A stretch of DNA of 47,900 bases from Alcaligenaceae bacterium (GTDB taxonomy: Bacteria > Pseudomonadota > Gammaproteobacteria > Burkholderiales > Burkholderiaceae_B), in contig JAJUGB010000003.1 in assembly GCA_029268595.1 (NCBI GenBank), positions 1 to 47,900 on the forward strand. Direction: 5' to 3'. Both the position numbers and the translations under genes were made by a program. The stretch's first letter is position 1, and every line of letters begins with the position of its first letter. Positions 1 to 47,900 of the stretch are shown piece by piece. The notes beneath the pieces were generated by a model. It was not told where the DNA came from. It was given only the letters and a program-made list of their open reading frames with translations, and searched no databases.

Positions 1-379
1 AGCCGTATTCTTTCACGGTGCGCTCGAGTTCGTCGGCGGCCGCCTGGGGATCCTGCATGGGCAGATGAGCGAAGGCGCCGTAACGGCTGGGGTTACGGGC
101 GACTTGCTCGGCAAGGAAGTCGTTGCTCTCGCGAGCGCGCCTAATGGCGGTGGCCACGTCTTTTTCGGCCTGTACGCCGGGGCCTGTCTGCGAAAGGATG
201 ACAAAATCAATGCCTGCCGCATCCATTTCCTTCAGCCGCATATCGTCGAAGTCCGACAAACGCCGGTTCAGTTCAGCCGCCACCTCGGGATCGATTTGGC
301 TGACGAACGACTTGGAATATTCTCCAAACCCGAGGGCCGTGAAATGTTCTTCGAATGCGATTTTGCGTATGCGGCTCAC
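1..379 (-). CDS. Amidohydrolase, gamma-resorcylate / 2,3-dihydroxybenzoate decarboxylase type (3' end outside window)
   Basis: The first 126 residues of a minus-strand protein are visible; the rest runs off the left edge. The N-terminus has the FEEHF motif and, further in, LKEMDAAGID and an AHLPMQDP stretch. This layout is typical of the amidohydrolase-2 decarboxylases that remove CO2 from dihydroxybenzoates, where the Glu of EEHF contributes to the metal site. ACMS decarboxylases instead begin with an HxH motif, as the gene at 33897 does, so this is a different branch. The start chosen is GTG at 379, with AGGAGA seven bases upstream; no ATG in this frame fits as well. The upstream neighbour on the same strand is a MarR regulator. 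Decarboxylase is a family inference; the C-terminal metal ligands cannot be seen. Confidence 0.75.
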   Translation of the reverse strand, partial: MSRIRKIAFEEHFTALGFGEYSKSFVSQIDPEVAAELNRRLSDFDDMRLKEMDAAGIDFVILSQTGPGVQAEKDVATAIRRARESNDFLAEQVARNPSRYGAFAHLPMQDPQAAADELERTVKEYG

Positions 380-399
380 TGTGCGTCTCCTGGCGACCT

Positions 400-429
400 A
401 GTGTAAATTAATCAACGAGTTAATTTCAA
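400..429 (-). promoter_or_regulatory. Candidate sigma-70 promoter of the amidohydrolase gene
   Basis: Read on the minus strand, TTGAAA (429-424) is followed by an 18-base spacer and TACACT (405-400), placing the transcript start just upstream of the AGGAGA ribosome-binding site of the GTG at 379. The boxes are only a moderate match, so this is a prediction. Confidence 0.4.
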
Positions 430-442
430 GCAGAGCTTGTTC

Positions 443-475
443 AGTATGCTGACGATAATACGTAAGTATACTGAC
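443..475. promoter_or_regulatory. Direct repeat AGTATnCTGAC x2, candidate regulator site
   Basis: AGTATGCTGAC (443-453) and AGTATACTGAC (465-475) differ at one base and their starts are 22 bases apart, about two helical turns. They lie just upstream of the predicted amidohydrolase promoter. A separate 10-base perfect palindrome GGTATATACC lies at 498-507. The adjacent MarR protein is the obvious candidate ligand, but MarR proteins usually bind inverted rather than direct repeats. Confidence 0.4.
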
Positions 476-548
476 AAAAACCGGCGCGCCAACCAAGGGT
501 ATATACCTAGGGGTACCGACTTCTTCCCAGCTTTTGCAGAACCACTGG

Positions 549-1115
549 TTACAGGCTTCTTAAGGCCGCGCGGCCGTATTGGTTATTGGCCTCTACAAGC
601 TCAACCAGCAAAGACATGAACAGTTTTTGATCGCGTGGTGACAATGGCTGAAGCAGGCGCTTTTGCGCGCGGGCCATGCTTTCTTGCAGCTCTGCCATGA
701 TGGCGGCGCCTTTTTCGGTGACCGCTGCTTGCCTGGAGCGCTTGTCTTCAGGATTGATGCGCCGCTCGAGATACCCCTTTTCTTCGAGGCGCTTGATGAC
801 GTCTGCCGCCGTTGTGCGATCAAGACCTACTTCGTAACCGATGGCGGTCTGGTCTAGCCAGGGGTTGCGTGCAAGCACTGTCAGAACGCCAAACTGGACG
901 GGAGTGATGCCGCCTTCTTCGCACTCTTCGAAAAACATGGCATAGTGGATTTGGTGCAACCGCCGCACCAAAAATCCCGGGCGCGACCAGACGCCACCGC
1001 TAATCATGTCCAGGTCGTCGGCCGTCACGGGTTCGGCACGGTCTTTGCCGCTGCCTTTGGCCACATCTCGACGGGTGGGGGCCGCCCCGCGCGATGTGCT
1101 CAAACTTTCTCTCAT
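549..1115 (-). CDS. MarR-family transcriptional regulator
   Basis: A 188-residue protein with a MarR winged helix in its second half. The recognition region reads GLDRTTAADVIKRLEEKGY and the wing RINPEDKRSRQAAVTEKG, both classic for the family. The roughly 45 N-terminal residues before the domain are polar and look disordered, longer than usual. MarR proteins are dimeric repressors released by small, often phenolic ligands. The position just upstream of an aromatic decarboxylase suggests local control of that gene. The ATG at 1115 has only a weak ribosome site. A five-codon ORF beginning at 1132 with an AAGG site upstream ends in a TGA that overlaps this ATG, so translational coupling is possible. 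Confidence 0.9.
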   Translation of the reverse strand: MRESLSTSRGAAPTRRDVAKGSGKDRAEPVTADDLDMISGGVWSRPGFLVRRLHQIHYAMFFEECEEGGITPVQFGVLTVLARNPWLDQTAIGYEVGLDRTTAADVIKRLEEKGYLERRINPEDKRSRQAAVTEKGAAIMAELQESMARAQKRLLQPLSPRDQKLFMSLLVELVEANNQYGRAALRSL

Positions 1116-1159
1116 ATTGCTGCCTGCATGGTTTACCTTGATTTATTCAGTGTACAGAA

Positions 1160-1189
1160 TATTTAGCGCCCACTCTATCAGTAAGTCAA
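1160..1189 (-). promoter_or_regulatory. Predicted sigma-70 promoter of marR
   Basis: On the minus strand TTGACT (1189-1184) is followed by 18 bases and TAAATA (1165-1160). Both hexamers are close to consensus and the start site would fall about 40 bases before the marR ATG. The palindrome at 1200-1217 ends 10 bases upstream of the -35 box. Confidence 0.55.
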
Positions 1190-1199
1190 GCCCTGCCAT

Positions 1200-1217
1200 A
1201 TAAGAGAATTCTCTTAT
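1200..1217. promoter_or_regulatory. Perfect 18-bp palindrome, candidate MarR operator
   Basis: ATAAGAGAATTCTCTTAT is a perfect inverted repeat between the end of dinB and marR. Flanking GCCAT (1195-1199) and ATGGC (1216-1220) extend the symmetry imperfectly. Size and position upstream of the marR promoter fit an autoregulatory MarR operator. It has no T-tract, so it is unlikely to be a dinB terminator. Confidence 0.5.
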
Positions 1218-1280
1218 GGCGTTATGCAGCCAAGGGGTGCACTCCTGCACCGACGGCCGCCTCGGAAACTTGATTCCTCA

Positions 1281-1296
1281 CGCCGCTCCCGCGGCG
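1281..1296 (-). terminator. Short GC hairpin just after dinB
   Basis: CGCCGC and GCGGCG pair around a TCCC loop, three bases past the dinB stop. No run of T follows on the minus strand, so intrinsic termination is doubtful. Confidence 0.25.
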
Positions 1297-1299
1297 ACA

Positions 1300-2472
1300 C
1301 TAGTACAAGCTTAGTTGCTTAGGCAAGGCGCCGGCAGGACCCGCCTCGGTTTGGCAGGCCTGCAAGCCCGTAACCCGCACTCCCAGCAAACGAATGCGGC
1401 GATCCATGCTTACCCGCTTAAGACACTGTCCTGCCGCCCGGCGGATAGCCGACGCGTCCTGCACGGGTTCAGGCAAGGTAATGTCACGTGTAACAGTACG
1501 GAAATCGTCAAAGCGAAGTTTGATACCTATGGTTCGGCCAGCATAATCCCCCTTGCGCTTTAAATCACCGGACACTTGCTGGCAAAGCCGTGCGAACACC
1601 TCCGACAGTATTGCCTTGTCGCGGACCACGTGCAGGTCCCGCTCAAAGGTGGTCTCGCGACTGATGGACTTGGGATCCGACCTGGTCACCACCGGCCTGT
1701 CGTCAAACCCTTGCGCCACCTGTAGCAACCATTGGGCATAGCTGCGGCCAAAATGGCTTTGTAATAAAGCGGGCGGCGACTTGGCCAGCTGTCCTACGGT
1801 CTCTATCCCAAGCCTCGCCAGCTTCTCGCTGGCTTTGGGCCCGATGCCATTGATCTTTCGCACCGACAACGGCCATATGCGAAAGGGGACATCGTCAAAG
1901 CTTAATAGCGTCAGGCCATCCGGCTTTTCGAGATCCGAGCCAATCTTGGACAACAGTTTATTGGGCGAAATGGCTATGGAGCACGTCAGACCTGTGGCGG
2001 CTCTCACGGCGTCCTTAATCTGCAAGGCAACGTCGTAATCCGACCGAGGGTCGTCGCTCAGGTCAATATAGATTTCATCAATGCCTCGGTCTTCAATATA
2101 TGGTGCAACGGCTGCAACCGCCTCCTTGAATAACCGTGAGTAATGCCGGTAGGCAGCAAAGTCGACCGGTAGTAGTATGGCTTCCGGCGCCAGCTGCGCC
2201 GCCTTCATGGCTCCCATCGCCGAGAAGACGCCGAGCTTGCGGGCTTCGTAGGTAGAGGTGGTGATCACCCCACGACCGACATAATCGCGCAGCCGCTGAA
2301 AACGCCGCGTGCCGTCCGGCAACATGGGCGGCGGCTCGGCCCGACCCGCAATCACGACCGGAAGGCCTCGCAATTCCGGATACCGCAGCAACTCCACGGA
2401 CGCGAAGAATGCGTCCATATCGAGATGCGCAACGCGCCGTCGTAGTGGTGAAGGGTGTGTAGCCGTATCCAT
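1300..2472 (-). CDS. dinB: DNA polymerase IV, Y family (error-prone translesion polymerase)
   Basis: A 390-residue Y-family polymerase. The first palm motif HLDMDAFFASVE supplies a metal-binding Asp and the steric-gate Phe region. The second catalytic motif is GIDEIYIDLSD (S replaced by G in the usual SxDE pattern). A helix-hairpin-helix segment, INGIGPKASEKLARLGI, follows, then the little-finger domain. It extends damaged primer-template ends and is usually SOS-induced; I see no clear LexA box in the 39 bases separating it from the upstream receptor gene. It lacks an obvious C-terminal clamp-binding peptide, although the last residues QLSLY could act as one (QLxLF-like). Confidence 0.95.
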   Translation of the reverse strand: MDTATHPSPLRRRVAHLDMDAFFASVELLRYPELRGLPVVIAGRAEPPPMLPDGTRRFQRLRDYVGRGVITTSTYEARKLGVFSAMGAMKAAQLAPEAILLPVDFAAYRHYSRLFKEAVAAVAPYIEDRGIDEIYIDLSDDPRSDYDVALQIKDAVRAATGLTCSIAISPNKLLSKIGSDLEKPDGLTLLSFDDVPFRIWPLSVRKINGIGPKASEKLARLGIETVGQLAKSPPALLQSHFGRSYAQWLLQVAQGFDDRPVVTRSDPKSISRETTFERDLHVVRDKAILSEVFARLCQQVSGDLKRKGDYAGRTIGIKLRFDDFRTVTRDITLPEPVQDASAIRRAAGQCLKRVSMDRRIRLLGVRVTGLQACQTEAGPAGALPKQLSLY

Positions 2473-2511
2473 TTGCGCCCGGACGACAGCAGGGAGGACG
2501 TCCGGCAGCGG

Positions 2512-4659
2512 CTAGTTTAGCGCCAGACGCACTCCCATAATGACTTGCCTGCCCGGCAGGGGCGCCTGGTGCGCCAAGAAGGAAGCATGGTTCATTGCTC
2601 TGGAGTCGAGCAAGTTGCTGCCCTTCAGGTAAACAGTGTAGGGATGCCCTCCCACTCGACCGTCGTACGAAATAGTTGCGTTAAGCGCCGTGTAGCCGCC
2701 CGTTTGCTCTTCGTGAGGCGCTATATGCGTCTGGCGCAGAACACGATAAAGCTCAATATCACCCGACCAGCTCCGTATAGTGGCCTTCGCTCTCAAGCCC
2801 AGCCTTGCTGCCGGCATACGCGGAAGATCTCCCCCGCCTGATGTGAGCCGGCCTCGTACCATGTCGCCGAAAACCCCGGCTGAGAAATGACGGTTGAACG
2901 CATGATCGACGCGCCCCTCCACACCATGGAACTCCGCGTCCGCCTGCGCATACTGAACCAAGCTGAACCCGTCATGCCGGTCCAGCGTTTGAGCGTAGAT
3001 ATAGTTGTTCACCTGACTGGCATAGACCGAAAACTGAAAACGCGTGTCGCCCTCCGTTTTGCGGAAGCTCAGCTCCGCTTGCCTAGTGGTCTCTTTCTGC
3101 AAATTCGGGTCCCCCAGCTCGTACGTGTTCGTCGCCAAGTGCACGCCTTGCGCATGCAACTCCTGACTATTGGGCGCCCGCTGCGTTCGGGAGAGCGTCA
3201 ATCCCAGGACATACGATGGCGCGACCGTCCAGTTGGCCGAAGCCGACAACGAAGTAGCCGCATAATGGGAGGAAGAGCCACCCTGCGTCGGGCGAACGGA
3301 GGACCAGTCCTGGCGAGCGCCGAAAGCAAACTCCCAGTTGCTGAGTTGATACTTTTCAACAGCAAATAAACTGGTCCGGGTGGTGACGGCTTCGGGTAGA
3401 AAGCTCTCGACCCCCGTTGAGCCGAACCGACTGCGAGCAGACTCGACACCAAGCACGCCCTCCCAACCGCCCAGAGGAGCATGTTCTATTTCCAGGCGAG
3501 CGTCATATCCGCGGTTGCGAAAAGTGCTGGCGATGGCGCCGGCGTCAATTTCATGGTGACGGTAGTCGGTCATTCCGCCTGCCAAGCGCACGACGTCCAG
3601 GCCTGGTAGCGGGTCGTACCACGCCCCTCGTAAATCGAAGCGGCGGCTGCGCAGATTGACCCATGGCGCCTCAGCATGCGCCCCGGGCAGATCGGCCGAG
3701 GGCTCGTGATGCCCATGGCCCTCTGCATGGTCATGAGATCCGCAATGCAAGTGAAGTCCATGTGGATGGCAATCATGGTGAGCATGGTCGTGCCCAGGCA
3801 ACCCATACTTACTGCGGGTGCTCGAATAAGCTACGCCCAGATAGCCGTCGTCTCCTACCCAAGACACGGCTGCGGAGCTGGATGTGCTTCTCGCCCACGA
3901 GCCGTCCAGTCGGCTGTACTCCCAGTCGGGCACTCGATAATCGTCTGCTGTGCGTCTAAGGCCTTCGAGACGCACAGCCCACCTGCCAGCGCCTGCGCTT
4001 AACCGCGCTGCAGCGGCGTTTTCGCGGTATGCGGCGCCACCGCGCAATTCGGCGTCGCCGACAAATCCATCTGGAGGCACTTCTTCGGGAATCTTTTGGT
4101 CCAGGACATTGACCACTCCCGTGGCCGCTGCAGCGCCAAATCTCAACGCGTCCGGGCCTCGGAGTACTTCTACTCCGTCTGCCAGAAACGGTTCGACCGT
4201 CACGGCATGGTCGGGAGACACATCCGATGCGTCCATCAACGCCGAACCGTTGGATAGGACTGGAACACGCGACCCGGACTGCCCGCGGATGACAGGCCGG
4301 CTGGCTCCGCCCCCGAACGTGTCCGCGTGCACGCCCGGCAAGTTTTCAAGTGCGTCACCCAAGGTGGACTCGCGATTGCGTCTCCAATCGTCGTCATCCA
4401 GCCGCATAGCGGGGACGGTGAGCGCGTCATTGCCACCCGTTTGCGCTCCCGTTACGGTAATTTCTTCCATTTGCTGTACGGGTGCAGCGGTTTCAGATAA
4501 CTGGACCGGAGTGACGTCACTGGCAGCCCAAGCGCTGCTGCACAGTGTTGCGTTCAACCACACGGCCAAGCCCAATGCCCTTGACCGCCCTGACTCAGAC
4601 GCATGCCTCGATTCACGGTTTACCTGCGTTGTTTCCCTAGTGCTTGTTCTTTCGCTCAT
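2512..4659 (-). CDS. znuD: TonB-dependent outer-membrane receptor, probably zinc (ZnuD-like)
   Basis: About 715 residues. A signal peptide (LGLAVWLNATLCSSAWA) precedes a plug domain with MRLDDDDWRRNRESTLGDALENLPGV-type features (LPGVHADTFGG and RGQSGSRVPVL), followed by a long beta-barrel ending in a terminal aromatic/hydrophobic strand. An extracellular-loop-like segment is extremely rich in His, Asp and Cys (HDHAHHDCHPHGLHLHCGSH), a hallmark of ZnuD zinc receptors. ATG at 4671 is possible, but ATG at 4659 has GGGG at a better distance and is chosen. A Zur-box-like palindrome lies 22 bases before this start. Together these argue for zinc uptake across the outer membrane, energised by TonB; nickel or another metal cannot be excluded. 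Confidence 0.85.
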   Translation of the reverse strand: MSERTSTRETTQVNRESRHASESGRSRALGLAVWLNATLCSSAWAASDVTPVQLSETAAPVQQMEEITVTGAQTGGNDALTVPAMRLDDDDWRRNRESTLGDALENLPGVHADTFGGGASRPVIRGQSGSRVPVLSNGSALMDASDVSPDHAVTVEPFLADGVEVLRGPDALRFGAAAATGVVNVLDQKIPEEVPPDGFVGDAELRGGAAYRENAAAARLSAGAGRWAVRLEGLRRTADDYRVPDWEYSRLDGSWARSTSSSAAVSWVGDDGYLGVAYSSTRSKYGLPGHDHAHHDCHPHGLHLHCGSHDHAEGHGHHEPSADLPGAHAEAPWVNLRSRRFDLRGAWYDPLPGLDVVRLAGGMTDYRHHEIDAGAIASTFRNRGYDARLEIEHAPLGGWEGVLGVESARSRFGSTGVESFLPEAVTTRTSLFAVEKYQLSNWEFAFGARQDWSSVRPTQGGSSSHYAATSLSASANWTVAPSYVLGLTLSRTQRAPNSQELHAQGVHLATNTYELGDPNLQKETTRQAELSFRKTEGDTRFQFSVYASQVNNYIYAQTLDRHDGFSLVQYAQADAEFHGVEGRVDHAFNRHFSAGVFGDMVRGRLTSGGGDLPRMPAARLGLRAKATIRSWSGDIELYRVLRQTHIAPHEEQTGGYTALNATISYDGRVGGHPYTVYLKGSNLLDSRAMNHASFLAHQAPLPGRQVIMGVRLALN

Positions 4660-4680
4660 CAGTGACCCCATTCTTTTTGT

Positions 4681-4698
4681 GCAATGTTATAACATTTC
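4681..4698. promoter_or_regulatory. Zur-box-like operator upstream of the His-rich receptor
   Basis: GCAATGTTATAACATTTC contains the 14-base perfect palindrome AATGTTATAACATT (4683-4696). This matches the core of published proteobacterial Zur operators, whose arms are AATGTTAT/ATAACATT. It sits right in front of the receptor start, as expected for zinc-dependent repression. The zur gene itself is not in the window. Confidence 0.75.
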
Positions 4699-4840
4699 AA
4701 ACAATGAAGTCACCTCAAGACCGGGCTGCATCACTGTCATACAAGAAACGGAAATAGCAATCGGGTCCGTGTCGTTTGGGCGGTATCGGCCGGATCGCCT
4801 GCCGCTAGGTTGGACTGTGCGGCTTGCCTGCACCGCTTTC

Positions 4841-5605
4841 CTAGCTGGACGGCATCTGGGCAGGTGGGGCTGCAGAGGCGGTTGAAGGGGCGGCCGCAGG
4901 CTCGGCTACAGGGGCGGCCGCAGGTGTGGCTGGCTCTAACACGCCGCTGTGCGTCTGGCTTGCCTCCTGCGTATAGGAGTGCTCTCGAAACAGGAATTCA
5001 GCGCGGTCTCCTTGACCGGCCTCAATAGCCTGGACAATGTGATGATGTTGCCGATGAGCGTAGAACAAAAAGTCGAACATCTTCTGCTTATTGGAACTGG
5101 AAAATGCCACGCTACCCGGAGCGGTAAACGGCACCACGTTGCAACGCTCGGTCAGGCTTTCCAGCAAGGGCATGTCCGCAGCCTCCAAAATTAAAGCGTG
5201 GAAGCGCTCGTTCATTCGTGCATACCGTGTTTCGTCCTCGTCATGCAACACGCGGTCGGCGAAGATGGCGTCGCCCTCTTCCAGGCACTGCTTCAAGGCC
5301 TTTATGAGGTCGGCAGATGCCCCCTTGGCCGCAACAACTCGGGCTGCATAACCCTCCAGCACCGAACGAAGCCGCAACGCCTCGATGCTGTGCTGTAAAG
5401 TGAATTCACGCACGGCGTAGCCGCGCTTGCCCGCGGCAACGAGCAGACCCTCTTCAGCCAGCGCCGGCAATGCTTGCCGTATGGGAGTACGCGAGACACC
5501 CAGGCGGGAGGCCAGCTCGGCCTCCGGCATACGCTGACCAGGTTGCAATTCTCCATGGAGAATCATTTCGCGCAAGCGAACAAGGACGGAAGACTGTTGC
5601 GACAT
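4841..5605 (-). CDS. GntR-family regulator, FCD subfamily
   Basis: A 254-residue protein from ATG 5605, which has GAGG eight bases upstream; the reading frame stays open further upstream, but no ribosome site supports an earlier start. Residues of about 1-70 form a GntR winged helix (AELASRLGVSRTPIRQALPALAEEGLL). The rest is an all-helical FCD effector domain with the expected polar residues ARMNERFHALI and HRQHHHIVQAIEAGQ, which in relatives bind a metal and a carboxylate ligand. The last 35 residues are an Ala/Pro-rich tail not typical of the family. The gene is divergent from the LigB/LigA operon, so it is most likely its repressor, with a ring-cleavage product or its substrate as effector. 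Ligand identity is not deducible. Confidence 0.9.
   Translation of the reverse strand: MSQQSSVLVRLREMILHGELQPGQRMPEAELASRLGVSRTPIRQALPALAEEGLLVAAGKRGYAVREFTLQHSIEALRLRSVLEGYAARVVAAKGASADLIKALKQCLEEGDAIFADRVLHDEDETRYARMNERFHALILEAADMPLLESLTERCNVVPFTAPGSVAFSSSNKQKMFDFLFYAHRQHHHIVQAIEAGQGDRAEFLFREHSYTQEASQTHSGVLEPATPAAAPVAEPAAAPSTASAAPPAQMPSS
4887..4924. repeat. Two-copy 14-bp repeat in the regulator's Pro/Ala tail
   Basis: GGGGCGGCCGCAGG occurs at 4887-4900 and 4911-4924, a 24-base (eight-codon) period. It encodes part of the low-complexity Ala/Pro tail of the GntR protein and looks like a local in-frame duplication. Confidence 0.6.
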
Positions 5606-5652
5606 ACTTAAAACCTCAGTGACCCTGTCCATGCTAGCAAATTTGAGGCGAG

Positions 5653-5665
5653 TTGGGATCCAAAA
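5653..5665. promoter_or_regulatory. Imperfect GntR operator copy
   Basis: TTGGGATCCAAAA resembles the perfect palindrome at 5716-5729. The two centres are 64 bases apart, close to six helical turns, so dimers bound at both could lie on the same DNA face. This copy is nearer the regulator's own start. Confidence 0.55.
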
Positions 5666-5715
5666 CAACGACTTCCACCACCACAAGACCGCTTCTTCCG
5701 CAGCTCCGCTTCACA

Positions 5716-5729
5716 TTTGGGATCCCAAA
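5716..5729. promoter_or_regulatory. Perfect 14-bp palindrome, candidate GntR operator
   Basis: TTTGGGATCCCAAA is a perfect inverted repeat 50 bases before the LigB-like start and 111 bases before the GntR start. FCD-type GntR proteins bind short palindromes of this size in divergent intergenic regions. The repeated core at 5653-5665 strengthens the call. Confidence 0.7.
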
Positions 5730-5779
5730 CGGTAGAATCGATGTGTCTTCTCTCAGGCATTCGCATATAGGAAACGATC

Positions 5780-6664
5780 ATGGCCAAAATTATTGGATGC
5801 ATAGGCACCTCGCATGTCCCGACTATTGGGGTGGCCTACGATAAGGGTCGACAAAACGATCCCGCGTGGGCCCCATTATTCGAGGGTTACAAACCCGTCG
5901 CAGCGTGGCTGGCCGAGAAAAAGCCCGATGTGTTGGTCTTCTTCTACAACGACCACGCCACGACATTTTTCTTTGATATGTATCCCACCTTTGCCTTGGG
6001 GGTCGGCAAAGAGTTTCCCATCGCCGACGAAGGCGCCGGCCTCCGCAATCTGCCCTCCATTAAAGGCAATGTCGACTTCCAGGCCCACATTGCCGAAAGC
6101 CTTGTCAACGATGAGTTTGATCTGACGATTTTTCAAGAAAAGCCCATTGATCATGGCTGCGCTTCGCCCTTACCTCTGCTGTGGCCCCACGATCCCGACT
6201 GGCCCGGCACGCTGGTGCCGATTGCTATTAACGTATTGCAGTTCCCCCTGCCCACTGCACGGCGTTGTTACAAGCTTGGGCAAGCAGTGCGGCGCGCCAT
6301 CGAATCGTATCCAGAAGACCTGAAAGTTGTAGTAGTTGGCACCGGAGGCTTATCTCACCAGATTCACGGCGAGCGGGCCGGCTTCAATAACGAAGAATGG
6401 GATCAAGAGTTCTTGCGCCTCCTGCAGTTCGAACCCCAAAAACTCACCGAAATGACCCACGCCGATTATGTGCGACTGGGCGGCGCCGAGAGCGCAGAGC
6501 AAATCATGTGGCTGGCCATGCGCGGCGCCATGCCCGAAAAAATCCGAAAGATCCATCAAAACTGCTATTTGGCCACCACCACTAATATGACGGTGGTTCT
6601 CTATGAAGAAGGCGAAGAACCGGCTCAGCAGGCATCTCTCGTAGCCGCACACGCCACTGCCTAA
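5780..6664 (+). CDS. ligB: Class III extradiol ring-cleavage dioxygenase, catalytic (LigB-type) subunit
   Basis: A 294-residue LigB-superfamily protein, close in length and layout to the beta subunit of protocatechuate 4,5-dioxygenase. Predicted iron ligands are His12 (TSHVP), His59 (YNDHA) and Glu240; the acid-base His is His193 in GTGGLSHQ. These align with His12, His61, Glu242 and His195 of LigB. The enzyme inserts O2 next to the hydroxyls of a catechol-type ring. The partner alpha subunit starts 12 bases downstream. Substrate is uncertain: protocatechuate, gallate and 3-O-methylgallate enzymes share these residues. GalBCD at 15792-18337, with no LigC or LigI seen, makes gallate (direct formation of oxalomesaconate) attractive. 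Confidence 0.9.
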   Translation: MAKIIGCIGTSHVPTIGVAYDKGRQNDPAWAPLFEGYKPVAAWLAEKKPDVLVFFYNDHATTFFFDMYPTFALGVGKEFPIADEGAGLRNLPSIKGNVDFQAHIAESLVNDEFDLTIFQEKPIDHGCASPLPLLWPHDPDWPGTLVPIAINVLQFPLPTARRCYKLGQAVRRAIESYPEDLKVVVVGTGGLSHQIHGERAGFNNEEWDQEFLRLLQFEPQKLTEMTHADYVRLGGAESAEQIMWLAMRGAMPEKIRKIHQNCYLATTTNMTVVLYEEGEEPAQQASLVAAHATA

Positions 6665-6676
6665 GGAAATCAACAT

Positions 6677-7036
6677 ATGAATCCACAATTAAAGGGCATT
6701 GAAGAACTCGAAGGCACTTATCCCTTCGATATCCGCACCAGCAATCGAACCCTTAAGCTGAATCGCTTTCTTTGGAACATGATCCGCGGGGAATGGCGTG
6801 AGCGTTACAAGGCAAACCCGGAAGCTCTTATGGAAGAAGCGCAGCTTACCGACGCCGAAAAAGAGCTCGTCCGCCGCGAAGACTGGCTCGGTTTAGTGAA
6901 ATACGGAGCCAACTTTTTTGTCTTGGAAAAATTCGCTCGCGTGGTCGGCAAAACCAACCTGGAGGTGTATGCCTTGATGCGTGGCGAAACGTTCGAAGAG
7001 TTTATGAAGACACGTCGCGTGCCCGAATCGCGCTAG
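6677..7036 (+). CDS. ligA: Extradiol dioxygenase small (LigA-type) subunit
   Basis: A 119-residue helical protein of the LigA family, starting 12 bases after the LigB-like stop. Conserved stretches include LNRFLWNMI, the DWLGLVKYGANFFVLEKFARVVG segment and the LYALMRG-like VYALMRG. In LigAB the small subunit closes over the active site of the large one and contributes to substrate binding. It has no catalytic residues of its own. Together with the preceding gene it makes the (alpha-beta)2 dioxygenase. In single-chain gallate dioxygenases this domain is fused to the C-terminus; here the two are separate, as in protocatechuate 4,5-dioxygenase. The 222 bases to the next gene hold only a weak symmetrical sequence at 7129-7145. 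Confidence 0.9.
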   Translation: MNPQLKGIEELEGTYPFDIRTSNRTLKLNRFLWNMIRGEWRERYKANPEALMEEAQLTDAEKELVRREDWLGLVKYGANFFVLEKFARVVGKTNLEVYALMRGETFEEFMKTRRVPESR

Positions 7037-7258
7037 TGCGCCTCTTTACTCAGGAGATGATCTCGGTCCGCACAGCTGCAGCATAGGGCCGTCAAAGCGG
7101 ACCAGTCGAAGCAAGGGCTACGCAACTATTGATGCGATCGATCAACAGCCCCGCAAAAACTTCATTTTTATTCATGAGCCTGGCCCACTACACTGGGACG
7201 ATAACAACACGGCCGGCCGTCGTGCGACGGCTTTCGCCCATTCCCAGGAGACAAGCCC

Positions 7259-8167
7259 ATGAATTCCCCAGAGGTACTCACCACAGCTCCGTCCACCGAC
7301 TCGCGCGAGTTCAGCATTACACAGGAAGCCATCGATCGCATGCAGCCCGTCGACGAGCGCACGGGGGTGGTCATCTCATCGCTCATTCGACATCTGCACG
7401 ATTTCATCCGCGACGTGCAGCTGACCGAAAAGGAATGGATGACGGCCATCCAGTTCCTCACGCGTGCCGGACAAATATGCACGGACAAACGCCAAGAGTT
7501 CATTCTTCTTTCCGACGTGCTGGGTGTCTCGATACTGGTCGACGCCATCAACAACCGTCTTCCCCCCCAAGCAACGCAGCAAACCGTGCTTGGCCCCTAC
7601 TATTGGGAAGGCGCCCCAGAACGCCCGATGGGCAGTGACCTGGCGGAAGGCATTATCGGCGAGCCCTGCTTTTATTCGGGCGTCGTTACTTCATTAGACG
7701 GAACACCCATCGAGGGCGCTTGCCTTGACGTCTGGTCGGGCGACGGTGAAGGCAACTACGACATGCAACTGGGCTCTACGGAAATGAAGGCGCGGGGCAA
7801 GTTTGTCACCGGTGCCGATGGGCGATACTGGTTCCGCTCTATCAAGCCCTTTTACTATCCCGTGCCCACCGATGGCCCTGTCGGGCAGCTGCTTACCGCC
7901 ATAGGTCGCCACCCGAACCGCCCGGGGCATATGCACTTCATTCTGTCCGCCGAAGGCCACAAGACCGTCGTCACCCATATATTCCCCTCCGACAGCCCCT
8001 ATCTAGATAGCGACACGGTCTTCGGTGTTAAAGATGGGCTTATTACAGAGTTCCTGCGCCATGAACCCGGTCAGGCTCCTACCGGGGAAACCGTCACCAC
8101 CCCGTTCTACACCTGCGAGTACAACTTCCGCCTGGCGCCTGTGTCCCTCGGTGCAACTCAGGCCTGA
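7259..8167 (+). CDS. Intradiol ring-cleavage dioxygenase (hydroxyquinol / catechol 1,2-dioxygenase type)
   Basis: A 302-residue non-haem Fe(III) dioxygenase. An N-terminal helical dimerisation domain (about 1-105) is followed by the beta-sandwich catalytic domain. Expected iron ligands are all visible: Tyr115 (GPYYW), Tyr200 (PFYYPVPTDGPVG), His224 and His226 (RPGHMHF). The PVPTDGPVG segment is more like hydroxyquinol 1,2-dioxygenases than simple catechol enzymes. The product would then be maleylacetate, but no maleylacetate reductase is in the window. The gene lies 222 bases after LigA and 26 bases before the citryl-CoA-lyase-like gene, so it is probably in the same operon. A resorcinol link with the decarboxylase at 1-379 is possible. 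Confidence 0.88.
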   Translation: MNSPEVLTTAPSTDSREFSITQEAIDRMQPVDERTGVVISSLIRHLHDFIRDVQLTEKEWMTAIQFLTRAGQICTDKRQEFILLSDVLGVSILVDAINNRLPPQATQQTVLGPYYWEGAPERPMGSDLAEGIIGEPCFYSGVVTSLDGTPIEGACLDVWSGDGEGNYDMQLGSTEMKARGKFVTGADGRYWFRSIKPFYYPVPTDGPVGQLLTAIGRHPNRPGHMHFILSAEGHKTVVTHIFPSDSPYLDSDTVFGVKDGLITEFLRHEPGQAPTGETVTTPFYTCEYNFRLAPVSLGATQA

Positions 8168-8193
8168 CCAGGCCGCCCAAACCGGATGAACTT

Positions 8194-8991
8194 ATGCAGA
8201 TAGGCAAGGAAACGACCCCACGTACCAGCATTTCAACCTCCAATGCCGACACCATCGTGGTGCGCGGCGAAGACTTGGCACAAGACCTTATCGGAAAAAT
8301 CGGCTTCACCGATTACTTCTACCTGCTGTTGACGGGAAGCCGGCCAAGCAACGCTGCCAGCGCGGTACTCAACGCCACCTTGGTGGCCATTGCCGAACAT
8401 GGCCTTGTGCCAAGCGTTCAAGCCAGCCGTATGACCTACGCCGCGGCGCCCGAGGCACTGCAAGGGGCAGTGGCGGCCGGCATTCTGGGGTGTGGCTCGG
8501 TCATACTGGGTGCCTCTGAGTCTTGCGGCGTCTTCCTCAACGCCATACGGCAACGCGCCCAAGGTCAAGATATAGAATCGGTTGCACGCGAGATCATCAC
8601 GCAGTATCGGTCCGAACGTCGCGCTATTCCCGGTTATGGGCACCCCTTGCATAAAGTACGCGACCCTCGCGTTTCTGCTCTATTCGATGTGGCCAGACAA
8701 GCGGGCGCCGACATGAGCTTTGTCAGCGTGGCCGAAACTGTCGAGTCGCTCTTGCCGGAACTCACGGGCAAGCCGCTAATGCTGAACGTGTCGGCGGCCA
8801 TACCCGCTGTCTTGCTGGGGGTGGGCTTCCCCCTCAGCGCGCTGAAGGGCGTACCCCTGTTGGCCCGCACGGCCGGGCTTATCGCACACCTTGCCGAAGA
8901 AACTCAAACACCCATTGGGTTCGCACTGTCGTACCAGGCCGCCCGTAACGCGGTGTACGAAGGCGAGACGCCCGCCGGTTTTGTGGAGTAG
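8194..8991 (+). CDS. Citryl-CoA lyase / citrate-synthase-like protein
   Basis: A 265-residue protein of the citrate-synthase fold, much shorter than citrate synthase (about 430) and close to the lyase domain of ATP-citrate lyase. The conserved GYGHPLHKVRDPR motif gives His150, equivalent to the second active-site His. The HGG motif that carries another catalytic His in synthases is replaced by ILGAS (104-108), as expected if the protein cleaves rather than condenses. It lies 2 bases before a CoA-transferase gene. Together they could activate and split a citrate-like acid into acetyl-CoA and a keto acid. The ring-cleavage product 4-carboxy-4-hydroxy-2-oxoadipate has a citrate-like carbon skeleton, making it a candidate; this is inference. 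Confidence 0.75.
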   Translation: MQIGKETTPRTSISTSNADTIVVRGEDLAQDLIGKIGFTDYFYLLLTGSRPSNAASAVLNATLVAIAEHGLVPSVQASRMTYAAAPEALQGAVAAGILGCGSVILGASESCGVFLNAIRQRAQGQDIESVAREIITQYRSERRAIPGYGHPLHKVRDPRVSALFDVARQAGADMSFVSVAETVESLLPELTGKPLMLNVSAAIPAVLLGVGFPLSALKGVPLLARTAGLIAHLAEETQTPIGFALSYQAARNAVYEGETPAGFVE

Positions 8992-8993
8992 CC

Positions 8994-10160
8994 ATGTCGA
9001 AGGTATTGAAAGGCATACGCGTACTTGAGCAGGGCACATTCATTACAGGCCCCGCCGCCAGCATGCTGCTCGGCGACTTGGGCGCAGACGTCATCAAAAT
9101 AGAGCAGCCCGAGACGGGCGATCCTTTTCGCGCGTTCAAAGGGGGCTTGTACAGCCCTCATTACCAAACCTATAACCGCAATAAACGTAGCGTCACCCTT
9201 AACACCAAAAACCCCGACGATCTTCAACTATTCGACGAGCTGGTGCGCGAAGCCGACGTATACATTCAAAACTTTCGCCCCGGCGCCGCTGAGCGGCTCA
9301 ATGCCGGTGAAGAACGGCTGCGCACATTGAACCCGCGGCTAATTTATTGCTCGATTAGCGGTTTCGGCCGGGACGGCCCAGCCGCCTCTCGGCCGGCTTA
9401 CGACTCCGTCGCACAGGCCGCAAGCGGCTTTCTCGGCTTACTGATCAACCCAGCCAATCCGCGTGTAGTTGGGCCCGCCATCGCCGACTCACTGACCGGC
9501 TTTTATGCCGCTTACGGCATTCTTGCCGCCTTACTCGAACGTCAGCATACCGGCGTGGGGCGCACGGTCGAAGTCTCCATGCTCGAGGCCATGACGCATT
9601 TCAATCTGGACGCGTTCACTCACTTTTATTCAGCCGGTGAAGTCATGGGGCCTTATAGTCGGCCCAGCGTATCGCAGTCATACGTCATGAAATGCGCGGA
9701 TGACAAATGGGTGGCTTTGCACATGTCGTCGCCAGAAAAGTTCTGGCAGGGGCTGGCTCAAGCTATCGAGCGTCCAGATATGTTTGACGACCCGCGCTTT
9801 GCCACGCGCGAGGCCCGCATCGAGAACCAGCCTGCTGTAATCGAATTCCTTCGACCAATCTTTGCAACGCGCTCCCGCGCCGATTGGTGCAAGCGCCTTC
9901 AGGCCCAAGATGTTCCCCACGCGCCCATGTACGACCCCAGTGAGGCCCTCGACGACCCGCAGGCCAAGCACCTGGAATTACTCGTATCAGCGGTCCATCC
10001 CACCATGGGAGAATTCCGCACGGTTCGCTCCCCCGTATCGTTCGACGGGCAGCGTAATAAAGAGATTGTGCCGCCCCCTGTGCTTGGCGAACACAACGCA
10101 GAAATTCTGGGTCCAATTCGTGAAAAGTTGAAGGCGGCTGCGGAAGACACGACGCCCTGA
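8994..10160 (+). CDS. Class III (CaiB/BaiF) CoA-transferase
   Basis: A 388-residue class III CoA-transferase. Family features are the N-terminal LKGIRVLEQGTFITGPAASMLLGDLGADVIKIEQPETGD, of which the Asp in LGADVIKIE is conserved, and the NRNKRSVTLN segment. The catalytic Asp of this family lies about residue 165-170; here the candidate is in GPAIADSLTGFYAAYGI. These enzymes move CoA between carboxylic acids, commonly from succinyl-CoA. The gene starts 2 bases after the citryl-CoA-lyase-like stop, so the two are translationally coupled and probably form one activation-cleavage step. Acceptor acid unknown. The operon appears to end here; no clear terminator is seen in 10161-10268. Confidence 0.88.
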   Translation: MSKVLKGIRVLEQGTFITGPAASMLLGDLGADVIKIEQPETGDPFRAFKGGLYSPHYQTYNRNKRSVTLNTKNPDDLQLFDELVREADVYIQNFRPGAAERLNAGEERLRTLNPRLIYCSISGFGRDGPAASRPAYDSVAQAASGFLGLLINPANPRVVGPAIADSLTGFYAAYGILAALLERQHTGVGRTVEVSMLEAMTHFNLDAFTHFYSAGEVMGPYSRPSVSQSYVMKCADDKWVALHMSSPEKFWQGLAQAIERPDMFDDPRFATREARIENQPAVIEFLRPIFATRSRADWCKRLQAQDVPHAPMYDPSEALDDPQAKHLELLVSAVHPTMGEFRTVRSPVSFDGQRNKEIVPPPVLGEHNAEILGPIREKLKAAAEDTTP

Positions 10161-10271
10161 CGCAGCTTCACGAGAATTCACCCTGCTCAAAGCGCTTACC
10201 CGCGGGCAAAGCCCGGTGGTATGCTTTGCGCGTCCTGTTTTTGTGTAGACGCCTAGCGCCGGCCAATCTTG

Positions 10272-10676
10272 ATGCAGCGCAAACTTGTTCTTGAATTCAT
10301 ATTGTTTGGCATCGCCGGAGGCATTGGCTTCGTCGTCGACGCGGCCGTGCTATATGGGCTTGCGCCGGCGTTCGGTCCCTTCACCGCCCGGATCGCTTCA
10401 TTCTTGGCCGCAGTGCTTGCCACCTGGCTGGTCAATCGATCGTTGGCCTTCCAGAGCAGGCGATCCGCGCTGAATCGCAAGACCGAGTTTGGCAGCTACC
10501 TGCTGTTGATGCTGGGCGGTGGGGCGGTCAACTACGCTGTCTACAGCGGGCTTGTCTTATATTCGCCCTTAGTGCGCGAACACCTGGTGTTGGGCGTGGC
10601 AGCCGGCAGCATTGCCGGCATGTTCATCAATTTTGCACTTGCCCGCTTCCTTCTTTTTCGCTTCCCGTCGGCTTGA
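10272..10676 (+). CDS. GtrA-family membrane protein (putative lipid-linked sugar flippase)
   Basis: A 134-residue protein with four predicted membrane helices, the standard GtrA size. The first helix is LVLEFILFGIAGGIGFVVDAAVLYGL and the last ends with FALARFLLFRFPS. GtrA proteins are proposed to flip undecaprenyl-phosphate-linked sugars. ATG at 10272 is chosen over the in-frame TTG at 10269; neither has a strong ribosome site. It overlaps the 3' end of the convergent glycosyltransferase gene by 50 bases. With the GT2 and GT-C proteins next door it makes a three-component Gtr glycosylation module, used in other bacteria to decorate O-antigen or other surface polymers. Confidence 0.85.
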   Translation: MQRKLVLEFILFGIAGGIGFVVDAAVLYGLAPAFGPFTARIASFLAAVLATWLVNRSLAFQSRRSALNRKTEFGSYLLLMLGGGAVNYAVYSGLVLYSPLVREHLVLGVAAGSIAGMFINFALARFLLFRFPSA

Positions 10677-11649
10677 GCTCGCGGGTGGAGGAGCGAATTT
10701 CGCTCATCGCTACTAGGTGAAGTTCGGCCTTTTGTTTCTCGTGATGAGAGATTGAATCGAGTATTAAACCCACCGCCAATAGCACAACGGCCACAATCTC
10801 AAGCGCTGCGGCCAGGATCGCCAGGGGCACACTACTTATGTAGCGTTCCGTGACCCACTGCTCGAAGACTGGCATAGCGGCGATCAGACCTGCGGCGACG
10901 AAGCAGGCGGCTAACAACAGGAAAAAGGCTAAGGGTCTGTAGTACCGAAGAATTTGGGCAATGGTGGAGATGACGCGGGCTCCGTCAGTAAACGTATTCA
11001 GCTTGGAGGAGCTTCCTTGCGGCCTGTCGCGGTACTCGATGGGAATCTCCACAATGCGCAGGCGCCTGTGCAGGGCGTGCAGCGTCATGTCGGTTTCTAC
11101 CTGGAAGCCCTCCACCAGAATCGGATACGTTTTGATGAACGTCCTGCTAAAGACCCTATAGCCGCTCATGATGTCGACTAGAGACGCGTTGAAAAGCGCA
11201 TTTACCAAGTGCTGGACCAAACGATTGCCGAAGTTGTGTAGCGGCCTCTTGTTCTCGGCAGCGTAATGGCCGCCGGAATGCCTGTCGCCCACCACCATGT
11301 CGGCCCGGCCCTCAAGAACGGGACGCATGAGGTCATGCACGCGCTCGGCAGGATAGGTCAGGTCGGCGTCCGCCATTACATATAGATCCGCGTCTATGTC
11401 CAAGACGGCCCGGCGCAATGCGTTGCCCTTGCCTTGTCTCTGTTCGTCAATGACTCTGCCGTTGATTCCATCTTCGTGGAACACCCTTTCGGCTGCCGCG
11501 CGCGTCCCATCGGTGGAATTGTTATTGATCACCACGACTTCCGCTCGCGGCAATTGCGCATGAAAAGCGCGTATGGTGGCCCCGACGGTTTGCTCCTCGT
11601 TGTAAGCCGGCAAAATGACTGCGACCCGAGGTAAAACAGATGAATTCAT
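10627..11649 (-). CDS. Family 2 glycosyltransferase, polyprenyl-phosphate sugar synthase type (GtrB-like)
   Basis: A 340-residue protein. The GT-A domain begins VAVILPAYNEEQTVG, has NNNSTDGT and the metal-binding DADLTYP motif, and QGSSSKLNTFTDG near its end. Two hydrophobic segments follow (about 235-260 and 275-300), as in GtrB and ArnC enzymes that load a sugar onto undecaprenyl phosphate at the inner membrane. A hydrophilic tail of about 40 residues rich in charged residues is encoded by the region overlapping gtrA. The gene faces gtrA tail to tail and is divergent from the GT-C gene, with 63 bases between starts. Confidence 0.9.
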   Translation of the reverse strand: MNSSVLPRVAVILPAYNEEQTVGATIRAFHAQLPRAEVVVINNNSTDGTRAAAERVFHEDGINGRVIDEQRQGKGNALRRAVLDIDADLYVMADADLTYPAERVHDLMRPVLEGRADMVVGDRHSGGHYAAENKRPLHNFGNRLVQHLVNALFNASLVDIMSGYRVFSRTFIKTYPILVEGFQVETDMTLHALHRRLRIVEIPIEYRDRPQGSSSKLNTFTDGARVISTIAQILRYYRPLAFFLLLAACFVAAGLIAAMPVFEQWVTERYISSVPLAILAAALEIVAVVLLAVGLILDSISHHEKQKAELHLVAMSEIRSSTRELKPTGSEKEGSGQVQN

Positions 11650-11712
11650 AAAGGCGCGCTTACGCTCTAACCGGATTGTTAGAATTGTAACCTTCCTTGC
11701 TAAGGTCCCGCC

Positions 11713-13524
11713 GTGTTAGCCGAGTTGCTAAAAATAAGCGCATTCCTGGCGCTCTTCCTTCTACACAGCTCCATTCTGGGAGCGGCGCTTTTGCCGCCCA
11801 CCCTCCACCGCCCAACCCGCCACGGGCTGCCAAATGGATTCTTGTTATGGTTTTTTATTCTCTGTTTGGGAACGCTCGGCAATATCGCAGTCCTCTTTGT
11901 GTTAGGAGTCGCAGGGCAGCTGAAGCTTCCCTCCGTGCTAGCTGCCGGCGGCATTCTTCTTCCGCTGTCCGCGTTGCGCGCATTGCCACTTCTGCGGGCG
12001 CTTGCGGGACGACGGGGCGCAGCTTCAAAGCCTGACTTGACTGCGGTTGCGTCGCTCGGCTTGATCTTTCTGCTATCGGTAATAGTGGCCTTGCACCCAC
12101 CCGGGCATTTTGACGACACCATGTATCAGCTACCGCTGGCTCGACATTATCTCGAGCATCAGCGCATTGCCCTGCACGAATACCTACGATTCCCGCTCTT
12201 TCCCCAAAACATCAACCTACTATTTGTACTGGGTCTGATGCTGGATGGCGTTTTGCTAGCGCAGGGCTTTGCTTCGTTGCCACTGTTCATCATCGCCGTG
12301 GGTCTGGTCGGAGCATCCATATGGATGCTTGGCACATCTACCGTCGGAATTTTCGCGGGCGCCTTGTTGTTCATAATTGGACCCATCAAGAGGACATTGG
12401 GCTTCGCCTACGTGGACAACGGCTTGGCGATGTTTTGCTGGGCGGCAACATTGGCCTTCCTGCTGTTCGATAATGAAAGACAACAACGCAAGACGGCCCT
12501 GTATTGGGCGGCACTAGCCGGCCTTATGGCCGGAGCCGCGGCAGGCAGCAAATATTTTGGGGTGGTGCTAGCCGCTCTGATCGGCACGTTGCTACTGCTT
12601 TGGCGCAGAGACTGGAGAGCCACCCTTGTTTATAGCGCCTGTCTAATAGCGACCGGTTGCTGGTGGTATGTGCGCAGTTATTTGATCTCGGGGGATCCCA
12701 TTCACCCAGCGGGAGGACAAGTATTCGGCCACTACCTCTGGGATGCTGGTGATCTGGCCCTGCAGGCACAAGAGCAGGACAGCCATGGAGTAGGTCGCAA
12801 CCCCCTGCACATAGCGCAAGCATTGAAGGAGGCCCATGTTCTACCCTGGCTAGGCGCTCTGCTTGGCGTAGCCCTACTGAAAGTGCCTACTCAGCTACGT
12901 CGCCTACAGCTTATCTTCATTTTGTATCTGGCTTTTTGGTTCTTTGTGACTCAGGTGTCGCGGTACCTCGCTCCAGTGTTTGCCGCTGGATGTTTCCTTA
13001 CTGTGTACACGGCTTACCGCTGGTTGGCATGGCTTCCTACGCAGCGCTGGCTACCTGACCGTCGCCAACGCCGAATTGCAGTAGCCGCGTTCGTCCTCCT
13101 CTTGCTGCTCGGTTTCACTATTGAGCGCTTCCAGCGATACGAGGGTCGAATGAAGCAATGGGATGCCTTGCTGGAGCAAACGCCCGGTTATTCGCTGTTT
13201 ACTCACGCGGACAAGTTGAAGCCGCAATACGGCTCACGTTTAGTCCAGCTAGGTTTTGAAAGCGCCACCTACTGGTTTGACGGTCTGGTGATTGGAGACG
13301 TGTTCGGTCGGGGCCGTTACAGGGATATGCTCATATGTGAGCAAGGGCGTTGTCGGCCAGTTCCCCAGCACCTATTCAGATATCTTGAGAGTAACAACGC
13401 GTACATGCTCGCTATTTCAACGCGTCAGTATGCCAATCTAGATCTGACGGCTTTCGAGCGCGCCGGTTTCCAGATACTTATGCAAGATAATCAGGGAGTA
13501 CTCTTCGGTATCAATAGGAGATGA
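11713..13524 (+). CDS. Polytopic GT-C type membrane glycosyltransferase (GtrC-like role)
   Basis: A 603-residue protein with about ten or more hydrophobic segments and a soluble C-terminal part (about 480-603). An acidic pair in the first periplasmic loop (HPPGHFDDTMYQLPLARHY) matches the catalytic DD/DE loop of GT-C enzymes such as the GT39/PMT group. It would transfer a sugar from a polyprenyl-phosphate donor to a surface glycan or protein on the periplasmic side. The start is GTG 11713 with AAGG upstream. Read by eye the gene seems poorer in GC than neighbouring catabolic genes, and it sits with gtrA and gtrB inside a catabolic region, so acquisition as a block is plausible. The exact acceptor is unknown. 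Confidence 0.7.
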   Translation: MLAELLKISAFLALFLLHSSILGAALLPPTLHRPTRHGLPNGFLLWFFILCLGTLGNIAVLFVLGVAGQLKLPSVLAAGGILLPLSALRALPLLRALAGRRGAASKPDLTAVASLGLIFLLSVIVALHPPGHFDDTMYQLPLARHYLEHQRIALHEYLRFPLFPQNINLLFVLGLMLDGVLLAQGFASLPLFIIAVGLVGASIWMLGTSTVGIFAGALLFIIGPIKRTLGFAYVDNGLAMFCWAATLAFLLFDNERQQRKTALYWAALAGLMAGAAAGSKYFGVVLAALIGTLLLLWRRDWRATLVYSACLIATGCWWYVRSYLISGDPIHPAGGQVFGHYLWDAGDLALQAQEQDSHGVGRNPLHIAQALKEAHVLPWLGALLGVALLKVPTQLRRLQLIFILYLAFWFFVTQVSRYLAPVFAAGCFLTVYTAYRWLAWLPTQRWLPDRRQRRIAVAAFVLLLLLGFTIERFQRYEGRMKQWDALLEQTPGYSLFTHADKLKPQYGSRLVQLGFESATYWFDGLVIGDVFGRGRYRDMLICEQGRCRPVPQHLFRYLESNNAYMLAISTRQYANLDLTAFERAGFQILMQDNQGVLFGINRR

Positions 13525-13525
13525 C

Positions 13526-14404
13526 GTGGAACTGCGGCACCTGAGATATTTCGTTGCGCTGGCCGAGCATTTGAACTTTACTCACGCCGCCGAGAAGGTG
13601 CATGTGACCCAATCGACGTTGTCGCACCAAATCCGACAGTTGGAAGACGAACTATCCTGCTCTCTCTTCGAGCGTCGGGGCAAACGGGTGGCCATGACCG
13701 AGAAGGGCGAGGAATTCCTTCAATACGCCCAGAAGGCATTGCGCGAAGTGGAACATGGGGTGAAAGCGGTACGCGCTCCCACTGCCCAACTGTCGGGTGT
13801 CCTGCGCATAGGCACCACGCATACCTTCAATATGCGCATCATCCCGCAGTGCATCGCCCAGTTTCATGAACGCCACCCATCGGTGTGCGTGCGCGTAGAG
13901 GAGATGCCCGGGCACGAAGTCGCTGACGCCTTGCTGAGCGGTGATCTGGACTTTGGCGTGGCCTACAAACCCGATAACGCCTCGCCTCTGATTTTTGAAC
14001 CGCTGTATAACGAAGAACTGGTACTAGTCGTGGGGCCGGAGCACTTGTTTGCGCGCAGACGCTTTGTCCATATGGCCGAACTGCATCAGTTGCCCCTGGT
14101 GCTGCTGTCTCCGCGCTATGCGACCCGCCAATTGTTGGACGATTGTTTCGAAATGGCCAACGCACGACCCATGGTGGTGACAGAAATGAACACCATTGCA
14201 CCAATGATCGAGCTGGTGCGCCGGGCAAATATCGCCGCCATTGTGTCCGAGCACGCCATCCCGCGCGATGCTGCATTGACGGTGCGGATACAAAGCCCCA
14301 CGCCGGTGCGCACGCCGGGCCTGATCTGGCGGCGTGGCGAACCGCGGGCCGCGGCCGCCCGCCATATGGCCGCCATCATTCGTGCGCTGGTCGCCTCGTC
14401 TTAA
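13526..14404 (+). CDS. LysR-family regulator (CynR/CbbR-like)
   Basis: A 292-residue LysR protein: winged helix at residues 1-60 (ELRHLRYFVALAEHLNFTHAAEKVHVTQSTLSHQIRQLEDEL) followed by a two-lobed substrate-binding domain starting VLRIGTTHTFN. Start is GTG 13526 with AGGAG five bases upstream, overlapping the region just after the GT-C stop (13524). Its 3' end overlaps by four bases the convergent DUF1932 dehydrogenase gene. LysR proteins usually control divergent genes, but here nothing divergent is adjacent, so its target is unclear; the galBCD-containing operon is the nearest catabolic candidate. Ligand unknown. Confidence 0.9.
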   Translation: MELRHLRYFVALAEHLNFTHAAEKVHVTQSTLSHQIRQLEDELSCSLFERRGKRVAMTEKGEEFLQYAQKALREVEHGVKAVRAPTAQLSGVLRIGTTHTFNMRIIPQCIAQFHERHPSVCVRVEEMPGHEVADALLSGDLDFGVAYKPDNASPLIFEPLYNEELVLVVGPEHLFARRRFVHMAELHQLPLVLLSPRYATRQLLDDCFEMANARPMVVTEMNTIAPMIELVRRANIAAIVSEHAIPRDAALTVRIQSPTPVRTPGLIWRRGEPRAAAARHMAAIIRALVASS

Positions 14405-15327
14405 GCTTTGCGCTCCTCGCCCTTGGACAGCCTGTCGACAAAGGAGGGCCAATCAAACTTCTGGTCCACTGGATAAGTGATGCCAAGGGCCTCCATGCGG
14501 TCCACAAGCGCATCCTGCGCTCGGGCAGTGGCTGACGCCATGATGGGATCGAGATGCACATCCTCTAACGTCTCAACCACTTCACGCATTTCTGCGGCCC
14601 GCCGACGCCCGTGCTCGGCCACACGGCTGATGAGGTAATGGGGAAGTTGTTCGGTCCAGCCCATGCTGGGAAACGTTTCAGCCAAGGACTCGAGTACCGC
14701 CTGCTCTGCGCCATAGCGCCGCGCCGCCGTCATGCATTCGACCGTCAAGGCTTCCAATCCTTTAATCATGACGCTACGGCACATTTTGATGGCCGATGCG
14801 ACGCCCACATTAGTGGCCACGGCCCGCGTCTGTAAGCCCAGACGATTCAGCGCCTGCGCCAACGGCTCTGCTTGAGGCCCGCCCAGGAGCATGGGCACCT
14901 TGATGCCGTACGGCGGCACGGGAGCCATGACGGCCGATTCCACATAGAACGCGCCAGATGCTTCCACTGCCGCCTGGTCGTGCCGTTTCGTGGCAGGCGA
15001 GACCGAGTTGATATCAAGAAAAAACTGCCCGGTGCCCAGGTACGCAGAGGCTTGCACGGCGGCTTCAGCGGCCGAACTGGCTGTCACCGCCGAAACAATG
15101 AGTTGGGCGCCTGCGATCGCCTCTTGCAAGGTGGCGTGTAGCGTCACTCCGCAATCGCGGGCGCGTTCTTGCATGCGGGCCGCTTGAGTTGATTCGTGGA
15201 TTTTTATGTCGTAGGCGCTAACACTCAGGCCCGCCTCTACAAAGCCTTTGGCCAGCAAGCTCCCTGCTTCGCCCAAGCCAATCAGTGCCGCCTGGGTCAA
15301 TAGCGGCACCTGCGTTGTTGCTTCCAT
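14401..15327 (-). CDS. NAD(P)-dependent beta-hydroxyacid-type dehydrogenase with DUF1932 domain
   Basis: A 308-residue protein. The N-terminus has a Rossmann motif AALIGLGEAGSLLAKGF, the middle SVSPATKRHDQAA resembles the substrate motif of 3-hydroxyisobutyrate dehydrogenases, and GVASAIKMCRSVMIKGLEAL carries the Lys expected for catalysis in that superfamily. The C-terminal half matches DUF1932 proteins. It is the last gene of the galB-galC-galD-SnoaL operon and starts immediately after the SnoaL stop. Homologous genes are known beside protocatechuate or gallate ring-fission genes, but the reaction has not been assigned with confidence; reduction or oxidation of a hydroxy/keto acid intermediate is my inference. 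Confidence 0.8.
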   Translation of the reverse strand: MEATTQVPLLTQAALIGLGEAGSLLAKGFVEAGLSVSAYDIKIHESTQAARMQERARDCGVTLHATLQEAIAGAQLIVSAVTASSAAEAAVQASAYLGTGQFFLDINSVSPATKRHDQAAVEASGAFYVESAVMAPVPPYGIKVPMLLGGPQAEPLAQALNRLGLQTRAVATNVGVASAIKMCRSVMIKGLEALTVECMTAARRYGAEQAVLESLAETFPSMGWTEQLPHYLISRVAEHGRRRAAEMREVVETLEDVHLDPIMASATARAQDALVDRMEALGITYPVDQKFDWPSFVDRLSKGEERKA

Positions 15328-15771
15328 CTACTGCTGCTCCGTGTACATAACGAAAGACGCTTCACGCTCCGCGATGCGCCAACCTTCATCTGTCAGTTCA
15401 AACCGGTCGTTGAATTCACCCAGCACCTGCCGCAAGTTTGCCTTGCGGCCAAACGCCTCTTCGGGCTGCTCTGTGCTGGTACTCCAAAGCAACACATAGC
15501 TGACACCGCGTGCGTGATGCGAGCCGATTTCCGTCATGAAGGTATTAGTGACCAGATGACGGGTGATACGGTCGGCCGGCCGCCCTCGATATGACGCAAG
15601 AATGGCTTCTCGACCGACCAGAGGCTGGCCACCCGGCCTGGTAAGCCGGCCGTTGACCGCGAAGCACTGCACAAAAGCTTCGTGGTCTTGCCTATCGGTC
15701 AAATAAGCGGCCTGAGCCACAAGATTCTTGCAAGCGCTCTCTACAGCCAGCGAATGGGAATCGGGATTCAT
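15328..15771 (-). CDS. SnoaL-like / NTF2-fold small protein
   Basis: A 147-residue protein with features of the SnoaL/NTF2 superfamily: an N-terminal helix pair (ESACKNLVAQAAYLTDRQDHEAFVQCFAVNGRLT), a conserved G-R-E-A-I-L-ASY segment, and beta strands rich in aromatic residues near the end (LTDEGWRIAEREASFVMY). Members include ring hydroxylase small subunits, isomerases, dehydratases and non-enzymatic ligand binders. The start ATG 15771 has GGAGG seven bases upstream. It lies between galD and the DUF1932 dehydrogenase in one operon, so a helper or unassigned isomerase/hydratase role on a ring-fission intermediate is possible. No specific function is supported. Confidence 0.7.
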   Translation of the reverse strand: MNPDSHSLAVESACKNLVAQAAYLTDRQDHEAFVQCFAVNGRLTRPGGQPLVGREAILASYRGRPADRITRHLVTNTFMTEIGSHHARGVSYVLLWSTSTEQPEEAFGRKANLRQVLGEFNDRFELTDEGWRIAEREASFVMYTEQQ

Positions 15772-15791
15772 GTGAAAACCTCCTTACCCGT

Positions 15792-16892
15792 TTAGTTGTT
15801 GGAACCTGGGCCCGCCCACACTGCTGCAGGGATGCAGACATGGCCGTCGAACAAACTGCGAGCTGTGCGGATGAGCGCGGCGCTTGTCACGGAGACCGTC
15901 CCGCCTTGGCGCTCAAGCTGCAGCTGAACGGACAGCTGGCCTGTGGGATGTTCGACGGCAAGGGCCGGTTGGTCGCCCGAGGGTAGCTGCGCAATACCGT
16001 CGCACACGGAGCCCGGCAAGGCTACCGCGGTAGCGACGCTGACAGCACCCAACACACCTATGGAGGCATGACAGCGATGAGGTATGAAGCTGCGAGTGTT
16101 TATCGCGCCGCCCCCGCCGGGAGGCGAAATCAAGCACATTTTGGGCACTGTGCGCTCGGTCACGTCGCCCAGGTTCATCATGGGACCCGCCTTCAGACGT
16201 ATGGCTTCCACCCGCAGTTTGAGTTCGCTGTTGCCGTCCAGCTGCTCGCGAGTCTCGTAACCCGTAATGCCCACATCTTCTGCGCGCAACAACACCAAGG
16301 GCATGCCATTATCGATGCATGTCACGGGTACGCCGTCAATGACGTCGCGCACATTGCCCGTAGGTAGCAAGGCGCCACAAGTGGAGCCCGCCGTATCTCG
16401 GAACTGTAAAGGGATGGCAGCCGCCGTACCCGGCACTCCGTCGATAGCTTGATCGCCTTCATATTGCACGTGCCCGCCTGGGGTCGGCACAGACGCCACA
16501 GCGATCTGGCCGGTATTGACCATATGGATAGCGACAGGCGTTACACCGTCGGCGGCCTTGACCAGACCTCGTTCTATGGCGAAGGGCCCGACACCTGCCA
16601 GCATATTGCCGCAGTTCTGGCCATAGTCAACTCGTGACTCGTTGATGAGTACCTGACCAAACAGGTAATCGACATCGGCATCTGGGCGAGTGGACGGCGA
16701 AACTATGGCAACCTTACTGGTCAAAGGGTCGGCTCCGCCTATACCGTCGATCTGACGGGTATCCGGTGAACCCATTACCGCCAGCAATACACGGTCGCGC
16801 AACTGAGGATCTGACGGCAAGTCGGAGGCCTGGAAGAACGGGCCCTTTGACGTGCCGCCCCGCATCAATACCGAAGGTATACGGGTTTGCAT
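15792..16892 (-). CDS. galD: 4-oxalomesaconate tautomerase (PrpF fold)
   Basis: A 366-residue PrpF-family isomerase. The N-terminal LMRGGTSKGPFF and the YGQNCGNMLAGVGPFA segment (with the active-site Cys) are characteristic, and GGGGAINTRSFIPHRCH is a typical C-terminal motif. In gallate degradation GalD converts the keto to the enol tautomer of 4-oxalomesaconate; LigU is a relative with a different isomerase role in the protocatechuate 4,5 pathway. The neighbours galC (9 bases upstream on this strand) and galB strongly favour the gallate-type function. ATG 16892 has GAGG six bases upstream. Confidence 0.88.
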   Translation of the reverse strand: MQTRIPSVLMRGGTSKGPFFQASDLPSDPQLRDRVLLAVMGSPDTRQIDGIGGADPLTSKVAIVSPSTRPDADVDYLFGQVLINESRVDYGQNCGNMLAGVGPFAIERGLVKAADGVTPVAIHMVNTGQIAVASVPTPGGHVQYEGDQAIDGVPGTAAAIPLQFRDTAGSTCGALLPTGNVRDVIDGVPVTCIDNGMPLVLLRAEDVGITGYETREQLDGNSELKLRVEAIRLKAGPMMNLGDVTERTVPKMCLISPPGGGGAINTRSFIPHRCHASIGVLGAVSVATAVALPGSVCDGIAQLPSGDQPALAVEHPTGQLSVQLQLERQGGTVSVTSAALIRTARSLFDGHVCIPAAVWAGPGSNN

Positions 16893-16901
16893 GGCAGACC
16901 T

Positions 16902-17597
16902 CTATAGTTCGTCCAAAGAGTCGACGTAACGCAAGCCCTTGGCCTGGAGCCGCTCGCGCATCTGATAGTAGTCAAGGCCCAGAGTGCCGTCTGCCAGTAC
17001 CTTGCGGGTGGCCAGCTCTTTGTCCACACGTGCTTGAGCCGCGGCGGCAACTTTGGCCGCCTGCAGGCGAGGCACCACAACTACGCCATCATCGTCCGCC
17101 ACGATGACATCGCCCGGATTTACCAATTGCTGAGCACAAACGAGCGGGATATTGACTGAGCCGAGGGTCTCTTTGACCGTGCCTTGCGCAGAAATTGCAC
17201 GTGACCATACTGGAAAACCCATTTCCTGCAGCACTTTGACGTCGCGGCATCCGGCATCAATAACAAGGCCTTTGACACCGCGCACCTGCAAGGATGTAGC
17301 AAGAAGTTCGCCAAAGTAGCCGTCCAGGCATTCTGACGTGGGGGCGACGACAAGAACGTCTCCTTCGCGGCACTGTTCTACCGCGACGTGCAGCATCCAA
17401 TTGTCCGAAGGCGGCACCAATACCGTTATGGCCGAGCCGGCAATGGCTGCACCCGGCCATATGGGACGCATATAGGGCGCCAACAAGCCGAGTCGGGCCT
17501 GGGCCTCGTGCACGGTGGCCGAGCCGGCCTTCTGCAAGACTTCAATGTCTGCCGCGTCGGCGCGCGGCACATTACGGACAACAACTCCACGTATCAT
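16902..17597 (-). CDS. galC: 4-carboxy-4-hydroxy-2-oxoadipate aldolase / oxaloacetate decarboxylase
   Basis: A 231-residue class II aldolase of the RraA-like HMG/CHA family. Start is ATG 17597, whose ATGA overlaps the galB stop; the frame is open farther upstream but that part reads as nonsense (Arg/Cys/His-rich). [17 protein letters not shown] and [20 protein letters not shown] hold the metal- and pyruvate-binding Asp and Arg of the family (CRD motif). It cleaves 4-carboxy-4-hydroxy-2-oxoadipate into pyruvate and oxaloacetate, finishing the meta-cleavage branch. The four-base overlap implies coupling to galB. Confidence 0.9.
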
Positions 17598-18337
17598 GCC
17601 AGGTCTCCTACGACGGCGGGTGTGAGACGCATATATCCTTCTGCATACTCGATATTGCGAGCGGCAGTGATACCGATGTTGCGCTTGGCCTGAACACCAC
17701 GCTGCTGGGCAACACGTGTGTAATAGGCCCAGAGGTGCTCTTGCCCCGCCATGCACTCGATGGCTTGGCGTTTAATGTCCCACACGTCGGTAATATCCAG
17801 GAAGGTGTTGGGCGTCCATTCACATTGCTCGGGCTGGTGAGGCTCGAAGGCGTACACCGGGGGCGCGCCTATGACCTTCTGCCCGGGATTATGGCCCTCG
17901 GCCTGCGCGATGATGCGTGTTTCTTGCGCTACATGCATGGCCAGCGGGTGATCGAAGTTATACGGATCTTTTGTGGAATGACTGAGCACGAACGACGGCT
18001 GCAAGTCGCGATATATGTCCACCAAGCGGTAAAACGCCTCGTCTGTCACGCGCAGTGGGTAATCACCCAGGTCGAAAAATTCTATTTCAGCACCAAGAAT
18101 ATCGGCGGCCTTTTGAGCCTCTTCACGACGCGCTTCTTTGACGCGATCCAAGGTCATGCCTTCCTTACGCCACAATTTGGCGGATTCGCCGCGCTCGCCG
18201 TAGGACAGGCAGACGATCTTCATGCGATAACCTTGACGTACGTGGCTGGCAATGGCGCCACCGGCGCGCCAGACAAAATCTGCCGAATGGGCGCTGACGA
18301 CCAAGCCGGTACCGGGACTGGCAGTACTTGCATTCAT
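17594..18337 (-). CDS. galB: 4-oxalomesaconate hydratase (PIG-L / LmbE fold)
   Basis: A 247-residue zinc protein of the PIG-L deacetylase fold. The usual AHPDDE metal motif appears as [12 protein letters not shown], keeping the His and Asp, and a second His-rich region [10 protein letters not shown] is present. GalB of pseudomonads is the founding hydratase of this fold and is unrelated to LigJ, the amidohydrolase-type hydratase of sphingomonads. It adds water to 4-oxalomesaconate to give 4-carboxy-4-hydroxy-2-oxoadipate. It is the first gene of the galB-galC-galD-SnoaL-DUF1932 operon. ATG 18337 has AAGGGAG seven bases upstream. Two inverted repeats lie between it and the double-HTH LysR gene. 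Confidence 0.88.
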
Positions 18338-18399
18338 GTAGAAAACTCCCTTATATGCGGTTCAGGATACGAAGGGAAGTTTGCCAGTTTGGGCACGGG

Positions 18400-18411
18400 G
18401 TCACCAGTGAC
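18400..18411. promoter_or_regulatory. 12-bp palindrome in galB upstream region
   Basis: GTCAC-CA-GTGAC, an inverted repeat with a two-base centre, 63 bases before the galB ATG. It may be a secondary regulator site or overlap the promoter. Confidence 0.35.
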
Positions 18412-18427
18412 AATGACTTGGCCAGCC

Positions 18428-18449
18428 GTGCGTATAGCTTATAACGCAC
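18428..18449. promoter_or_regulatory. 22-bp inverted repeat, candidate LysR operator for galB operon
   Basis: GTGCGT (18428-18433) and ACGCAC (18444-18449) are perfect arms around ATAGCTTATA. The inner ATA/TAT extends the symmetry with one extra base. LysR activators bind T-N11-A style interrupted palindromes of this kind roughly 60-80 bases upstream of the promoter. It lies between the regulator and galB on the same strand. Confidence 0.5.
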
Positions 18450-18470
18450 AAGACGGCCTGGCCTTACCTG

Positions 18471-19721
18471 TTATGCCAACGCGTCCGCCAACTTACGCAC
18501 TTCCTCCACAAAAGTCATCATGGATGCCCCCAGATGACTGTCGCGTCTGGTCGTCAAACCAATGACGCGCGCAGTATCGTTAACCGGCACGGGAAGCACG
18601 GTAAGCAGACCGGCCGACATCCCCCGCATGATCTGGCGACGTGACAACAAAGCCAGTCTGTCACTATCCAATAGCAGGGCCTGTAGCACCATGGCGCTGT
18701 TCACTTCCAATGAAGCCTGAGGTGGCGATATGCCTTCCGCCTTGAAGGCGCGCTCGAACGCTTCTCTTGCCGGGGTTCCGGGTAATGGAGCGATCCAGGA
18801 TTCGGTCACCAGCTGGCGCAGGTCCTTGATTGGAGCATCAAGCAAAGGGTGCCCATGGCGCGCAACCACCGACAGAGTGTCCTCGAAAAGCGCCTCTTGC
18901 TTTAACTCGGGCGATGGCAGTTTGGGCCGCAATGCGCCCACGATGATATCGACCTCGGCGTGAAGCAGCTGATGAACCAAGGCGTCGTAAGTGCCGTCCA
19001 CAATGGTGACGCTCAACTCTTTATGAGCGCTAAGCACCTTATCGACTGCGCGCGGAACCAGCATCCCGGCGGAAAGCGGTAAGGAACCCACCACGATGCG
19101 GCCTTGAACCTGTCCTCGGTAAGCGGCGAGATCTTCTTGGGCAAGGCGAAACTCGTCGAGCGCCAGTTTTGCCCGGCGTAATACGGCCTCCCCACTGTCG
19201 GTAAGCCGCGCGCCTCCGCCAGAGCGATGAAACAGTTTCGCCCCCAGCATATGTTCTAGCTGGCGTAAGGTCTGGTTGACGGCGGGTTGGCTAATACCCA
19301 GTCGGGCTGCGGCTTGTGTTTCGCCCCGAGTTTCACAAAAGACGATATAGGTCTGCAGATGACGAAAGCCGCAAGTGACGGCAAATCGACCGCCGGTGTT
19401 CTTCAGGCCCGCCGAACCGGCCGCCTGGGCGCGAGCCTCCTGTTGCGCCAAATCCAGTTGGTCGAAGGCGCGCTGCGTGCGTCGGATCAACAGCTCGCCT
19501 TCGGCTGTTGCCAGCATTCCTCGGCCAGTTCGATCGAAAAACTGCACCCCCAAGCCGTCTTCCAGATCGCGAATTGCGCGGGCAATTGCAGACTGCGAAA
19601 GCGGCAGCAATGTCGCTGCCCGGGCCGTGCTGCCGGTTTGGAAAACGGCCAACGCGGCACGAAATTGGCGCAAGCGGGGCGCAAATGGAAAGGCAACGGA
19701 TGTGGAAGCCTGAGTTGACAT
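18471..19721 (-). CDS. LysR-type regulator with two N-terminal DNA-binding domains
   Basis: A 416-residue protein, about 110 longer than a usual LysR regulator. Two LysR winged helices occur in tandem: residues about 18-75 (AARAATLLPLSQSAIARAI-type, with FFDRTGRGM) and about 118-178 (QAAARLGISQPAVNQTL, with LFHRSGGGARLT). A normal effector-binding domain starts at VQGRIVVGSLPLSAG. ATG 19721 is preferred: AGG lies upstream, and the 23 residues before it read as non-protein. It stands directly upstream of galBCD in the same direction, so control of that operon is likely, as GalR does in pseudomonads. Both helices look intact. It could bind unusually spaced sites or act as a pre-dimerised reader. 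Confidence 0.88.
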   Translation of the reverse strand: MSTQASTSVAFPFAPRLRQFRAALAVFQTGSTARAATLLPLSQSAIARAIRDLEDGLGVQFFDRTGRGMLATAEGELLIRRTQRAFDQLDLAQQEARAQAAGSAGLKNTGGRFAVTCGFRHLQTYIVFCETRGETQAAARLGISQPAVNQTLRQLEHMLGAKLFHRSGGGARLTDSGEAVLRRAKLALDEFRLAQEDLAAYRGQVQGRIVVGSLPLSAGMLVPRAVDKVLSAHKELSVTIVDGTYDALVHQLLHAEVDIIVGALRPKLPSPELKQEALFEDTLSVVARHGHPLLDAPIKDLRQLVTESWIAPLPGTPAREAFERAFKAEGISPPQASLEVNSAMVLQALLLDSDRLALLSRRQIMRGMSAGLLTVLPVPVNDTARVIGLTTRRDSHLGASMMTFVEEVRKLADALA

Positions 19722-19777
19722 AGGAGAACCTGGGTGGGCAGTCGAACAACCGTCCTGCAGTGCTCCAAGAATAACCG

Positions 19778-19800
19778 GGGCCGGTCGCAAGGACCGGCCC
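19778..19800 (-). terminator. Hairpin after the BKACE gene
   Basis: GGGCCGGTC (19778-19786) and GACCGGCCC (19792-19800) pair perfectly around GCAAG, 23 bases past the BKACE stop. On the minus strand it is followed by GGTTATTCTT, only mildly T-rich. It probably separates BKACE transcription from the LysR gene. Confidence 0.55.
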
Positions 19801-19823
19801 TATTGATAAAAAATAGCGTTATG

Positions 19824-20732
19824 TCAGGCCGCTTTGACGGCCTTACGGCGCGGCAGGCCCATGATTTGGCGCGCCTCTTCAGGTGTAGCCGGCTCGTAGC
19901 CCATTTCCCGAACCAGACGCACCATGCGCTCGACCAGCTCGACGTTGGTAGCCAGGCGCCCTTGCTCGTAATACAAGTTGTCTTCCAGGCCTACCCGCAC
20001 ATGACCGCCCAGCAGCAGCGCCTGCATGCTTGCGGGCAGCTGTGCGGCGCCGACCGCGCTGACGTTGAATATGGCGCCCTTGGGCAGGTGATCGACCATG
20101 GTTTGCAGGATTTTCGGCGTATAAGGCAAAGCGCCCTGGAAGGCGTAGACGCCCAGCACAATATTGACAAAGAAGGGCTCTTCGTCCAGCCCGGCATCAA
20201 TCATCTTGGGCACATCGGTGACCAGATCGGACAGACTGAAGACTTCCCATTCGGGCTTGATGCCCCGGGCTTTCATCTTTTCAGCCAATTCGCGGATACG
20301 TTTTGGGGTGGTCGGAACGAGAATCTCTTTGTCGCCAAACGAACAACAAATGGTCTGGGCATCCAGCGTGCACATTTCGACGCCCTCGCCCTCCATGCCC
20401 TTAAGGCGCTCTTCGAACTTGATTTCCCACAAGCCGTTGTTAAGCTCGTGGATCATGTCTCCGTGCACGCCGCCACCCGTCGAGTTATTGAGGATGATGT
20501 CGCACTTGTCACGAATGAGCCGGTTAATGCGGGTGTACACGCCGGCATCGCAGGTGGCAAGGTGATCGCTGTCACGCCGCGCGTGCACAGCCACCACGCT
20601 GGCGCCGGCGTTATAACAATCGTAGACGTCGGCCGCGATTTCCTCGGGGGTAACCGGCAAATGGGGGCTTTGCTTCTTAGTGGCTACCCCTCCAGTGGGT
20701 GCCACGGTGACGATGACCTTTGGTTTGCTCAT
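19824..20732 (-). CDS. BKACE-family (DUF849) beta-keto acid cleavage enzyme
   Basis: A 302-residue TIM-barrel protein of the beta-keto acid cleavage family. The start [11 protein letters not shown], the metal-site region [10 protein letters not shown], the LNNSTGGG segment and the C-terminal [10 protein letters not shown] motif are characteristic. Family members use Zn and acetyl-CoA to split a beta-keto acid into acetoacetate and a CoA ester. Substrates vary widely and are set by a few pocket residues, so no substrate is assigned. ATG 20732 has AGGAGG close upstream. A hairpin follows its stop, and it may be its own transcription unit. Confidence 0.88.
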
Positions 20733-20920
20733 ATCTCCTCCTGTTTATCTTTAGCCAAGCCGGCGAGCCCCCAGTCTAACGGCCCGCCCACCAAGTCGCT
20801 AATGCCTACTTTATATAGGATCCATCCGCTTTTGGCATAATCGCACGCGCTGCAAAGCGTAGGATGACGATTTTCCTTCATGCCGTACGAAGGATGAAGA
20901 CGCCTGTGTTGACGCCCGCG

Positions 20921-22102
20921 CTACGCAACCTGAGCGGAAGCCACGTCCAGCAGTGGAAGCTCGGGATGGATACGATTGCGTCCGGAGCGTTTCGCTTGAT
21001 AGAGGGATCGATCGGCACGGATGCTGAGCCATTCGAACGACTCGCCTTCCGTCCAGCATGCAACGCCTCCACTAATCGTGTAACTGCAGCGGCCGAAGGG
21101 TCCGCGTGCAGGATCGGCCTCGACCGCCATACGCAACCGGTCCCCCAGATATTGCGCCAGTTGGGCATCGGCATCGGGCATCAGGACCGCAAACTCTTCG
21201 CCGCCCACGCGGCCCAAGATGTCTCCTTCACGAAGAGCCACACGGGCCACCCGCACAAATTCACGCAACACCGTGTCGCCCGCCGCATGGCCCAGGCTAT
21301 CGTTGATTCGTTTGAAGTGGTCCAGGTCCACCAGCAACAGGGACAACGGGCGCTTCTCAATGGCGGCTTGCTGGATGTGTTCCTCGGCTAGCGCCTCAAA
21401 GCGCTTTCGAGTAAGCGCTCCGGTTACATAATCGCGATTGGCCACCTCATGAGCGTGAGCCAGCACCGCGCCATGCACCATCATGATGGCGCCCATGGTA
21501 AGGCCCGGCATGAGCACCGCACCCACCACCAGCAAGGCCATGGTCCAGACGCCGCTAAACAGCTCGATGGAGTCTGCCATAGGTACTGACAGGGCGTACC
21601 AACCGCGAGCCAGAGCGCTTACTGAAAACACCGTGGCCACCACTGCGGTAAACAAGTACGCATGACGGTCCCCAAAAGGCGGATGCCGTCTATAAACAAG
21701 CACCGCCACGGCGAACAGCATGAGACCGGCGTAGGTGCTGAAGATCAGGCTACGTATGCGTGCATCGTCGAGGTAATAGAGCCACACCATGCCGGCGCCC
21801 ATCGTGAGAGCAATGGCGCAGCCCATCCATCCCCACGGAACCCGATGTCCCATGAAGCGGGCACAACCCGCATAATAAAAAGCCGGCGCACAGGCCAAGA
21901 TGGCGTTGGCCAACACAATAGAGAGAAAGTCAGGCACATAGCCGCGCAAACCGAAAAGCGGCATGGAGACAAGTACCGCCGCATTGGCGGCCATCCACTC
22001 CTTGATGCCCGGCAAGCCCGTACGCCGCAACGAGCCCAGCACCAGCAACAGGGCTAAGCACACCAATGCGGTGCTGACGGCTATAGCGTAGAGGACGGGC
22101 AT
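20921..22102 (-). CDS. Membrane-bound diguanylate cyclase (GGDEF)
   Basis: A 393-residue protein. Six or seven hydrophobic segments span residues about 1-215, then a GGDEF domain follows (from about 225). The active-site signature is GGEEF, a functional variant, with DLDHFKRINDSLGHAAGD as the metal/GTP motif. An RxxD inhibitory site (REGD) sits exactly five residues before GGEEF, so product inhibition is expected. It would make cyclic di-GMP in response to an unknown membrane or periplasmic signal. No partner gene is evident; upstream is selD on the same strand, 143 bases away. The 188-base gap between this gene's end and the BKACE start shows nothing convincing. Confidence 0.92.
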   Translation of the reverse strand: MPVLYAIAVSTALVCLALLLVLGSLRRTGLPGIKEWMAANAAVLVSMPLFGLRGYVPDFLSIVLANAILACAPAFYYAGCARFMGHRVPWGWMGCAIALTMGAGMVWLYYLDDARIRSLIFSTYAGLMLFAVAVLVYRRHPPFGDRHAYLFTAVVATVFSVSALARGWYALSVPMADSIELFSGVWTMALLVVGAVLMPGLTMGAIMMVHGAVLAHAHEVANRDYVTGALTRKRFEALAEEHIQQAAIEKRPLSLLLVDLDHFKRINDSLGHAAGDTVLREFVRVARVALREGDILGRVGGEEFAVLMPDADAQLAQYLGDRLRMAVEADPARGPFGRCSYTISGGVACWTEGESFEWLSIRADRSLYQAKRSGRNRIHPELPLLDVASAQVA

Positions 22103-22245
22103 GCTCGGAAGTCCGAGAGGGGAAAGGCATGGGCATTGTAACCAAGCCCTACAGTGCCGGATACCCTTTTGAGGCCAAGCGAGCCGGCTGCCCCGGCAGT
22201 TTCCGGCCCGGGAAGTCGAGCAGTTTCAGGCCCGTGCCAGAGTAG

Positions 22246-23307
22246 TCAGGACTCCACCACCACAGAGGCGTCGCCGGGGTTGAACTGCCCCACGACGGCC
22301 GCTTGGGAAAAGCCCTGAGACCTGAAGGTGCTTAGTACTTCTTCCACTGCCTCGGGTTCACAAGCCACCAACAACCCACCCGACGTTTGCGGATCGGTCA
22401 GCAAACCGCGCATTGCATCGTCAAGCCGGGACGGCAAATGAATGGACGCCCCATAGGACTGCCAGTTTCGACCGGACGCGCCTGTGATGACGCCCTGCCG
22501 GGCCAACTCGTGGACACCCGGCAGCCACGGGATATCGCTGACCCGCAAATGCGCGGCCAGATCAGAGGCACGCGCCATTTCAAGCGTGTGCCCCAACAAG
22601 CCGAAACCTGTGACATCGGTTATGGCATGGACACCCGGCAAGCGCGCCAGCTGCGCGCCGGGCCTATTCAACTTGGTCGTGGCGTTGATCATGGCCTGGT
22701 AACCAGCCTGGTCGAGGATGTCTTTCTTAAGCGCGGCCGAAAGCACGCCCACCCCTAGAGGCTTGCCCAGTATCAGCACATCGCCGGCTTTGGCGTCGGC
22801 GTTGCGTTTGATGTGGGAAGGATGAGCAAGCCCCATCACGGCCAGACCGTATATGGGCTCTACCGAATCAATGGAATGCCCGCCGGCGACGGGGATGCCG
22901 GCATCCGCGCACACAGCGGCCCCGCCTTCAAGAATACGGGCGATGTCGGCGTGGGCCATAACGTTGATGGGCATACCGACAATTGCCAGGGCCATGATGG
23001 GCGTTCCGCCCATGGCGTACACATCCGATAAGGCGTTTGTGGCGGCAATACGGCCGAAATCGTACGGGTCGTCAACAATCGGCATGAAGAAGTCAGTGGT
23101 CGCAATAAGCGCCTGCTCTTCATTTAGCTTATAGACTGCGGCGTCGTCCGAGGTTTCGGTGCCCACCAGCAACTGTGAATATGCGGCTGCAGACGGCATT
23201 GTGGACATGAGTTCGGCCAGCACGCCCGGCGCTATCTTGCAGCCACACCCGCCCCCATGTGAAAGAGAAGTAAGGCGCGGCGGCGTGGCGGTCAGCGATT
23301 CGGACAT
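22246..23307 (-). CDS. selD: Selenophosphate synthase (selenide, water dikinase)
   Basis: A 353-residue SelD. The N-terminal SHGGGCGCKIAPG motif holds the catalytic Cys21 and Lys24, equal to Cys17 and Lys20 of E. coli; the reactive residue is Cys and not selenocysteine. ATTDFFMPIVDDPYDFGRIAATNALSD-type ATP/metal segments follow. It makes selenophosphate from selenide and ATP, the donor for both selenocysteine (SelA) and 2-selenouridine in tRNA (MnmH), and both users are encoded in this window. A strong terminator separates it from selC upstream, so it probably has its own promoter. GGAG lies eight bases before ATG 23307. Confidence 0.96.
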   Translation of the reverse strand: MSESLTATPPRLTSLSHGGGCGCKIAPGVLAELMSTMPSAAAYSQLLVGTETSDDAAVYKLNEEQALIATTDFFMPIVDDPYDFGRIAATNALSDVYAMGGTPIMALAIVGMPINVMAHADIARILEGGAAVCADAGIPVAGGHSIDSVEPIYGLAVMGLAHPSHIKRNADAKAGDVLILGKPLGVGVLSAALKKDILDQAGYQAMINATTKLNRPGAQLARLPGVHAITDVTGFGLLGHTLEMARASDLAAHLRVSDIPWLPGVHELARQGVITGASGRNWQSYGASIHLPSRLDDAMRGLLTDPQTSGGLLVACEPEAVEEVLSTFRSQGFSQAAVVGQFNPGDASVVVES

Positions 23308-23329
23308 GGGGCGATCTCCGTAGAAGCAA

Positions 23330-23361
23330 AATACAGCCGCCCAAGCAGGGGCGGCTGTATT
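23330..23361 (-). terminator. Strong intrinsic terminator between selC and selD
   Basis: AATACAGCCGCCC (23330-23342) and GGGCGGCTGTATT (23349-23361) form a perfect 13-base stem with a six-base loop. On the minus strand it is followed by TTGCTTCT after the TATT of the stem, giving a short T-rich tail. It lies 20 bases after the tRNA-Sec 3' end. Confidence 0.8.
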
Positions 23362-23381
23362 AGATGTAGCGGAAAGAGATA

Positions 23382-23477
23382 TGGCGGAAAGCAGCAGGAG
23401 TCGAACCTACCTGGGAGCGTCTGACGCCCCCAACCGGGTTTGAAGCCCGGCCGTGCCACCGGACACGCATGCCTTCC
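23382..23477 (-). tRNA. selC: tRNA-Sec (UCA anticodon)
   Basis: The minus strand gives a 96-base tRNA-Sec with encoded CCA. It has an eight-base-pair acceptor stem (5' GGAAGGCA with 3' TGCTTTCC), discriminator G, an anticodon loop CTTCAAA with UCA, a long extra arm (GGGGGCGTCAGACGCTCCC region) and the T-loop GGTTCGACTCC. The body closely follows E. coli selC. Only 11 bases separate its 5' end from the selB stop, so it is probably processed from the selAB transcript. It delivers selenocysteine to the UGA of fdoG. Confidence 0.96.
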
Positions 23478-23488
23478 ATGGTCGTGGC

Positions 23489-25411
23489 CTATGATAACTT
23501 GAGCCAGAACGACGCGCTATCGGGCCGCAGGACATGGCGATCGCGCAATCGCCTTGTATAGCCGACCCGATCAAAAAACTCGAGGATTTGAACCGCCCGT
23601 TTACGACCCAGGCCAGTGGCATCGCGCAAGGTAGCGGCGCGCACACCTTCTGGATCGAGTTGCGCAACTAAATGTGCAAGACGTGCGATCTGCTCTCGGT
23701 GATAGAACAAATCGTTCACCACTTGAAAGAGCTGTCCTTGCCGAACCAGTCGACGCAGTAAGCGCCGCACGTCTTCTTCGTCTTTCTGAAGCTCGCGCGC
23801 CAGATCGCGCACCCATGGCGGGTCGAATTGCCCTGCGTGTAAGCGCGGCAATAATTCGTGGGCTAATTCCGTTTCGGGACCACTCAGGCTGACTTGATGA
23901 CCCGGGCGGTGCAGCCAGGGGCCGTTGCGCTGTATCAACCCCTGCTGCAACATGTGCTCGCGCAAAGCCGGCCAAAGCGAATCCGGACACGCGGGCAAAG
24001 CCATGCGGCGCAAACGCCCAGCGTCGGGCCCCGGCTCTTCGGGCCAACGTTCGTGGTAGTTGTCTAGCGCAAGCTGAACCTTCTGAACAAGTTCCTGCAG
24101 CCTATGATCGGCTATGAGTGTGCGGTATTGGGTGCCATTGGCCGCTGCCATCCACCGGGCGCCCCTTGGGGCCGCAAACTCCGCAAGATCACGCCCCACT
24201 ATCCGTACCAAGCGGGCCTCGTCCAGTCCGTAGGGCGCATCGTCAAGCAGGCCCTGCAAATCGCCGCCGTACAGCACGCGATGCACCGCTTGCATCCAGG
24301 CGAGTCGGGCCAATGAACGCCGCTTGCGATCTGGAGCTTCCGGATCGATGACCAGCCCGCCGCCCAAGGTACGGTTCGCTTGAGCATTGCGTATGATGTA
24401 GCGGTCGCCGGGCATGACGCAGATAGGCTCATCAAAAACCAATTGCAACCAGCCGGTCTGCCCTGCCGTGATGCTGTCTGCGCTTAAGGGCACAGCGTGA
24501 GCCATATGATGGGAAGCACCCACCAGCACATGCACGGGTGTCCATGCTTTAAGGCTTTCTTCAATGTCGGTCAGTAGCTGAACATGCACGTCAACACGAC
24601 GCGTCGGCGAAAAGCAGCGGGCGTCCGCAATCCAGTCACCACGCTTGATTTCGTGCCGGGCGACTCCCCCCAGATTAAGCGCACACCGCTGGCCTGCATG
24701 GCCTTCTTGAGCCGGCTCGTTCTGGGCATGGATGCTACGCACCCGGACAGGTGTGCTGGCCGGCATAAGCCGTAAGTCGGCCTGGTCGTCAGCGCGCACT
24801 GTGCCGCTATGCACGGTGCCCGTCACAACGGTTCCATGGCCGGTCAAGGTGAAAACCCGGTCCACCGCAAGGCGAAACAGGCTCTGGCTTTGGGAGCCGG
24901 TCACTGTCCGCGCGGCCTGATGCAGGTGTTCCCGCAATTGTTCTATGCCCTTGTGCCGATCGTCGACCGCTGCCACCGGGAAAACCGGTGCGCCTTCCAG
25001 AAAACTCCCTGCGCCCAGTGCCTGTATTTGGGCGCAAACCTTCGCGATCCGGTCTTCGTCGACCCGATCGCATTTGGTGAGCGCTATGGCGCCCCGTTCT
25101 ACGCCCAGCAGATTCAAGATGGCCAGGTGTTCGTGCGTTTGCGGCATGATGCCGTCGTCAGCGGCCACGACCAACAGACCGAAGTCGATGCCACTTGCGC
25201 CTGCCGCCATGGTGTGAATGAGCTTTTCATGGCCAGGTACATCGATGAATCCGAGACGGTCCCCATTGGGCAAGGGCGTATAGGCGTACCCGAGCTCGAT
25301 GGATATGCCCCGCGCTTGTTCTTCCTTGAGGCGGTCAGTGTTAGCTCCGGTGAGCGCCCGCACCAAGGTCGTCTTGCCATGGTCTATATGTCCTGCGGTG
25401 CCGATTATCAT
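23489..25411 (-). CDS. selB: Selenocysteine-specific elongation factor SelB
   Basis: A 640-residue translation GTPase. G1 is [10 protein letters not shown]3 is [12 protein letters not shown] and G4 is TKCD; EF-Tu-like domains II and III follow, then four winged-helix repeats in the last 250 residues that bind the SECIS hairpin in mRNA. It brings Sec-tRNA to in-frame UGA codons next to a SECIS. Its ATG overlaps the selA stop (ATGA), indicating coupling. Length and domain order are normal for the family. Its stop lies 11 bases before tRNA-Sec. Confidence 0.97.
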
Positions 25412-26844
25412 TCAGCACGTCCTCTTAGTTGCTGTATAAATTCGGCTTCGTCAGCCTCTTGCAGACATCGAAGATCCAGCCAAAGCGCCTTGTCAGACAC
25501 GCGCCCTACGACGGGTCGATCGAGGTCACGCAACCGACCCTCGAGGTGCATCAAGGCCCGTCCGCCGCGTCCCTTACCGGCCGTGGTCCGTATGGCCAGA
25601 CCATAGCTGGGCAGTTGATTAACCGGCATGGCGCCACTGCCGATTTGGCTATACATGGGCGCTGGTTCAACTTGATATTCCGGCCCTACAAATTGCTGGA
25701 GCACCGGCGCAAGGCGCAACGCTTGGGCGTGCATAGTCTGTACGGGACGAGTCAACAGGCGCAATGTGGTCAGCCGCTCGCCAAGCAGTTCGGGCGCCTT
25801 GTACAACTGCAGGACAGGCTCGAGCGCCGCCAAGGTGAGTTTGCCTACTCGCAAAGCGCGTTTCAATGGGTTCTTTTTAATTCTGGCAATGAGATCGGCC
25901 CGGCCTACGATAAGTCCCGCCTGAGGACCTCCTAGCAACTTGTCGCCGCTAAAGGTCACTACATCGGCGCCGGCAGCCACGGTGTCGGCCACTGTCGGCT
26001 CGTGTGGAAGCCCCCACTTGGCCAAGTCCGTTAATGTGCCACTACCCAGATCTACCGCTGCAGGAAGACCGTGCGCGTGCGCAATGTCTGCCACCTGGCG
26101 GATGTGGACGCTTTTAACGAAGCCGGTAACCTCATAATTGCTGCAATGCACCTTCATGAGCATGGCGGTGCGTGGACCAATGGCCTCTTGGTAGTCGGAC
26201 ACGTGGGTGCGATTGGTGGTACCGATTTCCTTCAGGCGCACGCCGGCCCGCAGCATGATGTCGGGAATCCGAAAAGAACCGCCAATCTCGACCAGTTCGC
26301 CCCGCGACACGACCACTTCCCGCCGATTTCCCAAGGCGTTGAGCATGAGCAGCACCGCTGCCGCATTATTGTTGACGACCGTGGCAGCTTCGGCACCCGT
26401 GAGCTCGCATAACAGCTTTTGCACGAGGTCGTCGCGGTCACCTCGTCGACCCGTAGTCAAGTCGTACTCGAGGTTCATGGGCTGCGACAACGCCTGGACC
26501 ACCGCTTGCACGGCTTCGTCGGGCAGAAGCGCCCGGCCCAGGTTGGTGTGCAACACCGTGCCCGTCAAATTGAAGACAGGACGGAACGCCCCACGGTTGG
26601 CTTTCTCGAGCCGACCCGCCGCTTGAGTGAGTATTTGATCGGGGAGAAGGGCGTCTGGCGACGCCTTGTCGTCAATTACGGCCTGCCGGAGCTCGTCAAG
26701 GCAAATGCGCAATGCCCCTGCCACCTGCGTATGCCCATACTGACCGACTAACTGGACGCCGCGAGAGGCGTTGAGCAGGCGATCAAGAGAGGGAATGTCG
26801 CTAAGGCGAGCCGCGGTGAGCTCGCCGGGGGTTGCTGCAGCCAT
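25408..26844 (-). CDS. selA: L-seryl-tRNA(Sec) selenium transferase SelA
   Basis: A 478-residue PLP enzyme. The PLP-binding Lys is Lys302 in [14 protein letters not shown], equivalent to Lys295 of E. coli. [17 protein letters not shown] and [15 protein letters not shown] are further signatures. It forms a decamer that converts Ser-tRNA-Sec into Sec-tRNA-Sec using selenophosphate. The gene starts three bases after the fdhE stop, so formate dehydrogenase maturation and Sec synthesis share a transcript. Confidence 0.97.
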
Positions 26845-26847
26845 AGA

Positions 26848-27783
26848 TCAATCAGCGCCGTCTTGCCACAACAAAGGATTGCCGCTGGCTCGCATATAGC
26901 CCGCATCGCCCATCAGAATGTCGAGCGCGAGACTACCTAGATCGTCTGCGACCGGCTCGATGTGCAGATCCTTTTCCTGGTAGAAGATTTTTCGATAGGT
27001 TTTGCACTTGTCGCAGGATTCGGCCTTGATACCTTCGTGTCCGTCCTCGATTCGATGGTAGGCGATACTTTCCGTATCTTCACAGTGCGAACAGGTAACC
27101 CGTACCAGATGCCATTCTGTGGAACACAACGAACAACACAGGTAACGGCAGCTGTCGCGCGCACCACCCACCCGGACCACGCTTGCAACCGGCAGACTGG
27201 CACACACAGGGCATACACCAAAGGGGCTGACGACCGGCAGGTGGTTTTCCTCGAAGTGAGCGGCCATTGCGGTCCAGTACACCTGCAAGGCAGCCATGAC
27301 GAAGGGTGCAGCGGCGGTATCGATGTTTTGGTCGCGCTCGGCCAATAAATCGTCGGCGAGCTCTTCAAGCCCGGCCGGATTGGTGGCCACTGCTTGACGC
27401 AATCCCAGCACCACCTGTTGAGCGGCGTCGGGCAATGGCGGCTGAACCTGAAGCAGATGCTTGAGCAGGCCATCCAGTACCTCGAGCCATTCGGCGCCCC
27501 GTTGCCATCCCACAGCCTGCAGGGGCGGCATGCCATGCGCTTGAGCACGCTCGAGGCGGTCGGTGGGTACCGGAGTAAGGTGGACGGTGCCCAGCAGTTT
27601 GTGCTGGGCGTCGGCCACATGGGCCATGAGATTCAGATAGCCCGCCAGGGTGTGATCGTTGGCTAATTGCCGCAAGCGGGCGGCCCGATCGACAAATACG
27701 CTAGAACTGTCGGGGAGTTGAACTCGTGGGATTCGGGTGTGATCGGTAGATTCGATTTCACCGCGCTCAAGAATACGCTGCAA
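26848..27783 (-). CDS. fdhE: Formate dehydrogenase accessory protein FdhE
   Basis: A 311-residue FdhE, close to the 309 of E. coli. The start chosen is TTG 27783, with GGAGG six bases upstream; the upstream in-frame codons have no ribosome site. Rubredoxin-like CxxC motifs (CPVCAS, CSLC, CSHCED, CDKC) bind iron, and the C-terminus KAESCDKCKTYRKIFYQEKD is typical. FdhE is needed in the cytoplasm for maturation or redox handling of respiratory formate dehydrogenases before Tat export. It is placed between fdoI and selA. Confidence 0.93.
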   Translation of the reverse strand: MQRILERGEIESTDHTRIPRVQLPDSSSVFVDRAARLRQLANDHTLAGYLNLMAHVADAQHKLLGTVHLTPVPTDRLERAQAHGMPPLQAVGWQRGAEWLEVLDGLLKHLLQVQPPLPDAAQQVVLGLRQAVATNPAGLEELADDLLAERDQNIDTAAAPFVMAALQVYWTAMAAHFEENHLPVVSPFGVCPVCASLPVASVVRVGGARDSCRYLCCSLCSTEWHLVRVTCSHCEDTESIAYHRIEDGHEGIKAESCDKCKTYRKIFYQEKDLHIEPVADDLGSLALDILMGDAGYMRASGNPLLWQDGAD

Positions 27784-27867
27784 GGGTCGCCTCCAGAAAT
27801 TAAACGGGCGCCTGCCGCGCACGCGACAGGACACCCGGGATACCAACTGCCTGAGCGGGCAAGCTTT

Positions 27868-28515
27868 CTACTTGTCTGCCGCAGGCCTGCGCAGCTGACG
27901 CCACCATAGCCGGTGGTGCTTATACGCCCAGCCCGGTGTGACCGTGCCGCGCGTCATGGCTTGCATTGAACCCTTTACCCAGTACGCCGAGTAGATGTGG
28001 ATAATGATGGCGCAAATAATGACAAAAGCAAAGAAGGCATGAAATACCGCCGCCGCCCGCACCACGGGAATGGGGACCAGCGTATAGGCAAACCACGGCC
28101 GCCACATGAGTATGCCAGTGACGATCAGCACCAACATGCTTATGACCAACACAAAGTACAACAACTTTTGGCCGCCGTTGTACTTGCCCACCTCTGGCAC
28201 ACGGTCTTCACGATGATTGACGACATCACCCACCCGCTTTAGCCACTCGATGTCGTGCTTTTGTATGGAGTTGTGCTTGAACATCCGCACAGCCAATACA
28301 AGAAACAGGAGGAACATGAAGAGGCCAAACCATGGATGCAGGATGCGCGTCCATTGGCCGCCGCCAAATAAGGCGGACAGCCAATACATCAGAGGATGGA
28401 ACAGGGCCAAGCCGGACAAGCCCGCCAGGAAAAAGGCACCAGCCACGATCCAGTGGTTGGCTCGTTCACCCCGGCTATAGCGAACGATCAGATCGGATCT
28501 TTTGACGTCACTCAT
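27868..28515 (-). CDS. fdoI: Formate dehydrogenase cytochrome b556 (gamma) subunit
   Basis: A 215-residue membrane protein with four helices. Haem-ligand His residues fit [12 protein letters not shown] in helix 1, HPWFG in helix 2 and [21 protein letters not shown] in helix 4. It anchors the periplasmic alpha-beta catalytic dimer to the inner membrane and passes electrons to quinone. Its start overlaps the end of fdoH by eight bases. The C-terminus is basic and cytoplasmic. Confidence 0.94.
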
Positions 28516-29407
28516 TTGCGGCCTCCCTGGCTTTACGTTCGTCTTCCTCCGTGGTCTCGAGGGGACCTACCCGGATGTAGTGGAAGAAGCCCGCCAGCGC
28601 GGTAGCGGCCATGACCGCCAACGCCAAGGGCTTGGTAATGCCCTTCCACACCGAGACCCATGGACTGATGGTGGGATTTGCAGGCAGCCCGTTGTACAGC
28701 TCGGGCTGATCGGCATGGTGCAACACATACATGACGTGGGTGCCACTTACGCCTTGCGGGTCGTACAGGCCCGCGTTCTCGAAGCCCCGGGACTTCAGAT
28801 CGGCAATACGTCCGTCGGCGTGTTCAATCATGTCTTCTTTGCTGCCGAAGACAATGGCGCCTGTGGGACAGACCTTGGCGCATGCAGGCTCTTGGCCCAC
28901 AGCCACACGGTCGGAACACAAGGTGCACTTGTACGCTTTATTGTCCTTCTTGGAAATGCGAGGAATATTGAAAGGACATCCGGAAACGCAGTATCCGCAG
29001 CCGATGCAGTTTTCTTCCTGGAAGTCGACGATGCCATTGGTGAACTGGACGACGGCCCCGGGCGAAGGGCATGCCTTCAGGCAGCCCGGATCCTCGCAAT
29101 GCATGCAGCCGTCCTTTCGAATCAGCCACTCGAGGTCGCCTGCCGAGTTCTCGTACTCGGCGAACCGCATTAATGTCCAGGAGTTTTCGGTAAGATCGAG
29201 CGGGTTGTCGTAAACCCCCACGTTCTCGCCGATTTCGTCACGCGTATCGTTCCACTCCATACAGGCTACCTGGCATGCCTTGCAGCCGATGCATTTGGTG
29301 GTGTCGATGAGCTTGGCCACCTTGCCAATGGCCCAGCTCTCGCGCTGTTGAGGCGGCACCCAGGTGGTGGCCGAGCGCCTTTGAATATCGAGCGATTGCA
29401 TAGACAT
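28508..29407 (-). CDS. fdoH: Formate dehydrogenase iron-sulfur (beta) subunit
   Basis: A 299-residue protein with four Cys clusters for four [4Fe-4S] centres: [37 protein letters not shown] and [21 protein letters not shown] single transmembrane helix near the C-terminus ([19 protein letters not shown]) fits the anchor in known FdnH/FdoH proteins. It relays electrons from the alpha subunit to the cytochrome. GAGGGGG precedes ATG 29407. It is eleven bases after fdoG. Confidence 0.95.
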
Positions 29408-29418
29408 GGCTAACCCCC

Positions 29419-32400
29419 TCAGATTTTCTCGACGTTGACCAGGAAGGACTTGAACTCAGGTGTCTGAGTATTGCCATCCCCGACTGGCGGCGTGAGAGCG
29501 TTGATGAGGAAGCCCGGCTTGGCCAACCCGACAAAGCCCCAGTGCAAGGGAATGCCCACTTGATGCAGCGTTTTCCCCTCGACCTGTAAGGGTCGAATGC
29601 GCTTCGTGACCACCGCTTTAGCCTTGATGTAGTCGCGGTTGGACGAGACCCGCACCCAGGACCCATTGGCAATGCCAAGCTCTTCGGCCAGCGCTTCGCC
29701 GATTTCAACGAATTGCTCGGGCTGCAAAATCGCGTTGAGGCGATTGTGCTTGGTCCAGTAGTGGAAGTGCTCGGTAAGTCGATAGCTGGTCGCCACATAG
29801 GGGAACTCGGAGGCCTTGCCCATGGTGGCCAGGTCGTCTTCGAACACCCGTGCAGCCGGACTACTGACCGCACGGGGCTCTTTGGGATAGAACGGGTTGT
29901 ATCCCAAAGGTGTCTCGAACGGTTCGTAATGCTCTGGGAAGGGTCCCTCGACCAAGCCCTTGCGTGCGAAGAATCGGGCCACCCCCTCGGGGTTCATGAT
30001 GAAAGGCATCATGCCGTTGGCCGGGTCTTCGGTCAGGACGTAGTCGGGAACGTCGGCCCCGGTCCAGTTACGCCCATTCCAGTAGATGAGCTTGCGGGTG
30101 GGATCCCATGGTTGACCTTGAGGGTCGGCCGAGGCACGGTTGTACAGAATGCGGCGGTTGGCCGGCCATGACCACGCCCAATTCAGCGTTTGGCCAATTC
30201 CGCTCGGATCGGAGTTATCCCGCCGGGCCATGAGGTTGCCCGCAGGCGACCAGCAACCTGCGTAGATCCAGCAACCACTAATGGTGGTGCCGTCGTCGCG
30301 CAACTCGCCGAAGCCCATGAGCTGATCGCCGGCCTTGCGAATGACGCGAGTGGGATCGTTGGGGTCGACCAGATCGACCAGGGCCTTGCCGCTGTACTCT
30401 TTGGCCAACTCTTCGGCCGTGGGGTTCTCGGGGTTGTTATACGGCCACCATAGGTTGACGATGGGGTCGGGGAATGCTCCGCCCTCTTTCTCGTACAACG
30501 CGCGAAGGCGCATGTACAGGGTCGCCATGATTTCGATGTCGCTCTTGGCTTCACCAGGAGGTTCGGCGCCTTTCCAGTGCCACTGCAGCCAGCGGCCCGA
30601 GTTGACCAGGGTGCCTTCCTCTTCGGCGAAGCAGGTCGTGGGCAACCGGATGACCTCGGTCTGGATCTGAGAGGGATCGACATCGTTGAGCTCGCCCGCA
30701 TTTCGCCAAAACTCGGAGGTTTCGGTGACAAGCGGATCCATTATGACCATGTACTTGAGCTTGGAGAAGCCATTGATGAGCTTCTTCTTGTAGGGGTGAG
30801 CCGCAAGCGGATTGAACCCCTGACAGAAGTAGCCGTTCATCTGGCCCTTGTCCATGAGCTCGTATGTTTGCAGCATGTCGTACAGACGGTCGAGCTTGGG
30901 CAGGTAGTCGAACGCCCAGTTATTACCCGCGTGAGCATGATCGCCCCACCACGCCTTCATGAGACTGACGTGGAACTTGCGATAGTTGCCCCAATAACTA
31001 AGCTGGTTAGGCCGTATTGGCTTTGGAGCCCGGGACTCAATGTAGGCGTTGAAGTCTTGCTCGTAGTCGTACGGCAAACTGAGGTAGCCCGGCAGCAAGT
31101 TGGACATGAGCCCAAGGTCGGTCAGACCTTGAATGTTGGAGTGACCGCGCAGGGCGTTCATGCCCCCGCCCGCTATGCCAATATTGCCCAACAACAGTTG
31201 AACCATGGCGCCGGTGCGTATCATTTGCGAGCCGACACTATGTTGCGTCCAACCCAAGGCATAAAGAATGGTGCCGGCGCGATCGGGCTGTGCCGTCGAC
31301 GCCAACATTTCACAGACCTTGAGGAACTTGTCGCGCGGAGTGCCGCAGATGCGTTCGACAGCCTCGGGTGTGTAGCGGTCGTAATGTTGGCGCATCAACT
31401 GGAATACGCAACGGGGATGCTGCAACGAAGGATCGACCCGAGCCATGCCGTCTTCGCCGATTTCGTATTCCCAGGAGGTTTTGTCGTACGAGCGACGCTT
31501 TTCGTCATAGCCTGAGAAGATGCCTTCCTGGAAGGCAAAATCCTCGCGAACGATAAAAGCCAGGTCGGTGTAATTGCGAACGTACTCGTGCTGGATTTTG
31601 TCATTCTCGATAAGGTATCGGATGACGCCGCCCAGAAAGACTATGTCGGTGCCCGTGCGGATGGGGGCGTAGAAATCGGCCACCGAAGCCGAGCGCGTAA
31701 AGCGCGGATCGACCACGATGAGTTTTGCGCCTCGGCCTGCCTTCGCTTCAGTAACCCATTTGAAACCGCATGGGTGCGCCTCGGCAGCGTTGCCGCCCAT
31801 GATGAGGATGATGTCCGCATTCTTGATGTCGACCCAATGGTTCGTCATCGCTCCACGGCCAAACGTCGGGGCAAGACCTGCCACCGTCGGACCGTGTCAA
31901 ACGCGAGCCTGGTTGTCGAAGGACAGCATCCCGGTGCTGCGCACCACTTTATGAGTTATGTACCCGACCTCGTTGGTACTTGCGGAAGCCGCAAGAAAAC
32001 CTGTCGTGAGCCACCGGTTGACCAGGCGACCGTCTTCGTTGGTCTGCACAAAATTGGCATCCCGGTCTTCTTTCATGAGCTTGGCGATGCGGTCGTAGGC
32101 GTCGTCCCACGAGATGCGTTGCCAGGTGTCGGAACCGGGTGCACGATATTCTGGATAGAGAAGCCGGTTCGGGCTGTTGATGAAATCGACGAGGGCCGCG
32201 CCCTTGGGACAGAGCGTTCCGCGGTTGACGGGGTGATCGGCGTCACCCTCGATGTGGTAGATACTTGCCTTGGCGTTTTTAGCGCCATCGCCCAGTCCGT
32301 ACATAAGGATGCCGCACGAGACTGAACAATAGGGACAGGTATTGCGCGTTTCGGTACTGCGGGCCAATTTGTATTGTCTGACTGCCGCCAATGCCGGAGC

Positions 32401-32487
32401 CGGAGCGGCCCCCATCAGGGTCAGGCTGGAGCCCGCCAGCGAAGCACCTGTCACCTTGAAGAATTGACGCCGACTCATGTTTAACAT
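29419..32487 (-). CDS. fdoG: Formate dehydrogenase alpha subunit, selenocysteine-containing, read through UGA at 31897-31899
   Basis: Two in-frame blocks separated by one UGA form a 1,022-residue protein. The twin-arginine leader [15 protein letters not shown] directs Tat export. A [4Fe-4S] motif CPYCSVSCG follows. The UGA is residue 197, in the context NQARV[18 protein letters not shown], the exact Sec site of FdnG/FdoG. Downstream sequence carries the molybdopterin-domain features through [11 protein letters not shown] and ends SFLVNVEKI. It oxidises periplasmic formate at a Mo/W-bis-MGD centre. A Rho-independent reading as a frameshift is excluded by perfect homology on both sides and by the SECIS hairpin. 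GGGGAGAG precedes ATG 32487. Confidence 0.97.
31862..31896 (-). promoter_or_regulatory. Bacterial SECIS element of fdoG
   Basis: Immediately 3' of the UGA, the minus strand forms a stem-loop (core at 31885-31868): GGTGGCA - GGTCT - TGCCCC. It keeps the apical GGUCU loop (31878-31874) and an unpaired U in the stem, the two features SelB reads in E. coli fdhF and fdn SECIS elements. It lies at the correct distance from the UGA. Confidence 0.88.
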
Positions 32488-32789
32488 GACGCTCTCCCCA
32501 GGATGATGGAACTACTGTGGAACCACGAAAAACAAACACAGCTGCGATACGTACTGGGGCCAGTATAGAGATGCTTCTAGAGGTCCACAATCCCCCCTTG
32601 TTACAACGTGGTCTTTTGACCATTCTCAAAAAGGCCTTGAAAGTAAAGGCCCACAGGCTAAGGGCAGATCCCGTAGCGGCGACCATTGCCTTCCTATACC
32701 CTATGTCATTTACGCAGACATATCCGGTTCTGATGCGGACTGAAGCGAACAATCCAGGAACCAGTCACGCCACTCACCAAGGAGACAGC
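32488..32789. promoter_or_regulatory. Divergent intergenic region between fdoG and ridA, with palindrome
   Basis: No gene fits these 302 bases. TACTGG-GG-CCAGTA at 32552-32565 is an inverted repeat with a two-base centre, 65 bases before fdoG. It may be an operator for either side. I do not see a convincing sigma-70 pair or a sigma-54 GG/GC pair, so promoters are left unassigned. Confidence 0.4.
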
Positions 32790-33796
<1,007 letters not shown>

Positions 33797-33896
33797 TTCA
33801 AGGCAATTACCCCAATATTGATCGGCTGGCGGTTCGCCCGCTAAGACAGGGCAAGCAGCCGGTCCCGAATCACATGGCATCATCCAGGAGTCAGGC

Positions 33897-34904
33897 TTGA
33901 AACGCCCAGAGTCGCCCACCATAGACATTCATTCGCACTTCTTTCCGCCCATTACGCGCGACGAGGCGGCGCAACTGGACCCAGACAACGCGCCTTGGCT
34001 ACAAGACAATGGTGATGGCACCGGCCACATCATGACGGGTTCACGAGCATTTCGTCCTGTGTATTCCGCTCTCTGGGATCCAGCACGACGCATCGAAGAA
34101 ATGGACGCCACCGGAGTCGACATACAGATCATGTGCGCTACACCGGTCATGTTTGGCGCCCAGTATCCGGTCGAACGGGTACTGCCCTGGGCCGAGCGCA
34201 TGAATGACTATGCGCTAGAGCTCTGCTCGCATAATCCTCAGCGGCTTAAGCCTCTGGCCCAAGTTCCACTTCAGAACATCGACGCTGCCTGCCAAGAAGC
34301 GTCACGCGCCAAGCGCAGCGGTCATCTGGGTGTGCAGATCGGCAACCATATGCAAGAGAAAGACCTCGACCACGAGGACATGATCACCTTTCTCACCCAC
34401 TGTGCCCACGAAGACATTCCACTACTGGTACACCCCTGGGACATGATGGGGGGCGAAAACCGCATGAAAAAGTGGATGCTGCCCTGGTTGGTCGCCATGC
34501 CGGCCGAAACGCAGTTGGGCATACTTTCCTTGATCTTGTCCGGCGCATTCGAACGCCTGCCACGGTCGCTCAAAATTTGTTTTGCCCATGGTGGCGGCAG
34601 CTTCGCTTTCCTGTTAGGGCGAGTGGAAAACGCTTGGCGCGAGCGCGATATTGTGCGTGAAGACTGCCCTCATCCGCCTTCCCACTATGTAGACCGCTTC
34701 TATGTGGATTCGGCTGTCTTTGACCCGCGTTCGCTACGATTGTTGGTGGACGTCATGGGCGAAGAGCGGGTCATGCTGGGATCCGATTACCCCTATCCGC
34801 TGGGCGAGCGCAAGGTCGGCCAGTTGATTCAAGAAGCGGGCTTCGACGCCGCCACTCAAAACCGACTTCGCAGCACCAACGCCAGCGAATTTTTCAATCT
34901 TTAG
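33897..34904 (+). CDS. nbaD: 2-amino-3-carboxymuconate-6-semialdehyde decarboxylase (ACMSD)
   Basis: A 335-residue amidohydrolase-2 protein. Zinc ligands are His12 and His14 (DIHSHFFP), His179 ([11 protein letters not shown]) and Asp297 (GSDYPYPLG), with His231 (AHGGG) as the probable catalytic base. [21 protein letters not shown] is diagnostic of ACMSD. It removes CO2 from ACMS to give 2-aminomuconate semialdehyde. The start is TTG 33897 with AGGAG at a good distance. An ABC substrate-binding gene follows 30 bases later. Confidence 0.93.
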
Positions 34905-34934
34905 TGTCTTAACCCTATAACACCGGAGACAAAT

Positions 34935-36107
34935 ATGAAGACACCTTTTAAGTATTTACTGAGCGCCTCGGCCTTGGCCTTGAGCATGGCCTGGGCGCCG
35001 GCCCACGCCGATATCAAGATCGGTATGATCACGACGCTATCGGGGTCAGGCGCCACCTTGGGTCAGGACCAATACGACGCGTTTATGTTGGCTGTGGAAC
35101 AAAAGGGCGGCAAACTCGGCGATGAACCCGTACAGGTCATTGTGGAAGACGACCAGCTTAAGCCACAGGTGGGCGTACAAATTGCCAAAAAACTGCTTGA
35201 GAACGACAAGGTCGATCTAATCACCGGCATCGTGTACTCCAACGTCATGATGGCGGTGCAAAAACCCATACTCGAGTCCGAGACATTCCTCATCGGCTCC
35301 AATGCCGGCCCTTCGCCCATGTCCGGGGCGCAGTGCTCGCCGTATTTCTTCTCGACCTCATGGAACAACGACCAGTTGCATGAAGGCGGCGGCCAATTGG
35401 CTACCAACCAGGGCTACAAAAAGATGTACCTCATGGCGGCGAACTACCAAGCCGGCAAAGACGCTCTGGCGGGTTTCAAGCGCTTCTATAAGGGCGAAGT
35501 CATTGACGAGGTCTACACACAGGTCAACCAGCTGGACTACTCAGTAGAAATTGCTCAGTTGCAGCAGGCCAATCCAGACGCGGTCTATGTGTTTTACCCG
35601 GGCGGTATGGGCGTGAACTTTGTAAAGCAGTTCCGCCAAGCCGGCTTGTTCGAGAAGGTTCCGCTAATTTCGGCCAGCACAATTGACGGCTCCACGCTGC
35701 CGGCCATGCAGGATCTGGCAGTGGGCGCCATGACCAGCTCGCCCTATTCGCCCGACCTGGATAACGCGCAAAACAAACAGTTCGTCGAAGCTTTCCAGAA
35801 GAAATACAACCGCCTGCCATCTTTGTATGCCGCTCAGTCGTATGACGCAGCCATGCTTATCGACTCGGCCATACGTAAAGTCAAGGGCAATTTAAAAGAC
35901 AAAGACGCGTTCCGCGCCGCGCTTAAGGAAGCGGACTTCGACTCTGTGCGAGGCGATTTCGCGTTCAACAATAACCACTTCCCCATTGCGAACTTCTACC
36001 GCGTAGACGTGGTCAAGGGCGAAGACGGCACCGCCCAACTCAAAACCAAGGGCGTCATCCTTGAAGCGCATAAGGACGCCTATTCCGAGCAGTGCCCTAT
36101 GAAGTAA
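34935..36107 (+). CDS. Periplasmic substrate-binding protein, Liv type (copy 1)
   Basis: A 390-residue type I periplasmic binding protein with a cleavable signal peptide (KYLLSASALALSMAWAPAHA-DI). DIKIGMITTLSGSGATLGQDQYDAFMLAVEQKGG is the usual opening. It has no permease genes beside it; the full Liv set at 40889-45370 has its own binding protein, so this may feed that transporter or one elsewhere. By neighbours (HAAO, ACMSD) its ligand may be an aromatic amino-acid or carboxylate. GGAG is seven bases before ATG 34935. Two hairpins follow the stop. Confidence 0.9.
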   Translation: MKTPFKYLLSASALALSMAWAPAHADIKIGMITTLSGSGATLGQDQYDAFMLAVEQKGGKLGDEPVQVIVEDDQLKPQVGVQIAKKLLENDKVDLITGIVYSNVMMAVQKPILESETFLIGSNAGPSPMSGAQCSPYFFSTSWNNDQLHEGGGQLATNQGYKKMYLMAANYQAGKDALAGFKRFYKGEVIDEVYTQVNQLDYSVEIAQLQQANPDAVYVFYPGGMGVNFVKQFRQAGLFEKVPLISASTIDGSTLPAMQDLAVGAMTSSPYSPDLDNAQNKQFVEAFQKKYNRLPSLYAAQSYDAAMLIDSAIRKVKGNLKDKDAFRAALKEADFDSVRGDFAFNNNHFPIANFYRVDVVKGEDGTAQLKTKGVILEAHKDAYSEQCPMK

Positions 36108-36145
36108 ACGGACTTCTGCTTTGCGCCGCAATTTTTTGGCCTAGT

Positions 36146-36198
36146 GCTCAGGGGTTCAAGCGACGAATCGGTTTTCCCAATCGTCGCTTGAACTGAGC
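36146..36198 (+). terminator. Long hairpin downstream of the binding protein
   Basis: GCTCA (36146-36150) and GTTCAAGCGACGA (36154-36166) pair with TCGTCGCTTGAAC (36181-36193) and TGAGC (36194-36198). This gives a 13-base perfect stem, a GGG bulge and a 5-base extension. It lacks a T-tract. It may stabilise the mRNA 3' end or help end transcription. Confidence 0.5.
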
Positions 36199-36211
36199 AG
36201 CCCACTCAAAC

Positions 36212-36243
36212 GGCCGGGGCACACGACCGGCTGTGCCCCGGCC
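36212..36243 (+). terminator. Second GC-rich hairpin after the binding protein
   Basis: GGCCGGGGCACA (36212-36223) and TGTGCCCCGGCC (36232-36243) form a perfect 12-base stem with loop CGACCGGC. The tail is TTCCGG, not a T run. Together with the hairpin just upstream it most likely ends the first RidA-HAAO-ACMSD transcript. Confidence 0.6.
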
Positions 36244-36270
36244 TTCCGGACCAAGCCTCGGGCGTTCGGT

Positions 36271-36299
36271 TTGACACCCCTCTTTCGCTGAACTACGAT
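36271..36299 (+). promoter_or_regulatory. Sigma-70 promoter of the second RidA-HAAO pair
   Basis: Consensus TTGACA (36271-36276), a 17-base spacer and TACGAT (36294-36299). It lies 27 bases after the second hairpin, so a new transcript starts right after termination. The predicted start site falls inside the palindrome at 36301-36312. Confidence 0.7.
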
Positions 36300-36300
36300 C

Positions 36301-36312
36301 AATATCGATATT
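36301..36312. promoter_or_regulatory. Palindrome over the predicted start site, candidate repressor operator
   Basis: AATATCGATATT is a perfect 12-base palindrome immediately downstream of the -10 box. This placement is typical for a repressor operator. Its regulator is unknown. Confidence 0.5.
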
Positions 36313-36368
36313 AGTTTCAAAAATCGATTAAGTCGTAAAACCTCTTCTAGCGGGAGAATAACGCCGTC

Positions 36369-36773
36369 ATGCCAAAAATCATTGTTCAAAGCAACGCCGC
36401 CCCAGTCACCGGCTTTACCGACAAGAACACACCTTCGCCACTCGCTCAAGCGATCCGAGCTGGCGATTTCCTCTATCTTTCCGGGCAAGGACCACTTGAT
36501 CCAGCAACTCGTGAAGTCGTTTCCGACGACATCCGCGAGCAGGCAAGGCAAACACTAAAGAACCTGCTGGCTGTTCTGGAAGCCGGCGGCGCCAACTTGT
36601 CCAATGTCGTCAATATGCGCGTGTGCCTGCGTAATGTCGCCGACTTCCCTGCCTTTAACGAGGTGTTCCGCGAGTTTATGCAAGGCGAGAAAACCACCCG
36701 CACTTGCACGGGCGGCACCCCCCATCGTCAAGGGGTCCTGGTGGAAGTGGACTGCGTGGCTTATTTAGGCTAA
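36369..36773 (+). CDS. RidA-family protein (copy 2)
   Basis: A 134-residue RidA protein only distantly similar to the one at 32790. DFLYLSGQGPLDPATREVV, QARQTLKNLLAVLEAGGANLSNVVNMRVCL and the C-terminal HRQGVLVEVDCVAYLG are family features; the RidA Arg that contacts the substrate carboxylate is in the TRTCTGG region (the usual R-S/T-x-V-G replaced). It may be a 2-aminomuconate or other enamine/imine deaminase acting on the product of the following HAAO-like enzyme, or a protective imine hydrolase. ATG 36369 has GGGAG at a long distance of 12 bases. Confidence 0.8.
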   Translation: MPKIIVQSNAAPVTGFTDKNTPSPLAQAIRAGDFLYLSGQGPLDPATREVVSDDIREQARQTLKNLLAVLEAGGANLSNVVNMRVCLRNVADFPAFNEVFREFMQGEKTTRTCTGGTPHRQGVLVEVDCVAYLG

Positions 36774-36806
36774 GCGCTAACAACAGACTGCGCTAAGGAG
36801 CACACC

Positions 36807-37334
36807 ATGTATCAAATGCCCATCGTCAACCTCATGGGCGAAGGCGACAAACTCACAGAATCGGGTCGACGCGTCAGCGTGCTTTGGCAAGAGCCCGAGT
36901 CCCTCGTGTTTGTCGCTCGCGGCCGCGACTATCGCAGCGAATTTCACATTAATCCCACTGATGAAATGATGTACATGATCAAGGGAGAAATGCGGCTGCA
37001 TTATCGTACGCCCGAAGGGAAGGAAGAGGTCGCCATTCTGAAAGAGGGCGAGGTCATTTACACACCCGCCGGCATTCCCCACTCGCCGCGCTTTCCATCC
37101 GACGCCTATTTGCTGGTCCAGGAGCGCAAGCGCAAAGAAGGCGAAGTCGATCGTTTTCACTGGTATTGCCCAGAGTGCGACGCCTTCCTACATGAAGAGA
37201 CGTTCACCGTCAGCGATTATTCAGTCGACCCGGTAGGTAAGGCTTATAAGCGGTTTTTCGACAGCGAAGAGCACCGCACCTGCAAAGAGTGCGGGCACGT
37301 CATGCCTAACGCACTGGCCGAATCCGAGCCTTGA
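36807..37334 (+). CDS. 3-hydroxyanthranilate 3,4-dioxygenase-like cupin (copy 2)
   Basis: A 175-residue paralogue of the HAAO at 33248. The iron ligands (His47, Glu53, His92), Arg43, Glu106 and the rubredoxin-type Cys pairs (121/124 and 159/162) are all kept. The second substrate Arg is one residue closer to the third ligand (HSPR instead of HSPQR), and the region before the cupin core differs widely. So it is probably active, perhaps on a differently substituted 2-aminophenol carboxylate. It follows RidA copy 2 by 33 bases. AAGGAG precedes ATG 36807. Confidence 0.82.
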   Translation: MYQMPIVNLMGEGDKLTESGRRVSVLWQEPESLVFVARGRDYRSEFHINPTDEMMYMIKGEMRLHYRTPEGKEEVAILKEGEVIYTPAGIPHSPRFPSDAYLLVQERKRKEGEVDRFHWYCPECDAFLHEETFTVSDYSVDPVGKAYKRFFDSEEHRTCKECGHVMPNALAESEP

Positions 37335-37516
37335 CCGGGCACGTCTCGATTGCCCTAAGCCCAAAACACCGCGGAGGCACGCGCTTTATCTGTGCAGCCC
37401 CACGGTTTTTTCCCGGTTTCTGTGTCCTGAAGGCGTAAAATACGCGATGCGTACCATTGACGTCCTGCTTTATGCAGGACGTCGTCCCTCAGGTGGCGCC
37501 TTACGCCGGCCAAGCC

Positions 37517-38647
37517 ATGGCACACGATATCACCGACTACCAAAGCCTTTTTCTCCAAGACGTCCCACTTATCGATGTCCGCGCCCCCGTGGAGTTCAGC
37601 AAGGGCGCGTTTCCGCACGCAACCAACCTGCCACTTATGAACGACGCGGAGCGTGAAAAGGTTGGCACCTGTTACAAGCTCCATGGCAACGGGGCCGCTA
37701 TTGAACTGGGCCACCATTTGGTGCAGGGACAGACCAAGACCGAGCGCATAGCAGCGTGGGCGCATTTTGCCCGCCAACATCCCGGCGGTGCCCTCTATTG
37801 TTTCCGCGGCGGTCTGCGCTCAGCCATTAGCCAAGAATGGCTGCGTGTGGAGGCAGGCATCGAGCTTCCGCGCGTTGCCGGTGGCTACAAGGCCATGCGA
37901 ACCTTCCTTCTCGATACCCTCGATGCGGCTATAAGGGAATGCCAGTACGTGGTCATCGGGGGCATGACAGGCTGCGGTAAAACGGAGCTGTTGAGGGAAA
38001 TTCCTGACGCAATCGATTTGGAAGCGCATGCAAACCATCGCGGCTCCAGTTTCGGGAAGCGCCCCACCGCGCAACCTTCTCAAATTGATTTTGAAAACGC
38101 TTTGGCAATTGACCTGTTAAAGCGTCGGGCTCGCGGTAGCGACGCTTTTGTCCTCGAAGATGAAAGTCGCCTTATCGGCGCGTGTTGCCTGCCTGTACCG
38201 TTGCGGCAGGGCATGCAGCGCTTTCCATTGGTCTGGCTAAAGGACACCGCTCAAAACCGCGTGGAGCGTATTTTGCAAGACTACGTTGTAGACCTGGTCG
38301 CAGAGTACGAATCTGTGCACGGGTCCGACACGGGATTCGAGTTGTTTGCTAACCGCCTGCGCGAAAGTCTGAAAAACATCAGCAAACGACTGGGCGGTGC
38401 CCGCTACGCGCAGCTGGCAAAAACCATGGACGAGGCCCTGCACGAGCAGCTGCGCTCTGGCAACGTCGACTCGCATCGCGCATGGATCACCGCCTTATTG
38501 GCCGAGTACTACGACCCCATGTACCACTCGCAACGTGAAGCCAAGGCAGATCGCATTGTGTTTGAGGGCAGCCACGATGAAGTCTTGGATTACCTGTCCG
38601 AGCATTGGCCTCTCGCCTCGAGCCGTACTCCAGTTACAGCGCTGTAG
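37517..38647 (+). CDS. mnmH: tRNA 2-selenouridine synthase
   Basis: A 376-residue protein from ATG 37517, whose N-terminus lines up best with E. coli YbbB. The frame is open upstream (ATG 37472, TTG 37457), but no start has a good ribosome site. A rhodanese domain comes first (PLIDVRAPVEFSKGAFPHATNLPL) with the active Cys in LYCFRGGLRS. A P-loop GMTGCGKTE and LEDESRLIG follow. It replaces sulfur by selenium in 2-thiouridine at tRNA position 34, through a geranylated intermediate, using selenophosphate from SelD. It ends 50 bases before the convergent AraC gene. Confidence 0.94.
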   Translation: MAHDITDYQSLFLQDVPLIDVRAPVEFSKGAFPHATNLPLMNDAEREKVGTCYKLHGNGAAIELGHHLVQGQTKTERIAAWAHFARQHPGGALYCFRGGLRSAISQEWLRVEAGIELPRVAGGYKAMRTFLLDTLDAAIRECQYVVIGGMTGCGKTELLREIPDAIDLEAHANHRGSSFGKRPTAQPSQIDFENALAIDLLKRRARGSDAFVLEDESRLIGACCLPVPLRQGMQRFPLVWLKDTAQNRVERILQDYVVDLVAEYESVHGSDTGFELFANRLRESLKNISKRLGGARYAQLAKTMDEALHEQLRSGNVDSHRAWITALLAEYYDPMYHSQREAKADRIVFEGSHDEVLDYLSEHWPLASSRTPVTAL

Positions 38648-38697
38648 CCATTTACCGGCCGCAGGGCGTATTCAGCAATGGAACTGACAGACGCGAA

Positions 38698-39669
38698 CTA
38701 TCCGGACTGACGCGCCTCGGCGGGAGTGATACCGAATTTTTGCCGAAACACGCGTGAGAAATGAGCCGGGCTGGAAAAGCCCCACTTGTAGGCAATGTCG
38801 GCCACGCTGAAGCTTTTAAGTGCTGTGTCGGCCAAATCGGCCCGCGCCCGCTGCAGGCGCGCCAGCCGGATAAAGGCGGCCACTGACGTATCTTGCGTCG
38901 CAAAGAGCCGGTTCAAGTGCCTTAGAGACAAGCCCACCTCGTGAGCAACTTGCGCCGCGTTGAGTTCCGGTTCGGTGAGCCGACCCAAAATATGGGTTTT
39001 GGCCGCGGCGAGGTAGGCCGCCGAAAGGCCGCTACCGCTTCCGCCTGCAAGATGGTCCGACACCACGGTATGCAACAACCCCCCAATCTCATCCCGCAAG
39101 TTGTTCACCCTGCTGCGATCCCCGATGCTCGCCAGTTGGCGCGAGCGCTGCGCCAACGCCTTGAGAAGCGCCTTCGCCGTGGCCGTACGCGTGTCTATCT
39201 TGATGGGTGAGTCGAGGACATGCTCACCAGCATGTTCCAAGAAAAACTGACGCGGCATGTCGACCAGGAACTGGTGCATGTCTTCGTTGAAGCCAATCAT
39301 GTATGGACGGCTGGTGTCATAAATGATGAGGTCGCCCGGCTCCAATAATTGCGAGCTGCGCCCTTGATAAAAAAAGCCCTTGCTGCGCTGAACAAAACTG
39401 GCAAACACCGCAGATTTGGGGTGCTGTCGGACCAGGTCCGCATTGCGCTCGATGACGTGCGCGTTGCCGCGGATGTCCGCTAACCGAAAGTGCTGTAAGT
39501 CGTAATTGGCCTGGCTGGCCCTAAGCCCGGCGCTATCGAAAGGCAAGCTGTTTAATCCCACCAGCACATTGGTATTGCGTTCGTTCCAGTACTCGACCCG
39601 CTGACTGGCGGCCACGTCGTCCGTGGACCACTTTTCGATAACGGTGTCCAGAGTGTCCAAACTTGTCAT
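38698..39669 (-). CDS. AraC-family transcriptional regulator
   Basis: A 323-residue protein with an N-terminal AraC-binding-like effector domain (about 30-200) and two C-terminal helix-turn-helix motifs (LNAAQVAHEVGLSLRHLNRLF and FSVADIAYKWGFSSPAHFSRVFRQKFG). This is the FeaR/XylS-like layout common for activators of aromatic operons. It is divergent from the dihydroxyacetophenone-dioxygenase-like gene, with 232 bases between starts that contain two 30-base direct repeats, its likely binding sites. The effector is probably the pathway substrate. Confidence 0.92.
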   Translation of the reverse strand: MTSLDTLDTVIEKWSTDDVAASQRVEYWNERNTNVLVGLNSLPFDSAGLRASQANYDLQHFRLADIRGNAHVIERNADLVRQHPKSAVFASFVQRSKGFFYQGRSSQLLEPGDLIIYDTSRPYMIGFNEDMHQFLVDMPRQFFLEHAGEHVLDSPIKIDTRTATAKALLKALAQRSRQLASIGDRSRVNNLRDEIGGLLHTVVSDHLAGGSGSGLSAAYLAAAKTHILGRLTEPELNAAQVAHEVGLSLRHLNRLFATQDTSVAAFIRLARLQRARADLADTALKSFSVADIAYKWGFSSPAHFSRVFRQKFGITPAEARQSG

Positions 39670-39701
39670 ATGTGCCCTTACCCTAAGTAAAGCTTGCCCA
39701 G

Positions 39702-39761
39702 GTTTGCGGAACCATGCCGCCGCTTGCCTACGTTTGCCAAACCGTGCCGCAGCTTGCGTCG
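39702..39761. repeat. Two tandem 30-bp direct repeats, candidate AraC-type activator sites
   Basis: 39702-39731 and 39732-39761 share 23 of 30 bases. Both contain GTTTGC, AACCnTGCCGC and GCTTGC at identical offsets. A third partial GCTTGCCCA lies at 39692-39700. AraC activators bind directly repeated half-sites. The spacing of about three helical turns places both on one face. Confidence 0.6.
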
Positions 39762-39901
39762 GCTGTTGGAAACGCCGAGTGCTTCTTGCTTATGTCTTGA
39801 ATCGACAATAAATATGACCCATTTAGGCAAAATCGGTTCGACGGGCCGCGCTAGACTGACCCCACAAGGCGCTGGACGCCTGCAACTATTTGGAGACCGA
39901 C

Positions 39902-40435
39902 ATGGCAGAAAAAGCCACCACCGAATTCTGGAGAGACCTCAAGCCCATCGCCGACAGCTTCAAGCCGGACGCGCTTCCCGAAGCATACATTGCCAACGCG
40001 CCAACTGACGATGAGCGTTACTACGTACCGTTTTCCGAGACCGTCTCCTCCCGGCCGCTGTGGATTTCGCCCTCCCAGAACAAATGGGCAGATATTCTGA
40101 TGGCCAAGTCCGCAGGACTCGTAAACCGCCACTACCATCCGCACGAGGTGTTTGCCTTAACCCTTTCAGGCAAATGGGGTTATCTGGAACACGACTGGAC
40201 TGCCACCAAGGGCGACTTCGTATACGAGACCCCCGGCGAGGGCCATACTCTGGTTGCTTACGAGCACGAAGAGCCAATGCGCACGTTCTTTGTCGTGAAG
40301 GGTCCGCTGATCTGGCTGGACGAAAACGGCGATTCCTGTGGTCACTTTGATGTGCACGATTACATCAAGTTGTGCCGGGACCACTACGAAAAAGTGGGCC
40401 TGGGGGCCGATTACGTGGATTCGCTCTTCCGGTAA
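39902..40435 (+). CDS. 2,4'-dihydroxyacetophenone dioxygenase-like cupin
   Basis: A 177-residue single-domain cupin of the length known for 2,4'-dihydroxyacetophenone dioxygenase. Candidate iron ligands are His77 and His79 (NRHYHPHE) and His115 (GEGHTL), with Glu96 nearby; these are one residue off the published enzyme's numbers. That enzyme splits the ketone side chain to 4-hydroxybenzoate and formate. If so, the formate could be used by the formate dehydrogenase in this window. GGAG lies before ATG 39902. The AraC gene is divergent. Other cupin quercetinase or acetylacetone dioxygenase functions are possible. Confidence 0.8.
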   Translation: MAEKATTEFWRDLKPIADSFKPDALPEAYIANAPTDDERYYVPFSETVSSRPLWISPSQNKWADILMAKSAGLVNRHYHPHEVFALTLSGKWGYLEHDWTATKGDFVYETPGEGHTLVAYEHEEPMRTFFVVKGPLIWLDENGDSCGHFDVHDYIKLCRDHYEKVGLGADYVDSLFR

Positions 40436-40568
40436 TTGACGCTTGGCGCCTGGCTCTTGAAGCTGAACGTAACGCTTTGAGCCTTGCCGTAGCCTGCCAG
40501 GCCAGACTCAGTCCCGCAACACATCGCGTTTCCCCCGTTCATTACCCCCAGCTTCCAGGGGACGGGCG

Positions 40569-40760
40569 GGGCTCTGGGGTGCGGGCCTTTCGCGGGCGCC
40601 GCCATATTGCTCGATCCGGGGATGAAAGGTCGCGGCCGTTTGAGCGCCAGTTTTTCGGGGGCACTGCTCCCGAGGCGCGAGTTCCGCGACCGCCCCGAAT
40701 CGAGCAATATGGCGGGAAGTCCGGAGGACCGCCAAGCGCAGGCCCGCACCCCCGGAGCCC
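40569..40760. repeat. Approximately 190-bp imperfect palindrome of unknown nature
   Basis: Nested arms pair across the element: 40569-40574 with 40755-40760, 40576-40588 with 40740-40752 (13 of 13), 40600-40615 with 40699-40714 (16 of 16), 40617-40621 with 40693-40697, 40628-40635 with 40684-40691, 40644-40648 with 40674-40678 and 40655-40659 with 40669-40673. It fills most of the 453-base gap between two convergent units. It could be a miniature inverted-repeat element, a structured RNA or a bidirectional transcription barrier. Open frames across it on both strands are by-products of the symmetry. The rest of the gap (40436-40568 and 40761-40888) shows no gene. Confidence 0.8.
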
Positions 40761-40888
40761 TTCCCGGCACCGGGTTAGCACGATAGTTAGCCCAAAAAAC
40801 GAGCGCCTTCCCAGTGAACTCTATCAACTGCCGATTTGCCGACGAGTTACCGTCTCGCCAACAGCCACTAAATCAAAGCTCCAGATAA

Positions 40889-41605
40889 TTAAAGCCCCAG
40901 ATAAGCTTGCCGCACCCGCGGATGATCCGCTAACTCTTGCCCTGAACCGCTCAAAGACACCCGGCCATTCTCAATGACATGCGCTTCATGCGCCACCCGC
41001 AGAGTGCTGCGCGTGTCCTGCTCAGACAGCAAGATAGTTACCCCCGATTCATTCAAGCGAGAGATGGTGTCGAAGACAAACTTGGCCATGATGGGCGCCA
41101 GGCCAAGGGTAGGCTCGTCCAACAGCAACAGCGACGGCCGCGACATCAACCCCCGCGCAATAGCCAGCATTTGTTGCTCGCCCCCAGAAAGCGTACCGGC
41201 CAATTGCCGTTGGCGTTCTTTTAAGCGCGGAAAGAGTTCGAACATCTCCTCCATCCGGCCCTGCCAGTCGGCCTGCGCCCGAGGCACGATGGCGCCCAAA
41301 CGCAGATTTTCGGCTACCGACAAGGTGGGAAACACCTTGCGTCCTTCCGGCACCAGTGCCAAGCCCGCTTGTACTCTCTGGTTGCTGCGCTGATGACTGA
41401 TGTCGACCCCGTGCATGATCACGCGCCCGGCGGTCAAAGGAAGAAGTCCGGCCAGAGCCAGCATAAGGGTAGTCTTACCGGCGCCGTTGCCACCAATGAG
41501 CGCAGTGATACGACCGGGAGCAACGTCAAAGCTGACCCCGTGGACTATCGTCATGACGCCATAACCCGTCTTAAGGCCTTGCACCGACAGTACCGGGGGC
41601 GTCAT
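40889..41605 (-). CDS. livF: Branched-chain-type ABC transporter ATP-binding protein
   Basis: A 238-residue LivF-type ATPase. Walker A is GGNGAGKTT, the signature LSGGEQQMLAIARGLM and Walker B LLLLDEPTLGLAP. It is the last gene of the transport operon and its ATG overlaps the livG stop by four bases. With LivG it drives the LivHM permease. It is followed by the large palindrome. Confidence 0.95.
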   Translation of the reverse strand: MTPPVLSVQGLKTGYGVMTIVHGVSFDVAPGRITALIGGNGAGKTTLMLALAGLLPLTAGRVIMHGVDISHQRSNQRVQAGLALVPEGRKVFPTLSVAENLRLGAIVPRAQADWQGRMEEMFELFPRLKERQRQLAGTLSGGEQQMLAIARGLMSRPSLLLLDEPTLGLAPIMAKFVFDTISRLNESGVTILLSEQDTRSTLRVAHEAHVIENGRVSLSGSGQELADHPRVRQAYLGL

Positions 41606-42330
41606 ACCGCTTCCCCAAAATAGACCTCGTGGACTCGGCTATTGGAGGCGATCTCTTCGGGCGCTCCTTCAGCGATTTTCTCACCGTGGTGCAACACGAC
41701 GATTCGCTCTGAAAGGTCCATTAAGGCGCGCATCACATGCTCGATGATCAGAACGGTAAGCCCGCGGGCGGCATGTAATTGCCGGATAGTGGCTGTGACT
41801 TCTGCGACTTCGGTGGGGGTCAGACCCGCCATCACCTCGTCCAACAGCAGCAGCTTGCAATCGGTCGCCACCGCCCTGGCCAGTTCCAGCTTTTTTTGAC
41901 GCGCCAAAGTCAGGTCGCTGGCCGGAACGTCGGCCAAGGCCGACATCCCGGTTTCCCCTAAGATGTCTTCGCAGTGTTGACGCGCTGCCTCACGATTTCG
42001 ATATCGATCCGATCCGAACAGAGCGGCCGTCATGAGGTTGTCACGCACCGAGAGGCCCGGAAATGGCTTTACGATCTGAAAGGTGCGACCCACTCCTCGA
42101 CGGCAGATAGCGTCGGGACGCAAGCCGGCGATGTTTTCACCGTTGAGCAGGATTTGTCCATGGCTAGGCGCCAGGTGCCCGGTTATCAGGTTGAACAGGG
42201 TGGTCTTGCCGGCGCCGTTTGCGCCCATGAGGCCAACCATCTGGCCTTGGTCGACGTCAAAGCTAACATCCGACACAGCACGCAAGCCCCAAAAGTTCTT
42301 GCTTACACCTTGCAGACTGAGCATTTTCAT
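41602..42330 (-). CDS. livG: Branched-chain-type ABC transporter ATP-binding protein
   Basis: A 242-residue LivG-type ATPase with Walker A GANGAGKTT and Walker B LLLLDEVMAGLTP. The signature motif is degenerate: where LSGGQ is expected the sequence reads ASDLTLARQKKLELARAVA, so the ATP site it completes may be weak; many LivG proteins show LSYGxQRxLEIARAL here. It overlaps livM and livF by four bases each. Confidence 0.94.
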   Translation of the reverse strand: MKMLSLQGVSKNFWGLRAVSDVSFDVDQGQMVGLMGANGAGKTTLFNLITGHLAPSHGQILLNGENIAGLRPDAICRRGVGRTFQIVKPFPGLSVRDNLMTAALFGSDRYRNREAARQHCEDILGETGMSALADVPASDLTLARQKKLELARAVATDCKLLLLDEVMAGLTPTEVAEVTATIRQLHAARGLTVLIIEHVMRALMDLSERIVVLHHGEKIAEGAPEEIASNSRVHEVYFGEAV

Positions 42331-43250
42331 AAAGCCGCCCTGCCGTGTTTGCGTCGCCGCGCCTCATGCCAACCCAATAGGCCGTTCGGCAGTTTCATCA
42401 CAAAAATGACCAGCAAAAGCCCGAGAATCACCATGTAGAACTGCGGCGCCTCGGTCCAGAGGAGCTCCGACAGTGCGACCAGAAAGGCCACCCCTATCAG
42501 AGGCCCCATGGCGGTGGTACCGCCCCCGATAAGGGCCATGACGATCATGTTGATGGAGATCATGGGATCGAAAGCCTGGCTGGCCTCGAAATATGTTGAA
42601 CGCAAAGCCATGACGCCTCCGACCATGCCCGGAATTACTGCCGAGAGCATGTAGGCCCATAGCTTGTACCGGGTGATCGGGACCCCTAATGTCTCGGCCG
42701 CGTCCTCGTTCTCGCGTATGGATTTGAGCCCGTGACCAAATCGCGAGTGATGTACAAACCAGAGCAAGGCTGTTGAAGCCACTGCCAGTGACAACATCAT
42801 CCAATAGATCTGCACGAGATCGGGAGCGCCAAAAAGCAGGCGGCTGGAGACGCCCATCGCCGCTTCCACGGCCAACAGCACATACTTGACCAGCTCCGCC
42901 AGACCGAAAGTAAGAATGACGAAATAAGGGCCGCGAACCCGCAAGACGGGCAAGCCCACAATGACTGCGAATACCGCCGCCAATAGACCCCCTAAGGGGA
43001 TGCTTACCCACAATGGCAGCTGTTGCCAGCTGACGACTACGGTATAGCTGCCAAGCCCGTAGAACACCACGTGGCCCAAGGAGATATAGCCTGTCATGCT
43101 GGACAGCACCGACCAACTCTGAGTAAGCGCCAGCCACATTAAAAAGGAAAGGCCGATGCCCAGGAGGTAGTCGTGTTGAGCAAAAGGCAAAAGCAAGAAA
43201 ACGGCGGCCAACACGGCCCACAAGATACCCGGAAGAAGGGCCGGCTTCAT
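42327..43250 (-). CDS. livM: Branched-chain-type ABC transporter permease
   Basis: A 307-residue LivM permease with about nine membrane helices and the inner-loop motif ENEDAAETLGVPITRYKLWAYMLSA, which contacts the ATPases. ATG 43250 overlaps the livH stop (ATGA); upstream in-frame codons lie inside livH and are excluded. Confidence 0.94.
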   Translation of the reverse strand: MKPALLPGILWAVLAAVFLLLPFAQHDYLLGIGLSFLMWLALTQSWSVLSSMTGYISLGHVVFYGLGSYTVVVSWQQLPLWVSIPLGGLLAAVFAVIVGLPVLRVRGPYFVILTFGLAELVKYVLLAVEAAMGVSSRLLFGAPDLVQIYWMMLSLAVASTALLWFVHHSRFGHGLKSIRENEDAAETLGVPITRYKLWAYMLSAVIPGMVGGVMALRSTYFEASQAFDPMISINMIVMALIGGGTTAMGPLIGVAFLVALSELLWTEAPQFYMVILGLLLVIFVMKLPNGLLGWHEARRRKHGRAAL

Positions 43251-44143
43251 GCGCGCCCCCTTCTTGCAAAAATGCCTTTGGGCAAAACTATCAGGACGAA
43301 CACAAAAATGCCGTACAGCAAGACGGACCGCCAATTCGGCGAGGTCAGGGCAACCCCATAAACCTCAATAGCCCCCAGCAATAAGCCGGCAATGAGTCCC
43401 CCGGCAATATTGCCCAGTCCGGCCAAAATAATGACGATGAATGCCGCGATGGTGAAGGGGAAGCCGATAAAAGGAGAGAACTGCTCCATCATGCTGACAA
43501 GTACGCCGGCAACGCCGGCCACGCCAAAGCCCAGCACCACACTGACCCAATGCACGCGCTCGACATTGACGCCCACGATGCGCGCCGCGTCGGGCCGCTC
43601 GATGACGCCTCGTAACGCCAGCCCAAAAACACTGAAGCGCAAGAACAAGGCAACGGCTATACACACTGCCAGCGCCACGAGTAGAGCCGCCAGTCGATTG
43701 CCCGTCATCGCCAGCCCGCCCACGCGGTACACCACTTCAAGGTACTGATAGGCACGCGGAGTGGCCGTTTCGAGAGTGGCCATGATGTTCTGGATAACCA
43801 TGGACAAGCCGAAGAACAGCAGGAGCGAACGGGCTTCCAGTTGCACCGGATTGCCCGTCGTGCGCAGCAACCGAGCGAAGAGCAAGCGGTAAAGCACCAA
43901 GCCCAGTAGCGCACACCCGACCGCCACCACTGGAGCCGCCGCCAAGGGCGACAAGCCGAAGCCCGTAAAGAACCAATAGGCCCCATACGCCCCGATCATG
44001 ACCAGGTCGCCATGCGCCACATTAAGCAGGCGCATGGTGCCATAAACCATATTGAGCCCTACCGCGACAATGGCGTACAGAGCACCAGTCAGCAGCGCAG
44101 CGAACAACAGCTGCCCGGAAAACAGGACGTCCAGCACACCCAT
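43247..44143 (-). CDS. livH: Branched-chain-type ABC transporter permease
   Basis: A 298-residue LivH permease with eight or so hydrophobic segments. ALYAIVAVGLNMVYGTMRLLNVAHGDLVMIGAY is the standard LivH opening. RGVIERPDAARIVGVNVERVHWVS is the ATPase-contact loop. It starts 30 bases after the binding-protein gene and ends in livM. Confidence 0.95.
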   Translation of the reverse strand: MGVLDVLFSGQLLFAALLTGALYAIVAVGLNMVYGTMRLLNVAHGDLVMIGAYGAYWFFTGFGLSPLAAAPVVAVGCALLGLVLYRLLFARLLRTTGNPVQLEARSLLLFFGLSMVIQNIMATLETATPRAYQYLEVVYRVGGLAMTGNRLAALLVALAVCIAVALFLRFSVFGLALRGVIERPDAARIVGVNVERVHWVSVVLGFGVAGVAGVLVSMMEQFSPFIGFPFTIAAFIVIILAGLGNIAGGLIAGLLLGAIEVYGVALTSPNWRSVLLYGIFVFVLIVLPKGIFARRGRA

Positions 44144-44173
44144 GAGATTTGCGCCCCTTTGACCGGACTAACC

Positions 44174-45370
44174 CTATTGCGTCTTGGGCTTCCAGCTGCT
44201 GGTTGCCAGGCTATCCGGCCAGACGAGTTCGAGCGAACCGTCCTGGATCTGCAAGAAGGCGACCGGCGTGATCGTGTTCTGTACACCATCGAACTTGATG
44301 TTTCCGTTGATGGTGGAGAAGGTCTCGGTGGAGATGACCTCGCGCAGTTTTTCTTTGTCCAGCCCCGCTTTGGCCACGGCCTGCTCGAGTATCTCAAGCG
44401 ACAGGTAAGTGAGCGACGCATTCAAGTAATCGGGCTCGTGCTTGTAGCGCTCGACAAACGCATCATTGAACTTCTTGGCATTGGGCCATTCTTCGCGCTT
44501 GGGCGACCAATGCCCCATGGTGACCGTGCCATTGGCGGCAGCGCCCACCGCTTGCCGATAGGCGTGGGTGGATGGACCGACGGCAATAAACTGGAAAGGC
44601 GCCTTGATGCCGATCTCGTGCGCTTGCTTCTCGTACAAAATGGAATCGCTGGGATAGGAAAGCGCCAGAACAGCATCCGGTTGAGCATCGCGAATCTGGG
44701 TCACAATGGAAGTCATATCCTTGATGCTGGGCGGATACTCGGTTGAGTACTTAACTTCAATGCCCGCCTTTTTCAGTTCGGGCTCCAGGAAGTTTTTGAG
44801 CTCTTTGGTAAAGGGCAGCACGTTGGACAAGATGGCAGCGCTTTTCACATTGTTTTGCTGCATCATCTTGACGAGCTCGCCGGCCATTTTGTCAGGAATC
44901 GCCGAAGTTGGAAACCAGATATAGCCCGGTTGCACTTGGCGGACGGCAACCGACGCAGCGGTGTTGCCCACTACCGGGAATTTGTACTTTTCCACGACAG
45001 GAGCCAACGCAATCTGAAACGGCGTGCCCCAGGGCGCCAGCAACAGGTCAACCTTGTCGTCCGTAATCAGTTTTTCGTACAAGCGCGTGGACTGATCCAG
45101 CTTGGACTGGTTGTCGTATTCCACAAACTCTACCGGCCGCTTGGCGCCTGCTACATTAAGCCCGCCGCGCGCTTTAATTTCGTCCTTCCATAATTCGTAC
45201 ACCGCTATTTGCTCTTGCGCCGCTGCGGCAAAAGGACCCGTCTTGGAAATGGCAAAGCCGATGCGAACTGGATCTTCTTGCGCCCATGCGTTACCCACGG
45301 CCAACCAAGCACAGCCGGCCAATACGCTACTTAGAAAATGACGCCGAGTCTTCTTGAGTGTAGTGATCAC
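44174..45370 (-). CDS. Periplasmic substrate-binding protein, Liv type (copy 2)
   Basis: A 398-residue binding protein. The start is GTG 45370, with GGAG six bases upstream; the 22 in-frame codons upstream look non-coding. The signal peptide is TRRHFLSSVLAGCAWLAVGNAWA with an RR pair, so Tat or Sec export is possible. EDPVRIGFAISKTGPFAAAAQEQIAVYELWKDEIKARGG is the typical fold opening. It belongs to the LivHMGF set downstream. By its neighbours (nicX-like dioxygenase, hydrolase) the ligand is probably a pyridine or aromatic acid and not leucine. Confidence 0.92.
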   Translation of the reverse strand: MITTLKKTRRHFLSSVLAGCAWLAVGNAWAQEDPVRIGFAISKTGPFAAAAQEQIAVYELWKDEIKARGGLNVAGAKRPVEFVEYDNQSKLDQSTRLYEKLITDDKVDLLLAPWGTPFQIALAPVVEKYKFPVVGNTAASVAVRQVQPGYIWFPTSAIPDKMAGELVKMMQQNNVKSAAILSNVLPFTKELKNFLEPELKKAGIEVKYSTEYPPSIKDMTSIVTQIRDAQPDAVLALSYPSDSILYEKQAHEIGIKAPFQFIAVGPSTHAYRQAVGAAANGTVTMGHWSPKREEWPNAKKFNDAFVERYKHEPDYLNASLTYLSLEILEQAVAKAGLDKEKLREVISTETFSTINGNIKFDGVQNTITPVAFLQIQDGSLELVWPDSLATSSWKPKTQ

Positions 45371-45452
45371 AGCTGTCTCCTCATGATGGATGTGTATGGC
45401 TACGGACTCGTCAACACTGGTGCAGGAAATAACCATGCACCGATCACGCGAT

Positions 45453-46298
45453 TCAACGCTCGGTCGGCGCGTTTTCCAGCACTGTGTCCATGAAACGCCT
45501 TAGGTTCTGGACCCAGGCGCCACCGGCCTCACCGGCCGCATGATGTGCGGCGAAATGATCGCATCCCGGTAACTCCAGCGTTTGAACAAGGACACCGCTT
45601 GCGGCAAGTGCGGCTGCCATTTCTTCAGCCTGGGTCTTAAGGTGGGTGAAGTCGTTTTCGCCCCAGCTGATGAAGAAGGGGCACAGACCTTCCTTTACGT
45701 GCAATAGGGGCGAGGCGGCCTCTTCATTGCCCTGTTCGGCCGGCCCTAGGAAACGAGGTCGTACCGCCATGCCGGCGCCTTCGCCGAACCGGTAAACCCC
45801 GGAAATGGGTGCACAGCCTTTAAGTGCGGCGGTCTGGGTAAGTGCGCCATCGACTTGGTCAACTGCCAGAAGCGCGGCGTAATGACCGCCTGCGGAATGC
45901 CCTGACACGAAGAGCTTATTGGGATCGCCGCCGAAGCGACTGACGTTGTTGTATGTCCAGTTGACCACCGCCGCGCAATCTTGCAGACCTACCGGAAACA
46001 CATTGGCCGGCGCGAGCCGGTAGCCCCCACTAACCAAGGTGATGCCTTGCGTAGTGAGAGCCGGCGCCATAAAAGACATCCATTCTTTATAGCCGTTGGT
46101 CCAGCCTCCGCCGTGGAAAGCAATCAGCACCGTACCGTCAGGCTCCTGCGCGGGGAACACCAACACGCGCTGGTAGATGTCATCGCCATACGCTTCTTCA
46201 ATGCCTTCTATGCCTTCTCCCAGCTGCTGCAAGCGCTCGTGATAGGCCTGCGCGACTGCTGATAGGGGTTCTTGTTGGGGGTAGTCCTGATAATTCAT
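45453..46298 (-). CDS. Alpha/beta hydrolase (arylformamidase or N-formylmaleamate-deformylase candidate)
   Basis: A 281-residue alpha/beta hydrolase. The HGGGW oxyanion motif starts at His62, the nucleophile is Ser135 in GHSAGGH, and Asp216 and His248 complete the triad. The HGGG type and ENDFTH/CDHF context resemble kynurenine formamidases and small-ester hydrolases. The gene directly follows the nicX-like gene, sharing TAATG (stop and start overlap). In nicotinate catabolism NicX makes N-formylmaleamate and a hydrolase (NicD) deformylates it, so that role fits, but NicD is usually not of the HGGGW type. Substrate open. Confidence 0.8.
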   Translation of the reverse strand: MNYQDYPQQEPLSAVAQAYHERLQQLGEGIEGIEEAYGDDIYQRVLVFPAQEPDGTVLIAFHGGGWTNGYKEWMSFMAPALTTQGITLVSGGYRLAPANVFPVGLQDCAAVVNWTYNNVSRFGGDPNKLFVSGHSAGGHYAALLAVDQVDGALTQTAALKGCAPISGVYRFGEGAGMAVRPRFLGPAEQGNEEAASPLLHVKEGLCPFFISWGENDFTHLKTQAEEMAAALAASGVLVQTLELPGCDHFAAHHAAGEAGGAWVQNLRRFMDTVLENAPTER

Positions 46299-47377
46299 TA
46301 CCGTCGCTCCCTCGGCACTATCATTTGCGGATCTATCAGTTTTCCGGCCTCGACCACGCGCTTGCCGTCCAGCTCTATGGTGCAGTCGCGCATGGGCACG
46401 TCGTAATGTCCCCGGGTAGTGCGCTTGCCGCCCCCTTGGCTATTCGGCCCTGTAGAGAAGAGGAAATTGCCCGGGAAACTGCGCGCGGCCGCCCGGCTGC
46501 GTTCAGGCGAATCGCCATACAGGGCAATGGCGTCCCAGCGGCATTGGGGATTCAATCCCCACCCCAGATGAGAGATGGCGTATGGATCGCGATCTTCGGG
46601 ACCGGTCTGGCCGTCGGCCAGCCATTCGCGCATCAATGTGGCGTCCAGACCGCCTTCGATGGAGACGATATGGCCATCTTCCACCTGGATATCGATAGGG
46701 TCCTGCACATAACGGCAATAAGGCAAAATGATGATGTCGCCCGGTTGCACCACCACCCGCCCTCGAGCGCTGCCTTCGTTGGGAAAGGTATGGATTAGAC
46801 CCACCCCCCAGTGATCGAAGCGGCCCGGCTCGTCGGCAAACCCATATTGGCTCATGACGGGGTATTCGCCGCATTCGTAAGTCAGATCCGTGCCGGCTTC
46901 ACTGGTGACGCGCACGCTGCGAGTTTTTTCGTAGATGGCGTGTGCATGCAAGACGGCTTCTTTAAGGCCAGGAGGCGACTGAAGCGCGTACAGGTCGTCG
47001 GGCGCGTCGATAATCATCTGCACCCGCACCCCGTTGTTCATGACTTGCTTAAGCCACTTGGCAAACAAAGGCACATGAAAAATCAGCACCATGTCGCACG
47101 CCATGAGGGCTTCCAGCGTGCCCTTGCATTGCCCAATGGTGGGTACCCCCACATTGGCCCAGCCCGGGATGGCATTGACCTTCATTTCGTAGATGTCTGC
47201 GCCAAGGGCGTCGGCTGCCGCGAAGGCCGCTTCAATGTACTCTGGCCGCGTGCCTAAATCGCTGACGATGGCGACAGTTTGCCCCGGCGCGACTTTGCAC
47301 ATTTCAAACTGCTTCTTGAACAGAAAAGGCAACTTGGCCGGGTTGGTGAGCATAGTTCGTATATCTGCCTGGATCAT
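46298..47377 (-). CDS. nicX: NicX-type dioxygenase (2,5-dihydroxypyridine 5,6-dioxygenase family, M29-like)
   Basis: A 359-residue protein from ATG 47377, with AAGGA upstream; an in-frame ATG at 47419 lacks one. It is clearly related to NicX along most of its length: EYPVMSQYGFADEPGRFDHWGVGLIHTFPNEGS and the C-terminal GNFLFSTGPNSQGGGKRTTRGHYDVPMRDC. Predicted iron ligands are His270, His324 and Asp326, matching His265, His318 and Asp320 of NicX. NicX opens the 2,5-dihydroxypyridine ring using Fe(II) without being a cupin or extradiol enzyme. The hydrolase and the Liv transporter follow in one operon. Confidence 0.85.
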   Translation of the reverse strand: MIQADIRTMLTNPAKLPFLFKKQFEMCKVAPGQTVAIVSDLGTRPEYIEAAFAAADALGADIYEMKVNAIPGWANVGVPTIGQCKGTLEALMACDMVLIFHVPLFAKWLKQVMNNGVRVQMIIDAPDDLYALQSPPGLKEAVLHAHAIYEKTRSVRVTSEAGTDLTYECGEYPVMSQYGFADEPGRFDHWGVGLIHTFPNEGSARGRVVVQPGDIIILPYCRYVQDPIDIQVEDGHIVSIEGGLDATLMREWLADGQTGPEDRDPYAISHLGWGLNPQCRWDAIALYGDSPERSRAAARSFPGNFLFSTGPNSQGGGKRTTRGHYDVPMRDCTIELDGKRVVEAGKLIDPQMIVPRERR

Positions 47378-47483
47378 ACGTCTGTCCTTGACCGGGCCGA
47401 ATCGAGTTTCTGCCGGCATCGAGTGGAAAGGAATACAGCGTGAAACAGCGGCCCGGATGGTGCCTTTGCAGTCCGGCCAATAA

Positions 47484-47496
47484 CGAATACTATTCG
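47484..47496. promoter_or_regulatory. Interrupted palindrome between nicX-like operon and tetR
   Basis: CGAATA-C-TATTCG: six-base perfect arms around one base, 107 bases before the nicX start and 175 before tetR. It is a plausible TetR operator controlling the divergent operon. Confidence 0.45.
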
Positions 47497-47594
47497 GTAT
47501 TGATTATAAAAGGCGGCTTTCAACTGCCCAGTCAGGATTAACCCTTGGCCGTGGCGTCCGTTATTGAGGAAGCGGGAACGAATGGAAGTCACTT

Positions 47595-47625
47595 CCCGGA
47601 AGATATGCCCGGTAAGGCATCCGGG
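47595..47625. promoter_or_regulatory. Hairpin in the tetR leader
   Basis: CCCGG (47595-47599) pairs with CCGGG (47621-47625) and ATGCC (47605-47609) with GGCAT (47616-47620), loop CGGTAA, with a five-base bulge. It may be a leader structure or a second operator. No riboswitch class is recognised. Confidence 0.3.
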
Positions 47626-47670
47626 GACGACAAGAGTCGACAATAGATAAGATCGGGCCGGAGGCGCGAT

Positions 47671-47900
47671 GTGGCACAAGTAAAAAAAGCGGAAGTGGAG
47701 CAGGCGATTCTCGAAGCCGCCTATCGCCTGTTCGCACAGCAAGGATATGCCGGCACGCGCATGCCGCAAATTGCCAAAGCGGCCGGCATCTCTCCTTCGA
47801 CGATTTACGTCTACTTTTCGTCCAAATTCCAGATTCTTTCTTCCCTGTACGTGCCCTGGTTCGAACAACGGCTTGAAGCCTTGGAAACTTCGCTGAAACG
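47671..47900 (+). CDS. TetR-family regulator (3' end outside window)
   Basis: The first 76 residues are visible, from GTG 47671 with GGAGG six bases upstream. They form a complete TetR DNA-binding domain: ILEAAYRLFAQQGYAGTRMPQIAKAAGISPSTIYVYFSSKFQIL. The ligand domain is beyond the edge. It is divergent from the nicX-hydrolase-Liv operon and is its probable repressor. Confidence 0.9.
   Translation, partial: MAQVKKAEVEQAILEAAYRLFAQQGYAGTRMPQIAKAAGISPSTIYVYFSSKFQILSSLYVPWFEQRLEALETSLK

Follow-up and report, generated by a model that had tools for sequence, protein, structure and literature searches.

A gallate-type 4,5-cleavage gene set and a putative CoA-dependent ring-cleavage module appear to meet in an Alcaligenaceae genome

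The window, that is, the whole 47,900-nucleotide stretch of contig JAJUGB010000003.1 analyzed here, contains ring-cleavage dioxygenase genes of two types, a gene pair for a citrate-synthase-fold protein and a CoA-transferase, and a group of gal-type genes on the opposite strand. The features, with the module to which we assigned each, are as follows.

4841 to 5686, minus strand: GntR/FCD regulator (PF00392 and PF07729), divergent from ligBA; module 1
5780 to 6664, plus strand: ligB-type catalytic subunit, gallate-dioxygenase-like (PF02900); module 1
6677 to 7036, plus strand: ligA-type small subunit (PF07746; PRK13379, 199.9 bits, cut-off 141); module 1
7037 to 7258, no strand: intermodule gap of 222 bases between the LigA and intradiol genes
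7259 to 8167, plus strand: hydroxyquinol-type intradiol dioxygenase (PF04444 and PF00775); module 2
8194 to 8991, plus strand: "citryl-CoA lyase-like" protein with a citrate-synthase fold, lacking the catalytic Asp (NCBIfam PRK06224.1-5); module 2
8994 to 10160, plus strand: class III (CaiB/BaiF) CoA-transferase (PF02515, E 3.3e-107); module 2
13526 to 14404, plus strand: LysR regulator, homologous to LysR proteins near the lyase elsewhere; probably module 2
14401 to 15327, minus strand: DUF1932 NAD-binding dehydrogenase (PF09130), which accompanies GalBCD in loci L132 and L133; module 1
15792 to 16892, minus strand: 4-oxalomesaconate tautomerase GalD (NF033377, 556.7 bits, cut-off 440); module 1
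16902 to 17597, minus strand: 4-carboxy-4-hydroxy-2-oxoadipate aldolase GalC/LigK (TIGR02798, 356.2 bits, cut-off 304.5; PRK09262, 381.2 bits, cut-off 179); module 1
17594 to 18337, minus strand: PIG-L family protein, GalB-like hydratase (PF02585), 87 to 88% beside GalC in L132 and L133; module 1
18471 to 19790, minus strand: LysR with two HTH copies, PcaQ-like (PF00126 twice and PF03466); module 1 by position
19824 to 20732, minus strand: BKACE beta-keto acid cleavage enzyme (PF05853), adjoining the gal genes

Open reading frames and family matches confirmed the initial annotation's order of LigB, LigA, intradiol dioxygenase, lyase-like protein and CoA-transferase on the plus strand behind a divergent GntR gene, as well as the coupling of the last two genes, which are 2 bases apart. 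The remaining gaps measure 12 bases (LigB to LigA), 222 bases (LigA to intradiol) and 26 bases (intradiol to lyase). No sigma-70-like promoter was matched in the 222-base gap, and a promoter and terminator scan of positions 5500 to 10400 returned one promoter-like and six terminator-like sites, not above shuffled sequences. The GalD, GalC/LigK and GalB-like PIG-L genes (15792 to 18337, minus strand) were absent from the initial annotation.

LigB and LigA appear to be of the gallate-dioxygenase type, as judged by model cut-off and closest structure. LigB scored 561.2 bits against NCBIfam PRK13365 and 445.5 bits against the gallate dioxygenase model PRK13367 (cut-off 412), and its best solved relative is gallate dioxygenase 3wku (E 1.2e-99). 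H12, H59 and E240, presumably the iron ligands, are present and conserved (7 distinct sequences). GalD, GalC/LigK and the PIG-L protein are encoded 5.6 to 8.2 kb past the transferase gene; the PIG-L protein, positioned where GalB/LigJ is expected, matched no NCBIfam hydratase model, and we call it GalB-like. For the names GalB, maleylacetate reductase and VanA-like as used here, no matching NCBIfam model scored above cut-off. GntR homologues of 70 to 78% identity lie near ligBA in L131, L132 and L133, and the LysR protein at 18471 to 19790, which scored below the cut-off of the PcaQ model, has a 66% homologue beside GalBCD in L133. Module 1, comprising GntR and LigB-LigA and, on the opposite strand, DUF1932, GalD, GalC and the GalB-like protein, appears to form the full gallate 4,5-cleavage route, with the classical GalC/LigK aldolase as its last step. 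Since this set lies in the same window, the 4,5-cleavage product would already have its classical aldolase.

The two modules are separable in relatives. Genomes G016 and G034 carry LigBA and GalBCD within 20 kb; a genome-wide search at E <= 1e-40 gave no lyase match, and the 20 kb around these genes gave neither an intradiol nor a transferase match. In G018, one 3.19-Mb contig has LigBA at 0.90 Mb and the other genes at 2.78 Mb, which places LigBA far from module 2; the 20 kb around LigBA showed no GalBCD. These three genomes are from related genera, the set being without a lyase match in two and scattered in the third. The stretch looks like the junction of two catabolic modules and not like one pathway, and these relatives do not support the initial annotation's single hybrid operon. 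Module 2 consists of the intradiol dioxygenase, the lyase-like protein, the CoA-transferase and, probably, the LysR protein at 13526 to 14404, which matches LysR proteins at L004, L084, L085 and L112 at 62 to 67% and those at several more loci at 49 to 53%.

The best solved relatives of the intradiol enzyme are 6-chlorohydroxyquinol and hydroxyquinol 1,2-dioxygenase, and its Y167, Y200, H224 and H226, which we take to be the iron ligands, are invariant (20 distinct sequences). It groups in the tree with ten other near-lyase copies (97/94) and shares only 48% identity with its counterpart on contig C53, which sits beside an Fe-alcohol dehydrogenase, presumably a maleylacetate reductase. The clustering of near-lyase copies over the tree was not significant (80 of 500 shuffles as low); eight rows had been removed beforehand (seven that duplicated retained loci, plus the too-divergent L090), and the tree carries a long-branch warning. 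No Fe-alcohol dehydrogenase partner was found among the module 2 genes, the genome's closest homologue (51%) being on contig C53.

The lyase-like protein scored 332.6 bits against the NCBIfam "citryl-CoA lyase" model PRK06224.1-5 (cut-off 193), and its predicted structure (mean pLDDT 80.2) matches citryl-CoA lyase 6hxp with a Z of 23.6 and an rmsd of 3.4 over 247 residues. S200 replaces the catalytic Asp, which in 6hxp and ATP-citrate lyase is the Asp of an NVD motif. This position is Ser in 48 and Asn in 56 of 104 close matches, Thr in 10 and Ala in one of 11 distant matches, and Asp or Glu in none of the 115; H150, R159, R225 and H69 are kept in 115/115. Because Ser or Asn occupies the Asp position in 104/104 close matches, an ordinary citryl-CoA lyase is doubtful, and the protein is probably something else: the proposed citryl-CoA-lyase-like identity is supported for the fold and not for ordinary citryl-CoA-type chemistry. 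The label, given to the subfamily by the matched annotation model and public records, is probably wrong for all of it. A supposed loss of a carboxylate-binding Arg at position 241 was dropped, as the aligned 6hxp also has no Arg there. The His-to-Ile/Val change at position 104 is a weak point, since ATP-citrate lyase has Phe there.

D165 of the CoA-transferase, presumably the active-site Asp and probable nucleophile, is invariant (97 distinct sequences). The best models and solved relatives of this enzyme are formyl/oxalate and succinate-glutarate type CoA-transferases, with model scores below the family cut-offs. To place the pair in context, we collected 126 loci with a lyase match of at least 48%, of which 81 were long enough and centred; dereplication at 80% lyase identity cut these to 41; 40 control regions were hand-chosen at round coordinates in nine lyase-carrying genomes. 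A CoA-transferase match lay near the lyase in 38/41 loci, compared with 2/40 controls, and within 2.5 kb in 37/41. The best 20 of 126 plasmid transferase matches were all within 3 kb of a lyase match, nine of them in one species. Neighbour enrichments are partly by construction, because the sources of the queries are inside the locus set or are near relatives of it: VOC (L048, L005); WrbA, PcaD-like and one MetE (L048); the other MetE (L089); one LigB (L087); Fe-alcohol dehydrogenase (L114); Rieske (L112); and one intradiol, LeuC, LeuD and hydroxylase (L085). The CoA-transferase query, one intradiol and one LigB came from the window.

An intradiol or LigB-type gene was found within ~10 kb in 11/41 loci and 2/40 controls (p 0.013), in 10/40 versus 2/40 without the query source L087 (p 0.025), and in 8/41 when LigB was counted only if window-like, as in L072 (p 0.09). 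With VOC included, the count rose to 31/41 versus 2/40, partly by construction. Taken by itself, the intradiol type of the window was not significantly enriched (7/41 versus 2/40, p 0.15), and among loci with a lyase of at least 60% it lay within 3 kb in 4/9 dereplicated and 15/24 undereplicated loci. Ten of the 41 loci had none of the three tested dioxygenase types within ~10 kb, three of them also without the transferase, so the substrates of the pair may be acids from sources other than ring cleavage. The lyase-transferase pair is strongly conserved, and ring-cleavage genes near it are frequent and not universal; a linkage of the pair to such genes in other genomes is supported. A window-type LigB (46%) lay near the lyase in one locus of 41, L072, within a whole lig-type cluster, given which the two modules may be linked. 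Other neighbours were Fe-alcohol dehydrogenase (3/41 versus 0/40), flavin hydroxylase (2 versus 1) and Rieske proteins (1 versus 0), that of L112 being, we assume, VanA-like. Among the titles and abstract openings listed, none describes this pair with ring-cleavage genes.

LeuC/LeuD, which sit near the lyase in L085, L090, L036, L055, L147 and L154, looked attractive as a missing hydratase and were rejected, their frequency (4/41 versus 2/40 controls, p 0.68) not being above background. Elsewhere in the genome to which the window belongs, contig C36 carries a further LeuC/LeuD pair in addition to a leuC-leuD-leuB-like set on C78; being unlinked to the locus, they were not used as evidence.

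We see about an even chance that the stretch is a two-module junction in which a hydroxyquinol-type ring-cleavage product leaves through module 2 by a CoA-dependent route, CoA transfer being followed by C-C cleavage. The intradiol dioxygenase would open a hydroxyquinol-type ring, and the resulting acid would perhaps be hydrated or hydrolysed by an enzyme encoded elsewhere. The CoA-transferase would then load the acid with CoA, possibly from succinyl-CoA, and the citrate-synthase-fold enzyme would split a C-C bond, releasing a small oxo acid and an acyl-CoA that is probably acetyl-CoA; the lost Asp argues against a simple release of acetyl-CoA. Gene content, the separable modules, the conserved pair, the fold and the missing Asp are what the data show directly; we infer substrate, step order, CoA donor and products, as we do the transcription units and the activity of both modules. 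Maleylacetate-malate and methoxyhydroquinone routes were considered for the exact substrates, with nothing decisive, and among the matches listed for methoxyhydroquinone and related terms, no literature record joined it to these genes.

It is fairly unlikely that the pair simply activates and cleaves an acid with two or three carboxylates that is taken up by transport, such as malate, citramalate or a related compound, with the dioxygenase a mere neighbour in some lineages. The pair does occur without the tested dioxygenase types, often beside a transporter gene (e.g., L004, L025, L084, L114-L116 and L118), and the transferase resembles formyl/oxalate and succinate-glutarate enzymes, if below their cut-offs; however, scattered lineages link the pair to three ring-cleavage/VOC types, a quinone reductase and a PcaD-like hydrolase, and the catalytic Asp is lost. 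That same loss, uniform in close and distant matches, would fit a protein that cleaves no C-C bond and performs another CoA-ester step, e.g., hydrolysis, isomerisation or decarboxylation. We take D1026 of 7rig and D541 of 6znw to be the Asp of lyase position 200, and by their titles these Asp-to-Ala structures of ATP-citrate lyase (7rig D1026A, 6znw D541A) are substrate or citryl-CoA complexes; yet the whole fold is kept along with the four invariant His and Arg residues, and we regard this reading as unlikely.

Highly improbable is the earlier proposal, in which the 4-carboxy-4-hydroxy-2-oxoadipate made through LigAB is activated by the CoA-transferase and split by the lyase to acetyl-CoA in place of GalC/LigK. 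In its favour, the genes share strand and order, a lig-type cluster also adjoins the pair in L072, and two Rhizobiales plasmids and L150 run lyase, transferase, LigB-type gene and small protein. Against it, the window has GalC/LigK (TIGR02798, 356.2 bits), the tautomerase GalD and the GalB-like PIG-L protein, and homologues of GalC and GalD are retained in L072 as well. Relatives carry LigBA apart from the pair, the LigB of the rhizobial plasmids shows just 29% identity to that of the window, and the lyase is without the catalytic Asp. We rejected it as the leading idea because of the gal genes in the window and because G016 and G034 carry LigBA and GalBCD with no lyase match at E <= 1e-40.

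If the CoA-dependent exit from a hydroxyquinol-type product is real, it would join the thiolase, aldolase and hydrolase routes as a further way out of ring cleavage, and the citrate-synthase fold would gain a new use. For many subfamily members, the data point to aromatic catabolism. The broader suggestion, a widespread undescribed exit in which a class III CoA-transferase or AMP-binding ligase is followed by Asp-less citrate-synthase-fold cleavage, a reaction unknown for the fold, is tentative and, in our estimate, rather less than probable.

Module 1 shares with the gallate set (galA, galB, galC, galD) and with LigAB plus LigK protocatechuate 4,5-cleavage the LigB-LigA type, tautomerase, PIG-L protein and GalC/LigK aldolase. 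Compared with the gallate set, the dioxygenase here is split over two genes, both of whose products match PRK13367, instead of forming a single fused chain; GntR and DUF1932 members are present, and module 2 lies between the module 1 halves. Another known system pairs hydroxyquinol 1,2-dioxygenase with maleylacetate reductase. Among solved structures, (chloro)hydroxyquinol 1,2-dioxygenases are the closest to the intradiol enzyme of the window, whereas no Fe-alcohol dehydrogenase adjoins it here and a separate intradiol and Fe-alcohol dehydrogenase pair occupies contig C53 of the same genome. The lyase of the itaconate route is of the CitE/HpcH type. CitE/HpcH-type lyases of our genome were set aside as candidates, HpcH_HpaI occurring only on other contigs (three matches, two over the cut-off). 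Itaconate degradation (PMC12290011) consists of a CoA-transferase, itaconyl-CoA hydratase and citramalyl-CoA lyase, and resembles the reading proposed here in that CoA transfer precedes the action of a lyase on the CoA ester of a branched acid. With the Hydrogenobacter thermophilus citryl-CoA lyase (6hxp) and the lyase module of ATP-citrate lyase, the lyase-like protein shares fold, length and active-site His and Arg positions, but here the Asp is Ser or Asn, the partner is a class III CoA-transferase (an AMP-binding ligase in some relatives), and ring-cleavage genes are often near.

All five genes that the initial annotation had read as one run behind a GntR regulator, and the regulator itself, are real as judged from open reading frames and family matches. 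On the opposite strand of the window we identified a set of gallate-type genes.

5780-6664, plus strand, LigB (open reading frame and family matches)
6677-7036, plus strand, LigA (open reading frame and family matches)
7259-8167, plus strand, intradiol dioxygenase (open reading frame and family matches)
8194-8991, plus strand, citryl-CoA-lyase-like protein, hereafter the lyase (open reading frame and family matches)
8994-10160, plus strand, class III CoA-transferase (open reading frame and family matches)
divergent from LigB-LigA, GntR regulator (family matches)
18471-19790, minus strand, LysR regulator carrying two HTH copies at its N terminus (two PF00126 matches)
other strand, DUF1932 dehydrogenase (family match)
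other strand, 4-oxalomesaconate tautomerase (NF033377, 556.7 bits, cut-off 440)
other strand, 4-carboxy-4-hydroxy-2-oxoadipate aldolase GalC/LigK (TIGR02798, 356.2 bits, cut-off 304.5)
other strand, PIG-L protein of the GalB type (family match)
other strand, BKACE protein (family match)

Gene spacing suggests two units, LigB-LigA and intradiol-lyase-transferase, since 222 bases separate LigA from the intradiol gene, against gaps of 26 bases (intradiol to lyase) and 2 bases (lyase to transferase). The nearest solved structure to LigB is gallate dioxygenase (3wku, E 1.2e-99), and the nearest solved relatives of the intradiol enzyme are 6-chlorohydroxyquinol and hydroxyquinol 1,2-dioxygenases. 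The proposal that the lyase and transferase replace the GalC/LigK route does not fit the gene content: because the tautomerase, GalC/LigK and GalB-type PIG-L genes are all in the window, the supposedly replaced route is present and looks complete.

The two units were also separable among 61 genomes (our own and 60 relatives), 15 of which carried the lyase (E <= 1e-40) and eight LigB (E <= 1e-80), own genome included in both counts. Relatives G016 and G034 encoded LigB at 88% identity together with LigA, GntR, DUF1932, GalD, GalC and GalB-like genes inside 20 kb; neither genome gave a lyase match at E <= 1e-40, and the 20 kb holding LigB gave no intradiol or transferase match. Relatives G015 and G017 carried lyase and transferase at 70-80% identity, and the LigB search at E <= 1e-80 found no match in them. 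On a single 3.19-Mb contig of G018, GntR-LigB-LigA lay at 0.90 Mb, with no GalBCD seen in the surrounding 20 kb, and LysR, transporter genes, CoA-transferase, lyase and an intradiol gene lay at 2.78 Mb. Between LigA and DUF1932, G034 holds a formaldehyde dehydrogenase (TIGR02819, over cut-off) and an aminotransferase-like protein; the same interval in the window holds the intradiol-lyase-transferase unit, a GtrA-like protein, a glycosyltransferase, a membrane protein (weak PMT match) and a LysR regulator. This LysR (13526-14404) is 62-67% identical to the lyase-neighbouring LysR proteins of four other loci (L004, L084, L085 and L112), and thus probably belongs with the intradiol-lyase-transferase unit.

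The lyase is uncommon, being found in at least 12 of 398 genomes sampled across the phylum (E <= 1e-62) and at least five of 399 genomes of the order (E <= 1e-85), own genome included; both are lower bounds because a maximum of six candidates was scored per genome. A contig scan with the lyase kept 80 loci from 125 relatives found; with plasmid and further genome loci, 126 had a lyase match of >= 48%, of which 81 were long and centred and 41 remained after dereplication. These were compared with 40 control regions, hand-chosen at round coordinates in nine lyase-carrying genomes. A CoA-transferase match was present at 38 of the 41 loci and in two controls; on plasmids, the best 20 of 126 records with a transferase match, nine of them Burkholderia glumae, all had it within 3 kb of a lyase match in that record.

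Ring-cleavage genes were less constant. The window-type intradiol enzyme occurred at 7/41 loci (2/40 controls, p 0.15) and a LigB-type gene at 4/41 (0/40). Either one was found at 11/41 loci against 2/40 controls (p 0.013), at 10/40 without L087, a source of queries (p 0.025), and at 8/41 when LigB was counted only if window-like (p 0.09). An intradiol gene lay within 3 kb (<=3 kb) at four of nine dereplicated loci with a lyase of >= 60% (15/24 before dereplication). Including VOC proteins (21/41 loci, 0/40 controls), any of the three dioxygenase-type genes was present at 31/41 loci against 2/40 controls, or 29/39 with query-source loci L005 and L087 removed, an enrichment that is partly by construction because the VOC queries were drawn from these loci, and in which not all VOC proteins are dioxygenases. 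WrbA quinone reductase (16/41), PcaD-like hydrolase (14/41) and MetE-like proteins (13/41) were absent from all 40 controls, LeuC (3/41 versus 2/40) and LeuD (3/41 versus 1/40) occurred in both sets, and a flavin hydroxylase was seen in one control region.

Neighbourhoods varied. A Burkholderia glumae plasmid has the order intradiol, lyase, flavin hydroxylase, transferase, LeuC, LeuD and TIM-barrel protein; Sinorhizobium and Aminobacter plasmids have consecutive lyase, transferase, LigB-type protein and small protein, the latter two lying close to the lyase-transferase pair on the opposite strand in a Martelella plasmid. In sphingomonads the pair is divergent and has as neighbours an IclR regulator, a TonB receptor, WrbA, VOC, a PcaD-like hydrolase and MetE-like proteins. 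The Paraburkholderia locus combines LysR, lyase and transferase with an MFS transporter. In Cupriavidus necator pBB2 an AMP-binding ligase comes after the lyase, as does an intradiol-type dioxygenase; in Bosea a ligase also comes after it, accompanied by a transporter, and the annotation shows no dioxygenase close by. What recurs most steadily is a CoA-activating enzyme together with the lyase, with ring-cleavage genes frequent but not universal.

Several further features of these loci were observed. WrbA, single-domain VOC, PcaD-like and MetE-like genes recur around the pair, mainly in sphingomonads (L048, L154, L005 and others), and look like an unnamed aromatic pathway. Distant lyase-like proteins (35-51%) at L100, L101, L103, L108 and L212 adjoin an AMP-binding CoA ligase, not a transferase, and L096, L141 and L142 have a single in-frame stop within the lyase-matched stretch. 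Our own genome has a second LeuC/LeuD pair (L210, contig C36) in addition to a leuC-leuD-leuB-like set found on contig C78.

Among 23 intradiol sequences placed in a tree (after removal of eight rows, seven of them duplicating retained loci and the eighth being the divergent L090), that of the window clustered with L112 and L085 (100/99), and eight more lyase-neighbouring copies joined this group (97/94). Across the tree, the label of proximity to the lyase required three changes, and its clustering was not significant (80 of 500 shuffles as low). Elsewhere in the genome, another intradiol gene, 48% identical to the window copy, lies on contig C53 with an Fe-alcohol dehydrogenase gene immediately after it, an arrangement resembling the usual hydroxyquinol pair; contig C24 carries two adjacent PF00775 genes. 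Given these, the window enzyme is a paralogue and probably has a role of its own.

We consider it an evenly balanced proposition that the unit, in general form, would open a hydroxyquinol-type ring, place CoA on the ring-cleavage product and then split the CoA-bearing product. That the pair instead acts on 4-carboxy-4-hydroxy-2-oxoadipate, as initially proposed, seems very improbable; its main favourable observation is alphaproteobacterial locus L072, where LigB, LigA-like, DUF1932, GalC and GalD homologues adjoin the pair, but this locus too keeps the classical aldolase. Among the listed titles and abstract openings, mostly of openly accessible papers, on citryl-CoA lyase or CoA transferase with protocatechuate, hydroxyquinol or 4-carboxy-4-hydroxy-2-oxoadipate and on broader combinations, none described the intradiol-lyase-transferase unit.

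Other parts of the window, named by eye, include consecutive SelD, SelB-like, SelA-like, FdhE-like and formate dehydrogenase subunit genes (22246-31884, minus strand), of which the large subunit may start further upstream via a selenocysteine codon. A RidA-like gene and an ACMSD-type amidohydrolase gene, likewise named by eye (32517-34904, plus strand), suggest an aminomuconate or aminophenol-type route. At 45453-47419 on the minus strand, close to a branched-chain-type ABC transporter, inspection by eye points to an alpha/beta hydrolase and to a protein similar to 2,5-dihydroxypyridine dioxygenase.

For the AlphaFold2 model of the lyase (mean pLDDT 80.2), the top structural match was citryl-CoA lyase 6hxp (Z 23.6, rmsd 3.4, 247 residues), followed by ATP-citrate lyase modules and citrate synthases. 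His150, Arg159, Arg225 and His69 were conserved in 115/115 lyase matches. In HMMER alignments, Ser200 of the window protein aligns with the NVD-motif Asp found in 6hxp and in the bacterial ATP-citrate lyase structures 6nzy, 6qcl and 6hxn, a position that is Glu in citrate synthase 2c6x. We take this Asp to be the catalytic residue of citrate synthase, and presumably the one altered in Asp-to-Ala structures of ATP-citrate lyase. PDB titles describe those structures as substrate or citryl-CoA complexes. Among 104 matches at >= 48% identity (window included, some loci entered twice), 48 have Ser and 56 have Asn at the Ser200 position; of 11 more distant matches, ten have Thr and one has Ala. With the His and Arg positions kept and the Asp absent in every match, the family probably does not consist of ordinary citryl-CoA lyases. 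Its members may rely on an alternative acid, generate a carbanion that is better stabilised, or perform different chemistry.
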